Source of the DNA: Isoetes taiwanensis
Taxonomy: Eukaryota > Streptophyta > Lycopodiopsida > Isoetales > Isoetaceae
DNA: 64,000 nt
NCBI GenBank assembly: GCA_021234155.1
Contig: JAJEKV010000034.1
Span: 4,379,781-4,443,780 of the forward strand
Reading direction: 5' to 3'
Numbering within the stretch: the stretch's first letter is position 1; each line of letters begins with the position of its first letter. The notes beneath the pieces are model-generated. The model had not been told where the DNA came from and did no database searches. It was given only the letters and a program-made list of their open reading frames with translations. Below, piece by piece: positions 1-64,000 of the stretch. The position numbers were made by a program, and so were the translations under genes.

Positions 1-427
1 CATAATTTTATGGTCTAAACAGAACCATAATAGCAGCCCTGATCAAGCAAGGGCTAAAGGAAAAAGACACATTCACAAAAGCAGAATAGCTGGTTGGGAC
101 ACGTAAAATTTGGGTGGGGCATTTTCTGCCCCATCCGCCAATCCCTGTGTGCCACGTGGCACGCATTCTTTCCCAGAAACAGTGATTCTTCGAGTCTATT
201 TTTTCAGAATCACTGATTCACCAAATTTTCTCTGGTATGTTTTTAACTCAAAAATATGTTTTTCAAACACAGTTATACCAGTTATATTAAAACACAGTTA
301 TACCATTACAGTTATAAAATCAGAACATTCAGTTTTTCATTCAATTCGAGAACACTCCGCTTTTGTAACATTCAGTTTTTCATTCAATTAAAGAGATTAC
401 AGAGATTTCTGATCCAGATTCCAGAGA

Positions 428-2844
428 TTACAGAGAATTACACAGTTTGTTTCTCTTCTCGATCATAAATTCCTGAAATTCTTTCTCAAGTGCAGCAGAA
501 GCAGTGAACGTGCAGATGCTAAATGAACCACCATATATGTTCGTACCTACAGAACTCCCAATGTTTATATTCAGATTCAAAGCCCTGCGAGCTATCGGGC
601 ACTTCGCTAGTTCAGCTTCATCAACATCAAAGTAGGTGGCATCTACAATCTGTTCCAAACTCCTATTCTTCAAATCTAAAACTTGCACTCCACGAGTTGC
701 AAGTTCAGCAATAGAAGTCTCAGATTTCTTACCAGAAATGACATCCTCACCACAATCAATTTCCATGGAACACTGCCCAGAATCATGTGGAACGTCTGCT
801 CCTACGCCTTCATGTTGATCTACATTATCAGCCAATGGAATGGCAGATGCACTTCCACGTTTCTCAGACTCGTCACGTCTTTTCAGTTCTTCCTTGTACA
901 CATCCTCAAACATTCGCCGATCCCCAAAATCATCAAACGGCTTACTAACCACAGACATTGCACATTTCGACCAGAGTTCAACAATCTTGTCATATCTGTA
1001 ATACAACAAATAATTATAAATGAACAAATAAATCAAAAAGTCAGAAACAATTAAACAAGAAAGCAAGAAAATTACCTATGATATGCTTCTGGCGTCCTTT
1101 GCCCAGTAATCTGCATCCCAACAGCATCCGGAACACCAGCCCTAACCATCCTGCTAATCACACTTGTCCTCCCTGATTTGCCAGAAAAATTACCTTCGAT
1201 GCCAATCGTCTTCATCATATATTTGACCATGCCAGCTAATGCCTGACCACTAACCCTAAGCTTAGAGTTATACCACACTGGCGTCCGTGGAGAAAAGATC
1301 ACCTAATACAAATAAAATTAATACAACAGACTAAGAAAGACACTAACAAATGAAAATTCATATCTGCATAAAAGCAAACCTTTTAGCAGGCTTCGCAGGA
1401 TCAAAACTAGACTCAGCCTCAGGTAGATGCCTCAAAAGTTGCTTGTATGTAAGAACGACGTCACCTTCCAAACACCTGCAAGGTAATCTGAACGATTCTT
1501 CCTGATAATGGTTCATGTCCACATCATGATTCTTTGAAACCCTTTCAGAATATTCTAAATATTCTGTACCATCATCGTTACCAACCACAAAGTCAGTAAT
1601 TAAAAGCTTATGCAACTCTTCCTTTGCACGAATGGCAAACCTAGCAACACAATAGTATAGGAGTCGCCGCTGCAGACCACGATTATGGTAAATTTGATGA
1701 TCAATATCATTTAACAATGCTGTCTCATCAGCAAAAGTAATCTCCTCAACCTTTTTTCTCTTCTTACAAACACCAGGGGTCATCCTAGACCTCCTCATGG
1801 TTGCTACGCAAGCCAACCTTGCTCTCTCAAAGATAGGACTGTGTCGAATATCGAATGGGAATTCAATGCGGCCTTCCTTTGCGGATTGAATTTCCCTATG
1901 ACGCCGAATCATGCCCTCAAATTTTTCTGAATAAATCCTGCAAGCTGCAAGACAGAGTAAAAAAGAATCAGAATTTATAAACCAAAATAAAACCAGAATT
2001 TATGAATCAGAATTTATGAAGCAGAATAAAACCAGAATAAAAAAGAATGCAAAACTAGAACTTATGATTCGGTAGAACTTACGAAAAGAATCTAAAAAAG
2101 AATAAAAAACTAGAACTTACGATTCGGTAGGATAAAGTTGGCCATCTAATTTGGTTACTTGCAGCATGAACTCCTCAAGCATTTTCGCAAAATCCAAAAG
2201 GTCAAGCTCTTCGATTGTCTTCTCACATGAAATTTCCCGATACTCTCTCCACAAATCAAACCTATTTCTAGCCCATACAATCTTCTTCTGTGACTTCTTA
2301 GCACCTCCAGCATCAACTTCCTTACAAAGCTTGTCATCAATATCTATAAATGGTATTCTCTCACCATTCAAACTAGTTATGCTAGGGTTTTTGGGCAGAA
2401 CCGGACGGTCAAACATTCCGGAAACTTGTGCATTGGTGATGTAATCAGATATAACTGATTCTGAAAACTCTTTGCTAATCTCTGCCTCAAAATCCACATT
2501 TGCCTTCTTTGCCAAACTGCCAGAGTCATCTCCATCCTTATTCTGGCCATTGGTAATATCACACAAAACATTGAATCTGGACAGATCTGCCATTCCTAAA
2601 AACTCGAGACTTCCAATCATATTTTGATAGAATAAAACAAAAAGGACAAAAATACTACCACTAGACATTCTGAACATACTTCAGATTCTGCATGCAAGAA
2701 AAAAAAAAAGGCATTAGGCACTAAAAATATATATATTCTAAAAGAAAATGCAGCAAAAATGCTTACCTATATCAAAATCCGGGTTCTTAGAAGTAGTCTG
2801 AGTCGTCCAAGCAGTCTCGATCTCCGAGTTGAAGGTGCAGTTGC
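428..2844 (-). CDS. Crypton/DUF3504-like tyrosine recombinase gene, five exons
   Basis: Exons read on the minus strand are 2844-2767, 2595-2121, 1937-1380, 1302-1076 and 995-428, nearly all with GT donors and AG acceptors. Coding reads through in frame except between exons 3 and 4 (1380/1302), where the canonical junction gives a stop, so a small indel or another splice site is needed there. The third-exon ORF is about 180 residues and the last exon about 190. The order matches Crypton-derived tyrosine recombinases: an N-terminal core-binding region (WARNRFDLWREY, then LYPTES), a catalytic part with an Arg box (FAIRAKEELHKL), SGKSGRTS, AGVPDAVGMQITGQR and a terminal tyrosine (EAYHRY) formed across the last splice junction. 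The C-terminal tail is acidic and unrecognised. Such enzymes cut and rejoin DNA through a tyrosine intermediate. The family match is confident; activity and host or transposon status are not. A further 5' exon is likely because exon 1 begins at an acceptor. Confidence 0.72.
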
Positions 2845-3510
2845 TAAAACAAAGAAACAATAAGACGCCAGACAAGAATCAAACAAGAATCAAGCAAGAA
2901 TCAAACATTCTTACTGAAAGGAGGTGCTCCAGTCGAAAAAGGTCCAGAAAATACCAGAAACACACAAGGAAGTGCAAGATCCACCAAGAACTCTCCAAAT
3001 CTGTGGCTCTCTGCATGAAAATGGGATCAAAGGAACGAGCAGGCCAAGCCGTGTAAGAAAAGTGGAAGAACCAGTGCATGCAACACGCCTAGAGGCCTGG
3101 CGCCATAGCCGACGCCATAGCCGGAGCTCGGCCAGCCAAAATGAACAGTGAACAGTGAACAGTGCAGAAAACAGAACAGTCGGACGCGCGTCGGCCAATT
3201 TTCTAGGCCGAAATCCTTACCACCCAAACATTCCTATATACATAAAGCACAAACCACCTAAACTTTTCAAAGAAGAAAAAATTGCATCGGCGAAGGGCGA
3301 TGGACGATTCATATTAAGCGAAGGCTTTCAGAGGTAGAAGGCATTTGGCATGATCCACTAAAATTCAAAAAGTGAGAACCAGATCCTTGGAATGGAAAGT
3401 CTTTACAGATTTCAATGAATGTACTTGGCATGTTATACAAAAACCTGAGAGGAAGAAGGAACTTGGTAAAGTTGGAATTGTAAGCATCAACTTGAGATGG
3501 ATTAAGGGTG

Positions 3511-4051
3511 CTAATATACCTTCAATGCCCTAGCTCTTCTTTCCTGAACTTTTCTTCCTCTTGTGGGTCCTCTATGGCGTTTCTTCTTAACAATCCCTTC
3601 ATCATTTTCGTTTCGAGCAGAAACAGCATGCGGAAGCTTCGTCTTTTCCAAGATCACCTGAGGAACAAATATAGGCCCAGACATGTGCAGAAGCTGCGCA
3701 GGGGAGACAGCCCTAATCTGACATTGAAATCTATAGCAGTCCATGGGCAGTACATTAATCCTAATTAAACCAACATGAGATTTACGAAATACCCACAAAC
3801 GCTTGTTGTCCAGAGACCACGTTATCCCGTTCTGATCCTTCACAATGTGCATGCTTGAAAAAGCTGTTGGACATAGCTCCCCACTCTGGATCATGGCGGC
3901 CGCATCGTCTATCCTTTGCTTGGCATGTTTGTATTTGGGACTGAAATATATTCCAATTATGGGCACAGAGAAGCGCAGGTCCTGAACTTGCTGTTGTCGG
4001 AGTTGCGCCTATGGTGGATTCAGAGCCCCAGTCAGATTCTGGCTGTGTCAT
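3511..4051 (-). pseudogene. Decayed ParB/sulfiredoxin-fold-like protein
   Basis: Two overlapping minus-strand frames join into one protein if a single frameshift near 3963 is allowed: an N-terminal stretch beginning MTQPESDWGSE (from 4051), then a frame running from about 3966 to the stop at 3511. The second part contains IQSGELCP, a short spacer, then ITWSLDNKRLWVFRKS. The pattern 'indices, then sLDNRRLWvf' is typical of small ParB/sulfiredoxin-fold domains common in plants and protists. The C-terminus is basic (KKKRHRGPTRGRKVQERR), as in nucleic-acid-binding tails. No introns are needed. The similarity is to a motif only, so the function is unknown. The frameshift makes a pseudogene the simplest reading. 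Confidence 0.4.
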
Positions 4052-4951
4052 CGTATTGCCATAAACAATCTATGGTTCCAGAATGGCTTGTCTTAGTCTA
4101 ATTGGAATGGCTTGTCTTAGTCTTTGGTTTCTTCTTATTTTTTTCGATATCTGCTGAGTCTAGATCCAATCCGGCTATGGCGATATTAGATCCACAAAGG
4201 GCGACTTTGGGGGTTAGGAGAAAGGATTCATGCAAGGGCAGTTGACCCCATCAGGAGGTCTTTAACTAAGTCAAGACCGTTTCTAACATGCACCGGATTT
4301 ATGCACAGGTCCACTGGTGAGCAGAAAAAGGCAGACTCTTATAGTATCATCGGGAGGCGAAGTTAAGGCCAGGTCTCTCAATTGACATTTTTCTTTGCCT
4401 TTGCGGTCCATCTCTGCAATGTCTCCCCTCACCCAAATCCGTTGTTTTCCTTATTCCTCTGTTATGAGCCAAGTTTCCTTTTCTATTCTATTCTTTTGAG
4501 CCACCAGATTGAACCAACCCTGAGATCTCAGAACTCCTATCGCAGCATAGCATGGCATGAACAATCTCGCAGCACAGCATGAACAGAGCAGAGGACCCCT
4601 GTTCTTTAGAATCTGGCTGCACATGAAGGGACGGCTATGGCGCCAGATTGTTGAGCCTCTGAAGGCCGCGATGTGCAAAATATATAGAAGCTTCTCCTTG
4701 CTGCCCGCCATAGCCAACAGCCAGATATGCAAGCGGCTTAACCTTTCTGGCCGGAAATATGTATGGTGCAGCATCACCAAGCCAACAAGGTCGCCATAGA
4801 AGATCGCTATAGCTGGAAGCTCTTCAGATTTTATAGAAAACGGGCTTGAAATGCAGAGTCGGAATGGCATGCAATATGCACTCCGGGTATGGGAGGAGAT
4901 CCCAGCTCTGATCAATATGGTCTTGGGATCCGCTGAGATCAATTTCCTACC

Positions 4952-5129
4952 AAAAAAACCAAAATACCCCTACGAGTTTGTGTAATTACCAAAATGCGCT
5001 TATGAGTTTCAAAATTACCAAAATGCCCTTGTGTATAGTAGGTGTGTAGGGGCATTTTGATAATTTTAAAACTCATAAGGGCATTTTGGTAATTACACAA
5101 ACTCATAGGGGTAGTTTGGTAGTTTTCCC
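4952..5129. mobile_element. Foldback (MITE-like) inverted repeat
   Basis: Bases 4952-5034 are nearly the reverse complement of 5046-5129, separated by about 11 bases. Both arms contain the repeated phrase ACCAAAATGCCC/TTATGAGTTT. The arms differ at only a few positions, so a transcript would form one long hairpin. It has no coding capacity. It could be a MITE-like foldback element or a locus giving hairpin small RNAs. Target duplications could not be assigned. Confidence 0.75.
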
Positions 5130-5319
5130 ATTTCCTAAATACAGAGATGTTAGTCGGCTTGCAGAGCAAGAAAGGAAAATGAAGTGCAAATAAAAAAGAG
5201 AGAAGTTCAAATGAAAAGCGAAACATAATACGTGTCAACCGGAAAGCCAATTTCAACGAAAATCTAGCAAACAAAATATTGCGGACAGAAAAGGAAACTG
5301 CATTATATAAGAGTGATAA

Positions 5320-5925
5320 AGTTAGTGGGGGAAGGCCACACTTTAACCATGTACAGTGGTGGGGGCAGGTCTTATCTGGGTAAATTTCGGCTTCTTAGGA
5401 TGATCATATGTAAAGTTAATGGGGGAAGGACCCACTTCAGCCATTTTCAGTAGGGGGCAGTTCTTATCTGGGTAAGTTTTGGCTTCTCTGGTGGGCCATG
5501 TATAGTGGTGGGGGGTAAGTCTTATCTGAGTAAGTTTCGTCTTCTTTGAGGGACAGGTCCTGTCTGGGTAAGTTTCGGACTAGGTTCTATCTGGGTAGTG
5601 GGGGAAGGACCCACTTCAGCTTTGTACAGTGGTGGGGGCAGGTCTTATGTGGGTTTGTTTCACTTCTCTGGTGTGGGGCAGGTCCTATCTGGGTAAGTTT
5701 TGGCTTCTCTGGTATGTGTAAGTTTGGGCTTCTCGTGAACATTAAAAACTATATGAATCTATCTATACGAAACTCTTGGTTTGGGAAGACCCAGGTCCTA
5801 TCTGGATAAGTTTCGGCTTCTCTGGTGTGGACAGGTCCTATATGGGTAACTTTGGGCTTCTCTTGAACATTAAAAACTATACGAATCTATCTATTTGAAA
5901 CTCTTGGTTTGGGAAATTACCTGCA
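5320..5925. repeat. Degenerate minisatellite with nested 58-bp duplication
   Basis: The phrase GGCAGGTCTTATCTGGGTAA, followed by GTTTCGGCTTCT, recurs at irregular spacing at least seven times from about 5350 to 5830, with variants of a linker (GTGGGGGAAGGACCCACTT). A longer unit beginning CTTGAACATTAAAAACTAT and ending ACTCTTGGTTTGGGA occurs at 5736-5789 and 5861-5914, with a diverged third copy at about 5968-6029. Open frames here are by-products of the repeat. Confidence 0.7.
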
Positions 5926-5929
5926 GTCT

Positions 5930-6740
5930 TCTAAGCTACCGCCATCTAGGTGTGTGTCCTATAAGTTTCGAGTTCTCATGGGCATTAAATTCTATACCTG
6001 CCTATCTATCCTAATTGGTTCGGGAAATTCTCTAGAAGTCTTTTAAGTTGTGTAGATTTGAAAGTTCACATTGCAGTTTGAAAAGGGCAAAAAAATTTCC
6101 TGCTAAAAATAACGATTGCAGTAGTATGTATGGTCATATTATAATCTGTGGAAGTAAACATAGTGTAGTTACAAATTCTGTGGAGGTCATCATCCATAAG
6201 CACAGTTGAAGATATATGATATCATCTGGAGGATTAGAATGATTATAGCTAGCTAAACATTAGGTTGAGTAATGGACCTAAGATTACTAGGTTATTGTAT
6301 TTGTACAAGGTTGGAAAGCAAATCAACCTATCAATGGTTATAGGCGGTCAAATGGCATAGGGATAAGCTCAGGGGTTAAAATATGGAAGTATGGAGTGAA
6401 ACCGACGAGGAGCTTTGGGTGCCGATCCTTCATGAATTGGTACCGACTGAACAAATGTATAAGAAGGATTGATGCTTGTTAAATAAATATAGAGATTGGA
6501 TTGGATTCATTAGAGGATGAATGCCTATGCTCTCGAAGTAAGTTCCTATTGCTACAATGTTTGAAGTATTCCCTTTTGAACAGTGTTTCATGTTGTGCAA
6601 TAGCTACAGTAACTTCATTATAATCAGTGCATTTTTTATAATTGTTATATTGTAGAACATGGTTATTTGAAGCTTGTCAAGGATAAATATTAGATTGTTA
6701 TATTAAGTTTGCTAGACATTTCATTTGCTATTTCCTATCA
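5930..6740. other. No gene seen; probably includes 3' part of a copia LTR
   Basis: AT-rich DNA without a credible reading frame. It ends with CA immediately before the primer-binding site at 6742, so its right-hand portion is probably the end of a Ty1-copia 5' LTR. The left LTR boundary could not be found because no second LTR copy exists in the window. Confidence 0.4.
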
Positions 6741-6741
6741 T

Positions 6742-6853
6742 TGGTATCAGAGCCAGGTTTAAAATGTCTAGCAGGTTTGGAGCATCACTTTTGAGTGGTA
6801 CTAAGGTGTATGAAGGTGGTCCTGCATTTCAAATATGGAATAACAAAAGATGA
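6742..6853 (+). mobile_element. Ty1-copia remnant: primer-binding site and gag start
   Basis: TGGTATCAGAGC at 6742-6753 is the standard plant primer-binding site complementary to initiator tRNA-Met. It is followed by ATG at 6764 and a 29-codon frame (MSSRFGASLLSGTKVYEG, then PAFQIWNNKR) resembling the start of copia Gag, 'GtkvYdGgpaFqiW'. A stop follows at 6851-6853 and no pol sequence is recognisable downstream. The element is therefore a truncated stub. Confidence 0.75.
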
Positions 6854-6939
6854 ATTAGGAGCCCTTTGTCAGAGTAGAGGTCAGAGGCTGTGGAATCATT
6901 TATGCCAGGGAGGTCAATGAAATCCATGCTATCAGAAGC

Positions 6940-7419
6940 TCACTTAATAACATGATCGTCACAAGAAACAACATTGAGTAAAGCATTTTTATAAGATAAA
7001 AAGTTATGACCTTTTGCTTTGTCACTTTTGCCCGGAACTGGAATCCGGTTGCATATGCGATGGTCCCCCACTTTAGTACTTGTCCTATTCAACCCTAAAC
7101 CATTGATTTCTTCGCAATTCTTGCAATCGCATTGTCCAGTTTCTGACGGGTTGAAGAATCCATTGACGTCCCTGATTTTGCATGTTCTAGTATCCTTTTT
7201 AAGCTTAATCTTATAGGTCTCATATTTCTGAGTTGCTTCTCCCAGAATTTGATCCACCCCCAAAGGTAGCTTGCTCATGACCTGTTTCCGATGCCTTTCA
7301 ATAACACGGTCTTCAGCCTCTTCCCATCTTTTTATTAATTTGATCGAAGCTTTCGATTCGAATTCCACTGGAGGCTCTCCAAATCGATCAAAGTCTTCTT
7401 GGCCAGGTTGTGCATCCAC
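6940..7419 (-). CDS. Hypothetical protein, charged, Cys-containing
   Basis: An uninterrupted 159-codon minus-strand frame starts MDAQPGQEDFDRFGEPP. The first half is charged and probably helical (LIKRWEEAEDRVIERHRKQ). The second half has a CDCKNCEE cluster plus further cysteines (TCKI, RICNR, VSCDD), which could bind a metal. I recognise no family. It begins directly downstream of the copia stub and may belong to an element. The length without a stop in AT-rich DNA argues mildly for real coding, possibly as one exon. Confidence 0.35.
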   Translation of the reverse strand: MDAQPGQEDFDRFGEPPVEFESKASIKLIKRWEEAEDRVIERHRKQVMSKLPLGVDQILGEATQKYETYKIKLKKDTRTCKIRDVNGFFNPSETGQCDCKNCEEINGLGLNRTSTKVGDHRICNRIPVPGKSDKAKGHNFLSYKNALLNVVSCDDHVIK

Positions 7420-8637
7420 AGCTTACAACAGCGTTTTCGCTGCCATTATTGCCGTCTAGCTAGACGTGACACTAATAAACGATTGTTGCATCTCATAAAT
7501 TCCGGCTAGAGAAGTCTGACTATAAAACTTCAGTCCACAACACTTCGCAGATAAATGGTTCTGGCATCTTGCTTTTCAGCTTCACACCCACATCATGGAT
7601 ACTCAGAAAAGAGATTCATCTCCAGAGTATCAGAAGCTTTTGAGCCTCCGGGGTCACTTTAGATAATAGACCAAATCTCAGACCTCTTTCTGCTATCTTC
7701 AATCTTCTTTCACCGCTTCCACAAATTCACCAAAGAAATTAAACACCATCATTCAAATTCTTATTGGGTATAACCCGTACCTTGGTAGGCATGCATCATG
7801 CTGATAATTCGTTTAAGGCCCAATCATGCTGATAATCCGTATAAGGCCCAATCGGCAGTGGCCGATCTGTTTGCAGTAGCTTCCACTGCACACTTCATTG
7901 TTTTCAACAGCTGGTGATGAGCCACTCGATTTCAAGGTGCTCACCTCTTTTCTTTAATGGTTATTGGAAGCATTACCTAAGTTTTTCATTTAATTTTATT
8001 GGTTCTATGACTGACTTTTTGTCAAAACTATTTAATTTACTCTTAGCTTGCAGGATGTAGTCTGAAACCGACTAACCACAGAAAATCATTTCTCTCTGAA
8101 TCTTCATTCTTTGCATTTTCATTTTGCCAGGTCTTCTTGTTTGGATTTTAATTTAAAATTGGCTTATACCATCATTTCGTTTTTTCTAGTCTTTTTAAGC
8201 AATTTTCTTCGAGTTTGCTTCAAGTTGCTTAACGTTACTCTTGATATGAAGACCACAGCATGGCCACAGCTCCATAGATTTAAAGAGCTCAATTGATCTT
8301 CTCCTAGTTGTGTAGATGTGAGTGCAAGTCGTTATAGCCTATGACCTCCAATCAACACCGCCATCCCTTTATTTTTCCGACTTGCCATAGCCATCAAATC
8401 GTTCAGTTCTGTTAAACATATTGATATGTTTTATTCGTAAGCTTTTATATCTCAAGGTCTGTTAAATCACAAAACCTCTGACAGCCAGACGACCCACTCT
8501 TTTCGTAATCCAGATTCCGATCGGTACATTCCAATGCCATCAAAGTTAATCCGTTGTTGCTCCATGCTGTTGTCGCCAGTTTACATCATTCTTTATTTTG
8601 TTTTTGGTGTATCAAAACAATTATCTCCTAGACGATA

Positions 8638-8845
8638 GGGTTGACTTTAGGTTGTTGTCTCATTAACTCGATTCGTACTTGCCCAAGACCATATTCATAA
8701 TTATAGTATAATTGACTTTTGTCCGATCCTATATTTCATATCTTTCTTCTTGGTATATGGTTGGACCTTAGGTTGTGTCTCATGGACTCAAATTGGAACT
8801 TGCCTACGACCATGTATCATATTTTTATTCTAATTGACCAAAGTC
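8638..8845. repeat. Tandem duplication of about 110 bp
   Basis: The segment starting GGTTGACTTTAGGTTGT at about 8639 is repeated, diverged, from about 8761 (GGTTGGACCTTAGGTTGTGT). Each copy continues through 'ctcattaactcga / ctcatggactcaa', 'aacttgcc(ca/ta)(a/c)gaccat' and 'attgac'. The copies differ by substitutions and small indels, so the duplication is old. Confidence 0.6.
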
Positions 8846-10097
8846 TAAACTTATCCAAGACCAAATTTTCATATTTCTAAACATTTGTTTCTAGAGTTGA
8901 GCTCATAAGTTTTGTTTTGGATGCCTTTGCCTTCATAATTTTCATTGAATCTTGCGCCTTTCATAGATATTAATTGTATTCTTATAATGTTTTTACTCCA
9001 ACACCATAGTTTTTATTCTAGATATTTCCCCAAAATAGATTTATTCTGGGTCTTTTCACATTCTTAGCCTTTTTTACTCTAAACATTTCAAAATGGTTTC
9101 TATGAATCATGCCCCATTCATATAATTGGTATAAGATTTTTTTCTTTCCCTTTGTGTTAATACCTTGAAAGTTGCATGGTAGTCATGTTTCTTGTTTATT
9201 AAACACCTTCTTATAAATATTTTCATTCTAGTCCTTTTGCATCCATTTTCGGTCGTTTTGATTCCGATGGATACTCCTTTATACATTTTTATAGCTCATA
9301 TGACACATCTTTTTATTATGGAATCGAGTGGAATTTTGATGTTTCTTCTTGTAGTTTTTCTTGAGCAATTTGTTGTTTTCATCTTAATCTATCTATAATC
9401 TCCCCAATATCTATTGGCACCTTTAATCCAAAAGGGCCCAGGGCTATGCCTTAGTGCCATATTGTTGCATTTCATTTGGTAACTTTGACTTTATTGTTGA
9501 TGAAGTTATTTCCAAAGTCGTGCTAACTCCTAAATTTCTTTAAACTCGTATTCCATTTTCTTCCAAGTTTATTTACATACTTTCCATGTGAATGAAGTTT
9601 TTGCTTATGCATCTGCAATTCTTGGTTCAACTAGCTAGTATTATACCAGTGCCCAGATTCTTCTTTGATAGTGCATGTGGCTCTTATTGTGATCTTATTT
9701 AAGGTTTTTCTTATTTGGATTCCATGTATGTACGTGTACATCCTAAGTGATGTGTATATTGGTGTCTACAATCGGATTGTCCTTTGGTTTTTTTTCCCGT
9801 CAATGTAGTACTTTGGTTTTTTGGTCAATACTAAGTACCTGTTCTTCCTTGCATAACGTTCATGCTTGCCCTTCTCTATCTGTCCTCATGGCTACAAATG
9901 GGATCCCATTGGAGGTTTTATCCCATTTATATTCTATAGTTATCTTTCATTCTCTTTCCCTTTTTCGTTCTTGATGTTTGTTGACTTTTTTTCTCCTATT
10001 ATCTTGTCTTGCATCTCATCCTTCCTTTTGTCGCTAGATTTTCCTGCCATCTACCATTGCACCTAGGGTTTATGAGGTGGAGTGTTCCTCTTCTTTC

Positions 10098-11236
10098 GGC
10101 CATATGTTGTTGTTGTTGGTTTTGCTAGAAGAGTCTTCCCAAGAATGCAACGGTTCTATGGCAACATAGAACCATCATTCTTGGAGAAGACGGACTTTTT
10201 TTTGGAACGTCTCCTTTTTCCATAAGATCTTTTTTACAGGTTATATATCTCATCAGTTCTAGGCTTTCATCATCGGCCTTCCTCTTGAGCATTCCATCGT
10301 TTTGTGTTTTGTCTTCCTACTTTCCCACCCTCCCATGCCCTTTTGTAATATACTTGAAATATATGGTCTTTTTTCCTCAGACACCTAGTTTGTTTATGTT
10401 TCCTTTATTTGTAATTTATGGGCGGATGTTCTTTCCAGCTTTAGTTGCGTTTGATATCTTTTGTCTAAGCAGATGTTCTTTCTAGCTCCGTTTTCTGTGT
10501 TGAGTTGTTTGGATGAATGTTCTTCCCCGCACTAGTTTGGAGATGTCATTCGTGGCTAGGCGGATGTTCTTTCTCGTCCCTTCACTGCGCATTTTATATG
10601 GTTGGCTTGCTCAGTTCTTGCTTCATTTTGAATTGGAAATATTTCCTTGTATGCTTGTTTATGGACTTTGACATGACTAATGGTTCTTTAACGTATTTTA
10701 GTTTCAAGTTTTTGTTCTTTTAGATCTATTCAAGTCGCATTTGAATTGGGCCATGGCTTCATGACTATGGACATCTATTTCAAGCCACATTCGAGGTGGA
10801 GTTGTGGCTTCATAACTATGGATGAATTTTCAATGACTTCCCACTCTATCAAGCTATCATGGCCATTTGGAGTTTGCAATTGTTATGTCAAGACTGCGGA
10901 CGCATAAGGATTATTATCAAATGATGGTTAGATGATGCACTTGTGTGGCTTCTAGTCTGTTATTTATCTCCATGTTTTTCCTTGAAAACTCGAAAGAGTG
11001 GGGTTTTTATTCCAGCTCTCTGACTTTGAGATTCATTGTGGCTTATCTCCTTTCTTATTGAAACCCTCGGTAGTTGTCTACTTTCGGGGTTTATTTGGCT
11101 TTCTATACTTCTAGCCAATTGTTTTTACTACTATGCTATTGCACTTTGAGTTTTTCTGAACGCTCAATAAGAAAGCCACTTCACTTCGGCCATATGTTGT
11201 TGTTGGTTTTGCTAGAAGAGTCTTCCCAAGAATGCG
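10098..11236. repeat. Direct repeat pair of about 50 bp, 1.1 kb apart
   Basis: The phrase GGCCATATGTTGTTG, continuing TTGGTTTTGCTAGAAGAG and TCTTCCCAAGAATGC, occurs at about 10099-10150 and again at about 11189-11235. The second copy lacks one GTT triplet. It could be a duplicated piece of a dispersed element. No coding is apparent. Confidence 0.7.
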
Positions 11237-12340
11237 ATACAGCTCATACTGTCTAAGTTTAGCACTGTAGGATTCCTTTGAGGGATTTCTAGTTCAGTTA
11301 AATAATCTCTTATACCTCGCATCAAGACATGTTGCTGCATATTCAGCTTCTGCATATTCAGCTTGCTTCTTGCATCTCCATGAGACTGGCACGACCAAGC
11401 AAGAGTACATAACTAGATATAGACTTTCTTGTATCTAGATTGCCAGCCCAATCAGCACAGTATCATTGAAGAACATATGAAGTTGCAGATGTGTTCTTAC
11501 GAGCTGCCTAAATACTTAAAGTCTAGCTCCACCCAAAGGTCCTCTATAGTAGAAGTGCCACAAAGACTATCAGGTACTTTTCATGTTTGCGCAACACTGT
11601 ATATTTGTTGCACACTTTTAAGATAGAAGATTTTGACTACTATTGTCAACAAGCAACGTATTGCCCAAATCAAGGTAATAACTCTCTATTTAAAATTACA
11701 TAGATAGATGCTTGCCCAATACTACATAATTTTTGCACAAATTTAACAAACAAGATTTCGAGATGTTGAATGCAACATCTCATTCACAACATGCTTTTGT
11801 CAATGAACAAGCAACATATTTACTTAACCACATACGGTGCCAAATCAATGTCACATTTTATCCACATTGACACTGCATTGGTCTCCATGGAGAATAAAAC
11901 TCCGTTCAATTCAATTCAATGCAAATCTAACGATCACCTCTTCTATATAGCACCAACAAACAAATTAAGTAAATGCTTTCACTGCTATTTCTATATATCT
12001 TATAACTCTGACAACTTATATTTGACACAAATTGCATTTTCCCTCCAATGCCTATTTTGATAAGAGTAGGTGGTTCGTGTTCATCCTAAAGTCAGAATGC
12101 TCATTATATCACCATACATTTTGGTTACAAAATGCTTCTCAATTTGGTGCTAAAGCCCGGCAACGCCGGGCATCCATAACTAGTTTGAATTAAGTTTTGA
12201 TTCAACTGTCGTGGATGGTCAAAAACATCCAGAGGACTTAAAAAGCTTCTTCGGATGTCTAGAAAATGGCATTTCTGCAATATGCATCTTCTGTAGGGCA
12301 ATGTCTTTTTTTTTTCAAAGTAGATATATTGTTAGAGGTT

Positions 12341-12780
12341 TGTTACGGGTCTGGATTCAGGATCATCTACAAGACAGCCCTCTGTGAGGACCCTTGGATC
12401 AAACAGACAAATCCTTAGTATAGTGTATCACACGGGATTTTGCAAGAGAGATAAGAACAGAAAGAATAAAACAAGGCCGAAAGGAAACTGTATACCAAGA
12501 TAAGAATCTCTTGAATATCATAAGAAATACATGAGGTCTCGCGAAACGCTGAGACAAAAAGCTGAAACAAGACGATGTTAAGTCTCATCTAAAACTTACA
12601 GTCTAACTCTACTAATATATATAGTACAACGGCCTCAGCCCAAAATAGGCATATGGCAGAGCCTTTGTAATCTCGGTTACCGACTCCTGGATCACTTGCT
12701 TGATTTGAGGGAATCCCTTTAATACTGTCATTCGTGTCGCGAATCCTGTTAAGTTAAGGCCGCACTCCCCGGATGTGGTC
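12341..12780 (-). repeat. 3' LTR of the Ty3 element (about 440 bp)
   Basis: On the minus strand the LTR would start TGACCACATCC at 12780, directly after a purine-rich run (AAGAAGAGGTCAAGAGGTG) that fits the polypurine tract, and end GACCCGTAACA at 12341. The TG...CA termini and the match of its last 140 bp to 19328-19470 support the call. The start at 12780 is inferred because the partner LTR is truncated there. Confidence 0.7.
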
Positions 12781-15700
12781 ACTTGTCACCTCTTGACCTC
12801 TTCTTTGATGGGGGCGTAGGTTTCTGCGTGGGCTTGGGTTTGCTACCTGGCGCTCCTGCGTGACCTTGACCCTTGTTTTTGGGCTCTTGTGTGCTGGCCT
12901 GTGTAGTGCTCAAGAATAGTCCAAAGGCCTTGTGGCACGTAACTAACACTCCCCCCTCTCCACCCCCCCAAACCAAAGAACACTCTGGAGAAGAGAAAAG
13001 CTGCACCGCCTCTCGAGGTGGAAAACACAGAACTTGATTGAAGTCATCCCGAGGACTATGAGGTCGAGCCTCTGAATGATACTTCTGGATGAGATCCTGG
13101 TGATCTTTCAAGGCATCCATAGTATTTAACCCAATGGATGGTGGAGCATCCAATAGAAACCCAGATTATGCCTCTTGAAAGGCATAGTGAGCCTCTTCCA
13201 GAACAAACTGGCATTCAATCAGCAGACAGGTCTGGAGACCAAAAGTGCTAGCACTGGCATTGGGATTGCAAAATAGGACGCCCCGAGCCAAGGAGCAGGT
13301 GAGAAGATACTTCGAGGCAGCACAAAAACCTGGTTGTTTGTGAAAAGACAGATCTGGAGAAGTGCCAGCTCTTTTCAGAAATTGATTGAGTCCCCAGATC
13401 GCATTGACAGTGGTTTTTCAACCGCGTTCATTTGGGATGTAAATCCAATTCCTGTTACAATCCAAGGTTTCACCTGCCTGCGAGACATTCCAACGCATAA
13501 AGCATGGATTCCAATGGAGATCTGTGGATATATCTGCTGGGGTCCAATCAGCATGATCAACCAAAGTCGTGGTCCAAAAGAGGGGGCGCCAATCAGAGGT
13601 GAAGAAATGACGACGTGGAGGTTCTCCAAGTGATGCATATGAAGTGTTGTGTTGGGGAGCAGGCTGCATCATGGGCTATTGAGGTTGAGTGCAGAATTCT
13701 TGAAGCAAATCCCGATCCAGGGCTTGATACCAGCGTTCCCATTTTGGACAGGATAGTAGAGTATTGAGGGTTGGGGAGGGGGATGGGAGGGGGAGCGCAG
13801 TCCACGTGGAATGCTCGACTCTCAATATAGGCACGCTGACCTGTCAAAAGAATGAGCCTAGGTGTTGTAAGTAAAGTTGAGCAAATTCAATCCCCGAAGA
13901 GCATTAACCTGGGATTGATCTTAAAGATACTTGTTGTCTTGCTGTAACAGTCACCTAGCATGGATATCCCCTTGAAAGACCCAGGGTGGACCATCAATGA
14001 ACTTGTCTGTGGCATCACCTAGATAGAAATCGTGCATGACATAGGCCATGGGCTGGACAAGTCAAAGAATGAAAAAATCTTTGTCTTCACAAGTGATAAA
14101 CTGGAAGTTAAGGCAAAGAAGACCTTTAAGGTTTGACCAGAGAATGAGCAAATCCTTGCTAATAATCGATAACCCCATTTGCAATGAACCACCAGAGCAT
14201 AAAAAGATGTCTTTGTGACTGTAGGTAATTCAAATAGCTCGTGGGCTTGGGAAAGTCATTAGAAACATTCAGAGCTAAAGCGATGTAGGTTTCTTGCCGG
14301 TGATGGACGTCATTGGCAGACTGGACAGCCTGTTGCAATTGATGTTCCAAATCTTTGATTTTGTTTGCTTGTGTTGCAAGAAGACGAAGCTGTTCCTAGA
14401 TTTTTCGATGAGCATGCATGACCTGGGAAGGCGTGGCACCGTGAGTAGAGACTTGTAGCTGGAGGCTAGCAATCTCAGCATCATCCACAATCTTTTGCTT
14501 TTGCAGGTCTCCGAGCTGTGCTTGAAGACATGTGACCTGTGTCTGAACAGCAGCTAACTGGCCTTCCAGAGCAGAAATGCGGACTTCATCTTACGTGGTG
14601 GCGTGCTGCTGACAGTTGAATTCTTGCTGCAACCCCGCATAGAGAGATTTTGTGTCTGCAAGGGCCTTTTCCTTGATCTGAAGCTGTGCCAGTAGCTATT
14701 CTATGGTGACTTGGAGTTGTGCGTGATGCTCTTCAAGAGTGGCGTGTGCCTCCTATTCCTTAAGGAGAGCAGCTCGTGTGTCCAACAAAGCACCATGTTT
14801 ACTTTGAAGGCTCTCTTCCAGGGTCTGGGTCTGAGCATGGGCAGCTTGAAATTGACGCTGCAAAGCCTCCATGGAATTCAAATGATGTTTGATACCATTC
14901 ATAAGTTGATCCTGAGATTTCTGGAGTTTGAGCATGGAACTTTCCACATTCTGTTCATACTCATATAGTGCCCGCCTTGATGGTTCAGGTATAGGGGGCT
15001 AAACAGACTGAGAGGAAACAAGAATGACCTTCGAAGAGGAGGATGTAGCATCAATTTGATTTATGTTGTCAAGGAGAAGGCCTGGCCTCCATGTGAGCCA
15101 TATGCAGTCGAGAGGTCTCCTCTTGAAGTTCTCTGATAGGACGAATGACCAAATGTGTCAGACTGGAAGCCTGTGAGGTGACATCCAAGGGCCGAATGGA
15201 AATCCGACTGGGCTTTGGAAGGCATTGCTGAATAATAACCTGGAAGTGTGCCCCCATAGCTGAATCAGGGCCCGAGCCTGGAGCTTGTCGAAGGCATGTA
15301 GAAGGCGTTGGAATAGAATTTATGTCCAGTCAACAAAGCTGGTTGAATGAATAGCCACAATGGCTGTATGAAAGAAATGCTTATTGATGTGTGTGTTCTT
15401 GACAGAATACCTATAAAATTTACGCCACAAAAACTTAACAAAAGCCTCATGAGGCTTGGCAATCGTCATGAGCTTGTGGGTTGTGGCCGCAGATGGGACT
15501 TGACCATATACCGTAACATCATGATCTTGCAAAGCTGCCCAATTCAAAGAAGAGGTATGTCTGGGTAATCAAAATCCCTGGGCCAAAAGACTTTGATTTA
15601 GAGTAGTTTTGGTACGATCAACCGTCGTTTGGTACCCAGCCCCAGTCTTCACCAAACCAGCGACAAATTGTTGACATTGCGCCCGATTCGGAACAGGGAG

Positions 15701-16261
15701 TTCTTGGCTGACAAAATCAAGCAACCCCGCCCTTTCAGCAACATCACGACTGGCATCTTAAGAGCACGCTGAAGATTAGGTGTTGAGAAGTGTACATATG
15801 AGAAAAAGTCAGAATTCATGTGCTCAGTGGCTTACAGAGTAGCCAACTTTGGTGCGACAGCCATAGCGATCGGAACAAGGAGAATGAGAGCAAAAGTCGA
15901 ACGACGGAAAAAGTTTGAGCTTTAGGGTTTGCATCTGTGCAGCATAGAGATTTAATAGGCAGTTCGAAAAGCAGAATCTGAACCGTTAATCCTGACAGAT
16001 GGCATCATCGAGGAAAAGACTGATTAGGAGCCAAAATTATGGCTAAATCCCAGAAAGTCAATAGCAGTAATATCAATGGTGGAGATTGGAAAGATTGAAC
16101 GGTGCAATGTTGAACCATGAAGGCATACGAATAATGATGTCACATCCATGATTTAATTTGACGTAATTAAGAAGGGCAACTCGAGAGTGTGAACTTCTTA
16201 ATGAAGAAGGTGGCAAGGGCAGCAGGCTAGAGAGAGGGTACCACTACTAGATTTGCGGCGA
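12779..16261 (-). pseudogene. Accessory ORF of the Ty3 element, coiled-coil protein, decayed
   Basis: Downstream of integrase and on the same strand, a chain of minus-strand frames runs from an ATG at 16261 (MSRRKSSSGT) to a stop at 12779-12781. Frames at about 15547-15069, 14947-14753, 14490-14159 and 13153-12779 carry compatible composition. The middle is heptad-like and Gln/Leu-rich (QRQFQAAHAQTQTLEESLQS), typical of a long coiled coil. The C-terminus is Pro/Lys-rich (KPTQKPTPPSKKRSRGDK). The last codons encode the polypurine tract, and the stop is formed by the first bases of the LTR. Some plant Ty3 elements have extra 3' ORFs (env-like or unnamed); I cannot match this one to a known type. 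Numerous stops mean it is not functional. Confidence 0.5.
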
Positions 16262-16876
16262 GACATGGGAATTTGGAATTAGAATGTACCCAGAATATGG
16301 ACAGGTTAGCTAAAGACATTGGGCCACCGTGGCATCCAAGAGGCGGTAGGTCTATATAAGACGAAGGAAGATGGAGTCGAGGACACAGCAAGTGCAACGA
16401 TGGAGATGATCAATATTATGCCGAAGAATTGTCCGGAGTGGCTTACCTGTCGCATGAATGATGTTGTGGATGAAAAATAGAGGTATTTTCATGGATGGGT
16501 GGTTGGCCGCTTCGACAGACAACCTCGACCCCCAGTCCAACTATGTGGACGTGGTCCTGCATCTACGTTAGGATCCGGAGTAAGGATACATGATCTTGCG
16601 AGTCTGTGCCGCCCCGAACCCTGAATAGGATGAAGAGTAGAGTAGGATTTTGCGTTTAAGTAAGGGCGATGCCCATGCGATTAAGTAAGGGCAATGCCCA
16701 TTTTGTAACCATACTCCTTTTGATAATATAAAGCCTTTGCTCAATCGGGTTTCTCTATGTCATAAAGGTTGTCATATGGTGAGTCCTTTTGAAATGTTTT
16801 GAGGCGAAAGCCATTTACCAAAGTAGGTAATAGGTGCCATCTAATTCAGCAAGTTGGAATACACGGTTGTACCACC

Positions 16877-17872
16877 TTAATGATTTTGTAAGGGCCACCA
16901 ACGAAATTTGAGTTTGTCGAGAAAATTCTTGTATCTAAAGTCATAGAGAAGAACTAAATCTCCTTCATTGAAAGTTTTTCTTTTGTTCTGGCTGTCATGC
17001 CATGATTTCCGCAATTGTTGACCAGCAAGAACCCTGAGATAGGCATCCCTGATAATTTCATCAAGTTGTTGCAACTGATAAACCCGTTCCTGCAAAGCAG
17101 CAGGAGGATCATGAACAATAGCCAGTTGAAATCTTAGAGTAGATAGAATAAATTCAAAAGGTATGCGTCCTATGGCAATTTTGTAAGTGGTATTATAGGC
17201 CCATAAAACAGTTGGTAATTTTTCCTGCCAATCTTTCGCGAAGCATCACAAATTTTCTTGAGAATGTTGATCAGAGTCTCGTATGTGCTTTCATCAAGAC
17301 CATTGCCTTTTGGATAGTATGGCGTGCTCTTCGGATGATGGATATACAAATACTCTGTGAGTTTCTTGATCGTGTGATTGACAAAATGAATACCCCTGTC
17401 ACTCACCAGTTCCGTGGGCCAACCGATTACTTGCATTTAGAGCACCCCCGCCATGCTGGCTACAGTGCTATCGGCTAATACACAAGCTTCAGCCCACTTA
17501 GTGGCATAATCTGTGAGGACAAGAATGTATCGAGCACGGGAGTTACGAGCAGATGGATCAATGGGCCCAACAAAATCCATCCCCCATTTGCTGAAAGGTA
17601 GGGGCTTGGCAACTTGAGTTAATGGTAGAGCGTCACGGGCCGTGGGCTGTCCAACGTGCTGGCAGACGTCACATTGGTGCGCATGAGCATGAGTGTCTTT
17701 GAATAGCATGGGCTAAAAATATCCAATTAAAAGGATTTTCCGTATCACCACTAAAATGTCCTTCACCTAAACCTTCATGTGCTTGATGAACAATGTCAGG
17801 AACCTCATGAGGAAGAACCCATCTTCGCAAAATCATATCCTTGCCATGTTTGTAGAGATGTCCAGTCATCAT
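16877..17872 (-). pseudogene. Ty3 integrase, decayed
   Basis: Three consecutive minus-strand frames give the integrase in order: the HHCC finger (HEGLGEGHFSGDT, then HQCDVCQH), the catalytic core with first Asp in GMDFVGPID, second Asp in ELVSDRGIHF, Glu in GLDESTYETL, and a C-terminal SH3-like piece (FNEGDLVLLYDFRY). All three catalytic acids are visible, but stops and frameshifts near 17709, 17437 and 17170 break the frame. In the intact family the protein inserts retroelement cDNA into chromosomes. Confidence 0.85.
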
Positions 17873-18420
17873 TGTATAGTCATGGACTTCGCGAAGGAAT
17901 TGTTGACGACGTGAAAATTGTCTGGAAAGAGCGTGGGATCCTTGGATGATAATGTACCTGAGAGAAGATATTGTTGGTAGTCGTGGAACCAGTGTGACGT
18001 GGTCGTGACTAAAAAGAGTTGAGCATCTAGAAAAGTGTCTGAAACTCCTGATGACGGATCATCGGTGTGGATGCATGAGAGATAATTAGGCACCACATCA
18101 GACTTTCCTGCCTTGTGAATAATTTCAAAGGGAGCAAAGTCTTGTAGTAGTAGCACCCAGTGAGCAATGCATTCCGTGGGCATGGTTTTATTGATCAGAT
18201 AAAGCAGAGCTTGATGATCTACGAAGAACTTAATTTTGCTACCTTGCAGATAGTGGCGGAACCGTTACATGCAAGAAATGAGTCCAAGCGCTTCCCATTC
18301 TGTGGCAGAATAATTCTTCTCCACAGGGTTGAGTTTTCCTGCTCGCATAACGAATCGGCTTGTCTTGTTGAGAGTTATACTCTTGTGAGAGAACAACATT
18401 GTTGATCCAACACAGCTTGC
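17872..18420 (-). pseudogene. Ty3 RNase H domain, decayed and fused to gag
   Basis: Minus-strand frames contain the Ty3 RNase H signature: NNVVLSQEY, PIRYASRKLNPVEKNYSAT, EWEALG, then RFRHYLQGSKIKFFVDHQAL and LQDFAPFEIIHKAGKSDVVP. A frameshift separates the NPVEKNYS part from its upstream frame and a stop interrupts before RFRHYL. The protein begins abruptly within the first strand of the domain, directly joined to gag sequence, so the reverse transcriptase that should precede it is gone. Confidence 0.8.
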
Positions 18421-19276
18421 GGAGGAGGTTGTTGCTTCTGCTGCTACTGAGGAGCGCGTAGAGGTTTCCACAAAGTGGGTCGTGTGGGCCGTGGTTCCCA
18501 TTCGCCACCCAGAATTGATAGGCCGTAAGGCGCACTGAAGCAGTCTGGTTAGTACTCGATAACTGGACTTGAACTTGGGGAAGTTGTGGGCACGCCGTGG
18601 TAGTGTGGCCCCATTCCCTGCAGTGATAACATTGAGCTTTAGCTGGGTCAAAAGGAGCACGGGAGCCTTCAGAAGGTTGTTGTTGGAGATCATTGAGCTG
18701 CTTGAGGAGTTGTTGATCATCATCTGTGGTACCATAATGAGACAAAAAGGTCACCTTCATTTCTTGCCAGCTTTGTTTCCAAAGACTTTTATTGACCATG
18801 GGCCATTGATGGGGAGCACCACGTAGCGTGATGGAGAAAATATGAAACTTGAGTTGGGGCTGAGAGTGCCCGTTTAAAATAGTGAGAGCTTCGAATTCCT
18901 CCCACAAATGGGTTTGCCTTTAGCATTGCCAAAAATAGGATATGGAAGCTTGAGCTGGAAAGCCGTTGAGGTAACTTGAGTGATACAGGATTGCCAGAAA
19001 CATAATGAGTTTGAGGCACAGAAACTTGGGTGTAAAGTGGTGGTGCAGAAGGATAAGCATGGCCTTGAGGCAAGGCAGAGGTGTGTGAACAAGGCATCTG
19101 TGTTGGAATAGTAAATCAGGAGGTTCAGAATGTTTGGTGTCATCTGGGGTCAAACCCTCTGCATCCTCTTTTGTCAGAATGAGATCACCCATGTTGTACA
19201 CATTGACAGGTGGTTGAAAAGATGGTGATGACTAATATTCGTGGTTAGGACCAAAGGAAACCTGAGGGTAGCCCAT
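18421..19276 (-). pseudogene. Ty3 gag with CCHC zinc knuckle, decayed
   Basis: The frame begins MGYPQVSFGPNHEY at 19276 and continues through a second stretch beginning MYNMGDLILTKEDAEGL. It includes a capsid-like part (FHIFSITLRGAPHQWPMVN, WQEMKVTFLSHYG) and a CCHC knuckle CYHCREWGHTTTAC near 18635. An early stop and several frame changes interrupt it. Gag normally forms the retrotransposon particle and binds RNA through the knuckle. Confidence 0.8.
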
Positions 19277-19310
19277 ACCATTTTATGAAGTTAGAAGAAA
19301 AGAACTAAGG

Positions 19311-19327
19311 CCCGGCTGTGGCGACAG
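19311..19327 (-). other. Probable primer-binding site of the Ty3 element
   Basis: Read on the minus strand, the LTR end (..TAAACA) is followed by CTGTCGCCACAGCCGGG. This resembles the TGGCGCCGTTGCCGGG site used by many plant Ty3 elements, with several mismatches including the third base. The position next to the LTR is right, but the assignment is tentative. Confidence 0.45.
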
Positions 19328-19470
19328 TGTTTAGGGTCTGGGTTCAGGATCATTTGCAAGATAGCCCTCTGTAAGGACCCTTGGATCAAACAAACAAATC
19401 CTTAGTGTACTGTGTACACGTGGGTTTTTGCAAAAGAGATAAGAACAAAAAAAACAAAACAGAGTGGTGG
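19328..19470 (-). repeat. Truncated 5' LTR of the Ty3 element
   Basis: About 140 bases match the outer end of the 12341-12780 LTR, including CAAATCCTTAGTrTA and TTGCAArAGAGATAAGAACA. The match stops near 19470, so the remaining 300 bases of this LTR were deleted or replaced. Confidence 0.75.
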
Positions 19471-20012
19471 AAGCAAAAAGGGCATCTATAAGAGTAAGCC
19501 CTTAATGCCACGTAGACAAATAAGCGAGCTGCAAAGGGATGACCAACTTTATGTGGGTCTAGCTTGATGCAAGGATATTGAAGCTGATGACATATATTTT
19601 TATTAATTGCAGGGGTGTCTGCATCAGTGATATGGTACAGTTTATGCTGGTAGAATAGCTACAGAAACTAAGGTTTGCTTCACGAATATAATGCTAACCC
19701 TTGCAGTTTTCTAAGCAGGGCCATATACATGCATAGGCTAGCACCATTCTCAAGTCACAATCCCTTCTGATATGGTAGGACTCTCGATTATTCTACATCA
19801 TACATTATGAGATGAATGAATATCCAGGTAGCCGTGAGACAAATGAATATGCTCAGAGATGGCTTTCTAGCTAGACTTCAGGTGCCCTCATCTTCGTATG
19901 CCTAGATAAAAAATGCTATTTTAAGTTCCCCCTGGTACCAAGAGAAGTGTTAAAGCTTTCCAAAGTCAATGGAGAAAGCAAATTATTGCAAGAAAAAACT
20001 CCACAACTTCAA

Positions 20013-20742
20013 ACCAGTAAGAAGATTCTCAGGCTTGATGTCCCGATGAATGACATGTTTCTCATGGCAGTAAATCAGGGCTCTTGCCAAGGAAGCAATA
20101 TACTGCAAAGGACAGAATAAGGAATTATGCATTTGGCTTAACATGAATTATTTATGAACATATTGACTCACAGTTGTTGCCCGCTTTTCTTCGAAGGTCT
20201 TGCAACGTTGAAGTTTCTTGTAGAGTTCTCCTCTAACAGCATACTCTAATATCAAGTAAACCCTATTCTGGATGTTGTAGATGCATCAGCAGAGGAAAAA
20301 ACTTTAGATCATATAGATCAAATATGCGGATAGTGTGGACTGTTTAGATTGTTTAATAGTGGAAAGCAATAATATATCTGGTCATAGAAATAACCGTACA
20401 GTCTAAGAATGTTTGCATCCTAAGATGGCTTTGTATTTCAATTTCTGAACGAAGCTGATGCTCAACTTGAGATTGTTGGAGTTGGTTCTTGAAAAGCACC
20501 TTTAATGCGATAACATATTTGCTCTGCGGCCACATAAAGGGAAATAATGCATTGCTACCATAATATGATGTGATTTTTCCATTATTATACAGGATAATAA
20601 AAGAATTAGTTACCTTCCTCTCTCTAGCGAGATAGACATTTCCAAATTTTCCTCTTCCAAGGGGCTTTCCAATATCAAAGTCTGCTAAGGTCCATCTTTT
20701 GTCCTCCTGTTTAGGATTATCATCAATGCTTCCAGCACAAAC
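20013..20742 (-). pseudogene. Aurora kinase fragment (N-terminal half of kinase domain)
   Basis: Four exons on the minus strand (20742-20614, 20523-20378, 20267-20172, 20102 to about 20013) encode the N-lobe and start of the catalytic loop of a plant Aurora Ser/Thr kinase: [20 protein letters not shown] (glycine loop), [12 protein letters not shown] (catalytic Lys), [10 protein letters not shown]-like helix [20 protein letters not shown], and [18 protein letters not shown]. Introns are retained, so this is a DNA-level duplicate. A one-base deletion in the HPN region of exon 2 shifts the frame, the donor after exon 2 is AT instead of GT, and everything after the catalytic loop (DFG, activation segment, C-lobe) is missing. 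It is therefore a non-functional fragment of a mitotic kinase gene. Confidence 0.85.
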
Positions 20743-21229
20743 CTGCAAAACTACAATGAGACCTCTTGCAGATAATGAAGGTATTGTGCCAACCCTATCT
20801 TAGATGGCAAAGCAATCAATCACATGTTCTCCTCAGATGGCAAAGCAATCAAGCTCGAACAGTTAAGCCGTAATGGGCAGACAAATTTTGCATAAATTGT
20901 TCAGATATTGCAATTCAAATGCACCTTAGCATCCGGAGCTTCAACCATTTTTGGTACACAAAAAGATCTTGTACTGCAAATCGGAAAGCGCTGTATTAGA
21001 AGAGTACTAGCATCAGAGCAAAGACCCTTGATGATCTATAAATACAAATTTTTACGAAATCAAGCTCCAACTTACAGACTGCATAAGCCAAAGCCCATAT
21101 CCAAGGCCAGACAAAGTTTAATAGAAAAAGGGGCCGTCTCTCTTCATTTTAATCGGTTCTTCAGGCTTGAAAGAATATCTTCCCCGGATAAAAATTGTGA
21201 AGCTGAATCCCGGTAGATCAAGCTCTAGA

Positions 21230-23480
21230 TCCGTCGCTCCTCCTCTGTTCTGTTTTGAATGAATACAATGGCTACCTCAAAACGTAACAACGTTCTTGAT
21301 CTGAAAGAAGGGAAGTTTGGAAAGGAAGATCTTTCTGCCTGATGAAGGCCGGAGAACGACTGTAAGCATCTTGGGGCGGGACGTTTCCAATCGGCATCAA
21401 CTTCTTTATTTTTCTCAACCGTCTATTTGTTCAGATAAAAATCGAACGGTCTATTTTGTGTCCATGTCATTTTTTAGTACACGTGGATAGGCTAGGCTTC
21501 AAGATAACTTGACACTCGAGGTTAGGCTGTTGTGCTAAAAAATATATTAATCTAGATGATAATTTTGTCATCTAGAATGATAATTAAACAAGTAATTATC
21601 ATCTAGAATAATATTTAAACAAGACAAGCAAAAAAACTAAATTATATGAATTACCCAAACACACACAAAGCTCTTTTACTGTTCTTTGGTAAAGAACATA
21701 TTTACTAGATATGCATCCATGATATGTTTTATTCATCTATCTTTTGTTTGCATATGCAAACCAATTGTTTAGTGATACTTATTATGTTTGCAATTATAAT
21801 ATATCGTATATCCAAGATCTACATACATCCCAAATACCAAATCACCATTGACTAGGGGATGATTGTAAGGTTATAATTTCTTAACCGGCAGATCCTCGGC
21901 AATTATAAATCCCAATAGTTGGATCTAGACCAATGATTAGGCGTAATATTCTCGAACAACCTGATAAACAGACAACAACTTGTTTATCACGATAAACTGG
22001 TAGTAAGCAAAGAATAATATACTTGCAGCAAGGTTGAAGCCTATTTCGACATTTTTTGCCCTATTCCACAGTGCAAGACCCTTTCTGCACCATTCCACAG
22101 ATTGGCTTAGTGCTCAAAAATCACGTAACTTGTGCGTTCAAACTTTGCCATTGCTCAAGCTCAATTTGTTTTTTTACAACAGGGCTACATGTAATTGGCA
22201 GGGCTGGGTGAAAGCCGAATACTATTATAGGGCTCCAATGCAGACACAGAAGAAGAGGACGAATGCCTAGAATGGATTTTTGGCCTTCAATCTACCCGGC
22301 TTTATCAATTTTGGCATGAATGGGAGGTCTGAAATTTGCAAAAATGGAATTGAATATGGCAATGGCAAAATGGGACTTGAAACAGAGGTAAAATAGCCTC
22401 GGACCTCCCAGTTAAAGGGATCAAGCCCCTCACACTTGCTCCCAAATAAATGGGCTCACCCTAATGGGCTTGCCTATTTATTAAGTGTAATGGGCTCTCG
22501 TGGGGTTTTAACCCCTTCTTAGAGCAGTGGAGCCGTTTGTAGTGGTGAGTCATATGTGATATAGGGGTTTTAAGGAATACATGGGCCCTATCAAAATGTG
22601 AGGGCAATGGTTTAGAAATCTTGGTTCCCCTTTATTCTCGTGAGGAGTTACATTTTTGACATATGTATGCATGGAACCTCTAAGAAGATGTCTTGCCCTT
22701 CTTTCTCTGATGGTGCATCAAATTATTATTGCGTTGCTAGGCCTACCAGATTGTATTGACGATTTTAGGCAGGCATGAATGCATAGTTGATGGATGAATG
22801 TATAATTGATGGCATCTTATTTTTATTGTTTGCTTCTTCCAGGCAAGCAATTGCCAAATTTGAGAACGTGGATGGGAACTCAGGGTTGGTTGTTTGTAGG
22901 GAGTAATGGCCAGGGGATTCAACTCCTAGTTAAGGAAGTGTGGCCGAGGTGGATGGCCATATCTCTTTAGAGAATTTGGAGCATTGGAAAGCAATCAATC
23001 TAATGGCTCGAAGGAGAAATACCAAGGGAGCAATAAAGAGTCTATGGATGTAAGATAGTGATATGGAGAAGAGGAAGGAAGGAAGGAAGAAGGCGGCGAG
23101 AACTTTCGTTATGGACTATAGATTAACTGGTTTATAACACGCGCATACTCGGATGGCATTAACTCATGCAGGTGATGTGCGTCTTGCACGCGAATGCGCG
23201 GCGGGCACCTGTTGCCTCTTATTGCGAGAGTGAGGCGGGTAGTTGAGAAGCATGGCATAAGGTCCATTATATAGGCATGGGGTGGCGTACTGGGAGGCCC
23301 CAGTAAACCCATGGGCAGGGCCGTTAATAGCGGAGTTAACCACATCCGGGCTGATATATACCGGTCTATGGGGCAAAAGAAAAAGGGGCAAATACACTGC
23401 ATGACAACATGAAGCATAACTATATGGCGGCAAGTATTAATAGCAGGGTGATGGACGCTACGCGTAGAAATTCATTCGTG
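21230..23480. other. No supported gene; small stem-loops only
   Basis: Mixed AT-rich sequence without a recognisable protein. A 57-base hairpin lies at 21551-21607 (listed separately). Short plus-strand frames near 20908 and 22034 lack domains or plausible context. Confidence 0.4.
21551..21607. repeat. Short perfect stem-loop
   Basis: TCTAGATGATAATT at 21551-21564 is the exact reverse complement of AATTATCATCTAGA at 21594-21607, with a further internal copy of TCATCTAGA in the loop. It is compatible with a small MITE remnant. Confidence 0.6.
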
Positions 23481-23536
23481 CATGTATATATACGGCCGTA
23501 TATCCAGGTCCCGTTGTAGATTTACGGCAGTCCGCG

Positions 23537-23543
23537 TATATAA
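23537..23543 (+). promoter_or_regulatory. Candidate TATA box of the ERF gene
   Basis: TATATAA lies about 40 bases upstream of the ERF start codon at 23582. That is close, so the leader would be very short. An alternative TATATATA occurs at about 23483. Confidence 0.35.
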
Positions 23544-23581
23544 GTAAGTAGTCTTTGCATAGGAATTTGAAGAGGAAAAAT

Positions 23582-24061
23582 ATGGCAGAGAGGCAAGGGC
23601 AGTATATTGGAGTGCGAATGAGAAAATGGGGCTCCTGGATTTCTGAAATCAGAGAACCCAACAACAAGAAGAGGCTGTGGCTTGGCACATTTCCGAGCGC
23701 TGAAATCGCAGCTCTTGCACACGACATTGCAGAGCTGGGTTTCAAAGGAAAATACGCGGCTCTCAATTTTGAAGAATCGAAACAGATAGAGATCCCCAAT
23801 ACTTTGTCTGTTCAGGCCATAAGGGCTGCTGCCTTCGCTGTGGCAGATAATCTGCTCACAGAAAAGCGTGAGGCTGAGGCCCGAGGTGAGAGTGAGGCCC
23901 GAAGTGGAAGTGGAAGTGAGGGTGAGGCTGAGGCTGAGGCTGAGGGTGAGGCTCTTTTTGAGATGCAATGGCATGAGCATGATGTTGAAATCCAAGCTCC
24001 TTTGCCAGATCATTCTTACATTGACGAGGAGCTTTTTCGAAATGCCCAGCATTCTTTGTAA
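23582..24061 (+). CDS. AP2/ERF transcription factor, DREB-like
   Basis: An intronless frame of 159 codons. The AP2 DNA-binding domain occupies about residues 7-65: [20 protein letters not shown], then [20 protein letters not shown] and a closing YAALNF. Conserved features of the three-stranded sheet and helix ([13 protein letters not shown]) are intact. The spacing and the [15 protein letters not shown] signature resemble DREB subfamily members (A-4/A-5 type). The linker at about residues 95-124 is a Glu/Ala/Gly/Ser low-complexity tract encoded by GAGGCT/GAGGGT hexamers. The C-terminus is acidic ([22 protein letters not shown]), as in activation domains. I choose ATG 23582 because the upstream in-frame codon at 23555 is TTG. 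In the family, such proteins bind GCC-box or DRE promoter elements in the nucleus. It looks intact and is probably the best functional host gene here. Confidence 0.88.
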
Positions 24062-24132
24062 CATGGCTCATGCCCTTCTTCTCCGCCTCCTCCTTGCTTC
24101 CTTGATTCCCAGTTACATGATGATTATCCATT

Positions 24133-24307
24133 TTCTGAGGAGATTTCACTTTGGTAGAGATTTCACTTAGTGATTCCAAACCAAACTCAGTTTCTAGGAG
24201 ATTCCACTTTGGTAGAGATTTCACTTAGTGATTCCAAACCAAACTCAATTTCTGAGGAGATTTCACTTTGGTAGAGATTTTACTTAGTGGTTTCAAACCA
24301 AACTTAT
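24133..24307. repeat. Three tandem 58-bp units downstream of the ERF gene
   Basis: Three head-to-tail copies (about 24133-24190, 24191-24248, 24249-24307) of a unit containing GAGATTTCACTTTGGTAGAG and TTTCACTTAGTGATTCC and AAACCAAACT. Copies differ at a handful of bases. They lie in the likely 3' UTR or just beyond it. Confidence 0.85.
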
Positions 24308-24309
24308 AC

Positions 24310-27300
24310 AGCCTCAACTCAGCACATTTTCATATTATAATTTTGCCATGCTTGAATGATCATGTACTACCTATGTGCTTTAAGAATCCCTTTATAATAA
24401 CATCCTCAACAAAAGTTCTCGGATGTGTTTACAATTTATCATGTCATTGGATTTAATATACTTGTGTGTAAGTACACCGCCAAACTTCCTTCCAACTCAA
24501 TCACTATGAACACGTTTAATCGTATATCAATGGTTCCTTCGATTGACAATGAGATATAGTCTTTCTTCTCTTCTCCATCCTTTTGTTTTTCTCCCTTCTT
24601 TCTTGGTTAAGCATCATTTTCCCATGCTATAATAACTACAATATTTGCACCCTAATGGGGTGAGTAAGGCTATACAATCTTGCAATTTGTTTTGTTGGAG
24701 TACGCCCCCTAGATTTTATGTTTTATAGATCTTCTCCCTGGATATAGTTACTAAAATTAGAGCACTCTTGGCGATCACTTATTTTGTCCTCTACTGTTTT
24801 TTTTTTTTTTTTGCAAGGAACATAAATATAGAAAAAGATATGAGTTGACTCTATGATGGCAAATTCAGACAATATCATTCTCTATTCAAAGGCTATTGAA
24901 TTCTTCTTTCTATCGAGAAAGCAAAAGGTACATTCTACATGCATTGATGTGATTTTCCAGTTCTACTTGGCCCTCATGTCCACCTACAAAGTCTGATTAT
25001 CAGTAGTTTGGAGGTTGTATGTGTCAATTTCTAGCCACTCTTGAGATGCTTGCGATGACTTATTGTGTCTAGACGCCGGTATAGACGTTGATAACGTGCA
25101 AACTTCTTGTAAAGATGCAAATCAAAGGAACCTAACCTTAATTAGCTTATATTGTGGATGCTAAGAAAGCTGTGCATTGTGTATATCATGTCATTGTATG
25201 TACAACGTCAATCATTCCAGTCCTACTTAATAAATATGAATGTGTAGTCATCTTCTCTTCTCCATCCCATTTGTTTTTCTCCCTTCTTTTTGAGTTGACC
25301 TAAGGGCATACTCTAGGGCCGAGTACGTGTTTTTGGCATATGCTGCAAAATATTCTATTTGGAGGGTGGATTTGTCGAAATTTTTGAGTAATATGAAATT
25401 TGGATAGTGGAGATTCAACGTGGAGCTAAAACAACTGGAATTCCATGGGTTTCCAGTTTTTTTCTACTCTAAGTGATGGTGAACTCTGAGATTGAATGGA
25501 CACCGCTGCTTGAACTTCAGGTCTCTATCTCATGCTTATAATTTTTAAATTTTCTGTCCCTTAAATTGGTGTTGGTCAAAAGCTATTTGATCCTATGTGG
25601 GTTTGTAAGATTGGATCTGGTTCAATATTTTTACATTTATGATCTTTGTTCGACCTTCTAATTGTCTAAACTTGGGCAGCTTTTGAATTCTATTCTTCGA
25701 CAAGTTCATTGCAAAAGCGAAGAAGGAAAGAGCACGAGCATAATTTGCTAGCCATTGTTTGCCTAACAATAAAGACGAGCCTTTTATTGGAGGCAAACAA
25801 TTATTGTTGATATTATCACTCAGTTGTGAAGACTTCTTTTCCCGTGAAAACCTTTCGAGGCAGGGGTTTTTTAATTCTAGTAGCAATGGTTGTATTAGCC
25901 CTTTGTATGGGTTTCATAACTTTTTAGTCTTCGTGGACGTTAAAAATTTCTATTCTATTCTATCATTCCAAATGTTGGCAAGAAAATTGATTTCCAGAGG
26001 ACCCTTTCTATGAACAAATTGACGACCAAGTGCTTGTGACTTTCTTTTTGGAACAAATTCGACACTATTAGATTCAAAGTAGAAGATGATGATGAATGTA
26101 GAGTATCCTTTGTCATGTTCTCTCATTAGATTAAAATACTGTTGGCCAGTATCTATTATGCTAGTCCAATTGCATGTTGTGATGCAGCGTTTGGATGCTA
26201 GAAACTAGATCATCAAAATGTTTTAGTTTAATCATGCATGCTAAATGACGAAATTAGTCATTGCTATCCAAAGGCTTCTATCCTTCAATGTACCTTCTCA
26301 TATGCTACGCTAATTGCAACATATATCAAGTATGTCAAGTGTGGCAATAGAAATGTCTGTCTTAATCTTTTTTCTATATCCAGGCCTCTAGCCATCCATG
26401 TTATATGTCAACTTAATGCAAGTTCACCAAGAACTTTTCCACATATGTAGTTTGGATAGATATCTTCTTGAATGTGCAATTGATCAAGGGTGCAATATAT
26501 TTAGCATAGTCTACATAGCAAGCAAAGTAGTGGTGACAATTCATACTACAAACAATCTCCATATTTATCTCTCTTTACAAATGGACATGTAAGTTCATTG
26601 TAATGCGATGTCTACCTAATTCGATGACCGACAAAATCTACTCAAGTCCAATGTTGCAGAAAGTAACAACTCGTCGGACCCATTTCAGAAATGACATCGA
26701 CAATAAACGCTTGAATTCTCTGGCTTCATATCTGGCCTGCTATCACAAATTTATGGCCCACATTATCGCTGTTTTGTTTGCGTATTATATTGTAGAGGTA
26801 CGGACCGGCATGGACCTCTGCACTGCACCGGCACTGTTCCATTTAATGAAGCAGAAAAAATGCTACTTACTGATAGTGTAAGCTTCAGGAGAAATATACT
26901 AAGCCAATCTGAACAAGGAAGTTACAGGCTCTGCTTTATAAACCGGGTGGAAGATGGCAGGCGTACCTGTGCATATACTAATTTTGTCAATATGCAGTAT
27001 GCTCATTTTGTCAATGAACTCGTATAGCTGTATTGCATCTACCAGTACAAGCTGAGGGAATCCGGTAAATGAAGCAAGTGTTACAGAAAATTCGGTTGCT
27101 CTTTTGGAAACAAAAAAGGGCGTTGTAAACACGGCCTTATAGTTTCTCTTCTTTACATCAATATATGCCAATCGATGTCTTCGGCTGAAAATAACCCCAA
27201 TCTGCTGACGTGGCGTGATCCTAACGGTTGTGGGATTCCATCGTGCAGCATCTCCAATGGTCCTGATTCTGCCACGACACTACTTTCATATGGTGACTTG

Positions 27301-29550
27301 TTTCAATGTTTCCGTGTCACTCTCGTAATAGGATTCTCTTGTCGAATCACACGCATGGCACGTGGCCTTTCTGACCCATTGGCATCAGTGCCAAGGCGGC
27401 AAGGCCACGTGCATCATTGCTGATGTTTAACGTTTCTCCATGATGTCTAGTTATCCCATGTCACATGTCCGTGGCAGCTGAAATCTTGGGCCGGAATCTT
27501 AGAGGCTCTGTATTATCCTGACAGTAGTTAGGATTTTTTTTTCTAACATATTCATATTCATCTTTTTTTTAGTAGTTACTCTTTGTTCCGTAGAAACTTT
27601 GGATCTTCAGGAAGGATCCAACAAGAACAATCCCTTGGTCCCTCTGTATCCACAAGTAGCTGCATATAGAATTCCTTGAATCTTGATTCCACCCACCCAA
27701 GCCCAAGCACCTCGCCATTTACTCTTGAAAGTACCAAAAGCATATATTACTTCTTGCTAACACCCATGCTGGGAATGACAAGAAAACAAACATTTATCCA
27801 AGTGCACTTAGTTAAACAAACCAAATCAAACTAGATAAACAAAGTAGAAGACACTTGTAATGATGTTGTAGACCTCTTTGAAACATTTTATTGATATGTT
27901 AATTGAGGAATTCAAAATAGCAAATGAAACAGAAAGTAACTTGTAGAGCTTATATGCTTCAATAAGGGTCACGATGTAAGATATGATAGATATCTTCATT
28001 GACCTGCATGGGGCACTTAGCCCTTGTTTTTTGAGTACGTAAGTGCTTGGCGCTTGGCCTCAGGTCCAATTGCGCGTGTGCATCAATGATGAAGTTGCAT
28101 AGGATGATTGATCTCATATGTGGTGCCTTCTGCTTGCACCACTCCTGCTTGTTTGATCATCTCGCACCTCATTTTGTTTGGTGCCATTCTTCTCATAGTT
28201 AACTGTGCATAAAAAAAGAAGCAATGGTGGAAAAAAAAACACATTGATGGCTATACATTAAAGAAATCTTAATAGATTATTGGTTGGTTGAAGAGGAGGT
28301 TATCAACCATTAAGGGAATGGAAAAGTTAAGGAAACGACAAGCGATTAAGGCAAAGCGGCATCGGGCATCGAGTCGAATCTGATGGAATGGTTTTTGTCC
28401 CATAGGAGCCGGGGTCAAGGTTCACATAGAAGGCAAAAGCCGAGGGTTTTTTCCACCGGCCCCCTTTTTTTTTGAAGGACGACAATCTATTATCAAGGAA
28501 AATCAAGATACATACAAGGGATCTATGACATGGGACTCAAAACCTAGAGGACGAAATAGTCCACTAAGCAAAACGATCCATACACAGAATATAATCATAT
28601 TCCTTGTGCCACCTTGAGGCATTTAATAGCCTCATCACAATCATCATGTCTCATATCCATCGAGATGATCATCAACGACATTAAATGATCATGCCATCGA
28701 ATAGTACGAGGCGTGATAGCCTCGTGAGATGACATAACGCACTTCTTCCTCACCTTCTTCCAATTGACCCGTTGCCATGACTCTTTAGCGACCGAAAATT
28801 AGGACCATCACCGGCTACAAGTTGCTTGCAAACAAAACAGAAGGATTGACCATCACACAGAGCCGACGCATAGAGGGGGAGGGGTTTTTTGCAAGGCCAT
28901 GCAAGGCATAAACGGAGAGGTGAGAATGATTCTGCTGCTTTGAAAGGAAAAATTTGAAGCTGAATGTCCCCATAGAAGGCAAAAGGTGAAGGTTTTTTCT
29001 TTCCCGATCCGGCAAATAGAGATATACAAAAATGCTGGGCTCTAGTCAGAACGAAGGATTCCCCTACTGGTTTCTCGCATAGATATTCACAGATATTCTT
29101 AGATTCACGGATTCATGCTTACAATACAAAACCGTGGCCTCTAGCTGCAGGAGACTCATAGATTCACAGATTCGTGCTTACAATACAAAACTGAAAAAGC
29201 AGATTCATGCTTACAATACGAAACAGAAAAAGCAATAAGAAGCCAATATGCTAACTAAGCAAGAATAAGAAACCAATTATCTAGCATAAGATAAGCTAGG
29301 GTGTCATACCGTTATTCTAGTAACAATCCACTTCGCCAGCAACAATCCACTTCGCCAGCAACACCAATAATTGAATCGGAGGGGGCTAGACATGAACTTT
29401 AATAAATCAACGAACCAAAAAGGAAGCACTCTAGACCACCGTCGGATTGCTTAAGTGAACCCAAATCAACGAACCAAAAAGGGCGACTCTAGAAATACTA
29501 CTCAAAGATGCCTCGAATTTAATACAACATCAAAATCATAGGAAAACCTT
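24310..29550. other. Gene-poor stretch, no supported coding region
   Basis: No frame here shows a domain. Visible structure is limited: a poly-T run at about 24790-24811, a 50-bp pyrimidine-rich phrase (CTTCTCTTCTCCATCC, then TTTGTTTTTCTCCCTTCTTT) at about 24562 and again at 25250, a foldback at 27359-27411, an AGAAGGCAAAAG-containing phrase at 28421 and 28973, and a tandem CACTTCGCCAGCAACA at 29329-29362. Confidence 0.45.
27359..27411. repeat. Nested hairpin with CACGTG at both ends
   Basis: CACGTGGCCTT (27359-27369) pairs exactly with AAGGCCACGTG (27401-27411). Inside, TTGGCA (27379-27384) pairs with TGCCAA (27389-27394). The outer ends contain the G-box core CACGTG. It may be a small foldback element or a chance arrangement. 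Confidence 0.6.
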
Positions 29551-29551
29551 A

Positions 29552-29605
29552 AACAATGTTTTAAATTGAAACGCACTTATTTAAGAAGTGCGTTTGAAAG
29601 ATTCC
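29552..29605 (+). repeat. Left terminus of the 6.6-kb element, inverted-box type
   Basis: The tip AACAATG is followed 17 bases in by AAACGCACTT. Its inverted copy AAGTGCGTTT lies 7 bases further, forming a perfect 10-bp stem. GAAAGATTCC ends the conserved block. Confidence 0.7.
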
Positions 29606-31664
29606 TTCCAAAATTTACAAAATTTTAAAATCCCCCTAAAAGGATCCTTTTATTATCTTTAGTCCAAATATTTACAAAACTGCTCATGAAAATAGACATT
29701 TTAGGAAGGCTTAACGTTATGGAGGAAACCAAAAAAAAAAAATATCACATTTTGGAGGGAAAAAGAACTGCTACGAAAGCCAAAGATTTATTATGGGGCA
29801 AATTCATACGAAAAAAATTAAATGCTTTTGTACCTTGTCCCCAAATTTTTTTGTTGGCGCTATAGAAGAAAAAAAATTCTTATTTTAGAACCGCTTTTGG
29901 CTAAACGCCTTAGTTGACCTTAAAACACATCCGAGCCGCTTGAACAAACCGCTTGAATGACAAATCATTGTTTTTGCATCACATAGTATTACGTGACGCC
30001 AATACATCCACAATATTTCACAATTAGTCAAAGTTTCAGTTGAGGATGCCGATAAAATTTACACCGAGGAAGCAAAAAGTGAAGTAATGAAGGTTTGTGC
30101 TTCCATGCCCTTCGTTGTTGTTCTCTGAGATATATTAGTACACGCCTCTAGGCTTGCACAAACCAATCCATTAACGTGGTGATGCTCGAAGATAGTCATC
30201 CTCCTTGTCAATGTTGAGCATCTTTATCGCAATTTTGTCATCCAGTGAGCGGTGGGTGTCATCGCATTTTCTTTACCAAAGAAAGTGTTTATCCGCCTTG
30301 CCCTTTCCCCGCCCTCGTTTGCAAATAAATAGGTAAACTTCGAGGGTTGCTACTCGTCGCACCCCTTTAGACAAATCATGTGCTTTCCTTCTTAGAACTT
30401 TCGTGTCTCCGTAACATTTTGGGGTTCTTTTTGGGGTTTCTTGCTTTTAGTAGCAACTTTTAAGCTGTTAAAGTGAAGTTAGCATGTGTGTAGAGTAAAA
30501 AAAGTAAAAATAACAACACGATTTGACTAATTTATGCTCTAATATTGCATTACAAGCTCAGAAATTTTAGAATCGATTTAGAACTTTTTGAACTAAAAAA
30601 CTAATATTAATGTATAAAATTATCCCTTAAGTGTGTTATTTCATCAATATTAAGTTGCAAAACCTTTGGGGGGCAAGAACGACTCCACAAGGACACGGTA
30701 TATATTATCAATGATATATATATAGGTATATCGGATGGGGGGCATCATGTTTAGGGTGTATATAGACGTCAATCCTAGCCCTCAAAATCTTGAGGTGGCG
30801 CATTTATAGCCCTTAGATCTGATGGGGGGCATGCATGGGCATGTATGGGGGCATGCACCACATGCCTGTACCGTCGGATATGGTGGAAGTTAAATCTTGG
30901 CCGTCCATTTAAAGATGATAGGAAAGTGCACAGAAATTTGGCTTATTAATGATATGGTGACGTGGCTTATTAATGATATATGGTGAGTGGCAATACATTT
31001 GATTGCCCATCTGCGGTGAGGTGGCCGGGTGCACACGAAACTCTAGAAAATTCCAAAACTTTTTGTTGCAGATTATCTATTCAAGGAATTGACACTGTTT
31101 TACTCCCTGGATCGGCTGCTTCAGCACATTCTGCCGACTCTTCGACAATTTCATCTCCGACAAACACTGCCGGCACAAATTCTGGTATGGATTGCATTTC
31201 CTTTCCATCTTTTGCGATTTAACTACAGATTTCTTGGGTATTTTGAAATAAATCAGGGTCACCATTGGAGGAAACCTGTGGATGATCAAATTTGCTATTC
31301 TGGGATTGTTGATTCCGTTCTGAGGATCGAATTGTTGATTCCCTTCTGAGAACAAATTTGTTAACTTATGGACCACCTTGCCATTTCATCGATTGCCCTG
31401 TGTGTTTACCGTGGAAATTTTACTGCGGATTCAATGGGCGGGTCATTTCTTCTGGTATAGGGTTAACCTGGAACAATTTATGGGCTCAATGGATCAAACT
31501 TGATTTTTGATAAAGGTCGAGAGGATCCGGCTCAGCTTTTGTGTTGCAGACTTTCATTTGGAGTTGGATTTCATATTTAGTAGCAGAGGAAGTAAACTAT
31601 TAGGGCTCTTGCTTTTTTATAATTCTAGGTTTCCAGACTCCTCCGGCGGTAACGAGAAGCTTAG

Positions 31665-32500
31665 GCATTGGACGCACTTGCTGCTTATGATACTGTGGCT
31701 TTTGATAAAACCGGAACTCCTAGGGGCGCCCGTAACTCCTACAACTAGTGAGCTAGTATGCAAGGCAATTGAACCAATGCATGGCCATGTCATAAGCTTT
31801 AGTTCGGGACAAGCTTCCTCCTGCAACCCAAGTTGTGAAGTCGAGGCTCTTGCTGTTGCTGCCGCTATGGAAAGGGGAGCCACTCATCCCATTGCACGGT
31901 AAGATAAACTTATGCCACTAGAGTGAATGAGTTATGTATTAACTTCTGCTCCCATAAGATTTGGCATCTCACTGTTATTATTGATGATTTTGAATCACTT
32001 CCAGGGAGAGGACTTGCAGCTTTAGTTACATCTGCTGAGGTGATTCAAATTTCTTCTGGTATATTTGCGGATCCGTGATAACCAAGAGAAATAAGTTTCT
32101 TACAGTCAGGAGAAAAATGGTTCTTCTAAGGCTCTTCTTGGCTCGCTAGAATATGCTACATCTTCCCTCTGCAATGGGTCCATATCACATAAGATCATAG
32201 CGGCAATGAAAAAGTCTGTTTATGGAAATGAAATGGTCCATGCTGCATTATCAGTGAATGAAAAGGTAGTAGGATTGCTATAGGTATTGAATATAAGACA
32301 TAGTTATAACTAATCTGATGTTGTCTAGGTTACATTGTTTCACTTTGAAGATAAGATACGGTCTGGAGCAGATGCGGTGTTGACTTCTTTGAAAGCTGGA
32401 GGTTTAAAGTTAATGATGCTTACTGGCGACCACTTAGCCAGTGCTCGACGGGTTGCAAATGCAGTGGGAATTGAGGAAGTATATTGCAATTTCTTGAAAC
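31665..32500 (+). pseudogene. HMA1: HMA1-type P1B ATPase fragment, broken
   Basis: Exons at 31665-31898, 31983-32039, 32105-32265 and 32329 to about 32490 encode, in the right order, DALAAYDTVAFDKTGT (phosphorylation motif), KAIEPMHGH and a Cys-containing stretch, EALAVAAAMERGATHPIAR, LPGRGLAAL, YGNEMVHAALSVNEK and LKLMMLTGDH, then VANAVGIEEVYCN. KAIEP, HPIxR, AALSV and TGDH in this arrangement are characteristic of plant HMA1, the chloroplast-envelope metal pump. Introns remain, so genomic DNA was captured. A 19-bp insertion after DKTGT shifts the frame, and both the transmembrane N-terminus and the C-terminal half are absent. It cannot make an ATPase. Confidence 0.8.
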
Positions 32501-33689
32501 TTCGTTCCTTTGCGATTATGTATTTGTTATTAGGCATAACGTCTTTGTGGGATCCCTCATATTTGAAGCTGATTAGGCCGTTGGCTATTACTCCTGCCAC
32601 AATTGATATTGAGGCTGTCTGATTGCAAATTGTAACAGTTGAAGTAAATGGGCAACAATGAAACCTTCATTGGTAATTTAAACCAATATAATATTGCACT
32701 TCTTTCTTGGGAACTCCTTCAGCTTATGTCATATATCATGTCCAGGGGTGACAGATCATTGCGTAGCTTCGCAGCATTCTCCGATATTGAATTTGAGATT
32801 GAATGTCTTTTCTTGCAAGCCCTTTAAGCTGGTATATTCGGCAGTGCGTGGACATTCATGATGTATTATTTTGTTTGTTTTTGAGTCACTGCGATATTGT
32901 TACATGGTTGATTCACTGGTCTATCTTCTATCAAAGGTATAAGGTGCAATTGCTGCATCTGGCAGCCCATATAAAGCAAGATGTTGAGCATTGTGTGGTT
33001 ACCCAATACATTATTGTGCAAGTAATGTCCAAGGTTTGCCAAATACATTGTACACTTGAACAGTTGCATTTGTTTCTAATATTTGTTCCTAACATGTGTA
33101 ATAATTTGCAAACGTGTAATAATTTACAAACATGTCAACATCCAACATTTGATAATTTTGAGAACTATTTTAATAACTAATAATCAATGTTATAAGTACA
33201 TTTATGTAATAATTGTTGGAGTAGTATTTGCCATCATTTGTGGGAATCACAATATGAAATGTGAGACATTATAATAACATGTGCCTCCAACGTACCAAAA
33301 TGACTTGCTAAAAGATATTTTTTAGCCATCTCCTTTCATAGACGGTTTGTTTTGAAGATGTTAAAATAGATAATATTGATTGGATTATAGATGCAAAACA
33401 ATCATTTAAAAGTGCAATGGGTCAATATGATCGAACTTTCCCATCGATGGCATTTGTTCGAATATATCCTTCAGATGATACAAGAAACTTCTTTTAATTG
33501 CCAAATTTGCACAGACATGACGACAACCTTAGGAACATTTATTCTAGGTACAAAAGGAGAAGTCAGCAAACTAATAAATGCTAGACAATGAAGGCTACCT
33601 CATGTCTTCAAAAGGTTTGGAACATTCTTAATAATGCATTAAAACAAATTATAATCCTTACTGCTTCTGCATGGGCTAATAGGATCTTA

Positions 33690-35030
33690 ACAATCTAAGG
33701 GACTCTTCTTAGAACGTTAGGGAATTTACGAAATCTTTATAGAACGTTAAAAATGTAGGGAAATCTTTGATGTAGGGGGATCTTTACAGAACCTTAGGGA
33801 ATCCAACACAAATCATAGGACATTCTTTACGAGCTCTTGAAAATCTAAGGGAATCTTCAAGAATCTTGGGCAACCTTTTATGAAATCTTGGAGAACATAA
33901 GGGGTCTTCTATAATCTTAAGGAATCTAACAAAATCTTAGGGATATTTTTGTACTCACATTTGGACAACCTTTTATGAAACCTTGGAGAACATAAGGGGT
34001 CTTCTATAATCTTAGGGAATCTAACAAAATCTTAGGGATCTTTACAAAATCTTGGAAATCTACTGGACTCACATTCTTTGGGGTTGGCCAACGTTAGACG
34101 GCCTCTATATTTGAAGAATGTGGTTCTACCCCATTTTCTGGAATAACTATGTTGAGCAAAAGTATACATTGGCATCTTTCCATAAAATTTCTCACGCCTC
34201 GGAACCTAGGGTAATCTTTTTATAATTAGAGAGTCCAGAAGAATCTTTATAAAATCTTGAAAAAAGCTAAGAGAATCTTAAAGAATCTAAGAGAAACTTC
34301 ATAGAATCTTGAAGAATCTAGGAGAATCTTCATAGAATCTTTGGGAACATAGAGGAATCATGGGATAATCTTTGGGAATCTAGGTCAATCTTAGGGAATC
34401 TTACTATGGAAATCTAGAAGAATCTAAGGAAATTGTCTTAAAATCTTTAAGAATATATGGGAATTTAGATAGAATCTTGGAGAATCTAGGGATTCTTATT
34501 AAAATCTAGGGGAACCTCCATAGAATCTTGAGGGAATCTTGATAAAATCTTTAATTACCTAGAGGATTCTAGGGGGATCTTCATAGGATCTTAGAGAATC
34601 TAGAGGAATCTCAAGAGAATCTTAGGGATTCTAGAAGGATCTTTATAGAATCTTGGGAAATCTAAGAGAATGTATATGGAATCTTGGAAAATCTAGAGGA
34701 ATCTTGGGATAGTCTTTGAAAACCTAGGGGAATCTCAAGAGAATCTTAGAAAATCTAGGGATATTTTTGAGAATCTAGAGGAATCTTGATAGAATTTTGG
34801 ACAATCTACATAGAATATTGCAGAATCTAAAGGAACCTTGGGCTAATCTTCAGAAATCTAGGGGACTCTTTCACGCTGGGTGTGTTTTGAATCTACAAGA
34901 TTTTAGGAGAATCTACATATAATATTGCAGAATCTAAAGGAACATTGGGATAATCTTCAGAAATCTAGGGGAATCTTTGTAGAATGTTAAGAATCTAGAG
35001 GAATATTTCATGCTGGGTGTGTTTTGAAGG
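33690..35030. repeat. GGAATCTT-based degenerate minisatellite, about 1.3 kb
   Basis: For about 1.3 kb the plus strand is made of variants of AGGGGAATCTTnATAGAATCTT spaced roughly 10-25 bases apart, with almost no other sequence. At the right end a longer unit of about 125 bp is duplicated (about 34800-34905 and 34920-35028); each copy ends TTTCACGCTGGGTGTGTTTT or nearly so. No coding. Confidence 0.8.
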
Positions 35031-35034
35031 CTCG

Positions 35035-35592
35035 GCTTCATGCACTCCCTCATATTACAAACACTTGTATATATATGTATATATATTTTGTATATAAATA
35101 GTATATATATATTAACGTTTTTACCGGGACCTGATCCGACAAAATTTTTTCACTAACTTGGTTGCCCCACCGAAGCCAGAGAGGGTTTAGCGTTCGTACA
35201 TATAAAAAAAAATGGTATAAATTTACACCGCTAGAACTCTTACCGTATAAATTTATACGGCAAGAGTTGACTTTTTGATTTTTGTTATATGCTATATATA
35301 TACTATATATATACTATATATACATAAAAAATATATAAATCTGGTATAAATTTATACCGAGAGAACTCTCATGATAATATTTATACCGAGAGAACTCTCA
35401 TGCAGATAAAGTTTATACCGAGAGAGCGCTTAAATTTATAATATCTCCTCGAGATAAATTTATATCGAGAGAGAGCTAGATAAATATATACCGCTTCGAG
35501 TCCTCTTTAAGGTATAAATTTATACCGTGAAACTATCCCATACTATGTCCACACATTACTATCTATTGTGGTATGAATGTATACCACCTAGA
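35035..35592. repeat. Array of GGTATAAATTTATACC palindromes with nested stems
   Basis: Variants of the perfect palindrome GGTATAAATTTATACC recur at about 35214, 35243, 35343, 35370, 35410, 35450, 35490, 35511 and 35569, many followed by GAGAGAACTCTC, itself an inverted repeat. At 35237-35270 the arms AACTCTTACCGTATAAA and TTTATACGGCAAGAGTT form a 34-base palindrome with one mismatch. (TATATA) tracts lie just upstream. No ORF. The array is asymmetrically placed, about 0.5 kb from the right end of the 6.6-kb element. Confidence 0.75.
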
Positions 35593-36067
35593 AATTTGTT
35601 TGGAAGAAACTATGGACTACAAAAAATAAATACATTATACATTTTGAAAAAGTCAAGGTTGGATATTTTTACATGGCCATCTCTTGTCTGACGTAAGTCT
35701 ATAGCGAGCCGGCAGAGCAAATAAGAGCATGTATATAAGGCAAGAGTGAGCTTCAGTGAGACAATGTCAAAATATGTTGAATTTTTTACAATTTTGTTCA
35801 TAATCTTGTAATGATTTTGAAAACTTTAAATATAATACCTTTTTGGCACTCTAGTAGACTTGTTGTTTTTTTTCAATGTCTATTTTTTTTAGTCCTTGAA
35901 AATGTTACTATTTCTCAAACCAAACTAGGGGGCCAAAAAGGGGTATCAAATTTTTTTTAATGGAAGCTGAGTTCAAATCCCCCCTCAAAAATGGTGCCTA
36001 AAATATTCAAATTGTCACACATGTCACAACTATACTGAGAAAATAGACCTTTTTTGGGGAATTTTAG

Positions 36068-36136
36068 GGAATCTTTCAAAGATTCCTTTTAAAGTGCGTT
36101 TGGAGCAAATTAGTGCGTTTCATTTTAAACTTTGTT
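36068..36136 (-). repeat. Right terminus of the 6.6-kb element, direct-box type
   Basis: Read inwards from 36136: AACAAAG, then AAACGCACT, an 11-base spacer, and AAACGCACTT again in the same orientation. GGAATCTTT-C-AAAGATTCC, a perfect 9-bp inverted repeat with one central base, lies at 36069-36087. Confidence 0.7.
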
Positions 36137-36237
36137 CCTAGTAAAAAGCGTACAAAAACACAAACCCCTATTATTGTGCTATATATTTATGTTAAGTAGC
36201 TGTTTATTATAATTTACTACATGAAAATTTCTTTAAT

Positions 36238-36305
36238 TCCTAGCTTGTTCAGCTAGATCCATTGTAATGTTCTTAGCTTGTTCAATTAAATCCAATATAA
36301 TGTCC
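36238..36305. repeat. Imperfect tandem duplication
   Basis: CTAGCTTGTTCAGCTAGATCC, followed by ATTGTAATGT, is repeated as TTAGCTTGTTCAATTAAATCC, then AATATAATGT. Two units of about 34 bp. Confidence 0.6.
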
Positions 36306-36499
36306 AATCTGTATAAATTCCCAATTAGGGAGCTAACTTTTTGATCGCTTAAACACGCAATTAGACTAATCCTTCTAATTTCGGGCTTCGCCTATATGTT
36401 AGAATTGCTAGGACTACTTGAAGTATCAATCAGACAAGTAGTTTGAAAACATGCGGAGTTGAACTCCGCGCCATTGCCTTGTGTTTTGTACCCGTGGAT

Positions 36500-36920
36500 A
36501 GATGGGCACTATAGTTGACCACTATGGAATTCCCACTATTGTTTGTCCTGTCTTTTACAGTCAATGGGTTTTGGGCCTGGATGGGGATCGCCATTACCAA
36601 TGGCTTTATCACCGTGATGTCACCGCTGATGGACGTTCTTTTTATTTAACCCTCCACGCGCCCCCCCTCTTTTTCCCTTTTCCCTGCATCCGACGAGATT
36701 CAATGGGTTTTGAGCCTGGGTAGGGATCACCCATTAGCAATAACTTGACCACTAAGCTATCACTGCGATGAGCTTTCTTTTCATTATCCCTCCTCACCCT
36801 CCGAGATTTTTTTCTTCTTCTTTTTGTGCATTCGATGATAGTCAGTGAGTTTTGGGGCTGGATGGGGGTCGCCCATTACCATTAGCTTGACCACTAGGCT
36901 GCCATTGCGATAGTTATTTT
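36500..36920 (-). repeat. Tandem tRNA-derived (SINE-like) units
   Basis: Three head-to-tail units of about 140-170 bp. On the minus strand, units contain an A-box-like TAGCTTAGTGGTCAAG (about 36763-36748) or CAGCCTAGTGGTCAAG (about 36902-36887) and a B-box-like GGCTCAAAACCCA or GGCCCAAAACCCA about 30 bases later. These fit the tRNA internal promoter boxes TRGCNNARYNGG and GGTTCRANNCC with mismatches. No tRNA fold is intact. The 73-codon plus-strand frame here is a by-product. Confidence 0.5.
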
Positions 36921-37379
36921 TTGGGTCTTGACTTGATTTCTTTTTTCATCGTCACAAAGATGCATGAGGAGAATCCCATGGTAATCAAATAGCACGTCAT
37001 CTATCGTACGGGCTGAAAAGGGATTTTTTTTTTTTTTCTTTTGTTTTTTGTTAACATACCTTATATGAACAACTCCAACTATTTATATGTGATAGTGTCA
37101 TTTGCGAATGAGTGTTAGAGAAGTAATGCGCACCTATGTAGAGAATGGTCGGAGAAATATATTTGTGATAACTGTAAAAGTTGGAGAGTACATACCTTAC
37201 TCGAAACTTAATTTTATCGGCTTTCTTGCATGACCTGTAGAAAATGATTGAGGGAGAACATATATTATCAACTTAGCAATTCTTTATCTTCCCCTTCTTC
37301 CTTTGGGGAACTTGCTAAAAGTCCGCACTGCATACACGCACTCAAAGTCCCCGAGTTACTTGCCTAGTATGTGCCTTGA

Positions 37380-38199
37380 GGATACATTCTCGAAGACCTA
37401 TAGTTCACTTGCATTCAAGCGGGCATATCCTTGATCCTTGCAAATACATGTCCTAAAGCGTTGATATATTGTTGTAAAGTGCTTGTCTGCCGAATGCTTT
37501 TAAGTTGGATCAAGGCATGCTGTTCGTCGTGGTGGGGGGCGTACTTTTGCTTAAAGAATTCGCAAAATTCTGCCCAATTGTTAACTTCCACTCCTCTCAC
37601 CATGAGAAAACCCCACTAAGAATCAGCCACTCCCTCATGAATCGAGAGTAGCATGCAAAGACCCTTTGCTACATCTCCCTAATTGGTGGATCAAAAATAG
37701 GCTTCTAACCAATTAAGCCATTAGTGCCACAGAATTCGGGATGACCCCCTTTTTTCTAGCACCTTAACTTCCTCAAGTGATAAGATTGCTGGAACTTCCA
37801 CTCCTTGAGTGAGATTTACATCCATCATCCTAGATCCAACTCCCCTGAGCTTTGGCTAGTTTCATTTGCATTCGCAACTTGGGTTACGTGAGACGGGTTT
37901 GTTTGGGATAAGGACTTCCCACAGGCTCCTTGAGCCTGGTTAGGGCCCCCATTGACATTGATGTCCCCTGGGCCCTTAACCAATAATCGAGTTATGGTAT
38001 TGAACAATTTCTTCTCTCTCCCCGCTACTTCATTAGCTTGCTTGGCTATTTGAAGTTGCAGACTCTTGGGCAACTGGTTGATATGCGCTTGCTCAATTTT
38101 ATTTTCTGCAACCTGCCCCATCAATTCGCGAATCCTTGCTTTGGCATAATCTAACTCTTCCTGGAAGTTACAAGGATGTTGCCCTACATGGATCGCCAT
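37380..38199 (-). pseudogene. Ty3-type gag remnant
   Basis: The downstream frame (37603-37415) contains WAEFCEFFKQKYAPHHDE, then QLKSIRQTSTLQQYINAL, matching the capsid-like domain of Ty3 Gag, which has a W..F...F...Y.P pattern followed by a Gln-rich helix. The upstream frame (38199-37825) is helical then Gln/Asn/Ser-rich, as in Gag N-termini. The two are separated by stops. No pol or LTR was recognised nearby, so this is a fragment. Confidence 0.65.
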
Positions 38200-38581
38200 G
38201 GTCGTAGTCTTGATCGACGTTTGGAGATGGCCAGGAGGCAGATTGATGTTGTTTTGGTACCAGGGGAGGCTTCAGTTGCGGAACCCTCGCATGCGAGTGA
38301 CTGATTCTTGTATTTAGTATTGTGATTCCAAGGATGCATGCCTTCTTGTGAAACTCATCTAATTCACTCTTTGGACACAATATAGATCTCCACAAGCTTC
38401 CTGTACTTGCAATTTTATGCTGGTGTGCCCTGCATTGACCAAGTTCATGTGATCTACAAACATCGCAGGTGCAAGTGCAATTCTTCGGATGTTTGGTTCT
38501 CATCCCATCGAGTCCATCCACTAGCATTTGCATCCTCACGTGCTGAATGCAACAGCAACTATTGAAGTCCTTCAATTTCAC
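38168..38581 (-). CDS. Cys/His-rich hypothetical ORF
   Basis: A 137-codon minus-strand frame overlapping the gag remnant start. It has a cluster NCTCTCDVCRSHELGQCRAH that could be a metal-binding knuckle, otherwise no known domain. It may be an upstream part of the gag/element region or chance. Confidence 0.25.
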   Translation of the reverse strand: MKLKDFNSCCCIQHVRMQMLVDGLDGMRTKHPKNCTCTCDVCRSHELGQCRAHQHKIASTGSLWRSILCPKSELDEFHKKACILGITILNTRISHSHARVPQLKPPLVPKQHQSASWPSPNVDQDYDHGDPCRATSL

Positions 38582-38699
38582 AACAAACCAAGGTTTTAGC
38601 TTCTCAAAAGCTCGAGATCTAATCTTAATTTCGGATGTTGGTCCGTAAACCTCTTGAACAATAGCATCTGCATGAAATGAACACTAAACTGTTAGGATG

Positions 38700-39512
38700 T
38701 GTATACCACACAAACCATGCACCATACCATGCCCCACACTCGGCATATTCACTTAACGCAGCACCTTAGTGCTGCAGTACATTACCACACACCACACTAC
38801 ACCCCACCACACACCATACCATTCCACCACACAACGCATAACCAAATGGTGGAGTGTGGAGGGTGGTGGAGTGTGGTGGTGGGGGGGGTGGTGGTGGTGG
38901 ATTGTGGTGGTGGGGGTGGTGGAGTGGTGTGTGTGGTGGTGGTGGTGGGGTGGTGGTGGGGGGGTGATGGGGGGGGGTGTGGTGGTGTGGAGTGTGGTGG
39001 TGGGGGGTGGTGGTGGGGGGGTGGTGGTGGAGGTGGTGGAGGGTGTGTGGGGGTGGTGGGGGTGGTGGCTGTGGGTGTGTGTAGTGGTGTGGGGGCTATG
39101 ATGTGGTGGGTGGAGTGTGGTGGTGGGGTGGGTGGTGGTGGTGTGTGGTGGAGTGTGGTGGTGGTGGGGAGTGTGGTGGGGGTGTAGTGGTGGTGGTGTG
39201 GTGGTGTTGTGGATTGTGGTGTGATGTGGTGGTGGTGGAGTGTGGTGGTGGTGGTGGAGGGGTGTGGCGGGATGGATGTGTGTGCATGTGGTGGTAATGT
39301 GGTGGTCGAAGATGTGGTGGTAGTCTGGTGGTGGTGGGATAGATGGGGTGGTGGGGTGAGGGGGAGAATAAATAAAATTGAATCCACACATATCATACAT
39401 TAACATGCACACACCCACATGACACCATGGACATAACGCAAACCCACACCACACCACACCACACCACACCACACCACACCACACCACACCACACACACAT
39501 CACATCACATCA
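38700..39512. repeat. Strand-asymmetric GT-rich block flanked by CA-rich arms
   Basis: From about 38848 to 39366 the plus strand is almost purely G and T (GTGGTGGTGGGGTGG-type units). Before it (38704-38834) and after it (39405-39512) the plus strand is CA-rich (ACCACACCACACC). The arms can therefore pair with the centre, and the centre has very many G-runs. Long frames on both strands (Val/Gly/Trp-rich on plus, His/Pro/Thr-rich on minus) are low-complexity artefacts. Confidence 0.85.
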
Positions 39513-39519
39513 CTTTTAT

Positions 39520-41860
39520 CCTATTTCACCCCGACATAAGAAATCTACCTAGCCCTGCTCTCATAAACACTTCTGAAATTCAGACACCCCGATAATAATT
39601 ACATTCCTCTTCTAATCATTAGAAAAGGATCCGGGTCCTAAATCCTGTCCTACGCCCCGATTTTTCTCAAGGCTTCATTCCCAATTGCGCCAATTCGAAC
39701 AAGTTCATTCCGCAACATGGTAGGAGGGATGTTCGAGATCACTACGGCTATTGTAGGGTGAACGAGGAGGGCATTCGCACATGTTGAACAGGGCTCGCGG
39801 ATCAATCTCAAGGTGGATATGCCTAAATCCACCTTCTTTTGCTGATTTCAATCAAACCTAAAGGCATACAACAGACTGGATGCTGGGCCTTCAATGGCTA
39901 TGCTTGGAGTCAGATTGACAGGAAGAGAGCTCTTAGACAAGGTCCATCAGCTTATGTTACATGCTGCTGCAAGGGCAGCTGGTATATTTGTTCTCTGGCA
40001 CTTGTCCGCCTCGACTGACAATAACCGGTTTTACATCGCAGAATTGCGTACTTACCACCCGTGGGATGCAGGAAGCACCGCAAACTTCATCCCTTAAATT
40101 TGGATGATCTGCAGAAAGCTTAGATGCTTTAGTGCGAAAAACAATAATTTTGATGCACCAGTTCTCGAGCCAGTATACCAAAGATTTCCTCGTTGCTTAG
40201 ATCATGCATGTAAATTTAGTTCTGCACAAAGCTTAATGGAAAGCCAAATTTTGTAAAACCAAATTTTGTAAGATCCTTTTTTAATATATCATACTTTCCA
40301 ACAGAGTCGTGGCTTGAATCCGACAAAAAATTGTCTTTATTCAACAAAAATTTGTATCTCGTGATCGCTTAGTTATAGCTCAAATATTTTTAGACCAGAC
40401 ACACACACCCAAAGAAAGGAGTACTCAATTCTGTCATGTTCTAATAATATTCCAAACATTAAATATTGCATTTCAGACTAGAGTCAACTACACACAATAA
40501 TTCACATGCCGCATACAAGATACCACAATCACTGCATAAAACACAATAACCACCACATGCACCATCACACTAAGCACCATAACTAAGAAAAACGGAATAA
40601 CAGAAATAAACTAACCCTGTGATTCCTCCATAGTGGGCAGCATGTTCTTCTCTTTACATTTCTCTCCAATCTTCTAGTTCTAACATCCTTTGTATTAGGG
40701 AGACACTCTTTTCTATATGTTCATCCGAAATTGCATCGAATCTTTTAGCCCTCTCTTGTAAGAAACCCATTTCCCACCATTGTAATCAATCTCTTCCCTC
40801 TTTTCTTTGCCTTTGCGTGTTTCTTTGGGTGAACACCTAATACCTTTCCAAGATCTCGCCGGCTGATTTTGTCACTTGTTTCGTACCGGTGACGGTGGTA
40901 CGATATTGCAAGGCAGCCTATTCTTACGCTAGGCGCCATTGCTGGTAGAGAGTTTGATACCGCATGGAGTCCCGTGGCTCCTTATAACGATGCTCTTGGC
41001 TTCCAAATCCTTTAATTCTTCACCTATGAATTTTTCCAATGTTTTATCCTCAAAAAATCAAGTAAAATTTCTTTCTTCGTTTATCCTCCATTCTTTGGTC
41101 CGCTTATGGAAAGACGCTAGCAAATTAAGGACAATACGCAAGCATCGCTTGCACTTCTTGATGAACCTGGATCCTTCCCGCCAATTCTAAGCTCCAATTT
41201 TTCTCTTCTTCTTTTCCTCCACGCCTTTTCTTCAACATTTCTTGTTCCTTGGTTCTTCTTCGCTTTCTCCCCGCCCTGAATGCCTGTTTGTGTACGATTA
41301 CCTCATTGACATCCATATCCACAATGGATTGGAGCTCATGAGTTGGGAGGGAGCCAAAGAACGAGACGTAGGCAAAGAAATTGTGAAGGGGCCAAAGAAT
41401 AGGAATTTGAATTTGAATTTGAATTTTAGTTTTGAAATTAGAATTTCCCCACAAATTGAAAGACTCTATTCTTAAATACCGGCAAAATGAGCGGTGCCAT
41501 AATTATACTTTCATACCACAAAAGTTGTGGATGCAACGCCACATTTTGGGGACAGGGGGGGAATTAATTGGAACACCACAAATGGTTTTTAACCCCTATA
41601 CAAGTTCATTTGACTTTCTCGCTTGATTACCTATTCGAAGTTACCATTAATCCTCTTTTGCAGCTTGCTTCATCCCGCGCGGAGTTGGCGTTTGTTTGTT
41701 CCATTGCTTCATTCACTCTTTGTCTCATTACTGCTAGTCGCTCGGCTGCTCTTGGCTTCTAGTTGAGTTCTCATTATTGCCTCTATCTAACCTTTCATTC
41801 CTAGTCCGTTGGTCTCTTTACCCACTCCATCGGTTCCATTTTGCTCACTCTAATTTAACT
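39520..41860. other. No recognisable gene
   Basis: Several 60-110-codon frames on both strands, none with a domain I know. A minus-strand frame at 41125-41454 is Lys/Glu/Arg-rich (KRRRTKEQEMLKKRRGGKEEE) and partly derives from a (GAATTT)n tract at 41401-41425. A frame at 40745-40939 is also basic. They may be decayed element proteins. Confidence 0.35.
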
Positions 41861-41864
41861 ATAT

Positions 41865-41940
41865 AACAAAGTTGCGTATTAAACGGGAGCAAATCATCGA
41901 AACGAGAGCGAAAGGAATATTCCTCAAAGATTCCTTTTTT
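41865..41940 (+). repeat. Left terminus of the 8.45-kb element, direct-box type
   Basis: The tip AACAAAG is followed 16 bases in by AAACGGGAGC and, 9 bases later, AAACGAGAGC in the same orientation. Then comes GGAATATTCCTC and AAAGATTCC. The ATAT before the tip is the putative target duplication. Confidence 0.75.
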
Positions 41941-42240
41941 TTTACAAAAAGGGGGTAAAACGAGGTTAAAAAAAAAAGGATACATGAAAATCTATTTTGA
42001 CCCCCCCCCCAAAGTGACTAAATTTTTTGTGCAACGAAAGAATTGACTTTTTTAAAGTGTCACTTTTCGTAGCAAATAGAATGTCCTTGAAGTATATTTT
42101 ACGAGAGAAACTCTAATTTCAGAGGATAAAATATTTAACAAAACATTGAAGTAAGTCCGTAACTGAAACTGTAGTATTCTCAAAATTTGAAGATAGAATC
42201 TTCATATTCACATGCAAAATTTACAGTCTTTTTCTAAGAC

Positions 42241-45200
42241 TCAGTTATGTACAAAAGTGTGAGGAGTGATGAGAGAGGGATCCAGGACGTCATCATGTTC
42301 ATTTATGCCATCATCATCACCTTCACTTCTTTCACTGTCACTAGAGGAAGTGCTTGAGTTATCTTCCTCATCACTATCAACAGATGGTGAAGCATTGCCA
42401 CCACCTTCTTCATCCTCTTCTTCAGAATTACAAGCTTTTTAAGCAAATTGATAGTCCTCCTCATGTAGACGATTGTCGATTTCAATTTAAAATCATAGCA
42501 CAATATAGTCACGCCATTAAGGATCAGCCATCCCTACAACCCACCTTCTTGACTTTCTCCCTTTTCCTTGGCTTCTCATTTCTAACTCATATCTACCTTC
42601 AAAAGCATTTTCTCGAAATGTGTTGCAAGCCAATGAATCTTGAGTTTAGTGACTAAGCCTTCCTCCTTGACTGTGTCAAGCACTTTTGCTATCCGTAAAG
42701 GTCGACCTTTGTCATCCTCCCTCGCTTGGAAGAGCAATAAGCATACCCTTGGTAATTTCGTGGATATTACCTTGAGGCTCATTCCCGCTGCCTTGTCCGA
42801 GGTACATGACTCGATCCTCGTCTTCTTCTACCGCAGTGCTAATGTAGCATTGCTTGACCCGCTTTGGTGTCGGGTTGATAGAAGGTGTTAGGCCATTGAA
42901 ATGGTTCTTGTAACCGCCTTTAGAGCTATATTTTTCACAACAATTTTCTGCTCGAGAAAGAAATTACTCCACCACATCCCATCTTCTTCTAAGAAGTACT
43001 TAAAGCCCTCGAGGAAATTCCATTTTCAATGGCTTTTAAGGATGACTCGGGTACTTTTCTTCCGCTTGGACTCCTTAGGATTTTTGAGAGGAAGTTGCTC
43101 AAAGACGCTCTATGAAGGAAGTGTCCGAATATATTTAAGGAAGCGTGAGTCCCTCCGGGTGGACTCCAAATTTTAGTTGTGGTATACTTCTTCCCTCAGA
43201 AGAAACTTTGGCCAGCCTTCAAGTAGAACTTGATGTGATGTTGAAAGGTGAGATCATTCAATTTGTTCACAAATTTTGTTCTCTCGTCCGAACGCTGAGA
43301 GAAAATAAACTCTCTCAAATCAGCAAGCCTCTTTAAGGAGATCGATCAATCGGAGTGGGAGTGTAAGAATCTTCAATAATTCGAACTAAAGTAGGAAGAG
43401 AGAAAGCCTTCTTCCTTCCTCGAGGCGCACGTAAAAATCTGTGAACATTTGGTCAATTTGATCATGAGTGTGGCCTACAAGTAAGAAACCCAGCTTCACT
43501 TTTCTAAAGATCCCTAGCTCCACTAACATGGCACAAGACGCAAAAGAGTGTTTGGTTCTTGTTCTCCCTTGTAGTATTGTCAAGTTGTAGGTAAAGCACC
43601 GGGTGGTAATTGCTCTTGCTCGCATTGTGACCTTGTTAAGAATTGTAATTGTGAGGTTCGGGTCACCATGCAAGTTTGATACGCCAAAAATACTTTGCAC
43701 TTTAGACTTCCTTTGAAGACCATAGCTCCTACAAGGTGGACCTTAACAAAACATTCCTCCGCACATCTTTAGGAATGTTCAAGAAATGCGGTAGAGTAGT
43801 TTTTTTTGGTCCATTCCATCAATCACAACAGTATATATTGCGCGGGACGCTCAAGAGCTTTTTTTCCGTGGTTTGGCAAGCTTTCTTCTCTCTCACGCTT
43901 GTTGTTCACGATGTCCGGCAAGGTTCTCATTTACAATATCCGTAGAAGAAATCAGGTCAAAGCATTTTCTTTAAAACAAGTAAGAGATTAGAAAACATGA
44001 GCTTACTTCTTTCGACCTCTGCCTTTGCGCTCGTTGACTCTTTAATTCTCGACACCTTGAGCAAACAGACATTCTATGTCTCCTGGGAATTTTCACTAAA
44101 CCGAATTCACTTTTCCACAGTCTTGTGAAGTGTGAGTAAGAGATGTGCTGAAGCTGGGTGCAAGTCTCTTTGTACTCATTAAAAACATCTTTTTTGGTGA
44201 TGTTATCAGTTAAATGATACATGTTATCGTTAGGCGCCTTCTCACATGTTTCTCTAAAATATTTCTCCATCCATGACACAGCAGCAAGGGCATGCATGGT
44301 TACAACTCTTCTTGGTCCACAATGATCATCAATTGCTGGATTTTTGTCCAGTCTTTTGTGTATTCTAGATATTCTAGTGGATCCTAAACGGTGGACAACC
44401 ATAAAGCATTTCTGGCAAACTTCTTGACGGTTAATGTAGTGCAAGAAGGTGTTGCGGTCTGGTCTTACATGATAGGCCAAGTAGGCATTCCGTCACCAAT
44501 GTCATTGAACTCAGAAGTTGTCTCTAATTGCTCGTAATTTAGCCATGTTAAATTTGTTGATGCAACCCAATGAGCAGCATTTACTTCTTAAAAGTCTTCT
44601 CATTTTATGCTCGTCCATAAGGTTTCTTCTTCTTACAGAGGAGCATGCTCTCAAACCATAATCCACCTTGAATTTCTTGGTGGACTGGCTAGAGAATGTG
44701 TAATCTCGGTGCACTTCGTTGGTGTCTTCATCTTCTGAAGAGAGTTCTACTCTGGGGGTGACCTCCTCTACCCTTAGTGGTGTGCTTGTAGAGGAGAACA
44801 AACCACGGAAGTCAGCATCTCTGATAAGGCGGAGGTGCAGTGTTGAATGAAGGAGATGGGCCACCATATGAAGGAGATGGACCAGCAAATGTTGTTGCAG
44901 CTTCTTCACAAGGAGTTCGCTCAAACATGTCTCTTAGAGCAGACCAAAATTCCGCAAACCCATGTGTCACCACGCTTGTGTGAAGAGGAGTGGATGATGC
45001 AGGTCGCCTTCATTTGTAGTGAAGTCTTGTGGGAGAAGTCAGGAGAATCTCGCAGCCTTCTTAACGTCTTGTATTCCTTTGTTTGTGGAAGTGAAGATGG
45101 AGAAACTACAAATGGTCGAGGTAGTCCTGCTTCAAAAATTTTCCGAGGTCGAAAGTGTTTGTGGTGTCTCCGGGATGGTACAAATGGTGGTGGAAGATTG

Positions 45201-45397
45201 CTACGCGGCAACATGTGAGGGTTGGAAAGGTGGTGGCAGCCGGTTTCCACCGGACTTGGAGAGGGTTGGAAAGGTGGTGGCAGCCTACTAGTTACCGGAC
45301 TCCTGAGTGTCTTCGAAAGCAACAAAGACCTTGTCGAGGTAGGTGTTAGAGAAGCCGCCCGCCTTGTGTTCCATCCGAGGTAGAGGTACTTGGGCAA
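42241..45397 (-). pseudogene. DUF7869-type protein (presumed transposase), decayed
   Basis: Minus-strand blocks in order: a Pro/Ser/Arg-rich N-terminus (45397-44921); acidic and Cys segments ending CCSLGCINKFNMAKLRA (44924-44511); a block with VCQKCFMVVHRLGSTRISRI, then YSHFTRLWKSEFGLVKIPRR and CSRCREL (44480-43990); a putative intron; NLAGHREQQ and VVIDGMDQ (near 43820); CAMLVELGIFRKVKLGFLLV, then VGHTHDQIDQM (near 43480-43445); a Lys-rich region; GRPLRIAKVLD; and an acidic tail ending at 42241 (EHDDVLDPSL). IDGMDQ plus LVGHTHDQIDQMF is the hallmark of the DUF7869 family found in many eukaryotic repeats. At least four frameshifts or stops interrupt it. A transposase role is inferred from its position inside a TIR element. 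Confidence 0.75.
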
Positions 45398-45571
45398 ACA
45401 AATGGTGGTGGAAGTTTGTTCACGAACCGTTAACCATGTTAAACAACCGCAAAAAATTGTGGACGTGTTAGTAACTCACAAGTCGATTGAGTAATGATAT
45501 TTGAGAATACAAATGCTATTCCTAATACTAATTTTGTGTGCAAAGATTTGTCGTGTGTGCACAGATGCTAT

Positions 45572-46200
45572 TCCAGAATACACTTTGCCAGAGTGTTTGG
45601 ACAAGACGTATTCCGCATCACATAGAAAAGCACAACTGACAGTTGCCTACCTTTAAAAAGGAAAATTGAGCCTCGGGCCATGTATTCCGCCCCCGAGATT
45701 TAGTCGCCAGCCGAGCCTTCGATCTACATCGATTTGTCAGATTCCGCTTTACATAGCTTAAAAATAATGGACAGTAAGCAATTAAAGTACAAGACGTCGT
45801 TCGTGTGTTTCCCCGATTTGCTTTTTAGAACCCGTGAGTGTATTCCGTATCACACTTTGAGCTTCGCTTAAAGCAAAGTGTATTCCTGAATACACTTTGC
45901 CCTTCGGGCCGAAGAGCAAAGTGTATTCCTAATACACTTTACCCCCCGATCGAAGTGCAAAGTGTATTCCGGAATACACTTTGCCCTTCATGCGAAATGC
46001 AATGTGTATTCCGGAATACACTTGGCCCTTCCAAGTGTATTCCGGAATACACATTGCATTTCGCATGAAGGGCAAAGTGTATTCCAGAATACACTTTGCC
46101 CTTCGAAAGGGCAAAGTGTATTCCGCTATTCCACTGAAGGGCAGGAATACACTTTGCTCTTCGACTGAAGGGCAAAGTGTATTCCGGAATACACTTGGCT
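45572..46200. repeat. Palindrome array 1, GTGTATTCCGGAATACAC
   Basis: At least ten copies of AGTGTATTCC(G)GAATACACT or near variants lie at about 45572, 45876, 45927, 45960, 46002, 46033, 46074, 46112 and 46175, joined by GGGCAAAG and CTTTGCCC linkers. Centred near 46030, about 65 bases on each side are nearly exact reverse complements, including CCCTTCATGCGAAATGCAAT. The array sits in the gap between the two divergent genes. ORFs rich in VYSGIHFAL/ECIPEYT words here are repeat translations. Confidence 0.85.
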
Positions 46201-46959
46201 TGTCTTCTTGAAAACACTAGTTTTGTTGCACCTAAACTCACCACTTTTTAGCGGAAACAGACTCGTTTCATGTTAAATATACCACTTTTTAGTCCAATTA
46301 AGGCATAAAAAAATGTGTTGTAGCGACATTATTTAGGCTTGTTTTTCTGTTTTTTGGTGGCGTTTAGGGCAAAAGATTAGTAAATCTTATTCTGGAATAC
46401 ACTTTCGTCCCCATTTCCCTGCCTTAACATTGTTGTTTTAAACGCTTCAAAGAAAGGGAGGAAGGAAGCAAGAAAGCACCAAAGAAAACTCGAAGGTGAG
46501 GCTTCCACACCCCCCGTAAAAAACAAATGGACACCTGACGCGCTTCGCAATATATACCTAAAACTTTCAAACGCAGCGGTACATAACCGTGGGTGCGGAT
46601 TTAAAATACAAAGACAATCGACGCTTCAGACGCCCCCAAAAAAGTGCCGGGAACAAAAGGTACGCCGACACCGAAGTTCGTTAACCTCGACAATAAAAGA
46701 GGTCTCGAGGTTGCCTGGACAAGGAGGTCAGCGGGAGGCTATCCTTCAAAACCTCCCAAGGCTTCATTGTTGTAGATCTCGTATTCTTTCTCAATTGTCG
46801 GGCAGCAACCACCGCACTTTATAAATTCTTTTTTCACTACCGGACCAAACGAAGCCTCCGCTCACTAATCGCACAGGTTTGTTCGAGTACAAGCGAGACT
46901 TTCCGCGCCGCTGAGTCCGAAAGTGCTCGATGCGTGCAGATCGTGATCATCACCTTCGC

Positions 46960-49950
46960 TAGTACTTCCGGGAATCATCGATGGAGGGTCGCAAGAACAA
47001 GACGAGGAAGTTCCCCCAAGCCGCCAAAAGAAACCTAGCAGGCCAAGAGACACCATAGCCGCTAAGGAACCAAAAAAGCTTAAGGTACAAAGAGCTTGAA
47101 GTGGCGTAAATTCCCCGATGAACAACCAAAAACGAAGAAGGAAAAGGGCAAGGCACCCGGGTTGCCATTAAAGAAAAGAAGGTGGACAAGACCTCGTGAG
47201 AGGATGGAAGCAATTAATCGTAACAAGTATGTGCAAGGTGTAATATACTTTGCCAAGAATCTTCCATGAGGTTGCCACCAAGAATGCAGATGGTGAGCCT
47301 TCGTGTTCGCAAAAATTTATGCCGACCACTTAAGAAACTGAGACAGATAAGGAGCAATCCCAATGCCCATGTTGCTCCAATTGTTGTTCTTGTTGATAGA
47401 TCCCAGTGCATGGACCCCAAGGACTACGACAGAGAAAAAGTACACCTACATGCACTATGTCCTTGGGGAAACCACGCTTCAAAGCCAAGAGGCGCTTGTA
47501 CAAGGAGAAACACAATCCAAGGTATCTCTCTCAGGCTCATTGCTTTTATCGTGGGTCTCGACAGACGAAGAAGCAAAATCGCTGCCAACACGCACAATGC
47601 CGACAACTAATATAAGCTTAAGATGAGTTTCATTCGACAAAATCGGTTCATGCACAGGAATATGTAATATTTAAAGAAAAAATATGGAGATGATTTGAAG
47701 AAACCACAATACTCTCCTCGAACTGAAGGAAGCGCAGGCCGTGGAGTGCAGCCTTTAAATACGACGAGGCTAACAAACGGCAGCCTCTAATACCGCATCG
47801 CAAACCGGTTCCAACTAGCCTTTAGAGACGGGCAGAGTAAGTTCTCAGATTCGAATACACCCGCAGCTTTTCCCATTGACATCGCTTTTGTTTCGGCAGA
47901 TTTGGGACCTACAAAACGAAATCTTCACCATGTTCGAAAGGCAGATTTGAAAAGCAAAGGAAAGGTCTCTAAAAAGAAAAAAGGATCCGACGTCCCCAAA
48001 AAGGAAATGACTATAACTGCTTACGAAAATGCGTGGCTTCACAGATATGGATATACTAGAAAGGCTACCGCAAAAAGTTGTTGACAAGGAGTTCACACTA
48101 GAAGAAATGTCCAAAGAGCTCCACAAGTAAGAATGCCACTTTGGGTTTTTGTTTGCAAAGAATAAGTGTTTTCCGAATACACATTGTACACTTTGTCCTC
48201 ACGAAGAGACAAAGTGTATTCCGAATACACTTTGCCTTTACACGTGGAGGGTCGGTGTATTCCGAATACACATTGTCTTGCAAGCAGGAGGGCCGGGTAT
48301 TCCGGAATACACATGGCCTTGCAAGTTGAGGGCCAAGTGTATTCCGAATACACTTTGCCTTTACAAGCAGGAGGCCCGGCGTATTCGAATACACTTTATG
48401 TTACTGCTTTTTAAATGATTCATTCTTGTTGTCGTTTTTTGTTTTCTCCTTCTAACGCTCAGATAATAATACAGCCTTAAAAATGTTATCACATGTCAAA
48501 CATGCTTAATGGAGCGCTTAAATGTCGACAAACCGGGAAAGGTGCAAGGAGCTTTACCCTCAGAGCAACCCCTGACGAAAAAGGATTGTCCAATATGCTT
48601 CCAAATTTTGAAGGTCGGGTATGATGAATTGTTTTTCAAATTGTTGTTCCTCTTGTTATTAAGACGCTTTTCTTGCAGCAAGAAGAAAAAAACAAGGACC
48701 CCGCCGGAGGGATTTATGCATCTAGTCGACAAATAAAGAAGAGAGGACGCCAAGGACAGCGTGTTTTTTGGACATCGAGCCCTCCGACTACTTAACGGTT
48801 TACAATGTACGACCAAAACAATCTGTTTCAGATAGTACACCTGCGATCGCACCAAACTAGCCGAATCAATAAAGCCCCGTGATTTTACCTTGGTAATTGC
48901 CGACCTTCCATATGGGTTTAAGCTAAAAGACAAACCGCCACGACGACCAGCCATTCAAAAACTCGAGTTCAATGCTTTCGCCGACGGCATAAAGCAAATT
49001 ACCAAGGCAAAACATTGAGGTCGGTTGTATTTCACTCTAGCATGCAATCCGCCTTGTGGAAGCCAAATTTTAAGAATCATTTTGTTTCGCCTGCGCAGTT
49101 GGTTATGAAAATCTTGTTTGGTGAGCACTTATTCGAAAAAAGTACCCAAGTTCTCTTGTTTTTAATACCTTCTTTTATTTGTAGTTACAAATGTAGCATT
49201 TTCAAATTCTTCTTAGGAGTTTCTATTCCTAATACGCTTTTTTTGGTCAGATTTAAATCCTTCTTTGAAAAATTGTTCCTTAGGTACAAAACAAATATTA
49301 ATTACCATGGTGGTGGCCCACGATCGCCGAGTAAGGTCGAATATCTCCATGTGGCTTATTGAGTTTCGATGGGAAACGCATAATGGAACACTTCAACACG
49401 CCGCTTGCCGTAACTTTTCAAACGCGTTGGAGTTTCCAAATGCGGTTGCGTAAGCCGCAGGACCCTAGTGCACAAGGAAGAATAGTAAATCACTACCAAA
49501 AGCCACGTAAGTCGATTAACCATCTTCCTCGATATGTTTTCACGCCCGAGATTGGGTGCTCGACGATTTTCCGGCTCGTACAACTATTGCTTGTGCACTT
49601 AAGAAGGGCCGAAATTGTGTAGTCATGACATCGATAAGGAGGATGTACGCTTCATCAAGATGAGACTTTTCTGCCTTTACCAACTCTACCGCATTTAGAA
49701 TCAAGAGTTGGGGCAAAGTCTAATTCTCGATTTTGCTAAGATGACATCTTCTGAGATACGTCCCTCCTTTCACAAGCTCTTTGAAGACGAAGCTACATTT
49801 GCAGAGCTTAAGGAAGTTGCTCTAGCTACAATACCTGAAGCAGCCACCAACACAGAAAAGCCTAAGTCACCAGAGAAAGGTGAAACGAAAGAGACTGATC
49901 AAGCTGAGACCAGCAAGAAGAATGAGGAAGACTTTAATTTAGATCTCTGA
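46960..49950 (+). pseudogene. Beta-class amino DNA methyltransferase gene, decayed
   Basis: Plus-strand blocks: a Lys-rich start (FPDEQPKTKKEKGKAPGLPL, about 47110), further basic segments, DLKSKGKVSKKKKGSDVPKK (about 47944), a Cys-containing stretch ending TKKDCPICFQILK (about 48560), then the catalytic part. Motif IV reads LVIADLPYGF at about 48888-48917. Downstream comes RKPQDPSAQGRIVNHYQKPR, motif I as VLDDF (49555) with TTIACALKKGRNCVV (to about 49624), and, one frameshift later, DIDKEDVRFIKMRL. The order IV before I is that of beta-class N4-cytosine/N6-adenine methyltransferases. An acidic C-terminus ends at 49950 (KKNEEDFNLDL). Stops and frameshifts break it, and palindrome array 2 lies inside the locus, probably in an intron. 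Substrate base cannot be deduced. Confidence 0.68.
48165..48405. repeat. Palindrome array 2, same unit, inside the methyltransferase locus
   Basis: Seven or more copies of GTGTATTCCGAATACAC (with CCG, CCGG or TCG centres), joined by linkers such as TTTGCCTTTACAnG and GCAGGAGGCCcGG, spaced about 40-50 bases. The unit matches array 1, 2 kb upstream. It lies between coding blocks of the methyltransferase. Confidence 0.85.
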
Positions 49951-50259
49951 CGGATTTTTGTTGTGGCTACTGATTGACATTTATTATTTATTGCCATTAT
50001 TGGCCATTATTGATATAACACAAAAACAGTAATGAAATTATTATTATTATGTTTACTAAATTTGTGTTTTTTGTACATCCACCTCTATATAATTACGTGT
50101 TCATGTCTCAATTCTGCTATTTTCACGTGCTTAACTCCAAACACCAAAGTCATGTCCAAAGAATAGCCCAAAAATAGGCCCAAAAAAAAATTGATAATCC
50201 TGAAACTTTAAACCTCTCTTAAAAAAGCCTAATTTTTGAAGTAAAGTGTTTTTTCTAAA

Positions 50260-50313
50260 GGAATCTTTCAAACGGGAGTGCTGCAACACTCCCGTTTAAT
50301 TTGCAACAGTGTT
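50260..50313 (-). repeat. Right terminus of the 8.45-kb element, inverted-box type
   Basis: Plus-strand order is GGAATCTTTC, AAACGGGAGTG, six bases, CACTCCCGTTT, AATTTGCAACAGTGTT, then ATAT. The two boxes form an 11-bp stem. Confidence 0.75.
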
Positions 50314-50317
50314 ATAT

Positions 50318-52307
50318 GTGCATTGTTTTTCCATTTCTTCCTATTGCTCTTTGATTTTACGTTATAGGTTCTTTATTTTTTTGGCCACTGTGGTTGCTCC
50401 ATTTATTGTTTATTTTGTTCCATTCGCCTTATCTGCTCTGCTCATCCTCCTTATCCTGGGTTCATCTTTTTGGTTCCTTCAAACTTTGTTGTCTCCATTC
50501 GATTTTCTTGTTCCATGTTCTCCATGTATTGGGTCCCATAGACCGATTGGTCTCCGTGGACGATAAAAGTACCTTCCTTCCTTCCATTAACTCTTTATCT
50601 GTGTATTTTATTTCGTAGTTTTGGTTGTTTTTCTCCCAATAATTTTTTTCAATCTTTCACTGCATTGTTTCATTTGTTCTCTTTATGCATTTTGGTGTTC
50701 TGGTACTCTAGCACAATTCCCTTTCCATCTTTCAGCACATTGTTCCATTGGTTCCTTTTATGTTTTTTCATTTTTCGGTGCTCTAGCCCTCGTTACTTGC
50801 CCCATCCGCTTTCTTAGTTGCATTATTCTATTTATCTTTGTTATCCCATTACTTCTTTTTTTTGCACCGCTATTCTGGTATTTTGTCTCTTCCCTTTGCT
50901 CTTTTTTTGTGTTCTTCCACTTGCTCTATGTTCCCCATCGACTCCTTATCTATGCATTCCGCTCCTTATCCGCATTTTGTTTCATTTGTTGCATTGACCT
51001 TTGATTGACATATGTGCTATCGGACTATTCCACGTAATATCATTTCTTTATTTCGCTGTAATCGCAGTTTTCCTTCTTTAAGTTCCTTCACCGCTTGTTT
51101 CGCTTTTAACTTGGTTGATGTTATTCCTTTTAGTCTAGTTGCATCATTCCATCTTTGTTTCTTTTCTCTCGCTCCTTTTCTATTGATGGTTAGGTTAGTT
51201 TCTTTTGCTAGTGTGGTGTTTACGGTTCATTAGTCATTTAAGATATTTAAGCCGTTGATTATAACCTAGTCCAAAATCAAACCATAAACCTAGCCATTGA
51301 AGACCAATATAATCACCTAGCGATTACCATCCAAAAATACCGTGACTTTTACCAATGCATAAAAGAAAAATGGAAATATCAAATGTTTAATGAAACATGG
51401 ATCGCCATCCCCGTTCACCCATAAATACTTAACCCACTATGCATTGCGCCGACCAACTAAAACCAAGGATCTTAACATTCGCGGTATGTATAGAATACAT
51501 GACATTGATTAGCATGGGGGTCAAAAACAAATGGGGCCAAAAGGCACAAAATAAAAACTCAAGATTAATGCCAACAACTCTATCAGTCTAACACAAACTG
51601 ATGCATAAAATCTAAATGATACCATGCATGCCATGCAGAGTTAATCTCAGTTTGCCCTTGGAAATCAGAATGGGACGCCAAACATGTGTCCCCTTGTCGT
51701 TTTGAAGTGCAATATAACCTAGACCCACAAACAAAATGCATGCGAATTGGTCCGACCAGCGTTCAGATTCCCTACGTTGATCCTGCTCCTATCCAATGCG
51801 ATCCTCAGAGCAATCGATGATGTCTGGATGTTGAATGCAGGTTCTCCGGATGCTGCTATCGGCTCCCCAAATTGACTAGATCAACTAGGACGATTCGCTT
51901 AAGGGAATCCTCCAAGCCAGTGATGAAGGGGATAAACACCCCTGTGAGCCCCTTACAGCAGATAAACAGGCGAGCCCGGAGGGCGAACTCGCTTATCTCA
52001 TTGTAAAGCGCGAGGTGTTTTATCCCTTTTAACCTGCAGTAAAGTTTCCTCACCCATTCCCTCGCACCCACGTACCGATTATCGCGTCACCCATAGCTCG
52101 ATTATCGGCTCCCATTTGGATTATCACAGTTCGGCATCTTCCAGACCTGGATTATCAGCTCCGAGGCTGAATCCGATGCTAAAACTGCTTGTTTCCACGT
52201 TTTCAGCTGCCTCTACATCCATTTGGGGTGGGTTGGGTGCCTGTTACGCCCTATCACAAGGCTTCAATCAACGGTGGACATCGCTGGGATTGGAAAGCCT
52301 GCCGGTT
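50318..52307. other. No supported gene
   Basis: 50318-51240 is T-rich on the plus strand, giving hydrophobic chance frames (MVVFLPIIFFNLSL and similar). 51850-52300 has recurrent GATTATC and GGCTCC words (four ATTATC phrases between 52079 and 52160) but no coding domain. Confidence 0.4.
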
Positions 52308-53073
52308 AAAAGCCACTTCCTTAGCTAAGTAATTAATTGTACATCCAAACCGGAGTCTTTAAACTTACACTTCCCAGCCTTAAAATCTGTAAGGACTCCC
52401 CGACCGCAATCTGCGTGAAATTCCCTCGTCAAGCAATCCCTAGGCTAGCCCCATCTCCAGGAACAAGCCCATATAATTATCTGATATTCAAATTATTAAT
52501 AAGTTAATTTCAAACAACAAGTTTCTACATATTTTCTTACTTTATATTTCCCCAATCTCCTGCAACTGCCTGGACTTACCTTGTGAATGCTCTCTGCTCA
52601 ATCCCAGCACAATTCAAGCATGTCCACCTCATGTTTCCCCTTTTATCTTATTATATTCAGTATTTTTTTCATTAGTAACATTTCTTTAATATGCAACCAA
52701 CAGAATATTAACATTCAATAAATTAATTAACAACACAAAACAGGAAACCAACAAGAACCTATTTCTGATCTGAAATCCGGACCCCTAGTTTAATTAAATC
52801 TATCTTGATTCCTTCATTTCGGCCCACAAATTTAACAATAGCACAGCAGCATGTGCAAATCGAATCCGTTCCTGGCAGCCTATGCAATCTCATGGAATCC
52901 AATCTATTGGAACTAAACCCCACCTGATAAGAAAAAGATCTGATGCAAGTGAAAGCTCCAAGCTCTTGCCACCGATGGAATTCCTCCTCCGCTATCCCGT
53001 CTCCAAAATCTTTCTCAATTTGCCTCTCTAGATCATAAAGATTTCTGCTTATTTATAGTTCTATCCTACATGC

Positions 53074-53165
53074 ATATTCTATCTTGCATGCATGCCAAAC
53101 ATGCATGCGTCTATCTTGCATGCATGCCAAACATGCATGTTTTATCTTGCATGCATGTCAAACTT
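53074..53165. repeat. CATGCATG-rich tandem units in the LTR
   Basis: Units of about 32 bases built from TCTATCTTGCATGCATGCC and AAACATGCATG repeat three times. The same block recurs in the other LTR at about 55315-55408. ATGCATGC runs make alternating purine-pyrimidine tracts. Confidence 0.75.
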
Positions 53166-53478
53166 GTATATACGTGCATGAGTACATATACTGACCCATC
53201 AACTGGCCAGGATCATTACAGTCTCACCTTCTAAAATTTAACCCATGTCCTCATGGGTCACTATGGATATACTGAAGCATTCTATGATTCAAATGTCAAA
53301 TCTAGCACAACTTTAACTCAAATCAAAACTTCACCTTAGAAGTATAACTGCTATCCATCCTACTGAGCATACCATGAGAAGAACCCTTACCTCAACTTGA
53401 TCTATGATACACCATCTCAATAGCTAAGGATCCAACCTGTAATCTGTAAACAAATATCAACACCCAAAGATCCAACTT

Positions 53479-53491
53479 GGCTCTGATGCCA
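53479..53491 (-). other. Primer-binding site of the long-LTR element
   Basis: Minus strand TGGCATCAGAGCC differs from the plant site TGGTATCAGAGCC at one base and lies two bases from the LTR end. Confidence 0.7.
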
Positions 53492-55464
53492 ACTGTAACA
53501 AGCATGCCGAGTTGACCCTCATGGCAACTCAGGATCTTGTCTAAACTTGCAGTAATTCTAGGTTGAAAGTATTGGTGAAGAATTGAATCTTCTTACTCAT
53601 AATAATCAGATATCAACCATAGTATATCCATTATCAAATACAATAATATCCAGAGAAAATACTATCATCAATTCATTCACGACATCTAGTTGAGCAATTT
53701 AACACAAGAGCTTCTCCTCTGGAACTCAACGACGATCCCCGACTACACTACTGCCGCTAGCTTGACTATTGCTTGCTGATCCACTGCACAATGCACTCAA
53801 GGGGTTAGTCCTCGTGATTCAAGTGGGGATCCCATAGTCGCCTCGCATACATGAAAACACTCGAATCTTGATAACAAACATAAGAACTCAAAGACACGAG
53901 AACCTATGGTGCAATGCTAGACAATGACAACCAAGAAACAACATAAACATCAGGAGCAAAGAACATAATCAAAGTACCAAATCATCATAAACAAACTTCG
54001 GGACAGTGGGTAGCTCAGCCAGCCTACATACATGCCCCCCATAGCGTGGATAACGCCACCAGCCTTACATTCCAAGCCCTGTAGCGAGGTGGTGGGGTGA
54101 ACCTCGTATGCGCATACCCTCTTAGCCCACGTCTGGCACTGGAGGACCTCTTACCATGGGAGTTCACAAGAGTTGATCGACGAGCAATCCCGCCGAGAAC
54201 TAACGCCCCGTGTCACAGAGGACAAATACAAAGAACATAGAACATGAGTCATGCCGGAGCAACTTAGGTCACCGAACCTAGAAGTCCGACCCCGAAGGAT
54301 CCAAATACATAAATAAACATCAAGCATTGTGACATAATAGCTATGACAACAAATGTAATGTTCCTTAAAATATTTCCTAGACAAGTGTCTAAACCATACC
54401 CCGGCCAAGGTTGCCCATACAACCTGCCCATATTGGGATAGTAATTTCAGTGGCAAAATCTTAACAGCAACCCACTTGTCGATGCATCGTGCTCAATTAA
54501 CTGCTACCAATTCGCATTATTAATTTAAGACCCTTAGCTATGGTTTTTAGAATTTTAATATGAAAAGCCACTTCCTTAGCTAAGTAATTAATTGTACATC
54601 CAAACTTTAAACTTACACTTCCCCAGCTTAAAATCCGTAAGGACTCCTGACTGCAACTGCGTGAAATTCCTGTCAAGCAATCCCTAGGCTAGCCCCATCT
54701 CCAGGAACAAGCCCATATAATTATCTGATATTCAAATTATTAATAAGTTAATTTCAAACAACAAGTTTCTACATATTTTCTTACTTTGTATTTCCCCAAT
54801 CTCCTGCAACTGCCTGGACTTACCTTGTGAATGCTCTCTGCTCAATCCCAGCACAATTCAAGCATGTCCACCTCATGTTTCCCCTTTTATCTTATTATAT
54901 TCAGTATTTTTTTCATTAGTAACATTTCTTTAATATGCAACCAACAGAATATTAACATTCAATAACTTAATTAACAACACAAAATAGGAAACCAACAAGA
55001 ACCTATTTCTGATCTGAAATCCGGACCCCTAGTTCAATTAAATCTATCTTGATTCCTTCATTTCGGCCCACAAATTTAACAATAGCACAGCAACATGTGC
55101 AAATCGAATCCGTTCCTGGCAGCCTATGCAATCTCATGGAATCCAATCTATTGGAACTAAACCCCACCTGATAAGAAAAAGATCTGATGCAAGTGAAAGC
55201 TCCAAGCTCTTGCCACCGATGGAATTCCTCCTCCGCTATCCCGTCTCCAAAATCTTTCTCAATTTGCCTCTCTAGATCATAAAGCTTTCTGCTTATTTAT
55301 AGTTCTATCCTACATGCATGTTCTATCTTGCATGCATGCCAAACATGCATGCGTCTATCTTGCATGCATGCCAAACATGCATGTTTTATCTTGCATGCAT
55401 GTCAAACTTGTATACACGTGCATGAGTACATATACTGACCCATCAACTGGCCAGGATCATTACA

Positions 55465-56715
55465 AACATTTAGATTTATCATTTGGGGTCCCAAAGCATC
55501 TGAAGTTTTTCAAGTCGGCATTGCTAAGCCAATCCAACTGCAGTGAATGCATCCTAATGGGAGCCCAATTTCCCTATTGAATATGCCATGTGGCACAATA
55601 ATCCCAAAAGAGCCTAAAAGAGATGAGGAGGTTAACCCTTCCTCCAGCAGATTATGGAAAATAACCCCCGAGGCCGACAGGCTGAGAGGGTTTGATTCCC
55701 ATAATCTCCGAGAGGGAAGGGTTGACCTCCATTAAACCATAGGTCGAGCAGTTTATCCAAGCTTGTTGCAGATTCATAATACACACCTGGCCCTGATTAC
55801 TGTTATTTCACTCTAAAATTATAGCAAGCAATTCTTCCGCCTCTCTTTCTGCCGCTTCCATTCTTTCCCGCTTCTGCAGATGGGCGACTTGCAGATGGGC
55901 GACATGCAGTTTGTTTCAACGGCTTTTGGCTCGGGCGACGGTGTAAATTCGGGTGCTTCCACCATTACAAATAGGTTCAGAATCGATCTCCGTCTGTCTT
56001 TTATCCCAAAGATGGATTAAACGCCATGTTCGCTCAACATGGATTTGTTCGCTGCAGCATGGATTTGTTCGGCTTGCTTCAAGGGCCGCTTCAAGGATTT
56101 GTTTGCGCCGCTTCAAGTGCCGCTTCAAGGACCTGCTTTCAGACTTCCAGACTTGCTTCGACTGCAAATGGGCATTCTTGCTTCTATTCTGGCCAAAAAC
56201 TCTTACTCAAGGCAACATCTTGCTCCTATTCCGGCCAGAAATCACTCTGAAACAAGCCATCTACACTGATTTTGCCCTTAAATGATTTTCCTTCCTTCAA
56301 CCTTCAATGATTTATGAAAAAATGCAGCAAATAAACCTTCTTCCTTCTTCTTAAATGTCTGTCTGGATCCAATTTAAGAAATAGAAAGGCATGTTTAGGA
56401 AAGCTAAACTGTATTGAGTCAGGTTGAAAATAACGGTAGAAGTTTAGGTTGCCCCAGATGCTACATAGCACATGGCCTAGCAAACAGAAGCGGGCAACAG
56501 AAGCATCTCCAAGCGGGCATCTCAAGGCAGACAATAGAAGCAAAGCATGGCCCAACAAACAGCCTGTTTGTTATGTACTAGGGAATCAATGGTTCGAGGA
56601 TTTTCCGCCGAGGAATTTTCGAGGCGGGGCCGCCAGCCGAGGCGGCGCACGAGCGGCGGAGCCGCGAGTGCACCGCTGGGGTTGGCGGCACGGCCGAGGA
56701 ATATTGATTCCCTTA
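55465..56715. other. No clear gene; GC-rich patch
   Basis: Short repeats occur at 56026-56130 (AACATGGATTTGTTCG, GCAGCATGGATTTGTTCG, and two GCCGCTTCAAG(G/T) words). A GC-rich patch with inverted CCGAGG/CCGCC words lies at 56605-56700. Frames on either strand have no known domains. Confidence 0.35.
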
Positions 56716-56718
56716 CGT

Positions 56719-57462
56719 AATAAACGGGAGGTTGAAATTACGTCCTTCAAGCAGCTATGGCAGAGAGGGCTTCTTTACTGGGTGTGGCATGGAATGTTTG
56801 CCGGATTTAAGGCATAGAAACCCTGTTGTAAGCTTGAAATTTAGATATATATGGCCATGGAATGTTTGCCGGATTTAAGGCACAGAAATCCTGTTGTAAA
56901 GCCCTCCATATGAAGGAAACGACAAAAAAAAAAAGGAATTCTCTAGGATCTGCGTCAAAACCAAACCAAGACCAAAAAATTTCTCTTGGATCTTCGTCTC
57001 TGCCCCACAACATGAATGCCCTCTGTTTTGGATTGCATAGGCAACTCCGGCGGGGTTGCTTGAGCTTGAATCTATAAGCAGACCAAGAGACTATTCCGAC
57101 TTCAAAGGCAAAAAACTTCAGCGGAGGGAGCTTTAGAATCGGAGCAGAAGGTCTGTCCCAGATAGGAGGCTTAGAAGAGCCCGCAAAACGGCCAGATGCC
57201 CTGTCCAAATCGGTCCAGGCCAAACAGAATAATGGCAAAAGGCAAACTCGATTAAGTAGAAGGAAAAAAATTGCAAAGATATGCAAACAAGATCGACTTT
57301 TAATAGGCTACAAATCGCCATTACCGTGAGCCGCAGTTTATGGCGCCCGGTTTTGTGATAAAACAGGGGACAGTTTAGCGGCGCCGCTCCTCAAATGTCG
57401 GAGACGTTTTATGGGTTATAAAACAAACAGAATCTGACAGTAATTTCAACCTCCCGTTTATT
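56719..57462. mobile_element. 744-bp TIR element (MITE-like)
   Basis: AATAAACGGGAGGTTGAAAT plus three more bases at 56719-56741 is the exact reverse complement of 57440-57462. ACGT flanks both sides (56715-56718 and 57463-57466), which can be read as a 4-bp target duplication or, being palindromic, as part of the TIR. An internal direct repeat (ATGGAATGTTTGCCGGATTT and following) occurs at about 56790-56832 and 56859-56902. No transposase. Confidence 0.75.
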
Positions 57463-57664
57463 ACGTTCCGAACTCCTTGTTTGCTATGTTAAAGTTGAAG
57501 TCTGTGGTATTTTTTGGGGTTTGATACATATATTTGCAAGTATGGTAGTGTTTTTTGATGGGGGGTGAGGTGTATTTGTGTGAACCCTTGGATAGGCATA
57601 TGCGAAAGAATATGCGGGATTTGAAGCGACCGATAATCGAAATAAATGGGGATAGAATGAAGCG

Positions 57665-57901
57665 ATGGGGAAAATGGAGAAGCTGAAGGAGATGGCGCCG
57701 GAGCTGGCAGCTTTGATGGTGGCAGCCGTTACTGTGACGGGGATTTGGTGCGCCGTAGTAGTGGCCGGAATCATGTTTTTGGCAGCCGGAACTTCTGCCT
57801 TCCTTTTCCTAAGCCCCCTTTTGATGCCCCTCGGCTTTTTCGCTTTCATCCTGGCCGCTGCCTGCTCCTTCGCCTCCACCGCTATCTCCGCAATCCGGTA
57901 A
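57665..57901 (+). CDS. Small hydrophobic membrane protein, oleosin-like hairpin possible
   Basis: A 78-codon intronless frame with ATG in good context (AGCGATGGGG). Residues 1-14 are polar and positively charged (GKMEKLKEMAPE). Residues 15-75 are almost entirely hydrophobic, in two stretches separated by LSPLLMPLG: ALMVAAVTVTGIWCAVVVAG with IMFLAAGTSA first, then FFAFILAAACSFASTAI. SPLLMP recalls the second half of the oleosin proline knot (PX5SPX3P), but the first proline is missing and the protein is far shorter than classical oleosins. It may be a small lipid-droplet or ER protein. Family not proven. Composition is too regular to dismiss. Confidence 0.5.
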   Translation: MGKMEKLKEMAPELAALMVAAVTVTGIWCAVVVAGIMFLAAGTSAFLFLSPLLMPLGFFAFILAAACSFASTAISAIR

Positions 57902-58530
57902 AAAATTCCTTTTTCTGCAACATCTCGCCTTTTCTGTGGTGTTCATCTTTGCCCATATCTTCGCAGGAAGGAGCCATCGCTTAAACGAAGATGAAAATAT
58001 GCCTAAATGCATTTGAATGGCTTTCAACTTTTGTCATGTCTACCAAAGCGTGCTATTTGTGCTTAATACATAAATACAATTCAAACCAGATAAAGACAAT
58101 TTTAAGCAATGACGCATTCTTATGGTAAGGTAGAAAGATTTACATGTCCACATTTGTTAGGCTATGGATTGCCAATATGGGTGCTCATATATGTAAAAAA
58201 AAACTCCGCTTTCCATCAAACCTCTTATGCAATGTCAAGCACGATATATGACTATGTAAATAACAAGCAAGCTACATTCTAGGAACCATTGGTTTCTCCC
58301 GGATTTCTTGTAAAGATTGTTGCACTTGTCGAAATGTTTACATCGATCCTAGATCTAATTTGATAGTTTGAGAGTGAGATTAAAAGCTGATTAGGAAGAA
58401 TGGGCTTAGGCTTGTACCATCAACATCATCATTTTCATCCTCTATATTTGTAATCAACGTTTTATAGTTTCATTATATCATATCACTAAGTAATACTAGA
58501 TGCTTTATAGTTTCTTAATATTATAGAAGA
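57902..58530. other. No gene seen
   Basis: AT-rich sequence following the small protein gene, presumably its 3' UTR and intergenic DNA. No domain-bearing frame. Confidence 0.4.
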
Positions 58531-58533
58531 GTA

Positions 58534-58640
58534 AGTATAGGATATCTATACCATAGAACAATAGGTATAAGATATCTATACCATAGAACAATAGGTATAA
58601 GATATCTATACCATAGAACAATAGGTATAAGATATCTAAG
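58534..58640. repeat. 30-bp tandem repeat, about 3.5 copies
   Basis: The unit ATAGGTATAAGATATCTATA plus CCATAGAACA is repeated exactly at 58561-58590 and 58591-58620, with partial copies either side. The unit contains GGTATAAGATATCTATACC, nearly palindromic. Confidence 0.85.
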
Positions 58641-58952
58641 TATCAGATATAAAACTCACATTGTACTTAAAAGGGCTACTAACTAAATGATGGCAATTGA
58701 AAATTAGAACTATTGCATTGAGAGACTTACATAACTAAAACAATTGACATGAATTGATAAATTGTCTCTTTGTACAATACTTATATTTTGTTGTATTCCT
58801 TCCATTTTATCTAGTCTAGTTATAATTCCTAGTTAGCATGTTACTCATCTTACAATTCCTAGTTAGCACGTTACTCACGTATATATGTGTAGCAATCTAT
58901 GGTACACGTGCCTTTATCTACCAACGCAAAACATAATGGTCAAGTTATGTAG

Positions 58953-60167
58953 TTTTTTTTTTTTTTTTTTTTTTTTTTTGAAGGCAAGAATGATCTGTAT
59001 TGTATTCAAAAGATAAGAGTGTTTACACATACAGTGAGTCCAGAGGTGCTATCACTTCTCAAATCCATGAATAGCAGTCCAGACTCTAGACCCAGTACTT
59101 AGAGCCTCTCTCAACTTCTTCTCCATAGGATACTATAGGAGAGAAGGGCTCAGTTCCTAGGCTAAATTTTAATAAAACAAACGGTCTAAGACCTTATTAC
59201 AAAGGCTCCACAATAGGCCTGATAAGAAATTTAAGCACCTGGTCACCAGATATAAGTTAATCCTGTCTCAATCGCCCAGGATTGATATAAGTTAATCCTG
59301 TCTCAATCGCCCAGGATCAAGAGCAAGGTTCATGCTGCTACTTCCCATTCTAGAATGGCCATCAAGAGATCTTAGTAAGAAGGAACCACTTGAAGCATTC
59401 TCCGAAGGATATCCCAGCATCCAAGGCAAGGCTCATATGCATTAACTCGGCCTGATTCCATTACTGCAGTACTATAGGTAGAACCTTCTTCCAAGCAATA
59501 AGAAAAGAAGACAGCTCAATAACCTCATCCCTTCGTGCAAAGAATATGGGCTTCATTCCCACAATGCCCGCCTCCTCGGTCTCCCCCCGTGGAATCCCAT
59601 GGCAAACCACCAAGAGCATATTCCGAATGATCGGAAAGCAGCCATCATTTGCTCACAATCCTCCCCTTTTTGGGACATCAGGGCGCGCATGCCTTTAAGT
59701 GTTCCAAGAAAAAGACCACATAAACCGTCACATGGGATGTAGAGGAATCCATAGAGCAACACGTAAGCTCGATGCGATATTCTAAGGAAACGAACTGCCG
59801 AATCGAAAAATCATACTAGAATCTCTACCAACCCTTGGTCGCCTAACAAGATCAAAGCCGGGCGTAAACACCATATCTTTTCCCGCCATAGATTCAACGG
59901 TGTATAGATAACAGAGTCCGCAGCTTTATGCTCCATCAGGCCCGCTTTGTTGCCAAGATCCGGACCACGGACAAGGGGAGGATGGGCGAGACAGCTCCCA
60001 CACGATCTTACCATAGCAGCAGCAGCCGTTTTTCGCTGCTCCTCCAGCTTCGTTCGACCTTCCTTGATGAAGCTACAGGCATCGGGCGGCCGCCGCCGCC
60101 GCCCTAAACTGGAACCCTACACGCCATCTTCCAAGAAAATCTAGACCTGTATGTCATTGCTTTCCCC
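58953..60167 (-). mobile_element. Poly(A) retroposon with 10-bp target duplication
   Basis: AGTTATGTAG occurs at 58943-58952 and again at 60168-60177, flanking a 1.2-kb segment that on the minus strand ends in a poly(A) run (poly-T at 58953-58979). This is the signature of target-primed retroposition. The minus strand begins with an ATG near 60125 and has a CGG-rich stretch (GGCGGCGGCGGCGGCC), then frames at 60014-59811 and 59762-59553 broken by stops. I cannot tell whether it is a truncated LINE or a processed gene copy. Confidence 0.75.
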
Positions 60168-61036
60168 AGTTATGTAGATTCTCGTATCGCTCCTCCTCTC
60201 CTATCGCTTTTTTAACACGATAAAAAAATAAGGGCCATCCAACAAAGCCATTGAGTTTCAACAAAAAGTTAGTGCCAGACCAGGGAAGAAAATAGGGTGT
60301 CCACTAACACGTCGCAAATCCTACGGCCAAGAGCTTTTTTGCAAAAAACAAGTGCCATCCGCCGGCTCGATTCTTCATTGGGAAACCTACTGTCTAAGCT
60401 TTAGTTTTAACTTTATATAAGAAAGCAATTTACCATATTAAATAAGTATAATTGTTGAAAATGATCGACTATTAAGAAGCTTGGCTTAGCAATTGAGGCA
60501 ATGGAATACCTTTTTCGGAAGGAGGACTTACACTGTAGAAGACCATATAAAATGCAACAGATACCAATTGCAAAGGATCTTCATAACATCTTCATAAATT
60601 TAATGCATGGCATGGCCGAGCTTAAGCCCTACAAGAGAAGATATTATTCTATTACGCAATGCCTAGATATAACTTATCCTGCCCATATTTACATCAAAAG
60701 CCATATTTGGATGAAAAGCTATTGTTTCATCAACAACATATGTTTTATACTTGAAAGATACATTTGTAATTTCAATAGTCACTTGCGAAGTGCTTAACAT
60801 CCCCCATGGTATCACTGGAGCCCTACAAGATGGACAATAGGGACAATGTTCTCTACCAGTAAAAAAGAATGCCAAAATAGTGGAGAATTCCCCTTTAATA
60901 AATCCACATGGCTCATCATTGAAATATATTTACTACCAATCATGACAGAGATATATTAAGTTTGCCACAACAAAATTAGGATTTATATAGAGTCATAGAA
61001 GAGAACAAGATAACTTGCACGAATGTAGAGCAGCGA

Positions 61037-61092
61037 ACCATAGAATAGAATAGAATAGAATAGAATAGAATAGAATAGAATAGAATAGAATG
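61037..61092. repeat. (AATAG)n microsatellite
   Basis: About ten uninterrupted AATAG units ending AATGAATAG. Confidence 0.9.
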
Positions 61093-63056
61093 AATAGACA
61101 ATCAATAACCTTAGGATGCAATGTGGGACTAGGACTGTACTTCTATGTATGAAGTTGGTGGAGGAGTTAAGCCTGTACAGTCTATACCAAAGGCAAAAGG
61201 TAACATTACCTGTGGAAAAAGAACAGGCTAGGTGAGGTAGCTGAAACGAATTGGCAAGTTAATAGACCACCATTAGGCAAAAAGAAAAATCTCTTACCTG
61301 CATTGAAATCTCATAAAAAATTGTGAGTATATTTTACATTGTGCGAGATAAAATGCAGCAAATCTAGGGAGGGCGGAAACAGGATCTTGTAGAATGATAC
61401 GATGCATTTGATGGAGCCATTCTAAACCACTTCAAAATAAAGGGGCCCATAAGAGAGGCAGCATTAGTAAAAGCAACTACCATATTTCCACCACCATAGC
61501 CCTATACATTGCTTCCTGTCAAATGAAACATTCTTGTTTTATACCCTATTTTTTATATTTTTAGCATGTAGCATGGTTCCTCCAAAGTGGCCCCGAATGG
61601 ATGGTCCCTTTCGCTGCTTTTTACGGCTGCCCGTCAAACAAATCTCACATATTCCACATCAATTATTCTCTCTCAAGTTATACTCCTTGACCTATTTTGT
61701 AAATATGGGACATGGCAGATCACAAAAATTCACCGCTTTTCTTGTGATGTCAATATTTCTTGATTAGCAGATGCAAATTTTGTCCTCCAAAATATTGAAC
61801 TACTCACTATACACCCATCACTAGACGTCACACTCCCTATGGACTTGCTCCAAAGAAAACTATTTATTGCCACAAACAATGCACTTGTGTGAAGGATTCA
61901 TACAGGTCTGATGACTTCACATGATTTGCTAGATTTTAGGAGGACATAAATTTAGTGTTTGGTGATTGTGCTATTCGGTGTTAATGAATAAATATAGCCC
62001 ACATGGCCAGCATACTCATGGAAAATTGTATATGAACAAAATGCCCTGTAGATAGTCTATCAATGCATTATCACGCCAATAGTGTTATTTTGGAGTGCAC
62101 TTGTTTGTCATCCAATGTCATCATGTTTAAACCACGAAACATATTCGCTATGAGTCTTTACAATCGAGAGATTAATCATAAAAAAAAAACACGATACTGT
62201 TGTGGACTTGGCAAACTTTGCGATCTAAAGCCGATTTAAACATGGTGGATGAGAATAAAATATCTAGCATAATACTTGAGGGGAGTTACTTTGTATTTTA
62301 TACACTTTTTCAATGGTTTACTATGATTTTGTCATGTATTCAGCGGATGTACTAATCGTACATCTAGAGTGTATGTCTTTGCGTATTTTATTAAGCTTTT
62401 CCCAATGGTTTAACTTTTATTTTTGAACTCGTGGCATACCGAGACCTCTAAGTTCTACTTTGGGGCTTAATTACGGCACAATGCAGGAGAAAGGGTTCCT
62501 TTGCTTTGAATGAGCGTGGGAGACCGCGATCCTTAACTTATAAATAATTTTTTAGGCGGTGGCATCCTTGGCGGACAAAGGGCATCACGAGCGCCACATT
62601 TGGTATGGCGTGACCGGATCGTGATGTAGGAATGAACCAATGCTTGACTGCCGAATCGGTACATTGCGGCGGCACGCATTACCTCTTCTAATTCAGCCGA
62701 TCTTCCTCTGGCCTTGCTTACGGATTGATCGCCATAGGCTGGGTTGATCTCTGTTATTCATTATGGCTATGGCTAATAGCGCAGCTCCTGACAATGGAAT
62801 GGAGGTTTCGCGAACCAAGCGAGAGCTACTTTGGCCAGAGTGGGTATGGCTTGACGGGCAAGGGAGTTTTTCATTCAGATCAGCTTAGAACTCCTAAGCT
62901 GGAGCGCCCGTATCAAAAGCTTGATCTAATCGCCAGGAACAGCTATGAATCGTCCCGAAATATTGATTTTCCTTTTTGACGATTGATCTTTAGAGTAAAG
63001 CTTCCATATTATTTAGTGGATTAATCTTTTCTTTTGAGTTCTGAAAATCATGAGAA

Positions 63057-63150
63057 GAAGAATAGAATAGAATAGAGATAGAATAGAGATAGAATGAGAT
63101 AGAATGAAGATAGGAATAGAATGAATAGAATAGAATGAATAGAATGAATA
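63057..63150. repeat. Interrupted (AATAG)/(AGATAG) microsatellite
   Basis: GAATAGAATAGAGATAGAAT and variants run for about 90 bases. Same motif as the array at 61037. Confidence 0.85.
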
Positions 63151-64000
63151 GTTTTTTAGCGTCCACGAGGAGACCAATAGACCATGGGACCCATACAATG
63201 GAGCTAGTACAATCATTACTACTGGGATTAAAAACCCACCTCGAAAGGTTTTCAAGGAAAAACCTTTCGCGGTATAACTTGCATCTTTATTAACCTATAA
63301 GCTGGCTTATGAGGCATAGTCTCGCTTCTGTGACAATTCGCGGCCGCTCCCATCTACTGTCTCAATCCATTGCTTTGTGGGACCAGGTGTGAATTGATGC
63401 AATAGCTACAAAGCTTGTTCTACGGACAATGAAGCAAGCAAATAAGCTTGGGGCCACACAGTGCCAAGGTGGAAGTTTATCAATGTACATGATAATGACC
63501 GGTTTTCAACTTGGGCGAAATATTTACGTCCCATATCTTTTTGAGGCCAGGCCATTGAGATATTGTTGCAAAGTTAGGGATCGGAAGAAGGAAATAATTT
63601 ATTGGGAAGTCTAAGCTATTTGGATCTTGCTTGCTAGAGTGGAGATTGATAGCATGGTTTTTCTGCGGAGGAAAGATCAATGTTCCACATCCACAATGCC
63701 ATGGATGGAGGGATTCTTCATGTATCCATGGAAACCTACTTTCTCCAATGGTATTTATTTCAGTCGATACACACTTCCTTTAGCAGCCTTTATTGTAATG
63801 ATTTTTGGATCCCTTGATTTGAACATTGCAATTAAGTTAAGCGATTCATTGTGGATTCAAAGAGATGGAACAACACATTATAATTAAATGATGACATCTT
63901 CTTGTTGATCATAATTCAAGCACAAATTAGATCATGTGCATATGAAACTTGTCTTGGGTAGGCCAGCGTGCATCGGACAGGACATTCCATGAAGGCAATA

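Follow-up and report, generated by a model that had tools for sequence, protein, structure and literature searches.

Organization of the element

The window, by which we refer to the whole 64,000-nt stretch of DNA that was analysed, harbors at positions 41865-50313 a decayed copy of an 8.3-8.6 kb terminal inverted repeat (TIR) transposon of Isoetes taiwanensis, a species with a genome of 1.66 Gb. Two divergently oriented genes, one for a DUF7869 protein and one for a ParB-like DNA methyltransferase, are located between its ends (Table 1), and both are interrupted by stops and frame shifts. The inverted ends and the ATAT flank on each side, both of which had been predicted from the sequence, are real: the arms, flanks included, span 41861-41889 and 50289-50317 and are 86% complementary over 29 nt. 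Twenty-five of the 29 positions match, whereas 500 block shuffles of the 600 bases at each end gave 19.4 matches on average and never more than 23; together with the 4-bp duplications of 12 out of 13 genome copies described below, this rules out a chance inverted repeat. Upon joining, the flanks of the insertion matched only themselves within the window, so that no empty site of this insertion was found there. A foldback with 11-bp arms is positioned directly inside the right end (50270-50297) and repeats the AAACGGGAG part of that end; as single-stranded DNA it has a z-score of -3.5, and 2 of 200 shuffles were equally good.

Table 1. Position of the element's features within the window and the basis of each assignment.
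Feature	Position	Strand	Basis
Left copy of the 4-bp target duplication (ATAT)	41861..41864	.	Read directly; 4-bp duplications in 12/13 two-ended copies
Left terminal inverted repeat, transposase-side end	41865..41889	+	Repeat comparison, shuffles, at least 40 genome matches
Subterminal GGAATATTCC, beginning at end position 50	41914..41923	.	Comparison with Azolla-associated ends
DUF7869 gene, predicted DDD transposase, frames broken, C-terminal part weakly BAH-like	42244..44807	-	Profile, motifs, predicted structure
Palindrome array between the divergent genes, core GTGTATTCCGGAATACAC	45838..46199	.	4/7 steps between perfect palindromes about 42 bp; array in 13/13 two-ended copies
ParB-like + beta-class DNA methyltransferase gene, frames broken	46982..49950	+	Homologous pieces lie between 47341 and 49627; ATG and last stop presumed as outer limits
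Second palindrome array, at the presumed place of the first methyltransferase intron of L002	48210..48397	.	Palindrome scan, comparison with L002
Subterminal AAAGATTCC, common to Azolla-associated methyltransferase-side ends	50260..50268	-	End comparison
Right terminal inverted repeat, methyltransferase-side end	50289..50313	-	Repeat comparison, shuffles, at least 40 near-full genome matches
Right copy of the 4-bp target duplication (ATAT)	50314..50317	.	Read directly; own-genome copies

Elsewhere in the window we observed a direct repeat of about 0.9 kb (52308-53220 and 54563-55464; 97% identical, 1.3 kb apart) with no obvious target duplication at its edges, a single-exon AP2-domain ORF (23552-24061, plus strand) in keeping with a plant host, a retrotransposon gag-like ORF (18239-18919, minus strand) and decayed tandem repeats of GAATCTTA-like units (33866-35007).

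Copies in the Isoetes taiwanensis genome

The genome assembly (1.66 Gb in 1110 contigs) was searched with both end sequences, as the original prediction had suggested. Counting the window's own, the left end (first 100 bp) had at least 40 scored matches of 95-100% identity out of 1296 first-look candidates, and the right end at least 40 near-full matches and one short one out of 1230 candidates. A set of 21 copies was then compiled from the window and 20 of the 39 other left-end places, from each of which 9.9 kb were fetched. Both ends are present in 13 of these copies, including that in the window, while the right end was not found within the 9.9-kb stretches of the remaining eight. Twelve of the 13 two-ended copies are flanked by perfect 4-bp target duplications which all differ from each other (ATAT in the window; GAAA, AAAA, GAGT, AAGA, ATGC, GTGG, CATT, TAAG, TTGG, TATG and GATA), and this supports the predicted boundaries at 41865 and 50313. 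In copy L024 the duplication (AAAA) may be read as up to 5 bp due to the A-rich flanks. Copy L040 has no duplication, and its right end is doubtful at just 74% identity. Inverted ends together with a target duplication of constant length are the hallmark of TIR cut-and-paste elements.

All 13 two-ended copies carry both the DUF7869 and the methyltransferase gene, in agreement with the proposal that ends, 4-bp duplication and both genes form one mobile unit. All three parts of the partner gene that were used as queries were detected in each of the 13, to a varying extent, and the transposase gene is covered in the window and in all 12 fetched two-ended copies. As the two genes are enclosed by the ends in every one of these 13, a host gene that merely adjoins a transposon is ruled out. 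Many copies are decayed, and motif I of the methyltransferase is in frame in only four of the 21 (L031, L034, L036 and L039). Thus, 41865-50313 is a genuine transposon copy, and the window copy itself is dead.

Related elements in Azolla-associated contigs

A scan of genome contigs for relatives yielded 12 loci, L001-L012. Trichormus azollae is the cyanobacterial symbiont of the fern Azolla, and L001-L008 are contigs binned into a metagenome-assembled genome (MAG) of an 'uncultured Trichormus', a member of the same genus. As these contigs contain mostly long DUF7869 genes, and as L002 has a Ty3/Gypsy-like ORF around the element and GT..AG introns in its partner gene, we infer that they represent fern DNA carried along in the cyanobacterial MAG. 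The presence of eukaryotic-type transposon contigs in this MAG is an apparent contamination of a reference genome.

The pairing of the two genes recurs beyond the window: in all five contigs with more than 1 kb upstream of the DUF7869 gene (L001-L004 and L008) a whole or partial methyltransferase gene is divergently oriented to it. L005-L007 end 0.55-0.68 kb upstream and are outside this count. L008 has TIRs of 34 nt with 94% identity. The L002 element spans 391-8114 within the Gypsy-like frame and is flanked by an AACA duplication; removal of the element and one AACA leaves the retrotransposon frame open, so that for L002 a single 4-bp target can be reconstructed. This reconstruction applies to L002; a real empty allele was not found. 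Taken alone, L002 is also readable as having a 6-bp duplication (TAACAA), since the element begins with A and ends with T, and the 4-bp reading was chosen based on the copies in the Isoetes genome. Among the three two-ended Azolla-associated elements only L002 has a target duplication; none is present in L001 and L008.

When compared by role, the ends of the window copy align with the Azolla-associated ends better than 300 of 300 (transposase side) and 298 of 300 (methyltransferase side) random 70-mers of the window, and with the roles crossed better than 271 and 293 of 300, respectively. Common to both groups are the AACA..TTGCG-like tips and the subterminal GGAATATTCC and AAAGATTCC motifs; the former, or a one-base variant, starts at about position 51 in L002 and in most other Azolla-associated transposase-side ends. 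AAACGGGAG occurs in both ends of the window copy and is missing from the Azolla-associated ends.

Among the other loci, L009-L012, which are all short contigs, no methyltransferase homologue was found, though L011 has over 4 kb upstream, and the five longest repeats per locus did not include a convincing TIR pair enclosing the DUF7869 gene. Thus, DUF7869 elements of other lineages may lack the methyltransferase partner. L012, where no partner gene is seen beside that for DUF7869, is binned into a bacterial MAG.

The DUF7869 protein as predicted transposase

The minus-strand protein is of the predicted DUF7869 type, as PF25273 matches the ORF at 43386-43742 (minus strand) with an E value of 2.3e-17. 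The IDGMDQ and VGHTHDQIDQ motifs noted originally reside in minus-strand frames of the element, as does QLDNTT. Structural modeling and VIA matches predict an RNase H / integrase fold, for which the best Foldseek match is weak (E 5e-3). Three aspartates are invariant (D336, D417 and D459), and all 23 aligned sequences have Asp as the candidate third acidic residue. This combination of predicted fold and invariant acidic residues, as known from RNase H-like DDE/D transposases, suggests that the DUF7869 protein is very probably a DDD transposase. Named relatives come from a liverwort (Riccia), a fern (Adiantum), molluscs, lancelet and sea urchin. P0017, a near relative of the window transposase, had the best score against the Azolla-associated proteins among those collected. 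A scan of viral contigs with short peptide patterns revealed relatives neither of the DUF7869 protein nor of its partner, and a viral origin of either was therefore dropped. DUF7869 is not mentioned by name in any paper of the open-licence literature that was searched.

The ParB-methyltransferase

The window methyltransferase is collinear with that of L002 as determined by tblastn (best piece with an E value of about 1e-9 and 30% identity). The partner protein comprises a ParB-like domain and a beta-class, CcrM-like methyltransferase. The spliced L002 protein matches PF01555 above the cut-off (E 1.8e-14), and motif IV precedes an FxGxGTT-like motif I, the order that defines the beta class. Of the two motifs originally predicted for the window copy, motif IV (ADLPYG) is present, whereas motif I is degraded to DWVLDDFPARTTIACA; DAFSGSGTTIACA is found in 4 of 21 copies in the Isoetes genome. 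Motif IV of these proteins reads ADIPYG or ADLPYG and is thus unlike the usual DPPY or SPPY. A ParB/sulfiredoxin N-domain fold is predicted by a structure model with a mean pLDDT of 62 and values of 61-85 for blocks of the ParB region. Bacterial ParB proteins possess a CTP-binding GERR-type box at the site where GGSHS or GGNHS is located here.

Using the broken window sequence as query, the search for methyltransferases gave no matches. The spliced L002 protein gave 18 close matches, of which one is named, the fern protein P0096 of Ceratopteris richardii, whose match to the ParB-containing part has 62% identity. Scoring was confined to the 7994 candidates with the most words in common, and the absence of further relatives therefore says little. 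The catalytic domain resembles that of CcrM and other beta-class adenine methyltransferases and the ParB fold that of bacterial ParB; unlike these systems, the transposon protein, a eukaryotic one, fuses both and has an additional N-terminal domain.

Selection on both genes

It might be argued that the methyltransferase is a passenger, captured from the host or from a bacterium and without any role for the element. Transposons often carry passenger genes, and the enzyme is broken in the window copy and retains motif I in frame in few of the others. However, we consider this improbable, given the constancy of the divergent pair (13/13 two-ended copies and 5/5 informative Azolla-associated contigs) and the strong purifying selection on the methyltransferase in the latter. 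In the Azolla-associated contigs both genes are under purifying selection: dN/dS of the transposase is 0.07-0.15 (19 of 28 pairs; nine with saturated pS were left out), that of the first methyltransferase exon is 0.08 (a single unsaturated pair of 10; nine saturated ones were left out), and for methyltransferase residues 589-812, L002 and L001 differ by a pN of 0.076 at a pS of 0.718. Similarly, the second catalytic exon of the Isoetes copy L036 has a pN of 0.055 at a pS of 0.423 when compared to L034 and of 0.065 at 0.427 when compared to L039, but not when compared to L031, where the values (0.130 at 0.190) indicate little constraint. In the Isoetes genome, pooled pN/pS values are higher, since the pools include decayed and frame-shifted copies: the partner has 0.43-0.54, and the transposase parts, at 0.67, are weakly constrained. 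Together, these values indicate that selection has kept the enzyme in at least some copy lineages while many copies are decaying. That the DUF7869 and methyltransferase genes belong together is, on the basis of their constant pairing and the purifying selection on both in the Azolla-associated contigs, more than inference.

Palindrome arrays

Both palindrome arrays of the window element occur in all 13 two-ended copies. Counting perfect palindromes with arms of at least 9 nt against 30 shuffles per sequence, we found 10 in the window element (shuffled mean 0.17, maximum 2) and six in the 55.5 kb of the window outside it. The Azolla-associated contigs contain eight (L003), 10 (L004), three (L007), two (L002, L008) or one each (L001, L005, L006), at shuffled means of 0.07-0.30 and maxima of 1-2; the counts of L001, L005, L006 and L008, taken alone, are within chance. 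In L001-L007 every palindrome is found on the upstream side of the transposase gene, and in contigs that show both genes the palindromes are intergenic; in L008, from which the intergenic region is missing, the two palindromes are elsewhere. Likewise, 55 of the 56 exact GTCGATGC half-sites in L001-L006 are upstream of the transposase gene, and there are none in L007 and L008. Successive palindromes of L004 are 50-52 bp apart, and four of the seven steps in the window array measure about 42 bp; both distances are near whole helical turns. Among the other DUF7869 contigs, L012, which belongs to a different host, contains a distinct, CTCGATTACGCGTAATCGAG-type palindrome seven times (at 55-301, 1517, 2470 and 2539), L009 has one palindrome, L010 two of a kind and L011 none.

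The palindromes may be read as candidate protein docking sites, possibly as putative parS-like sites for the ParB-methyltransferase. The chances are almost even that they are instead bound by the transposase or serve as promoter repeats. This is favored by L012, which has repeated palindromes with no partner gene in view, and by the half GGAATA that the subterminal GGAATATTCC has in common with the window array, while the position of the arrays, central and in the partner's own intron, away from the ends, argues against it. If they are docking sites of the methyltransferase, it might tentatively be proposed that the ParB-like domain steers the protein to the intergenic array and to the one in the intron of its gene, where it would methylate adenine (less likely cytosine-N4) on the element's DNA and thereby adjust the promoter common to both genes or evade silencing by the host. 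More speculative, and rather doubtful, is a self-recognition system in which the evenly spaced palindromes would load the ParB-methyltransferase, which would spread and methylate adenines of the element alone, as a self- or anti-silencing mark. Between families, the palindromes differ in sequence but not in arrangement, as would be expected from a co-evolution of site and protein. To our knowledge, no 6mA system of this self-marking kind is accepted for land plants, and evenly spaced palindrome arrays between transposase and ParB-methyltransferase genes were not found in the open-licence papers that were searched.

Classification and relation to known systems

Several observations make it highly likely that the element, which combines a predicted DUF7869 transposase with a ParB-methyltransferase, is a DNA transposon of the cut-and-paste type, with Sola1 as its most likely group: its TIRs enclose two divergent genes, the target duplications measure 4 bp, copies are numerous, and the two genes remain paired and, in related contigs, under purifying selection. 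The predicted DDD transposase very probably cuts at the AACA..TTGCG-like tips and joins them to the target with a 4-bp stagger. Counting against this reading are the lack of a duplication in L001, L008 and L040, the eight Isoetes copies in which no right end was seen, the weak Foldseek match, the deviating motif IV and GERR-box residues of the partner, the possible lack of a partner in other lineages, and the weak constraint on the transposase parts and in the comparison of L036 with L031.

According to the original prediction, no named plant superfamily was known to combine such ends with a 4-bp duplication and a methyltransferase. This is not supported: Sola is described (PMC10741241) as having a DDD transposase, 4-bp duplications and a size of mostly 2-9 kb, and as occurring in moss, and for Sola1 an association with a ParB-methyltransferase is published (PMC12477816). 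According to the latter, Sola1-1_Ec32 of the brown alga Ectocarpus encodes, in addition to its transposase, a ParB-like and N4C/N6A methyltransferase on the opposite strand, which its authors propose to bind and mark its own transposon; for green and red algae, the paper refers to cases in Iyer 2011 and Petroll 2025. Our element is likened to both by description. It resembles Sola1-1_Ec32 as a large DNA transposon with such a methyltransferase opposite the transposase, and differs in host and size (land plants and 8.3-8.6 kb, compared to a brown alga and 21.5 kb). With Sola in general it has in common the predicted DDD triad with Asp as third residue (23 of 23 aligned sequences), the size range and the 4-bp duplication, as seen in the Isoetes copies and L002 and missing from L001 and L008, whereas the passages on Sola in PMC10741241 describe the superfamily without a methyltransferase. 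Accounts of Sola thus suggest that the element is likely a Sola1 member, assigned by description rather than by sequence comparison. A new superfamily, in which duplication length, DDD triad and partner gene would be convergent, is unlikely; the likeness to Sola is one of descriptions, not sequences, and Sola termini vary widely (PMC10741241), but the like partner on the opposite strand of Sola1-1_Ec32 (PMC12477816), the DDD and 4-bp duplications of Sola (PMC10741241) and the Sola annotation in the Ceratopteris genome (PMC6890710) speak against it.

Other transposons are known to carry DNA-modifying enzymes. A virus-integrated DNA transposon with a Mariner transposase also encodes a transposase and a methyltransferase; it differs by an extra endonuclease, other methyltransferase families and its integration in viruses. 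The TET/JBP-carrying fungal transposons, as presented in parts of PMC12730594, similarly have a DNA-modifying enzyme as a likely anti-silencing device, which is a dioxygenase instead of a methyltransferase and is combined with KDZ, Plavaka and other transposases. KDZ (Zisupton) was ruled out for our element based on its 7-8 bp duplication (same passages of PMC12730594), as opposed to 4 bp here.

Given the precedent of Sola1-1_Ec32 (PMC12477816), it is well supported that the pairing of transposase and ParB-methyltransferase was already known from Ectocarpus and other algae, and that the present element is a new land-plant member and not a new class. Land-plant members of the ParB-methyltransferase transposons were not found in the open-licence papers searched. 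Based on our analysis, DUF7869, until now an uncharacterised domain, very probably belongs to a transposase. It is carried by elements with clearly delimited ends, together with a ParB-methyltransferase of a kind that the papers searched describe from algal transposons, and selection is shown to maintain this enzyme in related copies. Should it mark its own transposon, there would be an element-borne adenine methylation in plants.
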